Shown here: piece by piece, positions 1 through 43,828 of the stretch
Numbering within the stretch: position 1 is the first letter of the stretch
How the letters are laid out: the number at the start of each line of letters is the position of its first letter
The notes under the pieces: generated by a model
What the model was told of the DNA's origin: nothing
Seen by the model: the letters and a program-made list of their open reading frames with translations, nothing else
Databases searched by the model: none
Assembly (NCBI GenBank): GCA_015660855.1
Contig: JACSDG010000042.1
Coordinates: 1-43,828 of the forward strand
Origin: Magnetococcales bacterium
GTDB taxonomy: Bacteria > Pseudomonadota > Magnetococcia > Magnetococcales > UBA8363
DNA length: 43,828 nt
Direction: 5' to 3'
Program-made: the position numbers and the translations under genes

Positions 1-45
1 CTCCAAGGTTTTGGTTTTGAATTTTATGGCGGGTCCAACTTTTGC
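1..45 (+). repeat. Tail of a GC-hairpin repeat unit
   Basis: The first bases read CTCCAAGGTTTTGGTTTTGAA, matching the distal end of the repeat units seen complete at 8604 and 41809. The unit is cut by the window edge, so its full structure is unknown. Confidence 0.5.
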
Positions 46-62
46 AAAAATGGGGAATTCCA

Positions 63-332
63 GTGAAAAAATATGCGATCTTGTTTGCAACGGCTTTGGT
101 TATGTCTGTTTCCGGGGTGGCCTGGAGTGAGGAGGGTGCGGGTGGATCTGGCGGTTCCCAGGGGGCCAAGGGTGACGGGCACAAGTTCCAGGAGCGCAAG
201 GCGGAAATATTAAAAAAAGTCGAAGCACGGCTGGCCGAAATCCAGAAAAGACACAGTTGTGTTCAGGCGGCGTCCAATCCGCAAGACCTGAAGGCATGCA
301 GACCTCAGGGTGGGGGGAAGGATGACCAATAA
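63..332 (+). CDS. Small secreted protein of unknown function
   Basis: This 89-residue protein starts at GTG 63, with a GGGGA motif just upstream. An in-frame ATG at 42 would add seven residues before the signal sequence and is less likely. Residues 1-22 form a signal peptide (MKKYAILF, then a hydrophobic stretch ending at VAWSEE), so the product is probably periplasmic. A Gly-rich linker follows, then a charged helical segment (KAEILKKVEARLAEIQKR), and near the C-terminus two cysteines in SCVQAASNPQDLKACR that could form a disulfide. Short periplasmic proteins with this helix-plus-CVQAA arrangement occur in proteobacteria, but I know of no assigned function. It is convergent with the DUF302 gene, with a hairpin repeat between them. 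Confidence 0.65.
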   Translation: MKKYAILFATALVMSVSGVAWSEEGAGGSGGSQGAKGDGHKFQERKAEILKKVEARLAEIQKRHSCVQAASNPQDLKACRPQGGGKDDQ

Positions 333-349
333 AATGGGGTCTTCTGTTA

Positions 350-463
350 CTATATAAAAACTAAAATTTTTAAAATTATTGCGGAGGTCAAGGTGGGATG
401 ATCCCCCCTTGACCTCTGTGATGGTTTCAACCTTGAAAAAAGAGGGTGGGCTGAATGGTCACG
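350..463 (-). repeat. GC-hairpin repeat with terminator-like stem
   Basis: The core is a 10-bp perfect inverted repeat, GAGGTCAAGG (384-393) and CCTTGACCTC (407-416), around a GGGATGATCCCC centre. On the minus strand it follows the DUF302 stop and reads TGACCATTCAGCCC, a T-run, AAGGTTGAAACC, then the hairpin and an A/T-rich tail. This is the order seen in the other copies. It could terminate both convergent genes. Confidence 0.7.
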
Positions 464-476
464 TATTGGTTGCTGG

Positions 477-875
477 TCATCCCAGGGCGTTGAGGGCAAG
501 ACGCATCTTTGCGGACACCTCTGCAACCACCTCGACAAGTTGCTTGTTTTGCATGACCTCACCGATGATCTCTGGGTTGATGGCAGCGACTTCGATTGAG
601 CCAGGGCTGTGTTCACGGACAACGACGTTGCATGGCAGGAAAACGCTGACATTGGGATCGGCCAGCATGGCCCTGTGCGCCAAAGGGGGGTTGCAGGCTC
701 CAAGGACGATGGTTTGCGGCCAGGCGACGTTCAGCTTGTTTTTGAAGGTTGCTGAAAGATCAATCTCTGTCAAAATACCAAATCCTTGTTGCATCAGTCC
801 CTGGCGAACCTTGGTTAATACCTCGTCAAAGGTACCCGCAACCGACTGAATTATTGTATAGCTTTTTTCGTTCAT
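477..875 (-). CDS. DUF302 family protein
   Basis: This is a 132-residue cytoplasmic protein. The start is ATG 875 because a GGAGG ribosome site lies 7 bases upstream; the reading frame extends 24 bases further but without a better site. The whole length matches the DUF302 pattern: an N-terminal YTIIQSVAGTFDEVLTKVRQGL, a 'GFGILTEIDL' strand, a central 'ILGACNPPLAHRAM' type motif (here VLGACNPPLAHRAM) and 'SVFLPCNVVV'. DUF302 proteins are small alpha/beta proteins of unknown biochemical role, sometimes found beside redox or metal genes. Nothing around it defines the role here; the next gene upstream is the TPR/peptidoglycan-binding gene on the same strand. Confidence 0.85.
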   Translation of the reverse strand: MNEKSYTIIQSVAGTFDEVLTKVRQGLMQQGFGILTEIDLSATFKNKLNVAWPQTIVLGACNPPLAHRAMLADPNVSVFLPCNVVVREHSPGSIEVAAINPEIIGEVMQNKQLVEVVAEVSAKMRLALNALG

Positions 876-925
876 AGCACGCCTCCATGTTAATTCCATT
901 GTAAAGAATAGTAAAAATAACCCTG

Positions 926-2437
926 TCAGGGGGGCAGGTGTTCCAATACGCCAATGATTGTTTTATTGTTGATCGTCTGGCTTTCGGGTAGTCCGATCCG
1001 TTTTTCAAAAACATGGATGGACTGGATGGTTTTGGTCCCGGGATATCCGTCTGCCGGGCCGGGATCGACACCGGTTTGCGTCAGGCCACGTTGCAGTAAT
1101 GTCACCAGCGTTTTAGGGTCCAGGGATTCATAGTCATGCACCGTACCCGCTTGCCGGCGCAGCATGGCAATCAACTCTTTGTGCTCTTCTCTGGCTTGGT
1201 GGAGGGTGTCGGTCTGGACATCGGTTTGACCGGCAAGGAGGGTCAGACATTCCATTTGCGTTTGTTCGGCCTGGACAAGCTTGCCCATTTTTTTGTAGAC
1301 GATGGTTTGCGTGGATAGAATTTGCGCCAGGAACGCGTTTTGACTGGGGGCATGGCCGCGAAGGATGGCGGTGGCGTGATGGTAGAAGGACATCGCCTCC
1401 TCGTCCTGATTTCCCAGGCGGGAATTTTCTCCCAGATTAAAGTAGATTTGGGCAATTTTGGAATGATTGGGTTTGAAAAATTTTTCTGCCAGTTCTAAGG
1501 ACCGGAGCAGCAGGGGTTGGGCAAGGTTCATTTTCCCCTGCTTTTGGTAAACATGGGCCAGTTCCGTCATGAAAGGGATCAATCCGGGGTTGTGTTCACC
1601 ATGCAACTGTTCTGCAATGGCCAGACTATTGAGCAACAGATTGGCTTTTTCTGTATCGGGCATGTCCGCGGAGTGTTGGGCTAGGGCCAGCATGAGGGTA
1701 ATCCTGGTACCCTGGTAAGGTCCGGGGGTCTTTGTCAGAATATCCAGGACTTTGGCGGTGGCCTCGGCGGCTTCGGTTTTGTGTTTCTCCTGCCATAATC
1801 TGACAATATCATCTTTTTTGAGGATCACTTCGGCGATGGAGTTGGGTTCAACGGTCTGCTTCCAAACTTCGGCCAGTTTTTTTTCGTGAACGTTGGCCAA
1901 ATCTTCCCTGCCAACCTGACGATGGATGGTTGCTAGGCGTTGGTGGATGCCTGCGGCAAAAATGGCACTGTCCGGATATTCTTTTTCAACAATACGAAGT
2001 CCGCGGTGTAATGCCTGGACTGCGCGGGTTTCTTCCCCTTTGCCCAGCCAAATCGCAGACAACTCCATGAGGGGATTGATCAGGACCATATTGTCCGGGC
2101 CAAATGTTTTTTCCAGCCAGAGAAAGGCTTTGATGGCAAGAAATTCTGCGCGATCCCAATGGCCGGATTCCTGGTGAATCTGCGATAGTCTAAAGATTTT
2201 ATGAATGATTTGCATGTCATAACCGTCCGGTGGCGTTGCGGACGCGTTCAGGGCATCAAACAGGGTATCGGCCTGGTTGGGGGCTTCCCCCCCTTTCCAA
2301 CGGTCAACCAGCGTGGCAAACTCTTTCCATGTGGGATTGGTTTCGCACCACCCTGGGACGATCTGGAGCAGGATCGACATAACAAAAATTGCTGCAATAC
2401 TTCCAGGTTTTGCAATGGTGCGACGTTTGGGCAACAA
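926..2437 (-). CDS. Secreted TPR protein with C-terminal peptidoglycan-binding-like domain
   Basis: The protein has about 503 residues from TTG 2437. This start gives a classical signal peptide (LLPKRRTIAKPGS, then a hydrophobic run ending at VPGWCETN), has AGG 8 bases upstream, and avoids overlap with the divergent nuclease gene. Earlier in-frame starts (ATG 2530, GTG 2557) would add a non-hydrophobic leader and overlap that gene. The middle is a series of helical TPR-like repeats (for example IHQRLATIHRQVGREDLA and IAQIYFNLGENSRLG). The last 70 residues (LVTLLQRGLTQTGVDPGPADGYPG ... TIQSIHVFEKRIGLP) match the peptidoglycan-binding 1 fold, in which DG.YG/PGT.T...V..F is typical. It probably acts as a periplasmic scaffold; no catalytic motif is visible. 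Confidence 0.75.
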   Translation of the reverse strand: MLPKRRTIAKPGSIAAIFVMSILLQIVPGWCETNPTWKEFATLVDRWKGGEAPNQADTLFDALNASATPPDGYDMQIIHKIFRLSQIHQESGHWDRAEFLAIKAFLWLEKTFGPDNMVLINPLMELSAIWLGKGEETRAVQALHRGLRIVEKEYPDSAIFAAGIHQRLATIHRQVGREDLANVHEKKLAEVWKQTVEPNSIAEVILKKDDIVRLWQEKHKTEAAEATAKVLDILTKTPGPYQGTRITLMLALAQHSADMPDTEKANLLLNSLAIAEQLHGEHNPGLIPFMTELAHVYQKQGKMNLAQPLLLRSLELAEKFFKPNHSKIAQIYFNLGENSRLGNQDEEAMSFYHHATAILRGHAPSQNAFLAQILSTQTIVYKKMGKLVQAEQTQMECLTLLAGQTDVQTDTLHQAREEHKELIAMLRRQAGTVHDYESLDPKTLVTLLQRGLTQTGVDPGPADGYPGTKTIQSIHVFEKRIGLPESQTINNKTIIGVLEHLPP

Positions 2438-2520
2438 TGAAATAACCTGACCTTTCCCAAATTGGGCATGAGGATGCTTCTTTTTGCCAAGTTGAACCGT
2501 TCTGCGATCTGGAAAAATAA

Positions 2521-5235
2521 ATGGTCCCATCGGCACTGATCCAAGGAATTGAGGCACTTGGCATTCATCTTGAGCGTGGCCATGTCCTGGTTACCGTCAA
2601 TCAGCGTCTGTCCAGGCACTTGACAGGGAGATTGAACACCTATCAGGCCTCTAAAGGCAACAAGGTTTGGTTGACGGCTGAAATAATCCCTTTGCAAGCC
2701 TGGTTGCGCAAAATGTGGCTGGAGTATCTGGATCGGCAGGTTTCTCCCGGCCAGGAGCCTCCCAGGCTGTTATCGGATCTGGCCCAGCGATGTTTGTGGG
2801 AGCGTGTTGTCGCCGAGGATTCCAGGAGGAAAAAAAAGGTGCTTTGGCCGCGCCAGACTGCCGTTCTGGCGCAGAAGGGATGGGAACAACTGCTTGAGTG
2901 GCGTTTGCAGTCTCCGGTGGCCGAATCCCAGGGTCATGAGGATACTCAGGCGTTTGTTCATTGGGTGGAAATTTTTGGGGAGCAAGCCCGGCGGGGGGGG
3001 ATGATTTTTTCCAACCAGTTGATGGGGTTTTTGGAAAATCATCTGGATCATCTTCATTTTCCCCCCGGTATCATCCTGGCAGGTTTTGATTCCTGGTCAC
3101 CGGCGACGGCCCATTTTTTTTCCCTGCTGCAAGATCGGGGGGTTGATGTGGCCCATTATGTTCCCGAATCCTTTGCTTGTTCTCCCGTGCTCCAATTGGC
3201 CATCGACCATGAGGCGGAAATCCGTTGTGCCGCCCAATGGGCCAAACAATGGGTCGAGAGGAAGGGTGACTCTTTGACGCCCGATCAAACGGTTGGGATC
3301 ATCCATCCTGTCTTGCACCAATGGCGCAATCAGGTCATCCGCATTTTTACCGAGGTTTTTTATCCTGGATCCCTGGAGTGGAATGCCCTCCCGGATGCCC
3401 CGGCATTCAATCTTTCGCTGGGATTTCCATTGACGGACAGTCCCTTGATTGCCGATGCCTTGTTTTTTTTACACCTGTGTCGTGATGGTGTCCTTACCGC
3501 AGCCGACGTTGGCCGCTTTCTGCACAGCCCGCATTGTGCGGGAGGACGTGGGGAAAACTCGGCCAGGGCTTTGCTGGATGTCCAATGGCGTGAAAAAGGT
3601 TGGCAGCGTATCTCTTTCAAGGAATTGTCGCAACGGGTCAATAAAAATGGCAAAACCCCCATTCTGGCCCGCATGTTGGGGCGGCTTGCCCGTTTGGATC
3701 CCCGGCACGAATGGTTTTCGCCCACGCGGCCATCGCAATGGCCGGTGCGTTTCTCTCAAATTCTGGCCCTCATGGGTTGGCCGGGGGAGGGTTCCCTTGC
3801 CAGCACCGATTTTCAATTGATTGAAACCTGGAAAGAAATGCTCGGAAGTTTGGCCGGGTTGGAAACAATAACCCCCCGCATGGACTATTCCCAGGCTTTG
3901 GCCATTCTGGTCCATGCCGCTGGTGAACATGTGTTCCAACCAGAAGGGGGGCAGGATGCCCCGGTACAGATTTTGGGGTCGTTGGAGGCGGAGGGTGAAA
4001 CGTTTGCGGCCCTTTGGATCATGGGCCTGTCCGATGATGTCTGGCCTCCCCGTCCCGATCCGAATCCTTTCCTGCCACGGGAATTTCAAAGAAGGCATGG
4101 CATGCCGCGTTCTTCCAGCGAGCGTGAATATGAATTTGCCGCCAGGATAACCCGGAATCTGCTGGGGGCCGCTCCCGTTGTCGTCGTGAGTTCGCCCCAA
4201 CGCGACGGGGATATGGAATTACGCATAAGCCCGTTTTTACGCGGTTTGGATCAGGTTCAAGAGACCGTTGCCGATCCGCCCGATTTTGTCCACCAGGTGC
4301 TTGCTTCCGGCAGGTTGGAAAAAATTGTCGCCGATAGCCCTCCCCCATGTCCGGATGCGCTTCCCCCATGTTCCATAGGGGTATTGAAGGCGCAGTCGCT
4401 GTGCCCGTTTCAGGCTTTTGCCCGGTATCGTCTGTTGGCCAAGCCGTTGCCGGTTGCCCAGGCAGGACTTTCCCCGGCGTTGCGGGGTCAGATAACCCAT
4501 CGTGCCCTGGCCGGTTTGCTGGTGCCGGGTTTTTCCATGAAACACTGGCGTACCCTTGCGCAAGATCATCGGGAAGCGGTCATCGGACAGGCTTGTACCC
4601 AGGCTCTGGAGGAGGAAATGAACCAACAGGAGGTCCAGGTGCCGCAAGGATTGTTGATACTGGAACGTGAAAGGCAGATCGGTCTGTTGCGGCAATGGAT
4701 GGAGGTGGAGGGGAGAAGGGGGGCCGATTTTACAGTCTTGGCGGTCGAAACGTGTGGAACCCTGCCTTTGGACCGTTTGACATTAAGTTATCGCATGGAT
4801 CGTATCGACCGTTTGGAAAACGATGATCGGGTCATCATCGACTATAAAACCGGTCGGGTTAACATGGGGGATTGGTTTGGAGAACGTCCCCGTGATCCGC
4901 AGATGCCCATTTATGCCTTGGCGTTGGAGGAGAGAATGGCAGCCATGGTTTATGGAGTGTTGTCGCGCAAGGAAAAACGCTTCATTGGTCTGGCGGAACA
5001 ATCGGATGTGCTGCCGGGGGTGGCTTGGTTGAAAGGCCAGGATGAGGATCTGGACGCAACCGATTTCCTCACTTTGAAAGAACATTGGCGTCAGATTGTA
5101 GCCCAGGTGGCGCGGGAGTTTGTTCAGGGCGAGGCCCGGGTGGATCCCCAGGCCCGGGCTTGTGACCTGTGTGATCTTCAACCTTTGTGCCGCATTGACG
5201 AGCCAACCCAGGATTTTCGTCATGATATTGAGTGA
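2521..5235 (+). CDS. AddB-like PD-(D/E)XK nuclease, Fe-S cluster type
   Basis: This 904-residue protein is probably the nuclease/scaffold half of an AddAB-like double-strand-break repair enzyme (the TIGR03623-like lineage). The N-terminus carries GHVLVTVNQRLSRHL, typical of the inactivated helicase fold of AddB proteins, and no Walker A is seen. The C-terminal nuclease shows D760/D763 (MDRIDRL) and IIDYKTG at 772-778, with D774 and K776 as PD-(D/E)XK residues. Cysteines C628 (QSLCPFQAFARY) and C881, C884 and C890 (CDLCDLQPLC) have the spacing of the AddB iron-sulfur clasp. The helicase partner follows with a 14-base overlap, so the two are co-translated. Length is as expected. The start ATG 2521 is weakly supported by GGA upstream, but the conserved N-terminal motif requires it. 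Confidence 0.9.
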   Translation: MVPSALIQGIEALGIHLERGHVLVTVNQRLSRHLTGRLNTYQASKGNKVWLTAEIIPLQAWLRKMWLEYLDRQVSPGQEPPRLLSDLAQRCLWERVVAEDSRRKKKVLWPRQTAVLAQKGWEQLLEWRLQSPVAESQGHEDTQAFVHWVEIFGEQARRGGMIFSNQLMGFLENHLDHLHFPPGIILAGFDSWSPATAHFFSLLQDRGVDVAHYVPESFACSPVLQLAIDHEAEIRCAAQWAKQWVERKGDSLTPDQTVGIIHPVLHQWRNQVIRIFTEVFYPGSLEWNALPDAPAFNLSLGFPLTDSPLIADALFFLHLCRDGVLTAADVGRFLHSPHCAGGRGENSARALLDVQWREKGWQRISFKELSQRVNKNGKTPILARMLGRLARLDPRHEWFSPTRPSQWPVRFSQILALMGWPGEGSLASTDFQLIETWKEMLGSLAGLETITPRMDYSQALAILVHAAGEHVFQPEGGQDAPVQILGSLEAEGETFAALWIMGLSDDVWPPRPDPNPFLPREFQRRHGMPRSSSEREYEFAARITRNLLGAAPVVVVSSPQRDGDMELRISPFLRGLDQVQETVADPPDFVHQVLASGRLEKIVADSPPPCPDALPPCSIGVLKAQSLCPFQAFARYRLLAKPLPVAQAGLSPALRGQITHRALAGLLVPGFSMKHWRTLAQDHREAVIGQACTQALEEEMNQQEVQVPQGLLILERERQIGLLRQWMEVEGRRGADFTVLAVETCGTLPLDRLTLSYRMDRIDRLENDDRVIIDYKTGRVNMGDWFGERPRDPQMPIYALALEERMAAMVYGVLSRKEKRFIGLAEQSDVLPGVAWLKGQDEDLDATDFLTLKEHWRQIVAQVAREFVQGEARVDPQARACDLCDLQPLCRIDEPTQDFRHDIE

Positions 5236-8200
5236 TCATCGAGCGCGGGAAACCGCCTTGGACATCCATCGTTCATTTATTGTCCAGGCCCCTGCGGGTT
5301 CGGGTAAAACGGGGTTGTTGACGCAAAGGGTGTTGGCACTGCTGGCGCAGGTGGGGCAACCGGAAGAGATTGTGGCCATTACCTTTACCCGAAAAGCGGC
5401 TGCGGAGATGAAGGATCGGGTATTGAAATCCTTGACGATGGAGGGTCGGGAACCGCCAAAATCTGAATTTGACCAAAAAACCTGGCATCTGGCCCAAGCG
5501 GTTCTGGAACGGGATCGGCAACGGCAATGGCGGTTATTGGAAAACCCCAACCGCCTGCACATCATGACCATCGATGCCTTGTGCCATGCCATTGTGCGGC
5601 AGTTGCCCATTTTGACCGAACTGGGGGGCAAGGCGGCTTTGGCGGATCATGCCGAATTGTTTTATCGCCAGGCGGCACGGGAAACCTTGGACGTTTTTGA
5701 TGCGGATTGCCCATGGAAATGGGCGGTGGAGGATCTTTTCCGACATTTGGACAACGATTGGGCCAGGATTGAATCCATGCTGGCCGAACTTTTGGCACGC
5801 CGGGATCAATGGTTGCGCCATGTCAGCCAGGGGGCCGACGAATCCTTGCTGGAAAGGTTGAATACTTCTCTTGCGGTCATGATCCGCATGGAGCTTTCGA
5901 CCATTGCGGCCATGATTCCAGATGCGTTGTGGCCGGAAATCGTGGCGATCATGGCTTTTGCCAAAAGTCGGTTGCTGGCCGACAACAATACCTTGTCTGC
6001 GTGGATTGAGCGGGTTGATCCTCCAGGTGTGGAGGTCGTTGATGTGATTTTGTGGCATGAACTGGCCGATACCCTGCTGACCCGGGAGGGGACATGGCGC
6101 AAGCGTTTGGACGTTCGTGTGGGTTTCCCCCCAAAAACCAGGGAGAAGGATCGGGCTTTGGCGGTGTTGGAACGGATGGCGGATGTGGATGGTTTGGCAG
6201 CGGCGTTGGGTGGGGTACGCCAACTTCCGGCGGACTTTTATTCGCAACAACAATGGCAAATATTAAAATCCCTGTTGACCTTGCTCAAGGTTGCGGCAGG
6301 TCACCTGATGGTCCAGTTTGCCGCCCGGGAGGGGGTGGACCATATGGAGGTCGCCAGGCGTGCGATCATGGCGTTGGGGGCGGCTGACAATCCTTCCGAT
6401 CTGGCCTTGCGGCTCGACCATCGTATTCGCCACATTCTGGTGGATGAGTTCCAGGACACGTCGCGTTTGCAGTATGAACTTTTGGAACGCATGATCGCCG
6501 GATGGGATCCCTCCGAGGGCAACACCCTTTTTTTGGTAGGGGATCCCATGCAATCGATCTATCGGTTTCGGGAAGCGGATGTGGGTTTGTTTTTGAAGGT
6601 GCAAAGTGAGGGGATCGGCCCGGTGAAGGTCATCCCCTTGCACCTGGAGGTTAATTTTCGTTCCGTCCCGGGAATTGTGGACTGGGTCAACGCCAGCATG
6701 AAAATTGTTTTTCCCAGGGTACAACGTCCGGAGACCGGGGCGGTTGAATTTAAAAGGTCGCAGCCTTTTTTGCCGGCTGGAACCGGGGATGCTGTGGTTC
6801 TCAGGGGATGTCGGGATCGCGATGACGAAGCGCGGCAGGTGGTGGATTGGGCACGGATGGCCCGCAGTCGTGGCCAAAGTGTTTGCATTCTGGCTCGGAA
6901 TCGCGGGCATCTGTCCCGTATTCTGCCGGAACTGGACGCCAAGGGTTTGCACTACCAGGCGGTGGAACTGCATCCCCTGGCCCGGGTGCCGGTGATTCAG
7001 GATTTACTGGCTTTGACGCGTGCCCTGATTCACCCTGGGGATCGGGTGGCATGGCTGGCGGTACTCAGGGCGCCCTGGTGCGGATTGTCTTTGGCTGACC
7101 TTCATGTCATCGCCAATTGGGATCCCAAGGCCACCCTGTGGGATTGTCTGCAACAATCTCAAAGGGTGAATGACCTGATTTCCCCGGTAGGGCGCGACAT
7201 CCTTGCGCGGGTTTGTCCGATTCTGGAGGCGGCCCGGACGCAAAGGGGTCATTGGTCGGCGTTTCCCGGACCTGGGGCGTTGCGGCGTTGGGTGGAAGGG
7301 ACTTGGCGCATGTTGGGTGCCCCGGCGACGTTGTCACGCGAACGGTATTTGAGCGATGCAAAAAGTTTTTTTGATTTGTTGGAGTCTCTTGAAAACAATG
7401 GGGCACCGTTGGATACCCAAACCCTTGAGGATCAAGTCTCCACCCTGTTTGCCAACATCGATCCCCAGGCCGATCCCAAACTTGTGGTGATGACGATTCA
7501 CAAGGCCAAGGGTTTGGAATTTGATTGTGTCATTGTTCCCGGATTGGATCGGCAACCCAGGCCGGACGACAAGCGACTTTTGTTGTGGATGGACCCTCCG
7601 GTATTGGATGGCGAAGATATTTCTGCGGCACCATTGGTCCCTTTGCTGGCTCCCATTGGGGGAGGAGACGGGGCGGATGGGGATTCTATCTACCGGTTTG
7701 TTTGGCGGATGGAGAAGGAAAAATCGAAAAACGAGGTGTGCCGGTTGCTGTATGTGGCGGTGACACGAGCTAAACAAAATTTGTATCTGTCGGGTTTGGC
7801 GCAAGAGGAAGAGTCCCAACCTGCCGTCGCTTCCTTCATGGGAGTTTTGTGGCCTTTTGTGGAAAAAAACTTTGCTATGGGGCACGCGGAGGGGCAGGGG
7901 GGGATGGCAGAGAGCGAGGCTTTGCCCATCCTTTTTCATTACCGTCTGCACCGGGATTGGCATCTTCCTTCCCCACTTCCCTGGATGGATGACACTCCGG
8001 TGAACAGTCGTGTTGTCCTGGGTGAGCCGATTGTTTTTGATTGGGTTGGAAGGGAATCGCGGTTGTTGGGTATCGTGATCCATCGATTTCTGGCCATCAT
8101 GGCGAAGGAGGGGATGGAGCATTGGTCCCCTCGGCGTATTGGGCAATACCGGGAGGTTTTTAAAAATCATCTGCTTGTCCTGGGCATGTCCCAGGACAGG

Positions 8201-8581
8201 TTGGAAGAGGCGTTGCAGCATGTGAGCCGGGGGTTGACGACGGTGCTTGGTTCGGCGAAAGGGCGGTGGTTATTGGATCGCCATCACCGTGATGCCCATT
8301 CCGAGTGGCGGGTGACGGGCAGGGTCAACAATCGTCTGGTGAGCGTCAGCATTGATCGTTCGTTTGTGGACCAGGACGGCGTTCGTTGGATTATTGACTT
8401 TAAAACCAGTCAGCACGAAGGTGGCGATAAAGAGGGATTTCTGGCCAACGAAAAAATACGTTATCAGGCGCAGTTGGATCTTTATGCCCGCTTGATCGAC
8501 GCCATGGAAGATCGTCCTATCCGCCTTGGCCTTTTTTTTCCTTTGATGGACTCTTGGCTGGAGTGGCCTTGGCTGGGGTAG
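5222..8581 (+). CDS. AddA/UvrD-like helicase-nuclease
   Basis: This 1119-residue superfamily 1A helicase has a C-terminal nuclease and is the motor of the AddAB-like repair complex. The motifs are: Walker A GSGKT at 26-30 (QAPAGSGKT); FTRKAAAEM (motif Ia); DEFQDTS from D408 (motif II); GDPMQSIYRFREAD (motif III); IHKAKGLEFD at about 759-768 (motif V); YVAVTRAK near 844-851 (motif VI); and a nuclease site IIDFKT with D1059 and K1061, followed by QAQLDLYA. ATG 5222 is chosen because it puts the Walker A at the usual distance; it overlaps the nuclease gene by 14 bases. A frame extension back to 5120 lies wholly inside the upstream gene and is rejected. The role inferred is end resection for RecA-dependent recombination. 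Confidence 0.92.
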   Translation: MILSDHRARETALDIHRSFIVQAPAGSGKTGLLTQRVLALLAQVGQPEEIVAITFTRKAAAEMKDRVLKSLTMEGREPPKSEFDQKTWHLAQAVLERDRQRQWRLLENPNRLHIMTIDALCHAIVRQLPILTELGGKAALADHAELFYRQAARETLDVFDADCPWKWAVEDLFRHLDNDWARIESMLAELLARRDQWLRHVSQGADESLLERLNTSLAVMIRMELSTIAAMIPDALWPEIVAIMAFAKSRLLADNNTLSAWIERVDPPGVEVVDVILWHELADTLLTREGTWRKRLDVRVGFPPKTREKDRALAVLERMADVDGLAAALGGVRQLPADFYSQQQWQILKSLLTLLKVAAGHLMVQFAAREGVDHMEVARRAIMALGAADNPSDLALRLDHRIRHILVDEFQDTSRLQYELLERMIAGWDPSEGNTLFLVGDPMQSIYRFREADVGLFLKVQSEGIGPVKVIPLHLEVNFRSVPGIVDWVNASMKIVFPRVQRPETGAVEFKRSQPFLPAGTGDAVVLRGCRDRDDEARQVVDWARMARSRGQSVCILARNRGHLSRILPELDAKGLHYQAVELHPLARVPVIQDLLALTRALIHPGDRVAWLAVLRAPWCGLSLADLHVIANWDPKATLWDCLQQSQRVNDLISPVGRDILARVCPILEAARTQRGHWSAFPGPGALRRWVEGTWRMLGAPATLSRERYLSDAKSFFDLLESLENNGAPLDTQTLEDQVSTLFANIDPQADPKLVVMTIHKAKGLEFDCVIVPGLDRQPRPDDKRLLLWMDPPVLDGEDISAAPLVPLLAPIGGGDGADGDSIYRFVWRMEKEKSKNEVCRLLYVAVTRAKQNLYLSGLAQEEESQPAVASFMGVLWPFVEKNFAMGHAEGQGGMAESEALPILFHYRLHRDWHLPSPLPWMDDTPVNSRVVLGEPIVFDWVGRESRLLGIVIHRFLAIMAKEGMEHWSPRRIGQYREVFKNHLLVLGMSQDRLEEALQHVSRGLTTVLGSAKGRWLLDRHHRDAHSEWRVTGRVNNRLVSVSIDRSFVDQDGVRWIIDFKTSQHEGGDKEGFLANEKIRYQAQLDLYARLIDAMEDRPIRLGLFFPLMDSWLEWPWLG

Positions 8582-8603
8582 GAGATGGCGTTGCGGTTTG
8601 AAC

Positions 8604-8715
8604 GTAACCATTCAGTCCCCCCCTCTTTTTTTTTTAGGTTGAAACTATTGTGGGGGTCCGGGGGGGATCATCCCCCCGTGCTGCGGTTTGGAGGCAGAGC
8701 CTCCAAGGTTCTTCT
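8604..8715 (+). repeat. GC-hairpin repeat at left edge of the defence island
   Basis: The order is CGTAACCATTCAGT, a C-run and T-run, AGGTTGAAACTATTG, GGGGGGATCATCCCCCC hairpin, GTGCTGCGGTTT, then a second hairpin GGAGGC-AGA-GCCTCC and AAGGTTCTT. It starts 22 bases after the helicase stop and ends exactly where the truncated gene begins. It therefore marks the left junction of the island. Confidence 0.8.
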
Positions 8716-8979
8716 TTAAAAGAATTGGATGATACCAAGCATCAGATCCGCGACATGCAACGGCGCAGCCGTCAGGCTCCCACCATCAATGAGCAGCACA
8801 GCCTGCAGGAAGAAATCGCCAAGATCAAGCGTAAGAAACGCACCTTACGAGAACGGATCTTTGACATCGAGGACGAGATTGCTGAAAAGCGCGACCGCCT
8901 CGTGGAATCGCTCGAAAAACGTATGCAACAAAAAACAACTGTCACGCCGGTGTTCATCATCCGGTGGAGCGTGATTTAA
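8716..8979 (+). pseudogene. C-terminal remnant of a large protein, probably a SNF2-type helicase
   Basis: About 87 codons remain in frame up to TAA 8977-8979. They encode a charged coiled coil (LKELDDTKHQIRDMQRRS, EEIAKIKRKKRTLRERIFDIEDEIAEKRDRLVESLEKRM) ending in TPVFIIRWSVI. This is how the C-terminus of SNF2/DEAD helicases encoded next to Mod-type methyltransferases looks, where the coiled coil is followed by a 'F.IRW.V' end. No start codon with a ribosome site is present, and the upstream sequence is the repeat unit, so the N-terminal part has been lost. The methyltransferase begins 17 bases after the stop. Base use resembles the island rather than the preceding helicase. The family is my inference; a small free-standing coiled-coil gene is the alternative. 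Confidence 0.6.
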
Positions 8980-8996
8980 GGAATCAGGAGATAACC

Positions 8997-11900
8997 ATGC
9001 CATCTGCCGAACAACTTCGCAGCCGCCTTTTGAAGAAGCTTTCCGAGCTGTTCCAGCTTGACCAGCCGGACCTCGATTTCGGCTTTTACCGCATCATGCA
9101 CGCCAAGGCGCAGGAAGTTCAGGACTTCATCGGCACCGACCTGCTGAAAATAGTGGCAGATGCCTTCGGCGATGTGGACGAGGCCCGCAAGGCCGAGCTG
9201 CAGGCCTCCTATGAGAAGGCCATTCAGACCGCCAAGGATTTCGGTGCTCCCAATCCGGAAGAGACTGAGCCGGTCAAAAAGGCCAAGGCCGCGCTGGATG
9301 CGGCCAAGGATACTTCCAGTGCCGAGGCCGATGTTTATGACCACCTGTATCGCTTCTTTGATCGCTACTACGATGACGGCGATTTCATCTCACGCCGCTA
9401 TTATACCCGGGAAACGTCCGGCAAGGCCGCGCCATTTGCCGTGCCTTACAACGGCGAAGAGGTGAAACTGCACTGGGCTAACGCCGACCAGTATTACATC
9501 AAGAGTGCCGAGTATTTTTCCAATTTTACCTTCGATTTACGGCAGGCAAAGGAAATTCGAGCAGAAGGCGGGCTGAATCTTGAGGATAAGGTTCCTCTTA
9601 ATGTCCATTTTCGCGTCGTCGAAGCCACCGAGGGCGAGCACGGCAATGTCAAGGCTTCCGAATCCAATAAGTGCTTCTTCATCCTGCATGCCGAAAATCC
9701 CCTGGCTTTGACCGAAACCAGCGAGCTGGTCGTCAATTTCGAGTACAGGCCCGACCCGGAAAAAACCGGCCAGGAAAACACTTGGCGGGACAAGCGCAAC
9801 GCCGAGGCTGTGGAGACCATACTGGAGCGTCTCCAGGCTATGGCGGCTGCCGATGGCGAACATGGAAAACAGATCGCGGAATATCTGCGTCTGTTCAAGG
9901 TTCGTGCTCCGACCGATAGCGACAAGAATCGCCCGGTACTGGCCAAATACGTAAACCAGTACACCGCCCGCAACACCATGGACTATTTTATTCATAAGGA
10001 TCTTGGTAGCTTCCTGCGTCGGGAACTGGACTTCTACATCAAGAACGAGGTTATGCGCCTTGATGACATTGAAAATGCAGAAGCTCCTGCGGTCGAAAGC
10101 TATCTGGCCAAGATCAAGGTGTTGCGCAAGATCGCGGGCAAGCTGATCAGCTTTTTGGCCCAGCTTGAGGATTTTCAGAAAAAGATCTGGCTCAAGAAGA
10201 AGTTTATTATTGAAACCAACTACTGCATCACCCTCGACCGGGTTCCCGATGAGTTCTACGCGGAAGTGGTAGCCAACGAGGCACAGTGTGAAGAATGGAT
10301 CAAGCTGTTCGCTATCGACGAGATCAAGGCCGACCTGAATGGTCCGGGATTTTCAAAGCCCTTGACGCTCAAGTTCCTCAAGGCCAACAACAAGCTGGTG
10401 CTGGATACCCGCTTTTTCGATGAAGGCTTTAAAGCACGACTGGTGGCGTCGATTGAAAACTTCGATGAGCAGTGCGATGGTCTGTTGATTCACTCGGAGA
10501 ATTTTCAGGCGTTGAATTTATTGAAGGAACGCTATTGCGAGCAAGTAAAATGTATATATATTGACCCACCGTATAACACTGAACAAGATCGACAACAAGG
10601 TAAATTTATATACAAAGACAGCTTTGAAAGCTCATCATGGCTTGCGCTAATGGCTGATCGTATCATCCACAGTACCTTAACAATGCGTGGTGATGCTACC
10701 TTCTTTTCAAGTATTGATCATAACGAAATTGGCGCAATCAAATACTTATTGGAGTCAATCTTTGGAAGGAATAACTTTGAAGGGCTTATTTCGTGGAGGA
10801 GAAGACACAATCAGCCAAACGACAAGACCAAAATGATTGGAATGGTTTCTGAATACATTATCAGTTATGCCAAAAATCAAGCTCTTTACAAGAAAGCTGG
10901 TGTGGGCAAGTTAGATCTCACAGGCGATTTTTCAAATCCAGACAATGATCCACGTGGCGATTGGGCGTCAAAACCATGGAAGGTCGGTTCAGACCAAAGT
11001 GGTTCTCGTTACAAGATAGAAATACCTACAGGTAGAATCCTGGACGAAGAGTGGATGGGGGAAGAATCAACGTATAGACAGCTACTTGCTGATGCAAGAA
11101 TATACTTCCCAAAGAACGGAGATGGAAATCCAAGAAAGAAATACTACAAATCTGAAAGAGAAGATGAAGGGCAATGTGCCACGAATTGGTGGCATCACGA
11201 ACAGTTTGGGCATAACCAAGGTGCCAATGATCTAATGACTTCACTAATTGGATCCAAAAATGTATTCAGCAATCCAAAACCTATTGAATTGATCCGTGGT
11301 ATCCTTCTCATTGCAAATTCCAGAAACCATATAGTTCTTGATTATTTCGCTGGATCAGGAACTACCGGCCAAGCGGTTATCAATCTGAATCGTGAGGACG
11401 GTGGTAAACGCAAATACATCCTTGTCGAAATGGGTGATTATTTCGACACCGTTCTTAAGCCCCGCATCGCCAAAGTGGTCTATTCCGAAAGTTGGAAAGA
11501 CGGCAAACCCACGGCTCGCCATACTGGCATTTCACACTGTTTCAAATATATCCGCCTGGAATCTTATGAGGATACGCTCAACAACCTGCGCCTCGACCAC
11601 AACCCCAAGCGCAAAAAGGCAGTAGCTGCCAATCCGGCACTCAGGGAAGACTACATGCTCCGCTACCTGCTGGATGTGGAGACACGGGGCAGTCAGTCGT
11701 TGCTCAATATCGACGCTTTTGCCGATCCGACCGCCTACACCCTGGATGTCAAGAAATCGGGTACGGACGAGTACGTCACCCGTGCGGTCGATCTGATCGA
11801 GACCTTCAATTACCTGATCAGTCTGCGCGTGATGCATTCATCTGTGCCGCAAACCTTTCAGGCGACCTTTAAGCGCATTACGGACCCGGAACTGCCAGAA

Positions 11901-12260
11901 GACCAGCACACCAAGCTGGTGGTGGATGGCCGAATCTTACAGGAGGAAAGCGGTCCGTGGTGGTTCCGAAAGGTCGAGGGCTGGGTGCCCAAGGACCCGG
12001 CCAATCCCAACAATGGCCAGAGGGAAAAAGTCCTGATCGTCTGGCGCAAGCTCACCGACGATATTGAGCAAGACAACCTGATGCTGGATGAATGGTTCCA
12101 GAAGAACCGTATCCGCACCCGCGATTTCGAGTTCGACACCATCTACGTGAATGGCAGCAACAATCTGCCCAATCTGAAGCTGGACGACGAAAATTGGAAG
12201 GTCCGCCTCATCGAAGAAGAGTTCATGAAGCGCATGTGGAATACGGAGGGTATGTCGTGA
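8997..12260 (+). CDS. Mod-type site-specific DNA methyltransferase (beta-class, adenine)
   Basis: This 1087-residue protein starts at ATG 8997 with AGGAGAT 8 bases upstream. The catalytic DPPY motif (IDPPYNT, D523) precedes the AdoMet-binding motif I (DYFAGSGTTGQAV, F784-T790). That order is typical of beta-class N6-adenine methyltransferases such as type III Mod. The region between them (about 530-780) should contain the target-recognition part. The long N-terminal part (1-500) opens with RSRLLKKLSELFQLDQPDLDFGFYRIM, which I associate with large Mod-like proteins of defence islands. It modifies host DNA so that the linked helicase/nuclease can recognise unmodified DNA (inference). The segment 10540-11390 is visibly AT-richer than both flanks. 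The stop overlaps the next start by 4 bases (GTGA). Confidence 0.9.
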   Translation: MPSAEQLRSRLLKKLSELFQLDQPDLDFGFYRIMHAKAQEVQDFIGTDLLKIVADAFGDVDEARKAELQASYEKAIQTAKDFGAPNPEETEPVKKAKAALDAAKDTSSAEADVYDHLYRFFDRYYDDGDFISRRYYTRETSGKAAPFAVPYNGEEVKLHWANADQYYIKSAEYFSNFTFDLRQAKEIRAEGGLNLEDKVPLNVHFRVVEATEGEHGNVKASESNKCFFILHAENPLALTETSELVVNFEYRPDPEKTGQENTWRDKRNAEAVETILERLQAMAAADGEHGKQIAEYLRLFKVRAPTDSDKNRPVLAKYVNQYTARNTMDYFIHKDLGSFLRRELDFYIKNEVMRLDDIENAEAPAVESYLAKIKVLRKIAGKLISFLAQLEDFQKKIWLKKKFIIETNYCITLDRVPDEFYAEVVANEAQCEEWIKLFAIDEIKADLNGPGFSKPLTLKFLKANNKLVLDTRFFDEGFKARLVASIENFDEQCDGLLIHSENFQALNLLKERYCEQVKCIYIDPPYNTEQDRQQGKFIYKDSFESSSWLALMADRIIHSTLTMRGDATFFSSIDHNEIGAIKYLLESIFGRNNFEGLISWRRRHNQPNDKTKMIGMVSEYIISYAKNQALYKKAGVGKLDLTGDFSNPDNDPRGDWASKPWKVGSDQSGSRYKIEIPTGRILDEEWMGEESTYRQLLADARIYFPKNGDGNPRKKYYKSEREDEGQCATNWWHHEQFGHNQGANDLMTSLIGSKNVFSNPKPIELIRGILLIANSRNHIVLDYFAGSGTTGQAVINLNREDGGKRKYILVEMGDYFDTVLKPRIAKVVYSESWKDGKPTARHTGISHCFKYIRLESYEDTLNNLRLDHNPKRKKAVAANPALREDYMLRYLLDVETRGSQSLLNIDAFADPTAYTLDVKKSGTDEYVTRAVDLIETFNYLISLRVMHSSVPQTFQATFKRITDPELPEDQHTKLVVDGRILQEESGPWWFRKVEGWVPKDPANPNNGQREKVLIVWRKLTDDIEQDNLMLDEWFQKNRIRTRDFEFDTIYVNGSNNLPNLKLDDENWKVRLIEEEFMKRMWNTEGMS

Positions 12261-13390
12261 AGGGAGCAATCAAGAAAATCAGCATAAGCGGTTGCAAGTC
12301 GATTCGAGAATTGAAGGAGTTTGAACTCAGGACCCTGAACATTATCATCGGATCTAATGGATCTGGAAAGAGTAATCTTGTGCAGGTGTTCCAGTTGCTC
12401 ATGGCGATGACACGGAAAAATCTCCAGAAATTCATTTTGGAAAATGGCGGTGCGGACAATTTTCTGCACAATGGCCCTAAGAACACGCCTGCTATAAAAA
12501 TAGAGTTTGAATTTGAGTCGCATAGCAGTTATGCGCAAGGATCAAATTTCTACCGTTTCGAGTTGACGCCTACCGTCGATGAAACATTTCTCGCCAGTGA
12601 AGAACAAAAATATGTAACAACCAACTGGCGTTCCTATGGCCCCCCTTCGCCTGAAAGTCGTCTGTACGATGAACGCGTTGAGAAATCTGCGAACGGCCAG
12701 TTTAATGGTGTCGGTCATTTTGTCTATGAGTCCATTGCGCACTGGATGGTCTACCACTTTCATGACACCAGCTCTACGGCTCCGATGCGCCGCTCGGAGA
12801 TTGTCGAAGATAATCAGGTTCTTCGGAACAATGGCGGCAATATTGCGCCCTTTCTGCTGAGACTGAAGAATGATCAATTTCACCGGTCCTATTATCAGGA
12901 GATTGTCAATGCCACTCGGCTAGTAATTCCATTCTTTGATGATTTTCGTCTGGACGTTCTCACGTATGGCGATGCCGAAAAAGTCAAACTCAGTTGGCAG
13001 CAAAAAGGTTCCGATTTCCCGATGCAGCCCTATCATCTCTCTGATGGTTCCATCCGGTTTATCTGTCTTGCTACGGCACTTCTGCAACCTTTTCCGCCTT
13101 CAGCCATTGTGATTGATGAGCCGGAATTAGGCTTGCACCCTGAGGCCATTGTCATCTTGGCGGAATTGATTCATGCCGCTGCCAAAAAGACGCAAATCCT
13201 GGTGGCGACACAATCGCCTTCTCTCCTCAATGAATTTGCCATTGAAGACATTGTTGTGGTGAACCGCAAGGAAGGACAATCCACCTTTGCAAGGTTAAAC
13301 CATGCTGACTATAAAGAATGGCTGGAAGAGTACTCTGTCGGAGAGTTATGGACCAAGAATGTGATCGATGGGGGAACCAGCCATGAGTGA
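12257..13390 (+). CDS. AAA family (RecF/OLD-like) ATPase
   Basis: This 377-residue ABC-type ATPase starts at GTG 12257, with GGAGGG 6 bases upstream, inside the methyltransferase stop (GTGA overlap). Walker A is G32SNGSGKS39 (IIIGSNGSGKSN). The signature-like segment is YHLSDGSIRF, Walker B is IVIDEPELGLHP with D287 and E288, and the switch region is VATQSPSLLNEF. This is the AAA_21/AAA_15 arrangement found in OLD-family, PARIS (AriA) and related anti-phage ATPases. There is no fused nuclease; the DUF4276 gene directly downstream (8-base overlap) is the likely partner. It probably acts as a sensor/regulator that controls that partner. A reading-frame extension upstream to 12092 lies in the methyltransferase gene and is rejected. 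Confidence 0.88.
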   Translation: MKGAIKKISISGCKSIRELKEFELRTLNIIIGSNGSGKSNLVQVFQLLMAMTRKNLQKFILENGGADNFLHNGPKNTPAIKIEFEFESHSSYAQGSNFYRFELTPTVDETFLASEEQKYVTTNWRSYGPPSPESRLYDERVEKSANGQFNGVGHFVYESIAHWMVYHFHDTSSTAPMRRSEIVEDNQVLRNNGGNIAPFLLRLKNDQFHRSYYQEIVNATRLVIPFFDDFRLDVLTYGDAEKVKLSWQQKGSDFPMQPYHLSDGSIRFICLATALLQPFPPSAIVIDEPELGLHPEAIVILAELIHAAAKKTQILVATQSPSLLNEFAIEDIVVVNRKEGQSTFARLNHADYKEWLEEYSVGELWTKNVIDGGTSHE

Positions 13391-13862
13391 TTTTGCTGAA
13401 GTCATTGTGCTGGTGGAAGGTCTGACCGAGCATCGATTCGTCAAACAACTTCTTGCACCATATATGGCAGACCGCGGCGTGTATTTGACGCCAATCATTC
13501 TGGATAAACCCGGTGAAAAAGGTGGTGATGTAAAATTTGCACGGGCCATAAATGACATTGAGAAGCATCTCAAACAACGGCGGGACACTTGGCTTACACT
13601 CCTTATCGATTACTACGGCATTAAACAGCATGTTGACGCGATTCTTGCGGAATGTAAGGAGCCAGAAAAGATTAACGACCATAGCACAACAGCACCTTCA
13701 AAAAGGCTGGAGGCACTTTCTGATCGTTTCAAAAAAACTTCTACCGGCCTAGCGATAGCCACGGAAATCGGCATTTCCAAAATGCGCTTCGCCTGCCCGC
13801 TGTTTGACGCTTGGCTGACAAAACTGGAATCACTTGTGGGGAGCAAAGATGGCGAAGCGTAA
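13383..13862 (+). CDS. DUF4276 family protein, possible Toprim-like effector
   Basis: This 159-residue protein starts at ATG 13383 (ATGAGTGA overlap with the ATPase stop; GGGGGA upstream). It matches DUF4276: VIVLVEGLTEHRFVKQLL at the N-terminus, LTLLIDYYGI in the middle, APSKRLEAL, then IATEIGISKMRFACPLFDAWL at the C-terminus. E12 in VEGLTE sits in a setting like the conserved glutamate of Toprim domains (OLD nucleases, DUF4435 of PARIS), and D76 in LIDYYG could be the following acidic site. The Toprim relation is my inference. DUF4276 genes are commonly paired with AAA ATPases, as here. The pair resembles a split OLD-type nuclease. Its 3' end overlaps the helicase start by 14 bases. Confidence 0.85.
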   Translation: MSDFAEVIVLVEGLTEHRFVKQLLAPYMADRGVYLTPIILDKPGEKGGDVKFARAINDIEKHLKQRRDTWLTLLIDYYGIKQHVDAILAECKEPEKINDHSTTAPSKRLEALSDRFKKTSTGLAIATEIGISKMRFACPLFDAWLTKLESLVGSKDGEA

Positions 13863-16800
13863 AATCAGAGGAAAAAGGCCGCATTCATTCAGAAATAAAC
13901 TACTGCTCAATCAGTGGCTGGTGAGCCTGTTCGGCATCGATCCGCTTGTCGAACACAAAGTCAATGGCAAAGTGGTTCGCCCCTTTCACAAATTGGCCGA
14001 TCCCATCCGCGATCCGCGTCTGGAAGGGTTGGACAAGGATAATCTGCATTTTTTCTACCACCATCTCGGCGATAGCCCGCTCTTTAGCTATGCCGATCCA
14101 ACGGCTGATTTCCCGGGCTTTCGCATCAGTCGGGATATGCTCTTGACCTACGAGCAAAACATCGTTCGTCATACCCAGGCAATCAATGAAAAGCGCCACC
14201 GCCCCATTGGGTGGAAATACTACCAATGGCTGACTCTGATCTTTGTTGAAATCTACCTGGACCGCTTTTTTGGCAATCGTGAAGGGATGCTCGCCGATCT
14301 CAATGCATTTGTTGAGCGTTTTAACCGCCACTGGGACGATTACGCCGATGTGCCGCCTTACAACGAGGATGACCTGAACAAGCTCTGCATGCAGAACGCC
14401 ACCGGCAGCGGCAAGACGCTGCTAATGCACGTCAACCTGCTGCAATACCGGCACTATGCCGCAAAGCATGGAAAGGATAAAGAACTCTCCCGTGTCATCC
14501 TGCTGACGCCAAACGAGCGGTTGTCCGAACAGCACGTTATGGAGTTATATGAAAGTGGTTTTTGGTCTGTTTCAAAACTGGATGTGAAAGGACAAGTGCA
14601 GTCGGCTTTCGGAAATATCGATGTCATTGAAATTACCAAACTCGGTGACAAAGAGGGACCGAACACCCTCGCCACGCGAAGCCTGGGCGATCAGAACCTG
14701 CTTCTGGTTGATGAAGGGCATCGCGGCATGAGCGGCAAAGAGGAAGGCGTCTGGTTCACCCGACGTTCAGACCTTTGCGCCAAGGGGTTCACCTTCGAGT
14801 ATTCGGCCACCTTCGAGCAGGCCGTTCAGGCCTCAGGCAATGCCGATTTTGAGAACAGCTACGCCAAGACGGTCGTTTTTGATTACTCCTACCGGTGGTT
14901 CTATGAGGACGGTTTCGGCAAGGATTATCAGATTCTGAACCTGCCAGGATCATTCAAAGAGACGCAGTCGATCTATATAACAGCCTGCCTGCTGAAGTTC
15001 TACCAGCAGCTCCGTATCTACGAGGAAAAGACGAAAGATTTCGAGCCGTTCCATCTGGAAAAGCCACTGTGGGTATTTGTTGGCAGCACGGTTTCTTCGG
15101 GCAAGATGAGCAAGGATGAACAGATCGTGGCTACGGACGTGGCACGCATCATCCAGTTTATCGCCGAATTCCTCGACAACCAGCAGGTGGCGATGCGGCG
15201 CATGCATGAGATCCTCACCGGCAAAGGCCAGGATACCGGCCTGTTGGACAAGGACGGAAACGACATTTTTGCCGGGGCCTTTACCTATCTGGCCCGGAGC
15301 ATGAATGGCGGCGAAACCGTTGAAGCCCTCTACCGGGATATTCTTTCCAGGCTGTTCAACCATGCCGCAGGCGGTCATTTATCACTGGATCGCATCAAGG
15401 GCGAATCCGGCGAAGTGGCCTTGCGTGTGGGCACGAGTGAAACGCCCTTCGGTCTGATCAATGTCGGTGATGCCAAGAGCCTGTGCGATCACGTGGCCGA
15501 AGTGGCGGCACAGAACGGTACACGGCTGACCGTGGAAGACAGTGACTTTACCGAGGCGATGTTCGCCTCCGTGAAGGATTCCACGTCACCGGTCAACCTG
15601 CTTATCGGCTCCAAGAAATTTGTTGAAGGCTGGGACTGCTGGCGCGTCAGCACCATGGGCTTGATGCATGTCGGGCGCTCGGAAGGCTCACAGATCATTC
15701 AGCTCTTCGGGCGCGGTGTCCGCTTGAAGGGTTACGAGTGGAGCCTCAAGCGCAGCGGCCATTCCTATGCGCCGCTCCGGCCGACCTTCATTGAGGAATT
15801 GGAAACCCTCAATGTGTTCGGCATCGAAGCCGACTTCATGGAGAAGTTCCGCGAGTTTCTCAAAGAGGAAGGCCTTCCCGGCAACGAGCGCCGCAAGATT
15901 ATTACCATCCCGCTGAATGTCACCTATGACTTCGGCAAGAAGCTCAAAATCCTCCGCCCTAAGCGGAAGGCCTCTGACGGCAAGGAATACGACTTCAAGA
16001 AGGATGCGGCGGTACCAACAGTCGGGGATATCCCGGACTACATGACGCACAACAAGGTTGTTGCCGACTGGTACCCGCGCATTCAGGCCATGCAGTCACG
16101 CGGTACATCCCTGGCAACCCAGAAGGACAAGGTGTCGTTACGTGAACAGCATCTGGCTCTGCTGGATTACGACACGCTCTTTTTTGATCTGGAGCGGTTT
16201 AAGCGCGAACGGAACTGGTACAACTTCAATATTACCAAGGATGGTATTCAACGTCTGATGAGGAACACGAACTGGTACACCCTCTACCTGCCAGAAACCC
16301 GCATGAACCCGGTAACCTTTGATGGCGTGCTCTTGTTGCAGCAGGTGGCGTCCGAGCTTCTGAAGCGGTACTGCGATCACTACTATAACTATCGCAAACG
16401 AGAGTACATAGAGCCGCGTCTTGAACTGCGCGACCTGACTCTGGATGATGACAACATCCCGCAGGAGGAGTGCTACCAACTCATCGTGGATGGCGATGAA
16501 GAACAGGTCATCCAGGGAATCCAGCAGATCAAGAAGGATTTGGAGCAGAAAAAGGATGATCTGCTGAAGGTTGGCGATCTGAACGCCTGCAATTTCGGCA
16601 AGCACCTGTTCCAGCCGCTTTTTCACGTCCGGCGCGGTGGGAAAATCACCATCCTGCCTGTCGCCCTCAACGAGAGCGAATATCAGTTTGTCACCGATCT
16701 GAAGACTTGGTGCGACGGCCACAAAGCCGCTCTGGAAAAGGATGGAATGGAACTTTTTCTGCTCAGAAACATGAGTCGAGGCAAAGGCGTGGGATTCTTC

Positions 16801-17130
16801 GAGGCTGGCAACTTCCATCCCGATTTCATTCTGTGGATGCTGATTGGCGGGAAACAGTACGTCACCTTCATCGAACCGCATGGTCTGTTGCACGAAGGCT
16901 CTGCCAGCGAGAAGGTTCTGTTCCACAAACGGATCAAGGATGTCGAGCAGCGATTGGAGGACCCAACCGTGATCCTCAACAGCTTCATCCTTTCTTGGAC
17001 GCGGTACCCGCAACTGAAATGGGACAGATCTCAGCACGATCTTGAGAAAATGCATGTGCTGTTCATGACTGACGATCGGGATAGATACATCGACAAGCTG
17101 TTCGCCAAGTCGAGGGGAATAGTCAGATGA
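13849..17130 (+). CDS. Res-type DEAD/DEAH (DEGH) helicase with C-terminal nuclease-like motif
   Basis: This 1093-residue superfamily 2 helicase resembles the Res subunit of type III restriction systems. ATG 13849 is preceded by GGGGAGC. Motifs: ATGSGKT (K189), DEGH at 288-291, FEYSATFEQA (motif III), and KFVEGWDCWRVSTMGLMHVGRSEGSQIIQLFGRGVR (motifs V-VI). Near the C-terminus, FHPDFILWM (P991, D992) is followed by TFIEPHG (E1009, H1011). This has the layout of a PD-(D/E)XK nuclease, but with histidine where lysine is usual. It is expected to translocate on and cut unmodified DNA together with the Mod-like protein (inference). It is the last gene of the four-gene operon, and the DNA turns into repeats 20 bases after its stop. 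Confidence 0.9.
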   Translation: MAKRKIRGKRPHSFRNKLLLNQWLVSLFGIDPLVEHKVNGKVVRPFHKLADPIRDPRLEGLDKDNLHFFYHHLGDSPLFSYADPTADFPGFRISRDMLLTYEQNIVRHTQAINEKRHRPIGWKYYQWLTLIFVEIYLDRFFGNREGMLADLNAFVERFNRHWDDYADVPPYNEDDLNKLCMQNATGSGKTLLMHVNLLQYRHYAAKHGKDKELSRVILLTPNERLSEQHVMELYESGFWSVSKLDVKGQVQSAFGNIDVIEITKLGDKEGPNTLATRSLGDQNLLLVDEGHRGMSGKEEGVWFTRRSDLCAKGFTFEYSATFEQAVQASGNADFENSYAKTVVFDYSYRWFYEDGFGKDYQILNLPGSFKETQSIYITACLLKFYQQLRIYEEKTKDFEPFHLEKPLWVFVGSTVSSGKMSKDEQIVATDVARIIQFIAEFLDNQQVAMRRMHEILTGKGQDTGLLDKDGNDIFAGAFTYLARSMNGGETVEALYRDILSRLFNHAAGGHLSLDRIKGESGEVALRVGTSETPFGLINVGDAKSLCDHVAEVAAQNGTRLTVEDSDFTEAMFASVKDSTSPVNLLIGSKKFVEGWDCWRVSTMGLMHVGRSEGSQIIQLFGRGVRLKGYEWSLKRSGHSYAPLRPTFIEELETLNVFGIEADFMEKFREFLKEEGLPGNERRKIITIPLNVTYDFGKKLKILRPKRKASDGKEYDFKKDAAVPTVGDIPDYMTHNKVVADWYPRIQAMQSRGTSLATQKDKVSLREQHLALLDYDTLFFDLERFKRERNWYNFNITKDGIQRLMRNTNWYTLYLPETRMNPVTFDGVLLLQQVASELLKRYCDHYYNYRKREYIEPRLELRDLTLDDDNIPQEECYQLIVDGDEEQVIQGIQQIKKDLEQKKDDLLKVGDLNACNFGKHLFQPLFHVRRGGKITILPVALNESEYQFVTDLKTWCDGHKAALEKDGMELFLLRNMSRGKGVGFFEAGNFHPDFILWMLIGGKQYVTFIEPHGLLHEGSASEKVLFHKRIKDVEQRLEDPTVILNSFILSWTRYPQLKWDRSQHDLEKMHVLFMTDDRDRYIDKLFAKSRGIVR

Positions 17131-17149
17131 AGGGATCTGATGAGCAGCA

Positions 17150-17392
17150 GCTGACTTTGATTTTGATTTTCCTGCCCCCCAAGGGGGGTTTAGGGGCGCA
17201 GCCCCAGGGTTTTGATTTTGATTCTTTTGCCTGAAGGGTATAATGTCCTTATTATCAAGATGCTGAGACAAAATAAAAAATCAGGTGTAAGAAAATCAAA
17301 ATCTTCTCCAAACCGCAGCACGGGGGGAGAACCTCCCCCCAGACCCCCGCAATAGTTTCAACCTTAAAAAAAGAGGGGGGGGGACTGAACGG
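17150..17392. repeat. Compound GC-hairpin repeat at right edge of the defence island
   Basis: This non-coding stretch holds two units back to back. The plus-oriented part (17150-17217) has TTTGATTTTGATTTT, a CCCCCCAAGGGGGG hairpin and GGGGCGCAGCCCC. The minus-oriented part (17258-17392) reads, from the cheV stop, CGTAACCGTTCAGT, C/T-runs, AAGGTTGAAACTATTGCGGGGG, a hairpin, GTGCTGCGGTTT. Bases 17258-17305 recur inverted at 43780-43828. The cheV stop codon lies inside the repeat consensus (ACGTAACC). Confidence 0.75.
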
Positions 17393-18346
17393 TTACGTTT
17401 GAACAGGTTTTTCTTTGAGTATGGAGTGCCACCTTAGCACCAGGGAGGCGATGGCGTCGGCTTGGTATTTGGGGATGAAATCGTCGGCCCCCATTTCGTG
17501 TGCTTTCTGCTTGTTGGATGCGTTGCTCATGGAACTGTGCAGGACCATGGGGATGGAAGACAGGCGATGATCGGAATGTTTTTTCATGTTTCTGGTGAAG
17601 GTGAAACCGTCCATGCCGGGCATTTCAATATCGGAGATGATCAAATCATAAAGGGGGGTTGGACTGGCTTCGAAGGTGTTCAGGATGTGCTCAAAGGCTT
17701 TGGCGGCGGCGTCGAAGGATTCATAGGGGGTTCCCATTTGTTCCAGGGTTTTTTCAATCTGGGATCGGGCCGCTTTGGAATCATCAACAACCAGAATTTT
17801 AAACTGGGAAATGTCCAGTTGGCGTCCTTTGGCCAGTAGTTCTTCGGCGATGGTGTCGTCGGCACCGATGATTTCTCCAAGAATTTTTTCGATGTCGAGG
17901 ATTTGTATGGCCGCGCCATCTTTTTCGTAGGTGAGGGCGGTGAGGTAGGCGGATTCCTGGAAGCTGCTGCCGGGGCTTTTGATTTCCTGCCAGCTTCGGG
18001 TGATAAGTTTGTTGGGCTGGCTCACCATGAGTCCCTGGATCATGCCGCTGTATTCACAGACGATGATATAGCTGAGTTCTTTGCCGAGTTGGATGGGAGT
18101 CATGCCCAGGGACATGCCGAGGTCGATGACGGTGACGACCTTGCTGCGAAAATCGATGGCACCGACGATGGCGGGCGATGTTTGCGGCATTTGGGTAATT
18201 TCTTTTGGAGTTTCGATCACTTCGATGATTTTGAATACATTGATGCCATATTGTTGCTTATCCGATAAAAAGAAAGTCAGCATTTCCATTTGATTGGAAA
18301 AAGCGAGGTTTGCCCTTTGGGAAATTTCGTCCATCATGTTTTCCAT
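17393..18346 (-). CDS. cheV: CheV chemotaxis coupling protein
   Basis: This 317-residue protein couples chemoreceptors to CheA and is tuned by phosphorylation. Residues 18-165 are a CheW domain (MEMLTFFLSDKQQYGINVFKIIEVIE, then GAIDFRSKVVTVIDLGMSLG). Residues 182-312 are a receiver domain with D188/D189 (ILVVDDSKAA), phosphoacceptor D239 (LIISDIEMPGMDG) and K293 (FIPKYQ). Length and order match CheV. ATG 18346 has GGATC upstream. No other chemotaxis genes are adjacent, so this is an orphan cheV locus. It is separated by about 80 bases from the gene upstream on the same strand. The stop codon is embedded in a repeat unit. Confidence 0.95.
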   Translation of the reverse strand: MENMMDEISQRANLAFSNQMEMLTFFLSDKQQYGINVFKIIEVIETPKEITQMPQTSPAIVGAIDFRSKVVTVIDLGMSLGMTPIQLGKELSYIIVCEYSGMIQGLMVSQPNKLITRSWQEIKSPGSSFQESAYLTALTYEKDGAAIQILDIEKILGEIIGADDTIAEELLAKGRQLDISQFKILVVDDSKAARSQIEKTLEQMGTPYESFDAAAKAFEHILNTFEASPTPLYDLIISDIEMPGMDGFTFTRNMKKHSDHRLSSIPMVLHSSMSNASNKQKAHEMGADDFIPKYQADAIASLVLRWHSILKEKPVQT

Positions 18347-18425
18347 TGCTTGATCCTTTCAAATTTTCGTGCGTAAATACAATGATTTTGGTGGCCAAGG
18401 GCGGGCATGAACAGGGCTTGTAAGG

Positions 18426-19193
18426 TCAGGCATCCGGAAGGTTCTTGTTTTGCACTTCGAGGATAATATCCCACATTTTTTCCACATTTTCCACATTTCC
18501 CTGGAATTGGATGATGGAGGCCCCGGCGCAATCATCGACACCGCCGGCGGCGACGAGGGTGGCATCGCAATTGGCGAGGATGCGCATGGCGTCCAATTCG
18601 GTGATGATGGTGGCCGAACCTGCCATGATGGGGATCAATCCCACCGGATTACCCATGACGCGGCCGTTTGCTCTTTGTCCGAGGAGGCCGTGGGTTCTGG
18701 GGACGGAGGGGATAAGTTTTTCGAGGGTGACCGGGATGATCAGGGAGCCGCCACGGGCGTGGAGGATGGCGAGGGCGACGCCAATGCTGCCTCCGACGGG
18801 AGAGCCTAAGAGTATGGCGGCGTTACCTTCGGGGTCGATGGCGTTGGCCCCTTTGATGTAGATGTCGCCGGGGCCAAATTTCTCCAGGAGCGGGGCGGGC
18901 CAACCTCGGGAGGTTTGTCCTTGGTCAAACAGGTAGGGACCGGGTCCGCGTGTGGACTGTGGGGTTTCGCCCAGGAGGGCATTTTTAATTTGGCCGACGG
19001 CGAAGGTATCGCGACCGGGGTCTTCTTTGAGGAGATGATGAATGATGTGTCTGGTGGTACTGCCACCGACGATGACCATGTGGCCGCTGCGGGTTTTTTC
19101 CTGGACGGTTTCCAGGGAGGCGACTGCTTGACCGATCAGGGATCTGGCTTCTCCTGGACGCAAAACCACCAAGGCACTGGTTTCTTTGGACAT
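18426..19193 (-). CDS. Conserved-looking protein with ISOCOT/RpiA-like motifs, function unknown
   Basis: This 255-residue cytoplasmic protein starts at ATG 19193 with GGAG 11 bases upstream; a TTG at 19214 is possible but poorly supported. I do not recognise the family by name. MVIVGGSTTRHIIHHLL resembles the phosphate-binding G-G/T-G-S-T loop of the ISOCOT fold (RpiA, NagB, MtnA/eIF2B, CoA transferases). GDIYIKGANAIDPEGNAAIL resembles the D..I.GAD.ID..G segment of the same fold, and GSPVGGSIG and LEKLIPSVP are further fixed-looking blocks. VAAGGVDDCAGASIIQF near the C-terminus contains a possible catalytic Cys or acidic pair. An enzyme acting on a small phosphorylated or CoA-type metabolite would fit, but this is inference only. 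Neighbours (cheV, a toxin-antitoxin pair) say nothing about its substrate. Confidence 0.65.
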   Translation of the reverse strand: MSKETSALVVLRPGEARSLIGQAVASLETVQEKTRSGHMVIVGGSTTRHIIHHLLKEDPGRDTFAVGQIKNALLGETPQSTRGPGPYLFDQGQTSRGWPAPLLEKFGPGDIYIKGANAIDPEGNAAILLGSPVGGSIGVALAILHARGGSLIIPVTLEKLIPSVPRTHGLLGQRANGRVMGNPVGLIPIMAGSATIITELDAMRILANCDATLVAAGGVDDCAGASIIQFQGNVENVEKMWDIILEVQNKNLPDA

Positions 19194-19276
19194 GAGGTGA
19201 CAAGCTCCGGCCAAGCGGCGATGGACAATGTCGAAAAGCGTTTAAGGGGGACAGGATAACAATTTGATTTTTTGAA

Positions 19277-19330
19277 GTATCGGAAAAATAAAATTTGGCA
19301 AAAGTTATTGCGGGGGTTAAGGGGGGGGAA
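19277..19330 (+). repeat. Truncated GC-hairpin repeat
   Basis: GTATCGGAAAAATAAAATTTGGCAAAAG followed by TTATTGCGGGGGTTAAGGGGGGG is the proximal half of the repeat units at 32638, 41809 and 43557. The right hairpin arm is missing. This copy does not follow a gene end in the plus direction, unlike the others. The rest of 19215-19544 holds only one copy of the 30-base direct repeat and no gene I can support. Confidence 0.7.
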
Positions 19331-19393
19331 CATTCGTAAAATTTTGTAACCTATTGATTTTCGATCAGTTTCTTGTTTAATGGTATACGATTT

Positions 19394-19424
19394 TGTGTAC
19401 CATCAATGTGTACCAATCGCAAGG
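19394..19424 (+). repeat. Direct repeat, left copy, flanking a toxin-antitoxin pair
   Basis: TGTGTACCATCAATGTGTAC followed by CAATCGCAAG matches 20575-20604 at 26 of 30 positions. Each copy contains TGTGTACCA twice. The two copies bracket the UPF0175/DUF3368 pair. Confidence 0.65.
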
Positions 19425-19544
19425 GGTAATGCAACTCCTCCGGGGAGATGAAAAATTCAGGAACTACCTGCAACACATGATATTTGCACATATTTTCCTT
19501 CGGACGCGAAAGCAGCGAGATGGCGGTCAGGTGGAACTGACAAC

Positions 19545-20039
19545 TCATCGCCACGATTCACCAACCAGGGACAATGCCGCATTCAAGACAGAATCCGAAA
19601 GGTACATGCCTTGTTCCCGCAAAACAGCCAGGACGGCACGGGCATTGGGGATGGCACCGTTCTGTTTGGCCAGGAGTACCAACCCCACAGTCCCCATGAG
19701 GGTGATGCGCAAGGTTTGGGCACAACGTCGCCCTGACTGGTCGTCGATCAGGGCAATGGAACCGGGTATGGACCGGGCCAGAGCCAGAACCGCAGACTCG
19801 CCAAGCCCCAAATCCCAGGCCAGAATTTCGCTGGGTATCGCGGGTGCGGGAGCAATCTCCAGCCATGCCGTTTCATTCAACGTTCGCACCGTTGGGTCGT
19901 GTGGTCCCCTGGCGCGGATTTCCTGTACCACGGGTTGAGGCACCAGAACCGGGCGATGCAGATGCTGTAACAGGTGGATCTGCCGGGAGCGCGCCAGAAA
20001 GATCAGCGGCGAAGCATTGATGATGACGGGTTCAGGCAA
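19545..20039 (-). CDS. DUF3368 PIN-like toxin
   Basis: This 164-residue PIN-fold protein is probably the RNase toxin of a type II toxin-antitoxin pair. It opens with VIINASPLIFLAR, where many PIN proteins have Asp at the position of Asn (N8). LGLGESAVLALAR supplies the conserved Glu, and GSIALIDDQSGRRCAQ supplies the acidic pair. GTVGLVLLAKQNGAI and LREQGMYLSDSVL complete the DUF3368 pattern. No ATG or GTG lies before the conserved start, so TTG 20039 is the start; it overlaps the antitoxin gene by 8 bases, which couples their translation and may keep toxin levels low. Confidence 0.85.
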   Translation of the reverse strand: MPEPVIINASPLIFLARSRQIHLLQHLHRPVLVPQPVVQEIRARGPHDPTVRTLNETAWLEIAPAPAIPSEILAWDLGLGESAVLALARSIPGSIALIDDQSGRRCAQTLRITLMGTVGLVLLAKQNGAIPNARAVLAVLREQGMYLSDSVLNAALSLVGESWR

Positions 20040-20268
20040 TGTTCAACTCTTGGCGCAAAGATTCCATGTCCAAGGCAAAGACATCCACCTTTTCCGACGC
20101 CAGCAGCAACAGGAAATCAGTCCGATCCAGCCCTGCAACCTCGGCAGCCCTTTCCTGGGAAAGCAGACCCTTCTGATACCAGTGGATCGCGGCAGCCTTG
20201 CGCATTTCCATGGCGAACTCCCCAGGAGAACGCCGCAGAGAGGAAAATACGGTGTTGGGCAGTTCCAT
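20032..20268 (-). CDS. UPF0175 antitoxin
   Basis: This 78-residue protein starts at ATG 20268 (MELPNTVFSSLRRSPGEF). The UPF0175 pattern is clear: EFAMEMRKAAAIHWYQKGLLS, ERAAEVAGLDRTDFLLLL and KVDVFALDMESLRQEL, with a helix-turn-helix-like middle (S-x-E-R-A-A-E-V-A-G-L). Such proteins are DNA-binding antitoxins paired with DUF3368 PIN toxins, as here. The frame runs back to 20346, but the extra residues do not belong to the family. It is expected to repress its own operon. Confidence 0.88.
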   Translation of the reverse strand: MELPNTVFSSLRRSPGEFAMEMRKAAAIHWYQKGLLSQERAAEVAGLDRTDFLLLLASEKVDVFALDMESLRQELNIA

Positions 20269-20574
20269 GTGGGTGCAACCAAGGGTCTGGTGGTTGAAGA
20301 CAATCGCTTCACAATCCGGTGATAAACCAGCTTCAGAATAGCGCACTTCCTGTCCCGCCGACAGGGGCCAGTGCCCCAGAACGGGTTTCGGTGTTCAGCG
20401 TGTACGGCAGTTTTGCTTACGGCTGATTGCCCCAGAGGTGTTTTGAAGGGGTAAATGTTTCGTTCGTAGAACGAGGCACGGGAAGGCTTTCGCAGAAAAT
20501 GCTGCGCATAAAGTCTTATGTTGTTTTCCAATTCGCAGCAGCGAGGTCTGTTTTGCCATGTTCTCCATGCCCCA
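20269..20574. other. Upstream region of the UPF0175/DUF3368 pair, no gene seen
   Basis: About 300 bases separate the antitoxin start from the right-hand direct repeat. Open frames here have no ribosome sites or recognisable protein. GTTTCGTTCGTAGAACGAGG (around 20457) contains a short palindrome, TTCGTTCG-TAG-AACGAG, that could be an operator. I see no other structure. Confidence 0.35.
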
Positions 20575-20605
20575 TGTGTACCAGTTATGTGTACCAATGG
20601 CAAGA
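20575..20605 (+). repeat. Direct repeat, right copy
   Basis: TGTGTACCAGTTATGTGTAC followed by CAATGGCAAG is the right-hand partner of 19394-19424, in the same orientation. It lies 1.18 kb away, on the promoter side of the toxin-antitoxin operon. Confidence 0.65.
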
Positions 20606-20649
20606 GAAACTGATTGCAAAACAGGTATTTGTAGATTTTTTGGTAGGTT

Positions 20650-20743
20650 ATCTGAAGGATGGCGGAGGAGGGGGGATTATCCCCACCTTAATCCTCGCAA
20701 TAGTTTCAACCTTGACAAAAGAGGGGGGGACAGAATGGTTACG
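20650..20743 (-). repeat. GC-hairpin repeat after the sensor kinase gene
   Basis: On the minus strand it reads CGTAACCATTCTGTCCCCCC, T-run, CAAGGTTGAAACTATTGCGAGGATTAAGGTGGGGATAATCCCC. It begins 6 bases past the kinase stop codon. It has the same order and orientation as the copies after the AddA-like, cheV and DUF302 genes. Confidence 0.75.
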
Positions 20744-20749
20744 GCGAAG

Positions 20750-21859
20750 TTATTCCGCATGTGTTTTTTTGGTCAGGGCGGGAAGCCGGATGGTCAAGAC
20801 GGTCCCCTCGGTTTCATCCGTGTGCATGGTGATGTCGCCGCCGAACAATCGGGCAATCAAACGGGCCGAATAAGTGCCTATCCCCGAACCCTTGCGCTTG
20901 CCAAAGGTGACAAACTTGTCGAAAAAACGGTCCCGTATCGCTTCGGGCACCACCCCCGGATTGGTCAATTTCAATACCAGCCAATCTTTCTCACACCGTA
21001 AACTCAAGGTGACCTTGCCCCCCTTCGGGGTTGCCTCCAAGGCGTTGTCCAGCAAATTGGCCAGCATCGAATAGCCCAGCAATTCCTCCGCCATGATCTG
21101 GCTCGATGCCATTTCCGCATCCGGCATGATCCGGACAATCTGAACCTGACGTCTTCTGGCGGTAATGTGCCGCTCCCCGATCACCCGATCCATCAGGCGG
21201 GATAAGTCGATGCCGGTCGGATGATACGCATAAACCCCCTGCTCAATTCGATACAAATCCAGGGAACCATTGATCATTTCCAACATTTGCAACCCGGCTT
21301 TTTCCATCTGTTCGAGAAAAATTTGGCTGGGACTCATTTTTTCATGCAACATCAATTGAATAAAGCCCAATATAACCGCCAAGGGACTCTTTAGATCATG
21401 CCGCGTAATGCTTTCCAGTTCATCCCGCAATTTTTGTGACTCAAGCAATTGCCAATTTTGATTTTCCAGTTGGCGATGATTTTTGACGATCTCCAAATGG
21501 GTTTTCACCCGAGCACGCACCACCGGCAGGTTGAACGGTTTGGTTAAATAATCGGCGGCCCCCAACTCCAAACCTGCCACCTCGTGCATCGGATCAACCA
21601 GCGATGTCAGAAAGATCACCGGAATCAAGGCGGTCTCGGGATCCCCCTTCAGGTGCCGGCAAACCTCAAAACCATCCATCCCCGGCATCATGATGTCCAA
21701 CAGGATAATATCGGGTTGCGGATCCTCTCTGGCACTGGCCAACGCCGACAGCCCATCCTTGGCGGTATGGATGAGGTATTCATTTTCCAAGGCATGACGC
21801 AGCAGCCGAATGTTGTCGGGCTGGTCGTCAACGATCAACAGTCGGGGCCGGGTTTCCAT
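20750..21859 (-). CDS. Response-regulator/histidine-kinase fusion (REC-HisKA-HATPase)
   Basis: This 369-residue cytoplasmic protein starts at ATG 21859, which overlaps the upstream TGA (TGATG coupling). The receiver domain (7-125) has D11/D12 (LLIVDDQPDN), phosphoacceptor D55 (ILLDIMMPGMDG) and K107 (LTKPFN). The dimerisation segment has the phospho-acceptor His at about H154 (ITRHDLKSPLAVILG). The ATPase domain has the N box (MLANLLDNALEA) and GKRKGSGIGTYSARLIA; the usual D-x-G of the G1 box reads TNPGVVP. An N-terminal receiver on a kinase suggests it is itself controlled by phosphotransfer. It has no membrane part; the co-operonic membrane CACHE-PAS protein, which lacks a kinase, is the obvious input partner. 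Confidence 0.92.
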   Translation of the reverse strand: METRPRLLIVDDQPDNIRLLRHALENEYLIHTAKDGLSALASAREDPQPDIILLDIMMPGMDGFEVCRHLKGDPETALIPVIFLTSLVDPMHEVAGLELGAADYLTKPFNLPVVRARVKTHLEIVKNHRQLENQNWQLLESQKLRDELESITRHDLKSPLAVILGFIQLMLHEKMSPSQIFLEQMEKAGLQMLEMINGSLDLYRIEQGVYAYHPTGIDLSRLMDRVIGERHITARRRQVQIVRIMPDAEMASSQIMAEELLGYSMLANLLDNALEATPKGGKVTLSLRCEKDWLVLKLTNPGVVPEAIRDRFFDKFVTFGKRKGSGIGTYSARLIARLFGGDITMHTDETEGTVLTIRLPALTKKTHAE

Positions 21860-24552
21860 CAATCCGAAATTTCAGGTTGCCGTCCGCCAGCAAGCTTTTT
21901 GATCAAACCACGGAATGTTGCCTTTGCTTGACCCAATTCTTTCTCCTGTAATTGACGCACCAGCATTTCACCATCTTTGGCCCCGGGACCAGAGGTCAAT
22001 TCCGCAAGTATGTCTTGCGCCAAGGCCAGAGCCTGGTTGACATCGACCTCCATTGCCTGTCCCAAAGCCTCCAGTCGCCCCCCCAGGTCGAGCACTTTTT
22101 CACCCCCCTCCTGCCATTTTTTCAAGGCCTCAATCCATACATCCAACGCCTGGCAAAACGGGACAAAATAATGGGCAATCGTTTCTTTTTTTCGCGGAGT
22201 ACACGTCAATACCCCTTCCAGAGCCACAGCCTGATCGTGCAGGCTCAAGGCCCCAAGATCAAACAATATCTCACGTATCCCCTGAATCTCCTTGCTGATT
22301 CGATCATAGCGCGATTTGGTCAACATATCCCGCAAACGCTGGGCCATATCCTGATGCTTTTCATGGAAACCAATCAAGAGATGGCGATACATCTGTTCAT
22401 TTCCACCCGTCTGTTCCAACCCCGCCGCAACGTCAAAACCCGGAACCACTGGCCATGGGAGCGCAGATGTTTTCTCGGATATCACCGATGTCTCGGTCGC
22501 AACCGGTAGCACTGCACTTTGTGTTGCAATGATTGCGGAGGGGGGCGTGGTGACTTCCTCGGGTACGTCCAAAATATCCGGCATCGTTGCATGCGGTGGC
22601 TCCAAAGGAGCCGAAACATCGTCCGCTGCCACCGCGACGGTTTCGCCCGGAGGTTCACAGGCGGGCACCGCAACCACCAACGCCAGGGGGGAGGGAATTT
22701 TTTCGGGGAGTGCTGCATGGATGGGGGGCGCGTCGATTGTTTCCTCTCTGGTTTCCAGTAACGCCACTTCATGAATTGTTGTGGCCTCGGATTGTTTTTC
22801 CGCAGAAATGTCCCACACGGCGCATACCATCCGCAGTGGAGTCCCGTCATTCTTCCACTGACTGATTCGGCCACGTTCCAGCACCCACAACCAGTGGCCA
22901 TCCTGGTGGCGTATCCGATGTTCGGATTCATAAACCATCGTCACCCCCGACAAATGGCGTTCGACCAACCCCTCCACTTCACTCCAATCTCCCGGGTGGA
23001 CCCTCCGCCGCCAAGCCTCCCGGTCGATTTCCACCGAGTCGCCATCGATCCCGAGCATCTCCCACCAGCGCGAATTGAAAACCATCTCCCCCGAGATCAA
23101 ATCCCATTCCCAAAGGCCTTCCTCCATCACATGAAACATGGATTGGAGCAGGGTATCGTATTCCAGGAGTCGCTGTTCCATCCCTGGCCCCTCTTGTTCG
23201 GCCAGTTGGTAGACTCCAAGGACGCCGATGATGTCTCCCGCCCCATTTTTGACCGGGATCCGGTCAAAATAAATTTTCAGGTCGATTCCCGATCTCGTCC
23301 GGATCATCCCCTCCCGTGGTGTCATTGGGCGGTTTTCCTCCATGACCGTTTGTTCAAATTCTAAAAATTGTGCCACCATTTCCTGCCAAGGCATGTCGGT
23401 TTCGCGTAGATTTTCCACATCCGCAACATTGGCCAAACCGGCATCCTGGGCAAAAGCCCGATTGCAGCCACGATAAACGCCCTCGCGATCTTTCCAGAAG
23501 AGACGGTCCGCAACGGCGTCGATGACATACCTCAGCCATTGTCGGGAATTTTCGATTTCCTGATTCCGGTCGCCGAGTCGATTCTCCAGATCTTCCGGCG
23601 GGGATTCCGTCGCCACGTTTTCTGTTTTTACCGGTTCCCCCCCCCCCTTTCTGACGGCTGCGGGAGCCGTGGCGAGACCGCGAACTCGACCCGCACGACC
23701 GGTTCCAACCGTGTTGAGTATTGTTTCCCCAGCCCTTGAAACCGCACGAGACATTAAAAACCATACCGCCAGCGTAATGCCAACGCCCATAAGACAAACA
23801 AAAGCGACAGATTTGAGGATGATCGTTCCAATTCGGAGTTCCTCCACTGCGGCATCCACGCTGACCCCCAAGCGATACAGCATGGGTGTTTGGGACGATG
23901 CCGCCAAAGATTCCCACTTGTCGCCTTTCGCCACCCGGCCAACATCCAGTTTTTGGTTTCCCACAACCATGCGTCGTTGCCCCCCTTCGGAGATCAGACG
24001 ATTCATTATCGCTCCCACATCAAATCCGGAAACGATGACCCCTTGAATGTTATTGAAATAATGAACCGGGGCCGCCACCAGCACCATTTTTTTGGTCAGA
24101 TCCAGATGGCTGATCGCTTTTCCGGTTGCCAGGGCTTCTTTAAGATTGGGTAATTCCTTGTATTGGGGCAGGGGATCCCCATGGGCGAAAACCGAGGCCC
24201 CCACAGGATCGGTCAGTACAAAGGAACGTATGCGCATCCCCTGGGAGAAACGACCGAGCAATTCCGGCAGGGTTCCCTGGAGCATGTCGGGATTGGCCAG
24301 GGCATTGATCAATACCGGATTGACCGCCAACCGCTCCACCTCTTTTTCCATGAAAGCCAGTTCACGGTCCAACACCAACATTTCCTGGTTCATGAGTTGG
24401 CGGACAGACATGCGATTTTCTTGTTCCAGGATGGCCAGCAACAGCCAGGCCGTCGCCAATGTGCCAAGGAGGATGGGAAGCAACACCATCGCCGTGGTTT
24501 TCCAGCCTAACGAGAATCGAATAGCTTGCGGGTTGACGAGTCGTGTTTTCAT
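21859..24552 (-). CDS. Membrane sensor: CACHE, two PAS domains, degenerate Hpt; no kinase
   Basis: This is an 897-residue inner-membrane protein. Transmembrane segment 1 is near residues 18-42 (MVLLPILLGTLATAWLLLAI). A periplasmic double-CACHE-like region follows (about 45-245, FVLTDPVGASVFAHG, VAAPVHYFNNIQGVIVSGFDV), then transmembrane segment 2 (about 250-270, SVAFVCLMGVGITLAVWFL). PAS 1 begins at WLRYVIDAVADRLFWKDREG and PAS 2 at MEEGLWEWDLISGEMVFNSRWWEMLG, with a PAC end (GHWLWVLERGRISQW). After a Pro/Ala-rich linker, the C-terminus (GLEQTGGNEQMYRHLLIGFHEKH ... LFDLGALSLHDQAVALEG) looks like an Hpt domain, but where Hpt has A-H-x-L-K-G this reads I-Q-G-I-R-E. The phosphorylatable His is missing. 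It is coupled to the kinase gene downstream. Confidence 0.85.
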   Translation of the reverse strand: MKTRLVNPQAIRFSLGWKTTAMVLLPILLGTLATAWLLLAILEQENRMSVRQLMNQEMLVLDRELAFMEKEVERLAVNPVLINALANPDMLQGTLPELLGRFSQGMRIRSFVLTDPVGASVFAHGDPLPQYKELPNLKEALATGKAISHLDLTKKMVLVAAPVHYFNNIQGVIVSGFDVGAIMNRLISEGGQRRMVVGNQKLDVGRVAKGDKWESLAASSQTPMLYRLGVSVDAAVEELRIGTIILKSVAFVCLMGVGITLAVWFLMSRAVSRAGETILNTVGTGRAGRVRGLATAPAAVRKGGGEPVKTENVATESPPEDLENRLGDRNQEIENSRQWLRYVIDAVADRLFWKDREGVYRGCNRAFAQDAGLANVADVENLRETDMPWQEMVAQFLEFEQTVMEENRPMTPREGMIRTRSGIDLKIYFDRIPVKNGAGDIIGVLGVYQLAEQEGPGMEQRLLEYDTLLQSMFHVMEEGLWEWDLISGEMVFNSRWWEMLGIDGDSVEIDREAWRRRVHPGDWSEVEGLVERHLSGVTMVYESEHRIRHQDGHWLWVLERGRISQWKNDGTPLRMVCAVWDISAEKQSEATTIHEVALLETREETIDAPPIHAALPEKIPSPLALVVAVPACEPPGETVAVAADDVSAPLEPPHATMPDILDVPEEVTTPPSAIIATQSAVLPVATETSVISEKTSALPWPVVPGFDVAAGLEQTGGNEQMYRHLLIGFHEKHQDMAQRLRDMLTKSRYDRISKEIQGIREILFDLGALSLHDQAVALEGVLTCTPRKKETIAHYFVPFCQALDVWIEALKKWQEGGEKVLDLGGRLEALGQAMEVDVNQALALAQDILAELTSGPGAKDGEMLVRQLQEKELGQAKATFRGLIKKLAGGRQPEISD

Positions 24553-24604
24553 GGAGTGGCCTCAACGGGTATCACCACGGGCCATGGCAAGGGCATGCAG
24601 CGGG

Positions 24605-26764
24605 TCATTGTCGGGATTTCCTGCGGGGGACAAGCATCCCCTCGGCGTTATGGTGTACCATGACCAGATCGGAGGGGGTAAGTCCTTCATGGCGCATGGG
24701 GGAAAAGGGCCAGGCATAGTTTTTGATGGCCCCGGAATGAGCTTCCAGCCGTTCCATGGCTGCCTCCAGGCCGCTGAAGCCTGGATCCGGTGCCCGTTTT
24801 AACGCCTGGGCCAGAAAAAATACCAGGTCGTAAGCTTGTGCCGTAGCCGAGGGGTCGGGGACATGTTCGGCTACCGGATCATCGAAAAGCGTAAGATAGC
24901 GTTTGCGCAAAGTCTCTCCTGCCGGTGTTCGGTCCCAGTGAAGATCCAGCGAAAAGGTTTGCAGGAAAGTATAGTCCGGGGCGTTGGCATCCTCCAGCGT
25001 TTTGCGTTTTTCCCCATCATCGCCATGATAGGAAAACAGTTGCCCCTTGAAAGCCATGGATTTCATGGCAGCGCGAATTTGTCGCGTTTCTTCGATGCCG
25101 GCGACCAGAAAGATATCGGTGATTTCCGCCAGTTGCATTTGGCGTAAGGGATCCAGGAAAACTTTTTGTCCCAGGTTGAACCAGACCACCATGGGTTTTT
25201 CCCTGCCCAGGTCACGGAGTTGCCGGGTGATGGTGGTTCGTGCGCTGCGGCCAAAGCTGGAGTTTTCCAACATCAGGGCGATTTTGCCGTGGGTGCGTGC
25301 GAGTTCGTCGATCAGCACCAAGTTACCCTGGTACTCATTGGCAGCCAGCCGAAAGACATGCCTGCTATCCGCGCCATCGGCCTGACCGGTTTTCATCCAA
25401 TCCACCGCACGGGCAAACGGGACCAGGACCAACATTTTTTGGTTTTTGGCCACAGCGATCTGATCGGCGACGACGGCGTCACTGCCGCCCGCGACCACCG
25501 CGACCGCCTCCCATTGTTGTCCCAGGCGCATGATATTGGCCACCCCCAGGGCCACCGATCCACGATTGTCGGTGGTGATCACTTTTAATGGTTTACCCAG
25601 GATGCCGCCATTGCCATTGATCTCGTCGATGGCCAGTTCGACTCCGCGTTTGATGGCAAGCCCCGTGCGCATGGCCTCGGTGGAAAAATCGGCGTCTACC
25701 CCAATGATCCAGGCATTTCCGTCGCCGGAGCGTTCCATTTCCATCTCCTCGATGCGTCCCATGAGTCCCGCTCCCAAGACTTCTGCGTAGCCCAGAGCTA
25801 GGTGGCGGGCCTTGTTTGTCCAAACATTGCGGGTGGCTGTGGTGAGGGTTTGCGTGGGGATTCCAGATTCCTCCAGGGTTTGTTGCATTCGTTGCTGCTG
25901 TTGCTCGCTTTTACGCCGCGACCATTGTGTGATCTCGTGGGCGGAAGCTTTGATGATTTCGAGGGCATCGGTAGGCACGGAGGGGTATCCTTGCCACCCC
26001 ATGGCCAAAACCGCCCCCTGCCAAGCATGATGGCTCATGATGACCTGATGGGATTTTTTTTCCAGGGAATCGATCACTGTTTTTGTCAGCAGGGTTTCCC
26101 AGGCATCCGCCCCAGGAGTGGGAATGGTTTCGCCCATGGTTCCCCATTGGCCATGGGTATGAATCATCCCACTGCCGGAAAACATTTTGGCGGAAAATCC
26201 TCCGGGCACTACGGTAAACTGCATTTTTTTCAAATCGTCCGGACTTTCCACTTTGCGGTTGGTGATGAGTTGGCGAAACCCCTCTTCCCAGAAGGAGATT
26301 CCCACCAGATCCAGGGTATGTATTTGTTGCAGCAGGCGCATGCCCGAATCGCCATCGATGGCTTGATGGAGTGCCTTTGGCGCAGAAAAATAAAAGGGAA
26401 AGTCGATGATTTTGAAGGTGGGGAGGCGGTTTCCGAGCATGGAAACGGAAAGTACGACAAGGTCGAGTTTTCCTTGTTGCGCCAGGGCGATTAGGTCATC
26501 CTGGTCGGAGTTGGCCGTATTCGGGACCAGGGTGATTTCTATCTGGCCATGGCTGCGAAGTTTGACTTCCTGGGCAAAATGTTCCACCGCAGCTCGCAGC
26601 GGTCCATCCGGCTGTGCCTGGTGTCCCAGGCGCAGCCGAAGAATTTTTTCGTTTTGGACAACCGTATGCCCGGTACCCGATACCAGATTTTTAGCCAGGA
26701 AACCTGAAACGACCAGGCAGCAGAGCATCAGGGTACCCACGATCCAGGCTTGAACGGGTTTCAT
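24605..26764 (-). CDS. Fused TRAP (DctP)-type and LivJ-type periplasmic binding protein
   Basis: This 719-residue protein has an N-terminal hydrophobic segment (residues 7-25, WIVGTLMLCCLVVSGFLA) that anchors or exports it. Residues about 40-330 match DctP-type binding proteins of TRAP transporters (AAVEHFAQEVKLRSHGQIEI, FKIIDFPFYFSAPKALHQAI, WEEGFRQLITNRKVESPDDLKKM). Residues about 350-700 match branched-chain amino-acid/LivJ-type type I binding proteins (GLAIKRGVELAIDEINGNGG, GKPLKVITTDNRG, GKIALMLENSSFGRSARTTI). Each half alone is the size of a full binding protein. No TRAP or ABC permease gene is near, and the next two genes are sensory, so it is probably a ligand receptor feeding the CACHE-PAS protein. 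ATG 26764 has GGGGGA upstream. Confidence 0.88.
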   Translation of the reverse strand: MKPVQAWIVGTLMLCCLVVSGFLAKNLVSGTGHTVVQNEKILRLRLGHQAQPDGPLRAAVEHFAQEVKLRSHGQIEITLVPNTANSDQDDLIALAQQGKLDLVVLSVSMLGNRLPTFKIIDFPFYFSAPKALHQAIDGDSGMRLLQQIHTLDLVGISFWEEGFRQLITNRKVESPDDLKKMQFTVVPGGFSAKMFSGSGMIHTHGQWGTMGETIPTPGADAWETLLTKTVIDSLEKKSHQVIMSHHAWQGAVLAMGWQGYPSVPTDALEIIKASAHEITQWSRRKSEQQQQRMQQTLEESGIPTQTLTTATRNVWTNKARHLALGYAEVLGAGLMGRIEEMEMERSGDGNAWIIGVDADFSTEAMRTGLAIKRGVELAIDEINGNGGILGKPLKVITTDNRGSVALGVANIMRLGQQWEAVAVVAGGSDAVVADQIAVAKNQKMLVLVPFARAVDWMKTGQADGADSRHVFRLAANEYQGNLVLIDELARTHGKIALMLENSSFGRSARTTITRQLRDLGREKPMVVWFNLGQKVFLDPLRQMQLAEITDIFLVAGIEETRQIRAAMKSMAFKGQLFSYHGDDGEKRKTLEDANAPDYTFLQTFSLDLHWDRTPAGETLRKRYLTLFDDPVAEHVPDPSATAQAYDLVFFLAQALKRAPDPGFSGLEAAMERLEAHSGAIKNYAWPFSPMRHEGLTPSDLVMVHHNAEGMLVPRRKSRQ

Positions 26765-26791
26765 TGCATTTTTCCCCCTTGGGATCGATGG

Positions 26792-27823
26792 TTACACTTG
26801 GCGGTGGACCAATCGGTGCATCAAAATCAAGACCAGCGTGAATAAAATCATGGCACTTGCCTGATGTGCTGAAGCCAAAGGAACGGGCACCCGCAGCAGC
26901 AGGGTGGCAATTCCGAGACAAATTTCAACATGGGCCATGAAAACCATTGCGGTACCCAGGGTTTGGGTTTTTCCCCGGGGCAGTTGCAATTTCAGCATGA
27001 GCCAGAAAAGGATGGAGCCGGAAAAAACGGTCAATGTAAGTGCCCGATGATTCCATTGCACCGTAGGGATATGTTCAAAAAAGGCCTGATAAACCGGTTG
27101 CTGATCCATATATTCCGTCGGAATCCAGCGTCCATCCATCAGGGGATAGGAGTTGAAGGCCAAACCTGCGTTTGCCCCTGCCATTGCCCCACCCGACAGG
27201 ATGGTCAGAAAGATCAATGATCCCAGGAGTATGGCTGGAACGACAAGTTTTTGAAAGGATTCGTGGTCATCGCCGGTTTTTGGGTTGAGTTTGGAGAGGG
27301 CCAGCCACAGGATGGCCGCATAGATGGTGACAGCCAACCCCAGATGCAGCGTCAGTCGATAGGGGCTGATACGTGGTGCGTCCACCAATCCGCTTTGGAC
27401 CAGGAACATGCCGATGTTTCCCTGAAGGATTCCCAACAAAAAAATTCCCATGAACGCCATGGCCAACCGTCCACGAATCTGTTTTTGCAGCATAAAATAG
27501 AGCATGGGTAATAAAAACACCACACCCATGACACGGCCCAGGAGGCGATGGGTGTATTCAAGCCAGAAAATGGACTTGAACCCTTCAAGATTTATGTCGT
27601 AGTTGATGATTTTGAATTCGGGCGATTGCCGATAGCGGGCAAAGAATTCTTCCCATTCCGCAAGGTTCATCGGCGGCAGCCAGTCCAAGGCGGGATTCCA
27701 AAGGATGATTGACAGGCCCGAATCGGTCAGGCGGGTGAGTCCTCCAACGAGGATCATGGAGAAAATCATGGCGCAGCATGTCAGCAGCCAAAGGGCAATT
27801 TTTTTGTCGTTTTGATCTTTCAT
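26792..27823 (-). CDS. ctaA: Heme A synthase CtaA (COX15-like)
   Basis: This 343-residue integral membrane enzyme converts heme O to heme A for aa3-type cytochrome oxidase. ATG 27823 follows GAGAGGTAAG; an upstream TTG in frame is rejected. About eight membrane segments are visible, starting with ALWLLTCCAMIFSMILVGGL. Conserved blocks: VGGLTRLTDSGLSI, FWLEYTHRLLGR, LTLHLGLA, WNHRALTLTV and ASAHQASA, each with the expected heme-ligand histidine. Length fits the alphaproteobacterial/mitochondrial type, with ALDWLPPMNLAEWEEFF and YDINLEGFKSIFW between helices 1 and 2. It lies 27 bases before the binding-protein fusion gene on the same strand, so they may share a transcript, though no functional link is apparent. 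Confidence 0.95.
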   Translation of the reverse strand: MKDQNDKKIALWLLTCCAMIFSMILVGGLTRLTDSGLSIILWNPALDWLPPMNLAEWEEFFARYRQSPEFKIINYDINLEGFKSIFWLEYTHRLLGRVMGVVFLLPMLYFMLQKQIRGRLAMAFMGIFLLGILQGNIGMFLVQSGLVDAPRISPYRLTLHLGLAVTIYAAILWLALSKLNPKTGDDHESFQKLVVPAILLGSLIFLTILSGGAMAGANAGLAFNSYPLMDGRWIPTEYMDQQPVYQAFFEHIPTVQWNHRALTLTVFSGSILFWLMLKLQLPRGKTQTLGTAMVFMAHVEICLGIATLLLRVPVPLASAHQASAMILFTLVLILMHRLVHRQV

Positions 27824-28502
27824 CTTACCTCTCCCCCCCCATGGATCCGCCAAGCCGGGCGTTTGCCGCTTGTGCGCACCCCGGTAGGAGCCGTTTTTTT
27901 ACATATAATTGATTTTGCAATGAAAATATTTATTTTTTGTCGTCGTTTAAGTATAACATACCCCAGGCGTTGGCCTGTTATGGTTCGGCTTTTATCCGGG
28001 GTATATTTTCTCCCTTTTTTGTTCGGGCCAATGCCCATCGGCAGACTATATCCCAGTCCTGGTCGATTCCGCCTTCTTTTTCGGAGTGGTTTTTTTTGCG
28101 CCCCATTTTTTTTCGCAGCCGTGCGTGGCCCGTCCCCTTGCCTATATCATGGCTATCATATTCAGAACGCTGCGCAAAGGACAAGATGGGAGCCACCTGG
28201 GGAGGCAAGTTTCCAAGTTTATTTTTCCAAATCCGGGGACAGTATGTCCATTTTTCCATCGACAGAGGAAATCCGGTCCAGGGAATCCGCGTGAATTTCG
28301 GGGACACCCGCGAATTTCGGGGACACCCGACTAAATTGTTCGATATGAATTGTTTTGGGCAATTTAGTCGGGTGTCCCCAGAATTGCCAGATTTTGGTGT
28401 CTCCAGGTCTCATCAGAGCGAAAGTTGAAAAAAATAAGTTCCGCCTCCCACGCAAACCGGGTATCCTCTGATCGACAATGCCGTGAACAGGAGACATCGT
28501 TT
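27824..28502. other. Intergenic accessory region without a supportable gene
   Basis: About 680 bases lie between the divergent ctaA and coiled-coil genes. The open frames here have no ribosome site or recognisable protein. The left part (27895-28010) is AT-rich and may carry the ctaA promoter. From 28230 the DNA holds second-family repeats: ATCCGGGGACAGTATGTCCA at 28231, a doubled AATTTCGGGGACACCCG at 28294 and 28313, and a 19-bp inverted repeat. Confidence 0.5.
28319..28379. repeat. 19-bp perfect inverted repeat, GGGGACACCCGACTAAATT family
   Basis: GGGGACACCCGACTAAATT at 28319-28337 is exactly complementary to 28361-28379, with a 23-base spacer. An extra direct half-copy (AATTTCGGGGACACCCG) lies immediately to the left. 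Related copies occur at 29161-29243 and 29946-30037. No transposase gene is in the window. Confidence 0.85.
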
Positions 28503-29114
28503 ATGTCGCAGACTGTGACCTTTGATGACGTTTGGAAAATGTTTCAGGAGACTGACCGCAAGTTTCAGGAGACTGACCGCAAGTTTCAGGAGACTGACCG
28601 CGAAATCCAGAAAACAGGCCAACAGATCAAGGAAGTTTCGGTCCAGATGTGGGAGACGGATCGTAAAGTCAAAGAGGTTTCTACACAAATCGGTCGATTG
28701 GGGGGGCGATTGGGTGAATTTGTTGAGGGGTTGGTTGCTCCTGCATGCAAAACCCTTTTTGCTCAACGAGGTATCCCAGTTCACAAAGTCAGCCGGCGGA
28801 TAGAGGCGGATTTGCCAGGTGATCGGCATATGGAGATTGACCTGTTCGTTGTCAATACCGACTCTGTGTCGCTGGTAGAGGTAAAAAGTAAATTAACGGT
28901 AGAAGATGTGCGTGAACACACGGTACGCATGTCCGAGTTCAAGGATTTTTTTCCAGAATACGCTGACAAGAAGGCTATTGGCGCGGTCGCGGGTATGGTG
29001 ATTGAGGAAAACGTTGTCCGTTTTGCCATCAGGAATGGCTTGTTCGTCATGGTGCAGGTGGGCGATTCGGTGCGTTTGGCCAATGACGAGGCTTTCGTAC
29101 CTCGAATGTGGTAA
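28503..29114 (+). CDS. Coiled-coil protein with PD-(D/E)XK-like domain (DUF3782-like)
   Basis: This 203-residue protein starts at ATG 28503 with GGAG upstream. Residues 8-65 form a coiled coil that includes three copies of FQETDRK/E. The C-terminal part (80-203) has a nuclease-like core: MEIDLFVVNTDSVSLVEVKSK, in which D (EIDLFV) and E-V-K fit the PD-(D/E)XK pattern, followed by EHTVRMSEFKDFFPEYADKKAIGAVAGMVI. Proteins of this type (DUF3782 and relatives) occur in multiple copies in some bacteria, often near repeats and toxin-antitoxin genes, with no proven role. A nuclease or DNA-associated function is an inference. It lies between copies of the GGGGACACCCG repeat and may be part of a mobile patch. 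Confidence 0.75.
   Translation: MSQTVTFDDVWKMFQETDRKFQETDRKFQETDREIQKTGQQIKEVSVQMWETDRKVKEVSTQIGRLGGRLGEFVEGLVAPACKTLFAQRGIPVHKVSRRIEADLPGDRHMEIDLFVVNTDSVSLVEVKSKLTVEDVREHTVRMSEFKDFFPEYADKKAIGAVAGMVIEENVVRFAIRNGLFVMVQVGDSVRLANDEAFVPRMW
28542..28604 (+). repeat. Three tandem 21-base repeats inside the coiled-coil gene
   Basis: Copies at 28542-28562, 28563-28583 and 28584-28604 encode FQETDRK, FQETDRK and FQETDRE. The first two are identical and the third differs only at its last codon (GAA for AAG). The 21-base unit is three heptads' worth of one coiled-coil turn, so copy-number change would lengthen the coil without a frameshift. Confidence 0.95.
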
Positions 29115-29243
29115 ACGTAGCCATTCAGTCTCTCCCACGCTTTTTTTGGGGCGAAATTCCGGGGATACCCGACTAAATTGTTTTGAATTTCTGGCAATTT
29201 AGTCGGGTGTCCCCAGAATTGGGGCAATTTAGTTAGGTGTCCC
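29115..29243. repeat. Fused ends of two repeat families
   Basis: Directly after the stop, ACGTAGCCATTCAGTC, a pyrimidine stretch and a T-run match the proximal end of the GC-hairpin family. This is then joined to the second family: GGGGATACCCGACTAAATT (29161-29179), its inverted partner AATTTAGTCGGGTGTCCCC (29196-29214) and a degenerate extra arm (29226-29243). Confidence 0.75.
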
Positions 29244-29291
29244 AAGAATTGCCTCGGCACCCTCCGACCGTGAACCTCATGGTTAGGATGC

Positions 29292-29624
29292 TCAATACAG
29301 CATAAGGACGGACAGACCATCTGTTGCGGCCAAGTTGGCTGCATTATCGGCATGGCAACGCAGTATACTCTCAATTTTTTTGGTGGAGCAGTTGCCGTGC
29401 CGGATCGAAACAATCTTGACAGACTGATCACGTATGATCTGAGAATTTAAGAAATCGGCGTCCTTGCTGACCACGATGAAGCCGCGATTTCTGGCAAACG
29501 CCAACAAAGCGTCGTCAGACGCCTTGTCCAGGCCAAACTGCCGTACATGGGCAGTGTCCGGATACACATCCGCAAGTGCTGCCACTAAACGGGGCGAGAG
29601 GTTTTGGTCCAGAAGCAACTTCAC
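29292..29624 (-). CDS. DUF5615 PIN-like toxin
   Basis: This 110-residue protein starts at GTG 29624, overlapping the upstream stop (GTGA). It has the DUF5615/Mut7-C-type PIN-like pattern: VKLLLDQNLSPRLVAAL with D6 and N8, HVRQFGLDKASDDALLAFAR, GFIVVSKDADFLN with the acidic D-x-D, and VKIVSIRHGNCST. Such proteins are putative RNase toxins encoded after DUF433 antitoxins. An upstream in-frame extension to 29675 lies inside the antitoxin gene. Confidence 0.88.
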   Translation of the reverse strand: MKLLLDQNLSPRLVAALADVYPDTAHVRQFGLDKASDDALLAFARNRGFIVVSKDADFLNSQIIRDQSVKIVSIRHGNCSTKKIESILRCHADNAANLAATDGLSVLMLY

Positions 29625-29848
29625 GCCGGAATGGCCAACACGCGTCTTCCACTGTCGGCGGCGAAGGCCAAACAAGCCAGAATGTCATCACGCGTCATGT
29701 CCGGAAAATCTTCCAGAATTTCCTCAAAGGTCATCCCGGAGGAAAGATAGTCCAGCACATCATAAACTGTGATGCGCATCCCTCGGACGCATGGTTTGCC
29801 ACCACACTTGATGGCATCAATGGTTATGTGAGCGCGATAGTCAGTCAT
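29621..29848 (-). CDS. DUF433 antitoxin
   Basis: This 75-residue protein (ATG 29848) matches DUF433: ITIDAIKCGGKPCVRGMRITVYDVLDYL, then GMTFEEILEDFPDMTRDDILACLAFAAD. The family has a winged/helical DNA-binding fold and neutralises the DUF5615 partner. Overlap by 4 bases with the toxin gene gives translational coupling. It is expected to autorepress the operon; the promoter should lie in 29849-29945, next to another second-family repeat. Confidence 0.9.
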   Translation of the reverse strand: MTDYRAHITIDAIKCGGKPCVRGMRITVYDVLDYLSSGMTFEEILEDFPDMTRDDILACLAFAADSGRRVLAIPA

Positions 29849-29945
29849 GGGGCGGATCCCGTTTGGATATCAACAAGTCCCCCCCGAGTCTATCGTAGTC
29901 TTGGGAAATTGGCCAAGCTGTTTTTCAAGGACACCTTTTAATTCC

Positions 29946-30037
29946 GGGGACACCCGCCTAAATTGTTTCGTAAAATCTGGGGACACCTTACCTATTTTCC
30001 TTATGGCAATAAAATTAATTGGCATGGTGTCCCCAGA
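29946..30037. repeat. Degenerate GGGGACACCCG repeat pair
   Basis: GGGGACACCCGCCTAAATT (29946-29964) differs by one base from the 28319 arm. A second pair, TCTGGGGACACC (29977-29988) and GGTGTCCCCAGA (30026-30037), is a 12-bp perfect inverted repeat. The copy lies between the promoters of the DUF433/DUF5615 and BrnTA operons. Confidence 0.75.
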
Positions 30038-30121
30038 TATACGCGGACCATAGCAGGGAGTTGGGGAGGATCAGGTCGCCGAGGCGTTGTATGGTTGCGT
30101 CCAGCGGATAATGTTACTACA

Positions 30122-30412
30122 ATGACTCTCATGAAGGTCATTCATGACCCAGCCAAGGACATCATCAACCGAGAAAAGCATGGTCTCTCCTTGGCAGAAG
30201 CTGCGCATCTGGACTGGGATAAGGTGCTGGTCTGGGAAGACACCCGGTGCGACTATGGTGAAGCCCGTCAGGTGGCCCCTGCCGTTCTTGGAACACGCGT
30301 TCATGCGGTGGTTTTTGTGGACCGGACGGATGGCCGCCGGATCATCAGCTTGCGCAAGGCCAACGTGAAAGAGGTGATGCGCTATGTCGAAGAATTCAAA
30401 AATGAAGATTGA
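30122..30412 (+). CDS. brnT: BrnT family RNase toxin
   Basis: This 96-residue toxin of the BrnT/BrnA type II system cleaves RNA and is folded like RelE/microbial ribonucleases. It starts at ATG 30122 (a second ATG at 30131 is possible). Family blocks: VIHDPAKDIINREKHGLSLAEAA, WEDTRCDYGEARQVA, HAVVFVDRTDGRRIISLRKAN and EVMRYVEE. The order toxin then antitoxin, with a 29-base overlap, is normal for brnTA. Confidence 0.93.
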   Translation: MTLMKVIHDPAKDIINREKHGLSLAEAAHLDWDKVLVWEDTRCDYGEARQVAPAVLGTRVHAVVFVDRTDGRRIISLRKANVKEVMRYVEEFKNED

Positions 30413-30668
30413 AATTCCCACACCGGAGGAAGATTCGGCCATCCATGCCGCCGCTTTGAGCGATCCGGATAACCTCCCGCTCAACGATCATGAATTGAGT
30501 CTGTTCAAACGCCGTGGGGGACGTCCGCCGGGATATGCCACAAAGGTTTCCACGACGGTGCGTTTCGATGCCGACGTGATTTCGGCTTTTCGCGCATCCG
30601 GAAAAGGCTGGCAAACGCGAATGAACAATGTCCTGCGAGACTGGCTCAAGGCGCACCAGCCGGTCTGA
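30384..30668 (+). CDS. brnA: BrnA family antitoxin
   Basis: This 94-residue protein starts at ATG 30384 within the end of brnT; ATG 30402 (MKIEIPTPEED) is an alternative. The acidic N-terminus IPTPEEDSAIHAAALSDPD wraps the toxin in known BrnA proteins, and the C-terminal half (STTVRFDADVISAFRASGKG, WQTRMNNVLRDWL) is the ribbon-helix-helix type DNA-binding part that represses the operon. A Gly/Arg linker, KRRGGRPPG, joins them. Confidence 0.93.
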   Translation: MSKNSKMKIEIPTPEEDSAIHAAALSDPDNLPLNDHELSLFKRRGGRPPGYATKVSTTVRFDADVISAFRASGKGWQTRMNNVLRDWLKAHQPV

Positions 30669-31119
30669 CGGTTTGCTTCTCACGCCATCCCCCGTTCCGA
30701 CCGAAATCCGGGGACAGTCTATCCAATTTTTAAAGGTTCCAGATTGCAGGGGGGAAATGGATAGGCTGCCTACAGATTTGGGACAGGTTTTTGAAGATTT
30801 GGGCGATGACAGTTGCAAGGATGCCCTTGGAATGGATTCGACGCGGCGTCCGCGAGGATGCCTGTCTTTGGCTTTCGCTATGGCGATTACGCCCATGAAG
30901 ATCATCCAGGTGTCGCTTGAAACTTATTCCTGCCTGTGAATCGTGATCATGGTCGAATTTGGCGTGTGGATGAAGGGACGTTCCTTTACAATGACGTTTC
31001 ATGGTTTTAACCTCGGAGAATGTTTTCCTAAAGTCGGCGGGGGAATCTACCGAAAGATCCATAAGGATCTTTTTGCCCAGGGATTGGGACGAAAATAACG
31101 AATCCCTTGAGAGAGAGTA
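30669..31119. other. Intergenic region with repeat remnants
   Basis: About 450 bases contain no gene I can support. AAATCCGGGGACAGTCTATC at about 30704 matches the partial sequence at 28229 (AAATCCGGGGACAGTATGTC), and GGACAGTCTATCC is a short palindrome. A minus-strand open frame (30730-31062) has biased composition and no recognisable family; it may be a decayed mobile element. GAGAGAG just before 31120 is the ribosome site of the next gene. Confidence 0.4.
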
Positions 31120-31359
31120 ATGACAATGAGCTTATCTGGGTTGAATAATGTCAATGGGCAGGTTGCCAAACCGCCAGAGGTTGTTTTGGAAAAAATTCGC
31201 ACTTTGGCCAGCGAACTGAATACCATGTTCGATCAAAAGACGACTGAAGCCTCCGTCGCTGTCTCCTCGCGTGCCAAAAATTTTTCCAAAGATGCGTTTC
31301 AGATTTCTTTGCAGGGCGATAAGGTTGCCGAGGGGGCGTTGTACGCCAAACCGCGTTAG
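31120..31359 (+). CDS. Small protein of unknown function
   Basis: This 79-residue protein starts at ATG 31120 (or ATG 31126), preceded by GAGAGAG. It is hydrophilic and mostly helical (VVLEKIRTLASELNTMFDQK), followed by TEASVAVSSRAKNFSKDAFQISLQGDKVAEGALY. It has no signal peptide, cysteine or metal motif. It precedes alaC by 88 bases on the same strand. I do not recognise it; the heptad-like spacing and Ser/Lys content suggest a small structural or regulatory protein, but nothing more can be said. Confidence 0.55.
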   Translation: MTMSLSGLNNVNGQVAKPPEVVLEKIRTLASELNTMFDQKTTEASVAVSSRAKNFSKDAFQISLQGDKVAEGALYAKPR

Positions 31360-31447
31360 AGGGGGGCGAGCCTTTTTCTTTAAGGGCGGGTTGAAGCGGT
31401 GTCTTTTCGGTGGGTGCGGGATGTAACTTCAAGGATTTGGGCCGTTC

Positions 31448-32638
31448 ATGGAAGAATTCTATCGTCTTCGCCGTTTGCCGCCGTACGTCTTCGCCGTGGT
31501 CAACGAATTGAAATATGCTGCGCGGCATCGTGGGGAAGATATCATCGATTTTGGCATGGGCAACCCCGACCAGCCGACCCCGCAGCATATTGTGGACAAA
31601 ATGGTTGCGGCGGTGCATGACAGCCGCAACCATCGCTACTCCCTTTCGGTGGGTATCGGTGGTCTCAGAAAAGCCATCTGCGCCTACTATAAGCGTCGCT
31701 TTGACGTTGACCTGGATCCCGTGAGTGAGGCTATCGTCACCATCGGGTCCAAGGAGGGGTTTTCCCATCTGGCCTTTGCCATGACCCAGCCGGGGGATAC
31801 CATTCTGGTTCCCAATCCGACCTACCCCATCCATGTGTATAGCTTTGTCTTGGCCGGGGCGGACATTCTGCATGTTCCTCTCAACCAGCCCATGGATTTT
31901 TTTGAAGGTCTGAAAAAAGCCATGGAGAGTGCCTGGCCCAGGCCGAAGGCGGTAGTGGTCAATTTTCCCTCCAATCCAACCGCCATGGTGGTGGATCTGG
32001 AATTCTATGAGCGGATGGTACAGTTTGCCGAAGAATACAATATCTATGTAATTTCCGATATCGCCTATTCGGAAATATGTTTTGACGGCTATCGCTCGCC
32101 GAGTATGCTTCAGGTCAAGGGTGCAAAAAAACGTGTTATTGAGTTTTACACGTTATCAAAGACCTATAACATGCCTGGCTGGCGTGTTGGATTTGCCTTG
32201 GGCAATCCGACGTTGGTGCGTGCTCTGGCCAGAATCAAATCCTATCTTGACTATGGCATGTTTCAGCCCATTCAGATTGCATCGACGGTGGCTTTGAATG
32301 GGCCGCAGGATTGTGTGGATGAAATTCGGCTGTTGTATCAATCGCGGCGTGACGTGCTGGTCGAGGGGTTGAACCGGGCGGGTTGGGAGGTTGATTTGCC
32401 ATTGGCTTCCATGTTTGTTTGGGCCAAAATTCCGGAGCCTTTTGTCAAAATGGGATCTCTTGAGTTTGCCAAGCGTTTGCTCAAGGAGGCCAAGGTTGCG
32501 GTCAGTCCGGGGATTGGGTTTGGGCAGTATGGTGATGGTTTTGTTCGGATCGCCCTGATTGAGAATGAGCACAGGACGCGTCAGGCGGTGCGGAGTATCA
32601 AACGTTTTCTCAATGCCGGGGCGGATGTTGCCGCTTGA
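31448..32638 (+). CDS. alaC: AlaC-type aminotransferase (glutamate-pyruvate)
   Basis: This 396-residue PLP-dependent class I/II aminotransferase would form alanine from pyruvate and glutamate. It opens with RLRRLPPYVFAVVNELKYAA, continues with DIIDFGMGNPDQPTP and AIVTIGSKEGFSHL, and has NPTYPIHVYSFVLAGA, all closely like E. coli AlaC. The PLP lysine is K238 in TLSKTYNMPGWRVGFALGN, and the carboxylate-binding arginine is in DGFVRIALIEN. Length is slightly shorter than E. coli AlaC (412) because of a short N-terminus. The related LL-diaminopimelate aminotransferase family is the main alternative, but the N-terminal RLPPYVF block favours AlaC. A GC-hairpin repeat starts directly on the stop codon. 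Confidence 0.92.
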   Translation: MEEFYRLRRLPPYVFAVVNELKYAARHRGEDIIDFGMGNPDQPTPQHIVDKMVAAVHDSRNHRYSLSVGIGGLRKAICAYYKRRFDVDLDPVSEAIVTIGSKEGFSHLAFAMTQPGDTILVPNPTYPIHVYSFVLAGADILHVPLNQPMDFFEGLKKAMESAWPRPKAVVVNFPSNPTAMVVDLEFYERMVQFAEEYNIYVISDIAYSEICFDGYRSPSMLQVKGAKKRVIEFYTLSKTYNMPGWRVGFALGNPTLVRALARIKSYLDYGMFQPIQIASTVALNGPQDCVDEIRLLYQSRRDVLVEGLNRAGWEVDLPLASMFVWAKIPEPFVKMGSLEFAKRLLKEAKVAVSPGIGFGQYGDGFVRIALIENEHRTRQAVRSIKRFLNAGADVAA

Positions 32639-32806
32639 TGTATCGGAAAAACAAAGTTTGCAAAAATTATTGCGGGGGTTAGGGGGGGATCATCCCCCCC
32701 GGCGGGGTTTGGGGCAGCGCACCAAGGTTCTTTTTTTGATAATTAGGACAAAAATTTCCCTTCACTGTTTTTGACTTTGATTTTTTCCCGCAGGGCATTA
32801 TGTTTT
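32638..32806 (+). repeat. GC-hairpin repeat after alaC
   Basis: It begins at the stop codon: TGTATCGGAAAAACAAAGTTTG, then CAAAAATTATTGCGGGGG, the GGGGGGATCATCCCCCC hairpin, GGCGGGGTTTGGGGCAGCGCACCAAGG, and a tail TTTTTGACTTTGATTTTTTCCCGCAGGGCATTATG. It lies between convergent genes and may terminate both. Confidence 0.8.
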
Positions 32807-32808
32807 TC

Positions 32809-33615
32809 CTAGGCTGAAGATTTGGTCCTTCCAAATAGAATAAACCTTCCGGAAAGCCAATGTCCCAAAGGTTTCAGGGTCATGAGCAGCAAGCGGTCCA
32901 GGCAGGCAAGGAATACATGGTTGTCAGGAATGATTCGGGTGACAAACATGTTGAAATAATGGATCTCTTTAATGTTCAGGATGCTTTTGCATTCGTCGAG
33001 TTCTTTTTCGTTGAGTTTGGCTTCGTCCGGGGTCAGATAGGGTTTTTCCTTTTTATAAATGAAAGAGACCAGGCGGGGGTAGAGGATGTTGCGGACCAAC
33101 CAGGAATTGCGAACTTTCTGAACCATGGAGTGGGTATAGTTTTCGTTAATCATCACCAAGGCTCCGGGTTTGGCCATTCGCGTCAAGGCTTTCAGTGCCT
33201 TGGAAATTTCAACATGGTGCAGAATATCTCTGACCAGAATCAGGTCAAAATGTTGGTTGGGTAAGTTGGGGTTTTCTGCGGTCATGATCTGGTAGTCGAT
33301 GGTCAGTCCGTTTTTCTGGGAGATTTCCCGGGCCAGCTCGATCATGTCGGGGCTTAGGTCAAATGCGGTGACACGATAGCCCATCCGTGTTAGGAGCAGG
33401 GAGTCATCTCCTTGGCCGCATCCCACGACCAGAGCCGTGGCACCATGACTTGGGTATCGCCGTAACAGTGTGTACATGGTCCAATAGCCATTCCACCAGC
33501 GGCGTTTGTCGCTGGTGATTACGGCCATGTCGGGGGGGCGATATTTTTTGCGGCAGTCCGTGGCATGATCGCGATGGTAAACTAGTTCCCGATGCTGTCT
33601 TGTTGTAAGATCCAT
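32809..33615 (-). CDS. SAM-dependent methyltransferase, class I
   Basis: This 268-residue cytoplasmic protein starts at ATG 33615. AdoMet-binding motif I is ALVVGCGQGDDSLLL, followed by YRVTAFDLSPDMIELA (motif post-I with the acidic residue), ENPNLPNQHFDLILVRDILHHV (motif II) and AKPGALVMINENY (motif III). This is the Methyltransf_11/25 layout. The C-terminal third (RNILYPRLVSFIYKKEKPYLT ... HVFLACLDRLLLMTLKPLGHWL) is hydrophobic and may touch the membrane or a lipid-like substrate. The substrate is unknown; no pathway genes are next to it. Confidence 0.85.
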   Translation of the reverse strand: MDLTTRQHRELVYHRDHATDCRKKYRPPDMAVITSDKRRWWNGYWTMYTLLRRYPSHGATALVVGCGQGDDSLLLTRMGYRVTAFDLSPDMIELAREISQKNGLTIDYQIMTAENPNLPNQHFDLILVRDILHHVEISKALKALTRMAKPGALVMINENYTHSMVQKVRNSWLVRNILYPRLVSFIYKKEKPYLTPDEAKLNEKELDECKSILNIKEIHYFNMFVTRIIPDNHVFLACLDRLLLMTLKPLGHWLSGRFILFGRTKSSA

Positions 33616-33811
33616 TGGTTTTGTGTTTTCTCATGGGGGGGCGCAGTAGCCCCTGGACAGGGCTGGATCTGAACGGGTAGTCGTCACAATGATCTACCAT
33701 CCGCCAGAAATTTTTAATGATTGTCCCGGAGACCCTTGACCGGGAAAATATGACAACCTAATATCCCTACCGAAGTCGGCAGTGTAGCACGTTGTTCCTG
33801 TCCGAAACCAT

Positions 33812-33887
33812 TCCCCGGTAGCTCAGTTGGTAGAGCAGGTGGCTGTTAACCACCTTGTCCGTGGTTCGAGTCCGCGCCGGGGAGCCA
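33812..33887 (+). tRNA. tRNA-Asn (anticodon GTT)
   Basis: The 76-base cloverleaf has acceptor arms TCCCCGG and CCGGGGA, discriminator G and an encoded CCA end (33885-33887). The D arm contains AGCTCAGTTGGTAGAGC, the anticodon stem is GGTGG/CCACC with GTT at 33845-33847, and the T arm is GTGGTTCGAGTCCGC. All the main conserved positions are present. Confidence 0.98.
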
Positions 33888-33905
33888 AATAAAATTAAAA
33901 AGATT

Positions 33906-33938
33906 ACGGCCACTCTCAAGGTGGCCGTTTTTGTTTTG
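33906..33938 (+). terminator. Rho-independent terminator of tRNA-Asn
   Basis: ACGGCCAC (33906-33913) pairs with GTGGCCGT (33921-33928) around a 7-base loop, followed by TTTTTGTTTT. It lies 18 bases after the tRNA end. Confidence 0.93.
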
Positions 33939-34005
33939 GGGGTCACTTTTGTTTGATACATACTGGAACTGCTGGAAACACTACGAGACTGGGGTTCTTC
34001 GTCTC

Positions 34006-34036
34006 CCCCCAGCCCCCCCGGTGGGGGGGCTGGGGG
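34006..34036. repeat. 14-bp perfect GC hairpin
   Basis: CCCCCAGCCCCCCC (34006-34019), loop GGT, GGGGGGGCTGGGGG (34023-34036). No T-run follows on either side. The rest of 33939-34130 shows no gene. Confidence 0.85.
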
Positions 34037-34130
34037 CGAATAATGAAAGGCCCGGTGGAGAAAAAAAATGCTCGCTTGACGTAGGAAAATCAAACGAACA
34101 GCATGATATCCAAGGGGAAAGGCTCGAAGA

Positions 34131-35099
34131 TCAGGGAGGGAAGACCATGTTGATTGTGTTGGAGACACTCTTATGCTCGTTGGCGGCATGATTGAAAACT
34201 GCTACCGCCGCAGAAACGGTCTTCCCATGCCCCAACTCCGCGTCGTCGTCGTGTCCGGTACGCAGCAAACGTGACATTTCCAAGTTCCAATACCCGTCTT
34301 TCCACTCACCCTTCGCCGTCACATCCACAATGCTGCCCGACCCTTTCCCGGTCAGCGTGATACTGGGTTCTACTTCGCCCTGTTGCTCCTTTGGTGCCTT
34401 ACGGTTGGTATAAATGGGATCCCCGGCATCGCTGCGATTCAATATGTAGACGGTGCCATAGGAACTTGGATGCTCGGCGGCTCCCTCTGTCGGATTGAGA
34501 GTAAAAACCTGATAGCGATCCTCAGCAAGACCTGACAGATCGGTTCGCCCGGCGGACCAACGCCATAGATCAACACGGTAGTCCTTGTTGCTCAACATGC
34601 AGGTATCATAGTCCCCATCCATGTGAAAGCGGATAGCAAAACCGTCATCAAATATTTTTTTGTCTTGTTGGTAGCTCCCTCCCCGCCAACGCCAGGGACG
34701 GTGATTTGTATCCGCTGCCGTGTCGGGCCAACGGGCAGCCAGATAAAATCGATCCCCATGAACCCCGGCATAAATCGCAACGTCCGGGAACCCGGTCTGA
34801 TTGTTGGGATCTTTTTCCAAGGCCGGCTGAACTTCAGCCCGCAACGATTTTTCTGCAAGACCCGACCATTCACCCAAGCGACCGTCCACTACGGGTGCCG
34901 CACTCAAAATCGCAACATTCAAAGTGATCGGCTGACCCATGGTGGCCGGTTTCAATGGAGGGGGATCATCTCCCGCAGTGACGGTGGACGACCACGAAAC
35001 CAGCGACAATACCAGAGAAAAAGCAACTCTTCTCTGGATCCGCCCAAAATCCACCGATCGGAAATGTCTGCACGCAAACGAAAATCTCTCTCTATTCAA
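34131..35099 (-). CDS. Ethylbenzene-dehydrogenase-like heme-binding periplasmic protein
   Basis: This 322-residue exported protein is assigned to the EB_dh/DMSO-reductase gamma-type heme-binding fold. TTG 35099 is preferred because GGAAGGGG lies 9 bases before it and it overlaps the cupredoxin stop by 8 bases; GTG 35054 is the next choice. A signal peptide ends near STVTAGDD. Family blocks: LSAAPVVDGRLGEWSGLA, FPDVAIYAGVHGDRFYLAARWPD, DDGFAIRFHMDGDYDTC, KDYRVDLWRWSAGRTD, and GEWKDGYWNLEMSRLLRTGH. In this fold a b-type heme is held between a Met and a Lys/His; I cannot be certain which residues do this here. It is translationally coupled to the cupredoxin gene, so the two may form an electron-transfer pair. 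Confidence 0.8.
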   Translation of the reverse strand: MNRERFSFACRHFRSVDFGRIQRRVAFSLVLSLVSWSSTVTAGDDPPPLKPATMGQPITLNVAILSAAPVVDGRLGEWSGLAEKSLRAEVQPALEKDPNNQTGFPDVAIYAGVHGDRFYLAARWPDTAADTNHRPWRWRGGSYQQDKKIFDDGFAIRFHMDGDYDTCMLSNKDYRVDLWRWSAGRTDLSGLAEDRYQVFTLNPTEGAAEHPSSYGTVYILNRSDAGDPIYTNRKAPKEQQGEVEPSITLTGKGSGSIVDVTAKGEWKDGYWNLEMSRLLRTGHDDDAELGHGKTVSAAVAVFNHAANEHKSVSNTINMVFPP

Positions 35100-35553
35100 T
35101 TTGTAATACCCCTTCCATACCCTGTTTGCGGTGATCTTCAATGGTGCAATAAGTGGTATAGTTACCCTTGGTGACCGGGACGAAATACAGTTCCAACGTC
35201 CCTTTGGGCATGACCTCCAGGGCGATTACATGCGGAGCCTTGATTTCACCCTGATTGGGAGCTTCAATCTTGCGCGTACTGATTGCCAGATAAAATTCAG
35301 GAGCGGTAAAATAATGTTTCTTTTCACCCTCGTTCTTCAGGACCAGTTTGTAGGCCTTTCCCGCTTTGAAAACAATTTTGTTGGGAGTGTAGCTGTGTTC
35401 TTCAATGGTGATGGTGACGGTCTCTGTTTCCTTCCAGTTGGCGTCGGCAACGATTTTTTCGCGCTGAGCAATGGGATCCAACGTTTCCGCGATAACCGTG
35501 CCACTGCTGACGACCATCAGTGAAGCCAATGCCCATGGAAATATCCTGTTCAT
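35092..35553 (-). CDS. Periplasmic cupredoxin-like copper protein
   Basis: This 153-residue protein starts at ATG 35553 with GAGGAG upstream; a longer frame to 35697 runs through a repeat and is rejected. The signal peptide is MNRIFPWALASLMVVSSGTV, cut near IAETLD. The cupredoxin core has SYTPNKIVFKAGKAYKLVLKNEGEKKHYFTAPEF and a C-terminal YTTYCTIEDHRKQGMEGVL. The His in KKHYF, Cys and His in CTIEDH, and Met in GMEG fit type 1 copper ligands (His-Cys-His-Met). It likely carries electrons in the periplasm. It is coupled to the heme-binding-like gene downstream (8-base overlap). Confidence 0.85.
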   Translation of the reverse strand: MNRIFPWALASLMVVSSGTVIAETLDPIAQREKIVADANWKETETVTITIEEHSYTPNKIVFKAGKAYKLVLKNEGEKKHYFTAPEFYLAISTRKIEAPNQGEIKAPHVIALEVMPKGTLELYFVPVTKGNYTTYCTIEDHRKQGMEGVLQIE

Positions 35554-35574
35554 GTTTCGTTTCTCCTCGTCAGT

Positions 35575-35660
35575 AAACATTATGCCCTTAGGGTAAAACA
35601 AAATTTTTTGTGGCTTTGCCTCCAAACTCTCACCGGGAGGGATGATCTTCCCTGTACCGT
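35575..35660 (-). repeat. Decayed GC-hairpin repeat
   Basis: CATTATGCCCTTAGGGTAAA, TTGTGGCTTTGCCTCCAAAC and CCGGGAGGGATGATCTTCCC follow, on the minus strand, the order of the repeat distal half (GGGATGAT hairpin, AAACC..., GGGGGC-TTCG-CCCCC, CCCGCAGGGCAT). Many substitutions are present. It separates the Nudix gene from the cupredoxin gene. Confidence 0.5.
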
Positions 35661-35684
35661 GGCTCCCCCTGTCGATCCGATATG

Positions 35685-36167
35685 TCAAAAAGTCCAACCC
35701 ACGAAGGCTACTTGGTCACGCATGCAGGGATAGGCCAAAGCTTCTTCGGCAACCAATCTGCGATAAAAAAGTTCATCCACCCACTGAAGTTCCAAAAATT
35801 CACGGGTCAAACAAACCGGATCCCCCTGCCAGTCATCGCTGGAATACAAGAAGCTAATATGAGGATGCTCCAAATGCAACAGCGGCTGGACATGAATCCT
35901 TTCCCAGGAAAGCAGCTCGACTCCCGTTTCCTCGCGCACCTCCCGACATAAGGAAACCTCCGGTTCTTCCCCATGATCCATGTATCCCCCCGGAAAAGAC
36001 CATTTTCCCCATCGATGGTCACGATAAGCCAGCCGTCCCAGCAGGATTCTAATCCCTGCATCGTTTTTTTGCCGGTCCACCAAAATCACATGGGCTGAAA
36101 CCGTGGCCAACAACCGTTCAACTTTCCTGGGAGCAGGATCGTGGATTAAAGGCATGGTGATTGTCAT
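35685..36167 (-). CDS. Nudix hydrolase
   Basis: This 160-residue cytoplasmic hydrolase of nucleoside diphosphate derivatives has a complete Nudix box: GGYMDHGEEPEVSLCREV followed by REETGV (G-x5-E-x7-R-E-V-x-E-E-x-G-V). The preceding strand RWGKWSFPGGY is typical. ATG 36167 overlaps the stop of the L,D-transpeptidase gene (ATGA), so the two are co-translated. The substrate cannot be told from sequence; MutT-like or NADH-pyrophosphatase-like activities are equally possible. Confidence 0.92.
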   Translation of the reverse strand: MTITMPLIHDPAPRKVERLLATVSAHVILVDRQKNDAGIRILLGRLAYRDHRWGKWSFPGGYMDHGEEPEVSLCREVREETGVELLSWERIHVQPLLHLEHPHISFLYSSDDWQGDPVCLTREFLELQWVDELFYRRLVAEEALAYPCMRDQVAFVGWTF

Positions 36168-37378
36168 CCATTCGGTTCAAAAACAATTTTCCAATCGGCC
36201 CCTTCCTCAAAGCGCCAATACTGCACCATCGGAACCAAGTTTCCCCCAGTCCCTGACGCTTGCCATCCACTCCAGGTAACCACCATCATCCCGTCATCGC
36301 CGGGATATTCCATAAGTCCAGGATCCATTAAACCATCCTCTCCCGCCAGCAAACGATTCCACGCGCCATCATCCATGCGACCCGTCCGGTAGTGTGCGGA
36401 ATAATAGTGCAATACCCCCTCACCCTTGCGCTTGACCCAAGCGTCACGCCATTGAGAAATTCGCTGGAGTATTTTTTCCCGCCGCTGCTGCCATTCCTCG
36501 GGCGGTAACCAATCGACGTGCTGTGTCAGCATGACTGGAGTACCTTCCGGCGTCGATTTTTCTAAAATTTTAAAGTCGGGATTGGTCAAAACAACACAGC
36601 CATCGCTGGCTCTGGGGGGTCTGCTGTACAGCCCTGACGGCGAACCATGCAACCAAATGCCCCCCCCCGTTCGGCGGTGCAACTGGTCCCAGGCGTTGGG
36701 ATAATCCAGAGGCAGCGCACCAGCCCCATAAAAGGGCGGCAAACTTTTGCCACCCAGGTGCCCCGTCACATGATAAAGCCCAATGGGCGTTTTTTTGTCT
36801 CCCTCAGACTTTTTGCCTGCGCCCGCTTTTCCAATAGTAATATAATAGTCGGATACAGGCTCAGGCACGCCCTGCCGGTTTCGGAACAGGTACAACCGGG
36901 AACGGGATAAATCCACGATCAACGCATGCTTGTAACGCAAAGGCAACCGTAACAGCCCCCCAGGCAGGGCACTCGTGGGGGGACGGTTTTCGCTGGCCAA
37001 CCGCACCTTGGCCTCTGCCAAAAGATCGGCCAACTCCTTTTCGTTGCCAACGACTCCTTCACCAAACCGGGTCACCTTACCGGCACCCGCCATCAGCAAA
37101 TCACCAAAAATTGCGTTGGCCAAGCGAAAATCGGGTCGTCTTTTCAGCAAGGTTTGTATGGATGTCCGTGCTTCATCAATGCGGTTTTGCCCGATCAACT
37201 CCAACCCTCGCAGCAGAAGTTGTTCCAGCTCGCCGTCAACACGCCCTTCGGCCTCGGACTCAACCGCCGCAGCAAACCCCGTCGCTACGAAAAGGACAAC
37301 CGTGGAAATCGCCAGGAACGATGCCAGTCTCCAGGCATCATCCCCCCGAGCCTTCCCGCAAAATTTTCCAGCGGCCAT
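36164..37378 (-). CDS. Periplasmic L,D-transpeptidase (YkuD family)
   Basis: This 404-residue protein cross-links peptidoglycan or attaches proteins to it. ATG 37378 gives a membrane/signal segment (LASFLAISTVVLFVATGFAAA) and overlaps the previous gene by 41 bases; a longer frame to 37477 is less likely. Residues 50-135 are helical (TPR-like). The YkuD domain starts near HALIVDLSRSRLYLF and has the active site H244-G (GIWLHGSPSG) and S258-D-G-C261 (SDGCVVL). The C-terminal 110 residues (IAQWRDAWVKRKGEGVLHYY-like start, then WRFEEGADWKIVFEPNG) resemble the NTF2/Cds6-like domain often attached to these enzymes. The upstream gene carries a similar C-terminal domain. Confidence 0.9.
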   Translation of the reverse strand: MAAGKFCGKARGDDAWRLASFLAISTVVLFVATGFAAAVESEAEGRVDGELEQLLLRGLELIGQNRIDEARTSIQTLLKRRPDFRLANAIFGDLLMAGAGKVTRFGEGVVGNEKELADLLAEAKVRLASENRPPTSALPGGLLRLPLRYKHALIVDLSRSRLYLFRNRQGVPEPVSDYYITIGKAGAGKKSEGDKKTPIGLYHVTGHLGGKSLPPFYGAGALPLDYPNAWDQLHRRTGGGIWLHGSPSGLYSRPPRASDGCVVLTNPDFKILEKSTPEGTPVMLTQHVDWLPPEEWQQRREKILQRISQWRDAWVKRKGEGVLHYYSAHYRTGRMDDGAWNRLLAGEDGLMDPGLMEYPGDDGMMVVTWSGWQASGTGGNLVPMVQYWRFEEGADWKIVFEPNG

Positions 37379-38330
37379 CTTCCAAAACCATGGAAAGAGT
37401 TTTCTTGACCGTGTCCTTGAAGGTAGGCGACCAATAATCCTGCTTGAATACCGCCTGGGCCCGATTCGGATTGACAATGGTGACCTTCATTTCGGAAACG
37501 CCAACCCGGATGGATGCCGTTTGGCCAATGACTTGGCTCCGTTTGGCTTCCCATGCTTGACGGTTGCCAAACGGGGCGGGAACCTCAAACCGGGTGGAAT
37601 AGGCATCCAAATAGCCACGGGTATTCTTCTCGGACCAATCCTTGGCCCACTGCGTGAGGCTGCGCTCCACTTCCCCCTTGAGCTGGGCGGCAGCCGGATC
37701 GTCTGCCACTGCAGGCGGCGGGGCTGGCGACACCGTTGGTGGAACGGCTGCTGCTGCTGTTGGTGGTGCCGGGGAGACCGGTGCGACACTGGCTGCCACC
37801 GTCTTTGATCCACCTCCAACCTCCGTGCCCTGCTGGGCAAACAGCTTGCGGATCATGTCCAGCTTGGTCTGAGCCGCCCGGTTCTGGGCGTCCAGTGATA
37901 AGGCTTTGCTGTAGGCCTGAGACGCCATCTTGGAATAAATATCCCCCAAATTCTCATGGGCAGTGGCATAACTCGGATGGGTCTGAATGGCCTTCTTTAG
38001 GGCTTCACTGGCTTCTTCATACATCCCTTTTTCCGCAAACAGCACCGCTAGGTTGTTGTGAGGTTCCGGTAGATTGGGATGATCGACGCTCAAGGATTTG
38101 AAAACGACAATGGCCTCGTCGGGACGTTTCTGCTCTGTCAGTATCAGCCCTTTAAGAAACCGTCCCTGGGCATCCTTGGGATTTTTCTGGAGATAGGCAT
38201 CCAGTTTGGTCATCGCCTCGGGGAATCGTTTTTGATCCGCCAGGGCGTAGATGTCATCAATCTCCGCAGTCCAGCCCCAAGGTATCGACCACAAAAAAAC
38301 ACTCAAGAAGACAAAAATAGCACGCATCAT
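37338..38330 (-). CDS. Secreted TPR protein with Cds6/NTF2-like C-terminal domain
   Basis: This 330-residue protein starts at ATG 38330 (signal peptide MMRAIFVFLSVFLWSIPWGW, cut near TAEIDD). A GTG at 38366 is possible but adds a non-signal leader. Residues 25-165 hold TPR repeats (DAQGRFLKGLILTEQKRPDEA, PEPHNNLAVLFAEKGMYEEA, ATAHENLGDIYSK). A Pro/Ala/Val-rich linker (about 185-215) follows. The C-terminal 110 residues (VERSLTQWAKDWSEKNTRGYLDAY ... MVLEDGRWKILREG) have the W-x-x-D/K...Y...F pattern of NTF2-like Cds6 domains. Gene overlap with the L,D-transpeptidase suggests a shared role in envelope assembly. Confidence 0.82.
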   Translation of the reverse strand: MMRAIFVFLSVFLWSIPWGWTAEIDDIYALADQKRFPEAMTKLDAYLQKNPKDAQGRFLKGLILTEQKRPDEAIVVFKSLSVDHPNLPEPHNNLAVLFAEKGMYEEASEALKKAIQTHPSYATAHENLGDIYSKMASQAYSKALSLDAQNRAAQTKLDMIRKLFAQQGTEVGGGSKTVAASVAPVSPAPPTAAAAVPPTVSPAPPPAVADDPAAAQLKGEVERSLTQWAKDWSEKNTRGYLDAYSTRFEVPAPFGNRQAWEAKRSQVIGQTASIRVGVSEMKVTIVNPNRAQAVFKQDYWSPTFKDTVKKTLSMVLEDGRWKILREGSGG

Positions 38331-38431
38331 GTGGTACAATCCAGTTTTGAATGATCCAAAGAACACGGAAACTAAAAAACTTCAGGAATCGAAAAAATGC
38401 CAATAAATACTCGAATTTTCTCGATTCTCGC

Positions 38432-39208
38432 CTACTCCCTTATCTGCTTGCGTCGCGTTTGCAGATAGGCGTCCCGAACCGCCGTATAGGGATCCAGAGC
38501 GGCTTCCTTCAGACTTTCATATTCCCCCAACTTAAGCGAGTTACTATTGACATTTTGAAAACCACGGATTCCCGTCCTTGCCCACATGTCACTGGGGACA
38601 TAACTTAGTGGATTAAGCAAGGTATCACCGACGAGACCGAAGGAGTCACGTATGTTGGACGGTCCAAAAATCGGCCAGTTGATATAAACACCATCTCCAA
38701 TGCCATAGGCTCCCAGAGTTTGCCCGGCATCTTCATTACCGGGCTTCATGTCGAACATCTGCTCGGCAGCGTCATAGAATCCGAGCACTCCTACGGTGGT
38801 ATTGATCACAAAACGGAATAACTCCCTTCCTGCCACGTCGGGCTTGCCTTGCAGGAACGCATTGACCAGATGTTTGGGCATGGACAAATTGTGGAAAAAA
38901 TTCTTTATAGCAGTGCGAAAGATTTCCGGAGTGACAGCGGCGTAGACGTGTGACAACGGTTTGACAACATAGGAATAGATAAAATCGTTGATCACGAACA
39001 TGGCGCGATTGAAAGGCTCCAGGGGGTCGGAAACGTCTTCGTTATTTTCCGAATCTCCCAGACTTCCGGGACCATCAGCTTGTGCCCCGGAGGTTTCCTC
39101 GAGCGACGTGCTACCGCCCACAGGCGTCGCCACTTCCAGAGCGAACGCCCTGGAGACCGGCATCAATGCTAGGAAGAGCACCATCACCAATCGTATAAAC
39201 ATTAGCAT
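38432..39208 (-). CDS. mlaA: MlaA/VacJ outer-membrane lipid-asymmetry protein
   Basis: This 258-residue protein removes phospholipids from the outer leaflet and passes them to MlaC. MlaA blocks are clear: DPLEPFNRAMFVINDFIYSYVVKPL, FFHNLSMPKHLVNAFLQGK, RFVINTTVGVLGFYDAA, DAGQTLGAYGIGDGVYINWPIFGPSNIRD. ATG 39208 follows AAGAGA. E. coli MlaA is a lipoprotein, but here the N-terminus (MPVSRAFALEVATP) has no lipobox cysteine and looks like an ordinary signal peptide. It is divergent from mlaEFDC across 314 bases. Confidence 0.95.
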   Translation of the reverse strand: MLMFIRLVMVLFLALMPVSRAFALEVATPVGGSTSLEETSGAQADGPGSLGDSENNEDVSDPLEPFNRAMFVINDFIYSYVVKPLSHVYAAVTPEIFRTAIKNFFHNLSMPKHLVNAFLQGKPDVAGRELFRFVINTTVGVLGFYDAAEQMFDMKPGNEDAGQTLGAYGIGDGVYINWPIFGPSNIRDSFGLVGDTLLNPLSYVPSDMWARTGIRGFQNVNSNSLKLGEYESLKEAALDPYTAVRDAYLQTRRKQIRE

Positions 39209-39522
39209 TCTCTTTTTTTAGCCGACAGCCGAAACAACAGGCCGACACACACCAAGTCTGGTTGATCCCTGGCCAACCAAATCTCAGTGTGCCTTGTCAA
39301 CCACACAATGATGAGCGATAATGCGATCAATTGCAATGGCAACGGTCTTGTTATCGCGTCGCAATGTAAAAAACGTCCGAGGAACTTCCGACAAGATCGG
39401 GTCGCGGTCGGTAATCCTGGGCGTTCACAAGACCCGAAGACCGCGATATTTGAACCATTTTAGCGTGCTACCGGGCCCCATTCCATCCTTCAATCCACAA
39501 CGCCAGGCCATTAATACCCCAA
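39209..39522. other. Divergent intergenic region between mlaA and mlaE
   Basis: It must hold both promoters. I see no confident -35/-10 pair, repeat or gene; the short plus-strand frame at 39321 has no ribosome site or family. Confidence 0.4.
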
Positions 39523-40293
39523 ATGCTCACTCCCATTCAACGTTTGGGCTTCCTTTCCCTGGCTTTCGTTCGGGAAACCGGAAGAATGTTCATCTTTTTG
39601 GTCCAGACCGTCGTCTCAATCCCGAGACAGCCGTGGCGTTGGCATAATCTTCTCAAACAGATTCACTTCATGGGCATGCGATCCATGTTTGTCATCGCCC
39701 TCACCTCCATTTTCGCCGGCATGGTGTTGGCCCTCCAGGGGTTCTACACCCTTTCGCGCTTCGGCTCTGAAGCCTTGCTGGGACCTGCCGTGGCCCTCTC
39801 CATGATCCGGGAACTGGGGCCTGTCCTCTCCGGACTCATGATTACCGGGCGCGCCGGTTCGGCCATGGCGGCTGAGTTGGGGATCATGCGCATCCGCGAG
39901 CAGATTGACGCCCTGGAAGTCATGGGGGTTCCCCCTATCCACTTTCTCGCCGTTCCCCGGTTTCTCGCCGGTCTTGTCGTACTTCCCATGCTTACCGTCA
40001 TTTTCGATGTCATCGGAATCTTCGGCGGTTATCTCGTCGCAGTGCAGCTCCTTGGTCTCAGCGCGGGTACCTATCTGGGGGGCATCGAGTCGGCGGTGTC
40101 TATGCATGATATCAGTACCGGACTCATCAAAGCTTTTTGCTTCGGCATCGTGATCACCTGGATTTGTTCTTTCAAGGGTTTCTACGCCAGACGCGGTGCG
40201 GAAGGAGTCAGCCATGCCACGACATCCGCCGTTGTTCTCAGTTCTGTCCTGATCCTTGTCAGCGACTATTTCATTACTGCCATCATGCTCTAG
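39523..40293 (+). CDS. mlaE: MlaE permease of the phospholipid ABC transporter
   Basis: This 256-residue inner-membrane protein has five to six membrane segments. The family motif is complete: LLGPAVALSMIRELGPVLSGLMITGRAGSAMAAELGIMRIREQIDALEVMGV, followed by FLAVPRFLAGLVVLPML. ATG 39523 is the first start; the N-terminal amphipathic segment (LAFVRETGRMFIFL) is typical. The next gene begins 9 bases after the stop. It forms the core of the MlaFEDB complex that moves phospholipids between membranes. Confidence 0.96.
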   Translation: MLTPIQRLGFLSLAFVRETGRMFIFLVQTVVSIPRQPWRWHNLLKQIHFMGMRSMFVIALTSIFAGMVLALQGFYTLSRFGSEALLGPAVALSMIRELGPVLSGLMITGRAGSAMAAELGIMRIREQIDALEVMGVPPIHFLAVPRFLAGLVVLPMLTVIFDVIGIFGGYLVAVQLLGLSAGTYLGGIESAVSMHDISTGLIKAFCFGIVITWICSFKGFYARRGAEGVSHATTSAVVLSSVLILVSDYFITAIML

Positions 40294-40302
40294 GATCCCC
40301 TC

Positions 40303-41319
40303 GTGACCACCGCTGCGACTGTCAAAAAATCCGCTCCGTTTGAAGCCAAACCGTTAGGTCAACGGCTCCTTGCCTCCGGATGTATCAATTCTCGGCAACT
40401 CGACGATGCGCTGGCGGCGCAATCCTCCGTGGATCCTTCCGAAATTAATCATCTTGTCGGTCGCACTCTGGTCTCCCTGGGCCATCTGACTTCTGCCCGT
40501 CTTCGATCATGTCTGGTCAAATTTTTTACCGATGAATGTCGGGAATATCGCGATAATCCTTCTGTTCCCGCTATTCTTTCCATGAAGGGGGTCGAAAAAC
40601 GACTCGACGGACGGGTTGTTCTCGACGGCATCGATCTGGACATCCCCGAACAGCGCATCACCGCCATCATCGGTATCAGCGGCGGTGGAAAAAGTGTTAC
40701 CCTCAAACATCTCGTCGGTTTGATGCGTCCCGATCAGGGGGTTATTTCCCTCAACGGCAAAAATTTGGTTACGCTTTCACCCTCCGAATTGCAAAAGGTG
40801 CGACGCCGTTTTAGTTTGCTGTTCCAGGGTGGGGCATTGTTCGATTCCCTCAACGTTTTCGACAATGTTGCCTTTCCTCTCCGCGAGACCACCAGCATTC
40901 CCGAAACCGAAATCCACAAAAGGGTGATGAACTCTCTTGAGGAGGTCAATCTTGCGGGCATGGAGATGAAATTTCCTGATGAACTCAGCGGTGGCATGAA
41001 TAAACGCGCCGCTCTCGCTCGTGCCTTGATTACCCGGCCGGAAATCATCCTTCTGGATGAACCTACCGCAGGACTCGATCCCATTATTGAAAACGCTATC
41101 CATCACCTTATCTGCGACACCTTCATGCGTACCAGAACTACCATGGTCATCATCAGCCATTCTGTTCCATCCATCTTCAAATGGTGTCATCATGTGATCG
41201 TTCTTCATCAAGGCAAGGTGAGGGCTTCGGGACCGGCTTTAGCCATTCAAGAATCTCTTGACCCAGTCATCCGCCAGTTTATTCACGGCGACGTGGATGG
41301 GCCTATTCACGTCCTTTAA
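40303..41319 (+). CDS. mlaF: MlaF ATPase with an extra N-terminal GspE/PilB-N-like domain
   Basis: This 338-residue protein starts at GTG 40303. The ATPase part (about 88-338) has Walker A IIGISGGGKSVTLKHL, Q-loop LLFQGGALFDSLNVFDNVAFPLRE, signature DELSGGMNKRAALARAL, Walker B IILLDEPTAGLDP and the switch His (IISHS), all typical of MlaF. Residues 12-75 are additional: GQRLLASGCINSRQLDDALAAQ and VGRTLVSLGHLTSARLRSCL. These look like the two helical halves of the N-terminal domain of type II secretion/pilus ATPases (T2SSE_N/MshEN: LG..L...G.I...QL..AL..Q). MlaF of E. coli is about 270 residues and lacks this. No mlaB gene is present in the operon, so the extra domain may regulate the ATPase (inference). 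Confidence 0.92.
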   Translation: MTTAATVKKSAPFEAKPLGQRLLASGCINSRQLDDALAAQSSVDPSEINHLVGRTLVSLGHLTSARLRSCLVKFFTDECREYRDNPSVPAILSMKGVEKRLDGRVVLDGIDLDIPEQRITAIIGISGGGKSVTLKHLVGLMRPDQGVISLNGKNLVTLSPSELQKVRRRFSLLFQGGALFDSLNVFDNVAFPLRETTSIPETEIHKRVMNSLEEVNLAGMEMKFPDELSGGMNKRAALARALITRPEIILLDEPTAGLDPIIENAIHHLICDTFMRTRTTMVIISHSVPSIFKWCHHVIVLHQGKVRASGPALAIQESLDPVIRQFIHGDVDGPIHVL

Positions 41320-41359
41320 CACTTATGGACGGATGTTTTACACTAGGAAAGGATCCTCT

Positions 41360-41806
41360 ATGAAAGGGGGCAAACTGGAATTGTCGGTGGGGGTGTTCGT
41401 CCTGGCGGGTCTGCTCTCCCTGGGATGGCTCTCTGTTAAACTTGCGCGCATGGAACTTGTCGGCAGTGATCATGTCCCTCTGTGGGCCAAATTTTCTTCC
41501 GTATCGGGACTTAAATCCGGTGCCACTGTAGAGATTGCGGGAGTTGCCGTTGGGCGCGTCGATCAAATTTCTCTCGATATGAGTGATTATGAAGCCAGAG
41601 TCAGGTTGCTCGTCCGGCCTTCGGTACCCATCCAGGATGATGCCATTGCCTCTATCCGGACCAAAGGTTTGATCGGTGACAGGTACATCGCCATCAGCCC
41701 TGGTTCCTCGGATAAAATTCTCAAGGAAAATGAATCCATCATTCAGACTGAGCCGGCCATCAATTTTGAGGAATTAATCAGCCAGTTTGTCCATGGCAGC
41801 ATTTGA
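41360..41806 (+). CDS. mlaD: MlaD, MCE-domain lipid-binding subunit
   Basis: This 148-residue inner-membrane protein starts at ATG 41360 with AGGAAAGGAT upstream; the frame extends upstream into mlaF but without a start site. One N-terminal membrane segment (LSVGVFVLAGLLSLGWLSVKLA) is followed by a single MCE domain (LWAKFSSVSGLKSGATVEIAGVAVGRVDQISLD, AIASIRTKGLIGDRYIAISPG). It forms the hexameric ring above MlaE. The end (PAINFEELISQFVHGSI) is short, as usual. A GC-hairpin repeat starts 2 bases after the stop. Confidence 0.95.
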   Translation: MKGGKLELSVGVFVLAGLLSLGWLSVKLARMELVGSDHVPLWAKFSSVSGLKSGATVEIAGVAVGRVDQISLDMSDYEARVRLLVRPSVPIQDDAIASIRTKGLIGDRYIAISPGSSDKILKENESIIQTEPAINFEELISQFVHGSI

Positions 41807-41808
41807 AC

Positions 41809-41935
41809 GTATCGGAAAAACAAAGTTTGGCAAAAATTTTTGCGGGGGTCCGGGAGGAATCATCCCCCCCGTGCTGCGGTTTGGGGGCGAAGCCCCCAAG
41901 GTTTTGGTTTTTGCCCGCAGGGCATCATGTTCATG
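41809..41935 (+). repeat. GC-hairpin repeat between mlaD and mlaC
   Basis: GTATCGGAAAAACAAAGTTTG, then GCAAAAATTTTTGCGGGGG, an imperfect GGGAGGAATCATCCCCCCC hairpin, GTGCTGCGGTTT, a perfect GGGGGC-GAA-GCCCCC hairpin, AAGGTTTTGG and CCCGCAGGGCATCATG. It interrupts an otherwise compact operon. Confidence 0.85.
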
Positions 41936-42022
41936 TCTGCGCATCATCCCTGGAAAAAAATGCCCTTGAACATTAAACTCTAGCCCGCTGACTAACTGCC
42001 CTAACTCGGAGATTCATAAATC

Positions 42023-42649
42023 ATGTGGCATCGCTTGCGCGTCACGGGCTTTTTTGCCCTCATCCTGTTCCTGGCCTCTTTTTCCGCGATTGCTGCGCAA
42101 AACCCATCTCCCGCCATGGTACGTTTTGAAGCTACCGTGCGCAAAGCTCTGGCCATTCTCCAGGATCCCACCTATTCCCAGCCCGAACAAAAAGAGGCCA
42201 AACGCAAACTTTTGCAGGATACCATCTATCCTGAGTTTGACTTCCAGCGTATGGCCCAGGGGGCGGTCGGGCAACCGTGGAAAAAATTCACTCCCGATCA
42301 GCAGGAGCGGTTTGCCGTCGCTTTCAGAACTTTGCTGGAAAATACCTACCTGAACATGATTGAACGCTATAGCGGCGAGGAGATCACTTTTACCAACGAG
42401 GTTCCTCTTTCCAACCAAGTACTTCGCATCGACAGCATCGTCGTCGCCAAAGGCCAGAAATACGACATGTCTTACCGATTGTATTCCAAGGGTGACCAGT
42501 GGCTGGTTTTTGACATTATCATCGAAGGGGTGAGTGTCATATCCAACTATCGATCCCAGTTCAAACAACTTTTACAGACCGCCAAACCCGATATCGAAGG
42601 GCTGTTGACAAAGATGCAGGAGAAGAATACCAAAAATCTGGATCAATAA
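42023..42649 (+). CDS. mlaC: MlaC periplasmic phospholipid carrier
   Basis: This 208-residue protein has signal peptide MWHRLRVTGFFALILFLASF, cut near SAIAAQNP. The MlaC (Tol/Ttg2D) pattern is clear: YPEFDFQRMAQGAVGQPWKKFTPDQQERFAVAFRTLLENTYLNMIERYSGE, and YRLYSKGDQWLVFDIIIEGVSVISNYRSQF. It carries phospholipids between MlaA and MlaFEDB. AACTCGGAGATTCATAAATC precedes ATG 42023, with CGGAG as the ribosome site. Confidence 0.95.
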   Translation: MWHRLRVTGFFALILFLASFSAIAAQNPSPAMVRFEATVRKALAILQDPTYSQPEQKEAKRKLLQDTIYPEFDFQRMAQGAVGQPWKKFTPDQQERFAVAFRTLLENTYLNMIERYSGEEITFTNEVPLSNQVLRIDSIVVAKGQKYDMSYRLYSKGDQWLVFDIIIEGVSVISNYRSQFKQLLQTAKPDIEGLLTKMQEKNTKNLDQ

Positions 42650-42783
42650 TCCGTTCCGACCATCCTGATGCTTGGGTAATGGTTTTTCGTGAGGTGATTG
42701 TCATCCATAAATTTGGCCGTTCTTGACCTGCCGGACCGGGTTCTGGAATCCTGCCTTGATGTGGGTATCCCGATGCGGTGGCT

Positions 42784-43527
42784 ATGAAAAAATCAAATTC
42801 TGCCTTTGCTTGCCGTCGGTCTCGACGGATGAGAGTCCTCGGTTGGCTGCGGGGGGGGGTGTTTTTCTCCCTGATTCTTGTGGTTGCGGGTTGTGTTTTC
42901 ATGGAGCGCGGTACAAAGCTCCCGGATGACGATCCGCGCCTGAAAGATGCAGAGCATGATCCCCCGGTCATTCCCGAATTTATCGGCAAATACCTGACCA
43001 TAAAAAAAAATACCTACGAGATTCGTGGTCGTTCCGTGGTTGAACTTAACGAGGAAATGCAAAAGAAGTCCCCCTGCAAAGCGACAGTTTTTCATCATGA
43101 TTCGGAAAAATCGATCGCTTGTACCCAGTCCCGTTTTACTTTGGCTCTCAACGATGCCAATCCCAGCCAGGTTCAGGGTTTGTGTCGTTCGGAGAGTTTC
43201 CGGTTGCAGTTACGCATTACCATAACCCTTCCGCAATGGTCCAACACTTCGGATGGTGATTACGGTGTTTTGAATGCCTGGGATTTTTTCCACAAAGCTC
43301 TAACCCGGCATGAGGATGGCCATGCCTATATCGCCATTCGGGAACTCATTGATTTTGAACAAGCGGTCGATGACGCCTTTTCCGAACGTCCAGAAAACGA
43401 TTGTGAGGACAGAAGACAGATTTTTTCCAAGTTGTGGCAGCAAGCTTTTGAAAAGGTAAAAAAACGCAATCAGGATTATGATCAACGAACCGCCAATGGT
43501 ATCAATAATGGCACATCGTTTTATTGA
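42784..43527 (+). CDS. DUF922-like lipoprotein, putative zinc protease
   Basis: This 247-residue protein starts at ATG 42784 (GTG 42778 is two codons earlier; ATG 42829 is also possible). A lipobox, LVVAGC, ends the hydrophobic segment, so it should be a lipoprotein. The C-terminal domain fits DUF922: RLQLRITITLPQW, then NAWDFFHKALTRHEDGHAYIAIREL, in which HEDGH is the HExxH zinc motif with Glu as catalytic base, and a further acidic helix (FEQAVDDAF). It follows mlaC by 134 bases and may be independently expressed. Its substrate is unknown; position hints at an envelope role. Confidence 0.82.
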   Translation: MKKSNSAFACRRSRRMRVLGWLRGGVFFSLILVVAGCVFMERGTKLPDDDPRLKDAEHDPPVIPEFIGKYLTIKKNTYEIRGRSVVELNEEMQKKSPCKATVFHHDSEKSIACTQSRFTLALNDANPSQVQGLCRSESFRLQLRITITLPQWSNTSDGDYGVLNAWDFFHKALTRHEDGHAYIAIRELIDFEQAVDDAFSERPENDCEDRRQIFSKLWQQAFEKVKKRNQDYDQRTANGINNGTSFY

Positions 43528-43556
43528 TTTGGCCGTGCGCGTTGGCTAATCGTTTA

Positions 43557-43828
43557 TGTATCGGAAAAACAAAGTTTGCAAAAATTATTGCGGGGGTCCG
43601 GGGGGGATCATCCCCCCCGGCGGGGTTTGGGGCAGCGCCCCAAGGTTTTGTTTTTGAATTTAAACAAAAAGCCTCATGCCTATGGGGGTTTGGGGGCGAG
43701 AGCACCCAAGGTTCTTCTTTTGACTTTGATTTTGACTTTGATTTTACTGCCCACCAAGGGGGGGCAGGGGCGCAGCCCCAAGATTTTGATTTTCTTACAC
43801 CTGATTTTTTTATTTTGTCTCAGCATCT
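43557..43828 (+). repeat. Triple GC-hairpin repeat array at the window end
   Basis: Three units follow one another: 43557-43656 (full unit with GGGGGGATCATCCCCCC and GGGGC-AGC-GCCCC hairpins), 43657-43716 (GGGGGTTTGGGGGCGAGAGC, ACCCAAGGTTC) and 43717-43828 (TTTGACTTTGATTTTGACTT, GGGGCGCAGCCCC, then the 49-base tail that recurs inverted at 17258). It begins 29 bases after the DUF922 gene and runs off the window. Confidence 0.8.

Follow-up and report, generated by a model that had tools for sequence, protein, structure and literature searches.

A stretch of DNA of 43,828 nucleotides from a Magnetococcales bacterium (hereinafter the window) contains a gene in which two unrelated solute-binding protein (SBP) modules, one of the DctP (TRAP) type and the other of the LivJ type, are joined in a single chain. 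The preliminary description of the window presented the product as an exported receptor that reads two ligands of different classes and reports to a membrane PAS protein, with two sensory genes following and no permease gene nearby. The locus raises the questions of whether the two modules truly belong to one gene, whether the protein is involved in sensing or in uptake, and whether it reads one ligand or two.

The fusion is genuine. The open reading frame comprises 719 codons without interruption, with the match to PF03480 followed by that to PF13458 (Table 1), and the orthologs from six genomes of the same genus, with 48-56% identity, are full length and free of stops. A full-length paralog (29% identity) is encoded on another contig of the window's genome and, within the genus, a canonical second copy of the module is found in loci L034, L036, L038, L040, L044, L046 and L047; this copy consists of a fusion, with approximately 29% identity to that in the window, and a full hybrid kinase, often with a REC-kinase. 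Because the fusion homologs are full length both within the genus and among many distant sequences, a cryptic stop, a frameshift or an assembly join of two genes, which would have undone the original claim, can be excluded. AlphaFold2, with 27 homologs, yielded one confident two-module model (pLDDT 85.6, pTM 0.85), and Foldseek matched the first half to TRAP SBPs (for example, 4p47 with TMt 0.84; best value about 0.85; E about 1e-20) and the second half to the LivJ-type proteins 4q6w and 4gnr (TMt 0.81).

Table 1. Coordinates of the fusion gene, its parts and the adjacent genes in the window
Feature	Coordinates	Strand	Evidence or remark
DctP-LivJ fusion, probable receptor subunit, 719 aa	24605..26764	-	ORF, Pfam, orthologs, AlphaFold2
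N-terminal hydrophobic helix, residues 2-28, probably uncleaved membrane anchor	26681..26761	-	AF2; motif count
DctP (TRAP solute-binding) module, residues 47-322	25799..26626	-	PF03480 5.6e-39; Foldseek
Codon of T184, at the Arg kept in all canonical fusions (L049 R200)	26213..26215	-	alignment
Codon of T224, at the Asn of the QENP motif (L049 N240)	26093..26095	-	alignment
Inter-module helix, residues 332-346	25727..25771	-	AlphaFold2 model
LivJ-type (Peripla_BP_6) module, residues 354-674	24743..25705	-	PF13458 2e-26; Foldseek
Membrane cache-PAS-PAS protein with Hpt-like C-terminus, 897 aa	21859..24552	-	Pfam, profile comparison, model
Periplasmic cache-like sensor, residues 79-236, between two predicted TM helices	23845..24318	-	dCache_1 in orthologs; model
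Two cytoplasmic PAS domains, residues 346-448 and 491-578	22819..23517	-	Pfam
Degenerate Hpt domain, residues 698-815, without phospho-accepting His	22108..22461	-	hhalign
REC-HisKA-HATPase kinase, 370 aa; 4-nt overlap with previous gene	20750..21862	-	Pfam; motifs
ctaA (COX15-CtaA, heme A synthase)	26792..27853	-	ends 27 nt before fusion, same strand

The ctaA gene is also located directly upstream of the fusion in two orthologous loci (L035 and L039); co-transcription with the fusion is possible, and ctaA is probably not part of the system. Elsewhere in the window, a type III restriction-modification-like island (8964-17130, forward strand) includes, in a row, matches to MTase_III (3.6e-197), DUF4276/HEC-01B (5e-51) and REase_III (3e-174), and is preceded by a UvrD-like helicase gene (5120-8581), with the local GC content dipping to 0.47. 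The ORF at 28425-29114 encodes three copies of the short repeated peptide KFQETDR.

The N-terminus of the fusion contains a hydrophobic helix. Because this region resembles an uncleaved anchor, the protein is probably tethered to the membrane, which refines its characterization as an exported protein. By crude motif counts, an AxA motif is present in 2 of the 46 fusions vs 23 of the 53 standalone TRAP proteins, and a lipobox in 4 of the 46 vs 25 of the 53. These counts suggest that the N-terminal helix of the fusions remains uncleaved and anchors the protein, unlike the usual, diffusible SBP of Gram-negative bacteria.

The domain search proposed in the preliminary description recovered the DctP-LivJ architecture from several phyla besides the window's order. 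The family was identified by searching the genome collection with an alignment of the canonical fusions; the contig search of the same collection with the window's protein alone produced no match because the window's clade is diverged (its branches in the trees of the two halves amount to 2.19 and 1.64 changes per site). Full-length fusions were detected in Thiomicrorhabdus, Amphritea, Marinobacterium, Azoarcus, Dechloromonas denitrificans, Rhodoferax, Burkholderiaceae, Methylobacter and Chromatiales, and further in Magnetococcales, Campylobacterales (including Sulfurimonas and Helicobacteraceae), Nitrospirae, Desulfobulbaceae and Desulfuromonadales. Beyond the window's order, full-length homologs occur in about 20 lineages that belong to Pseudomonadota, Campylobacterota, Nitrospirota and Thermodesulfobacteriota. 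Thus, the word "unusual" is a fair description of the protein, although it is no one-off but a member of a family with a rare, ancient design that is scattered over several bacterial phyla.

In the tree of the DctP halves, a 100/99 branch separates the 46 fusions, together with the DctP-only protein of locus L101, from 52 standalone TRAP proteins, which fits a single origin of the fusion. The tree of the LivJ halves does not contradict a single origin but is poorly resolved, with few standalone sequences as an outgroup and many forks left open; the case for one fusion event therefore rests on the DctP tree. The L101 receptor (7416-12189), which is nested among the fusions and followed by the same type of hybrid kinase, apparently lost the LivJ half, whereas L065 and L066 encode standalone LivJ-type proteins that are close to the second half of the fusion and precede cache kinases. 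Given that both LivJ-only and DctP-only forms are found before cache kinases, the receptor is modular. A fusion with a shortened LivJ half was also observed (L063:7924-9612, 562 aa), in which the Peripla_BP_6 match covers the first part only and after which a cache kinase is still encoded.

The two sensory genes downstream of the fusion are real, encoding a cache-PAS-PAS protein and a REC-HisKA-HATPase protein, and the pairing with a signaling gene extends to all loci of the family that were examined with downstream sequence. Within the window's order, a cache signaling gene is the next gene on the same strand in 32 of the 32 examined loci with enough downstream sequence; the contig-end fragments L064, L067 and L068 were left out of this set, and the downstream kinases located behind antisense ORFs in the GC-rich loci L050, L051 and L057-L061 were identified by tblastn. 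Outside the order, the signaling gene is next on the same strand in all 18 loci with downstream sequence, with gaps of -35 to +35 nt and many 4-nt overlaps; 11 of these genes encode kinases and 7 encode cache-GGDEF-EAL proteins (L073, L075, L078, L082, L083, L084 and L096). The hybrid kinases combine dCache, PAS, HisKA, HATPase, REC and Hpt domains in various arrangements; the dCache matches are mostly below the curated cut-off of Pfam, and Pfam detected none in the kinases of L089 and L092. As to whether the fusion always precedes CACHE-PAS and REC-kinase genes, a signaling gene comes next in every locus examined with downstream sequence, and the outputs vary between hybrid kinases and GGDEF-EAL proteins. 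One locus (L077:2284-5862) additionally encodes a BvgS-like kinase with two SBP_bac_3 domains, two genes upstream of the fusion locus. The window's fusion shares the defining features of the family, DctP and Peripla_BP_6 in one chain with a cache signaling gene next, and its locus has the layout of an SBP-receptor pair, in which an SBP gene adjoins that of a membrane sensor whose sensing domain is extracytoplasmic. Activation of receptors by SBPs is established for the SBP-kinase class, which has been reviewed, but neighboring genes do not always encode partners: location of an SBP gene beside a kinase gene is no proof of interaction, and no binding was found for two such systems of Pseudomonas aeruginosa (PMC11113362).

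For the fusion family, a receptor for two ligands is plausible: an organic acid would bind to the DctP module, an amino acid or an aromatic acid would bind to the LivJ module, and the receptor would report the combination. All canonical fusions in the alignment retain R200, N240 and either Q or E at position 238 (L049 numbering), along with the remainder of the TRAP signature, conservation is higher in DctP than in LivJ for 465 of the 465 canonical pairs, and CdgH provides an example of two SBP domains with different amino acid preferences in one receptor (PMC5431781). The LivJ-only receptors beside cache kinases and the DctP-only L101 imply, however, that one module can suffice, and the case is weaker for the window's protein than for its relatives. 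In all 7 members of the window's genus-level clade, the Arg, Asn and Gln are lost, with T, S or G in place of R200, T in place of N240 and W at position 238; in the window's fusion, T184 and T224 occupy the sites of the TRAP ligand-site Arg and Asn. By motif and sequence alignment, the lost Arg appears to be the equivalent of R147 of SiaP. The order of conservation is reversed as well, DctP being the more conserved half in 1 and the less conserved half in 20 of the 21 pairs within the clade. A second clade, family f7 (L056, L058, L059, L062 and L022), also has changed DctP signature residues, with DctP the more conserved half in 0 of 10 pairs and the kinase intact where checked (L056). Because the three residues are lost and the conservation order is reversed, the two-ligand reading is unproven for the window's clade; for this particular protein, the claim of the preliminary description finds no support in the sequence. 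Altogether, integration of two ligands is possible albeit somewhat doubtful. Simple decay of the DctP half is made less credible by its omega of 0.15 in the closest pair, compared to 0.20 for the LivJ half, such that both halves are under purifying selection; because of this constraint, the DctP half seems to be re-specialized rather than dead and may have acquired a new ligand instead of losing all binding.

The adjacent product, described at the outset as a membrane PAS protein, is a membrane cache-PAS protein but also more than a PAS sensor. The dCache_1 domain was matched in 4 of the 7 orthologs, and the cache-like region is colinear with the dCache region of the hybrid kinases; the PAS domains match PAS_4 (6.8e-4, below the Pfam cut-off) and PAS_3 (8e-16). 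Pfam detected no HisKA, HATPase, REC, GGDEF or EAL domain in any of the 7 membrane proteins of the window's clade, whereas in the canonical relatives the output enzyme is part of the membrane protein. When profiles were compared with the paralogous hybrid kinases, both ends of the membrane protein proved colinear with them, the cache-PAS end with E of 6.5e-39 and the Hpt end with E of 7.9e-9, whereas the intervening HisKA, HATPase and two receivers are missing. When isolated, the Hpt-like domain aligned with the Hpt domain of the paralogs with an hhalign probability of 97.8 and E of 7e-13, compared to E of 0.02-0.7 for the controls (HisKA, HATPase, REC and PAS), although Pfam hmmscan at a loose cut-off did not detect this remnant. 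The phospho-accepting His, invariant in 15 paralogs, is absent in 7 of the 7 orthologs, notwithstanding the profile homology. The structure model of the membrane protein has a low pTM of 0.35, and its Foldseek matches were mostly to PAS chains, with none for the C-terminal bundle. The profile alignments identify the membrane protein as the remnant of a hybrid kinase, from which HisKA, HATPase and the two receivers were lost while an Hpt-like domain persisted, minus its histidine.

The third gene was correctly recognized as a REC-kinase, with the REC Asp, HisKA His and N-box motifs present. It is conserved downstream in 7 of the 7 loci of the clade (73-79% identity; 1.5 kb away in G006), and in the genus's canonical paralogous loci, homologs with 39-40% identity are encoded after the hybrid kinase. 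The simplest history is one in which the three-gene module was duplicated, the second gene was stripped of its kinase core, and the third gene was relied on instead. That the locus in the window is a copy of the canonical three-gene module that is decaying and no longer functional, as the loss of the kinase core, the Hpt histidine and the DctP signature and the long branches might suggest, is very unlikely given that seven genomes keep all three genes with no stops in the fusion, and considering the identity of the REC-kinases and the omega of 0.15-0.20 in the closest pair.

As initially noted, there is no permease gene near the fusion in the window. DctM (PF06808) was not detected in the window's genome (97.8% complete), G007 (99%) or G011 (100%), so that the fusion lacks a DctQ/DctM permease partner; LivHM permeases are encoded in the window's genome on other contigs only, and the DctM or LivHM matches in the other genomes of the order (20 searched) are on other contigs as well or, in G014, about 200 kb away. 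Permease partners in related genomes, which would have argued against a receptor, are almost never found near the fusion: a tblastn search with four permease loci (DctM and LivHM) against 958 kb around 61 fusion loci yielded one weak match, a TRAP DctM located 3.8 kb upstream of the Marinobacterium fusion (L096) behind a gene on the opposite strand, and with 46 DctM matches in that genome, chance proximity is plausible. An orphan transport SBP is rejected given the permease-free neighborhoods and the lack of detectable DctM in the window's genome. It is most improbable that the fusion merely links two uptake proteins and feeds a distant TRAP or Liv permease: both folds belong to families of transport SBPs (PF03480 and PF13458), one fusion has a TRAP permease at 3.8 kb and LivHM is present elsewhere in the genome, but the three genomes without DctM, the permease-free neighborhoods, the constant pairing with signaling genes and the apparent membrane anchor all speak against such a role.

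Because a signaling gene is next wherever downstream sequence was examined, permeases are almost never near and no DctM was detected in the window's genome, the interpretation of the fusion as a receptor, as opposed to a transporter subunit, that reports to the adjacent membrane cache-PAS protein is well supported. Taken as a whole, it appears likely that the fusion serves not in transport but in ligand sensing, as the periplasmic subunit of a receptor made up of several proteins. Under the mechanism that we propose, the fusion is probably anchored in the inner membrane through the uncleaved helix at its N-terminus, and the ligand would close one clamshell module, most likely the LivJ-type one in the window's fusion, with the DctP-type half either re-specialized or serving as a scaffold and docking surface. 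The membrane protein encoded by the next gene would receive this change by contact with its cache domain and relay it, via its transmembrane helices and PAS domains, into the cytoplasm. Among most relatives, kinase or GGDEF-EAL domains of that same membrane protein would provide the output; in the lineage of the window, the separate REC-HisKA-HATPase protein probably carries the signal, and the simplest option suggested by gene linkage and domain logic is that its receiver docks on the His-less Hpt-like domain. A more sweeping proposal, tentative and on the whole rather unlikely, is that of an undescribed receptor family, in which two unrelated SBP folds were fused once into a membrane-anchored, two-input gate to interchangeable cache transducers, either hybrid kinases or GGDEF-EAL enzymes, and, in the window's lineage, the His-less Hpt of a pseudo-hybrid-kinase recruits a separate REC-kinase by the receiver of the latter, with docking instead of phosphotransfer.

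No description of a DctP-LivJ fusion as a receptor subunit was found in the open-access literature searched. The family, defined by sequence, appears to represent an SBP taken from transport and dedicated to signaling, with both kinase and c-di-GMP outputs on the same type of receptor. What each module contributes could be teased apart with the natural variants of the family (LivJ-only, DctP-only, both, and both with a diverged DctP). The pseudo-Hpt partner, in turn, makes it possible to test whether a degenerate phosphorelay domain has become a docking platform. For annotation, DctP or LivJ need not mean uptake: the window's genome encodes DctP domains and no detectable TRAP permease.

The halves of the fusion share folds and sequence families with the transport SBPs, TRAP DctP and ABC LivJ, but differ from these in the absence of a permease partner, the apparent anchor, the signaling neighbors and, in the window's clade, the loss of the DctP signature. 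In LuxP-LuxQ and TorT-TorS, a separate SBP activates a hybrid histidine kinase that is encoded next to it, as would be the case for the canonical kinase members of the family; however, the SBP in these systems is a single diffusible protein of another family, and the kinase is located within the membrane sensor, from which it was lost in the window's protein. The proposed path from SBP closure through contact with the cache domain and the transmembrane signal to the kinase output would, by analogy, follow the logic of LuxPQ, TorTS and NspS-MbaA. The latter, from Vibrio cholerae and Sinorhizobium meliloti, consists of a periplasmic SBP and a separate GGDEF-EAL membrane transducer (PMC8967002, PMC9993111) and thus resembles the fusions of Campylobacterota and Thiomicrorhabdus, where the SBP would likewise act via a separate GGDEF-EAL membrane protein; unlike the window's system, with its REC-kinase output, NspS is a single SBP. 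In BvgS and CdgH, one receptor carries SBP domains from the same family in tandem (PMC4352136, PMC5431781); similar to the fusion, these receptors have two Venus-flytrap modules per sensing unit, which in CdgH bind different amino acids; however, those modules are covalently joined to the output, whereas the fusion combines two unrelated families in a separate protein.
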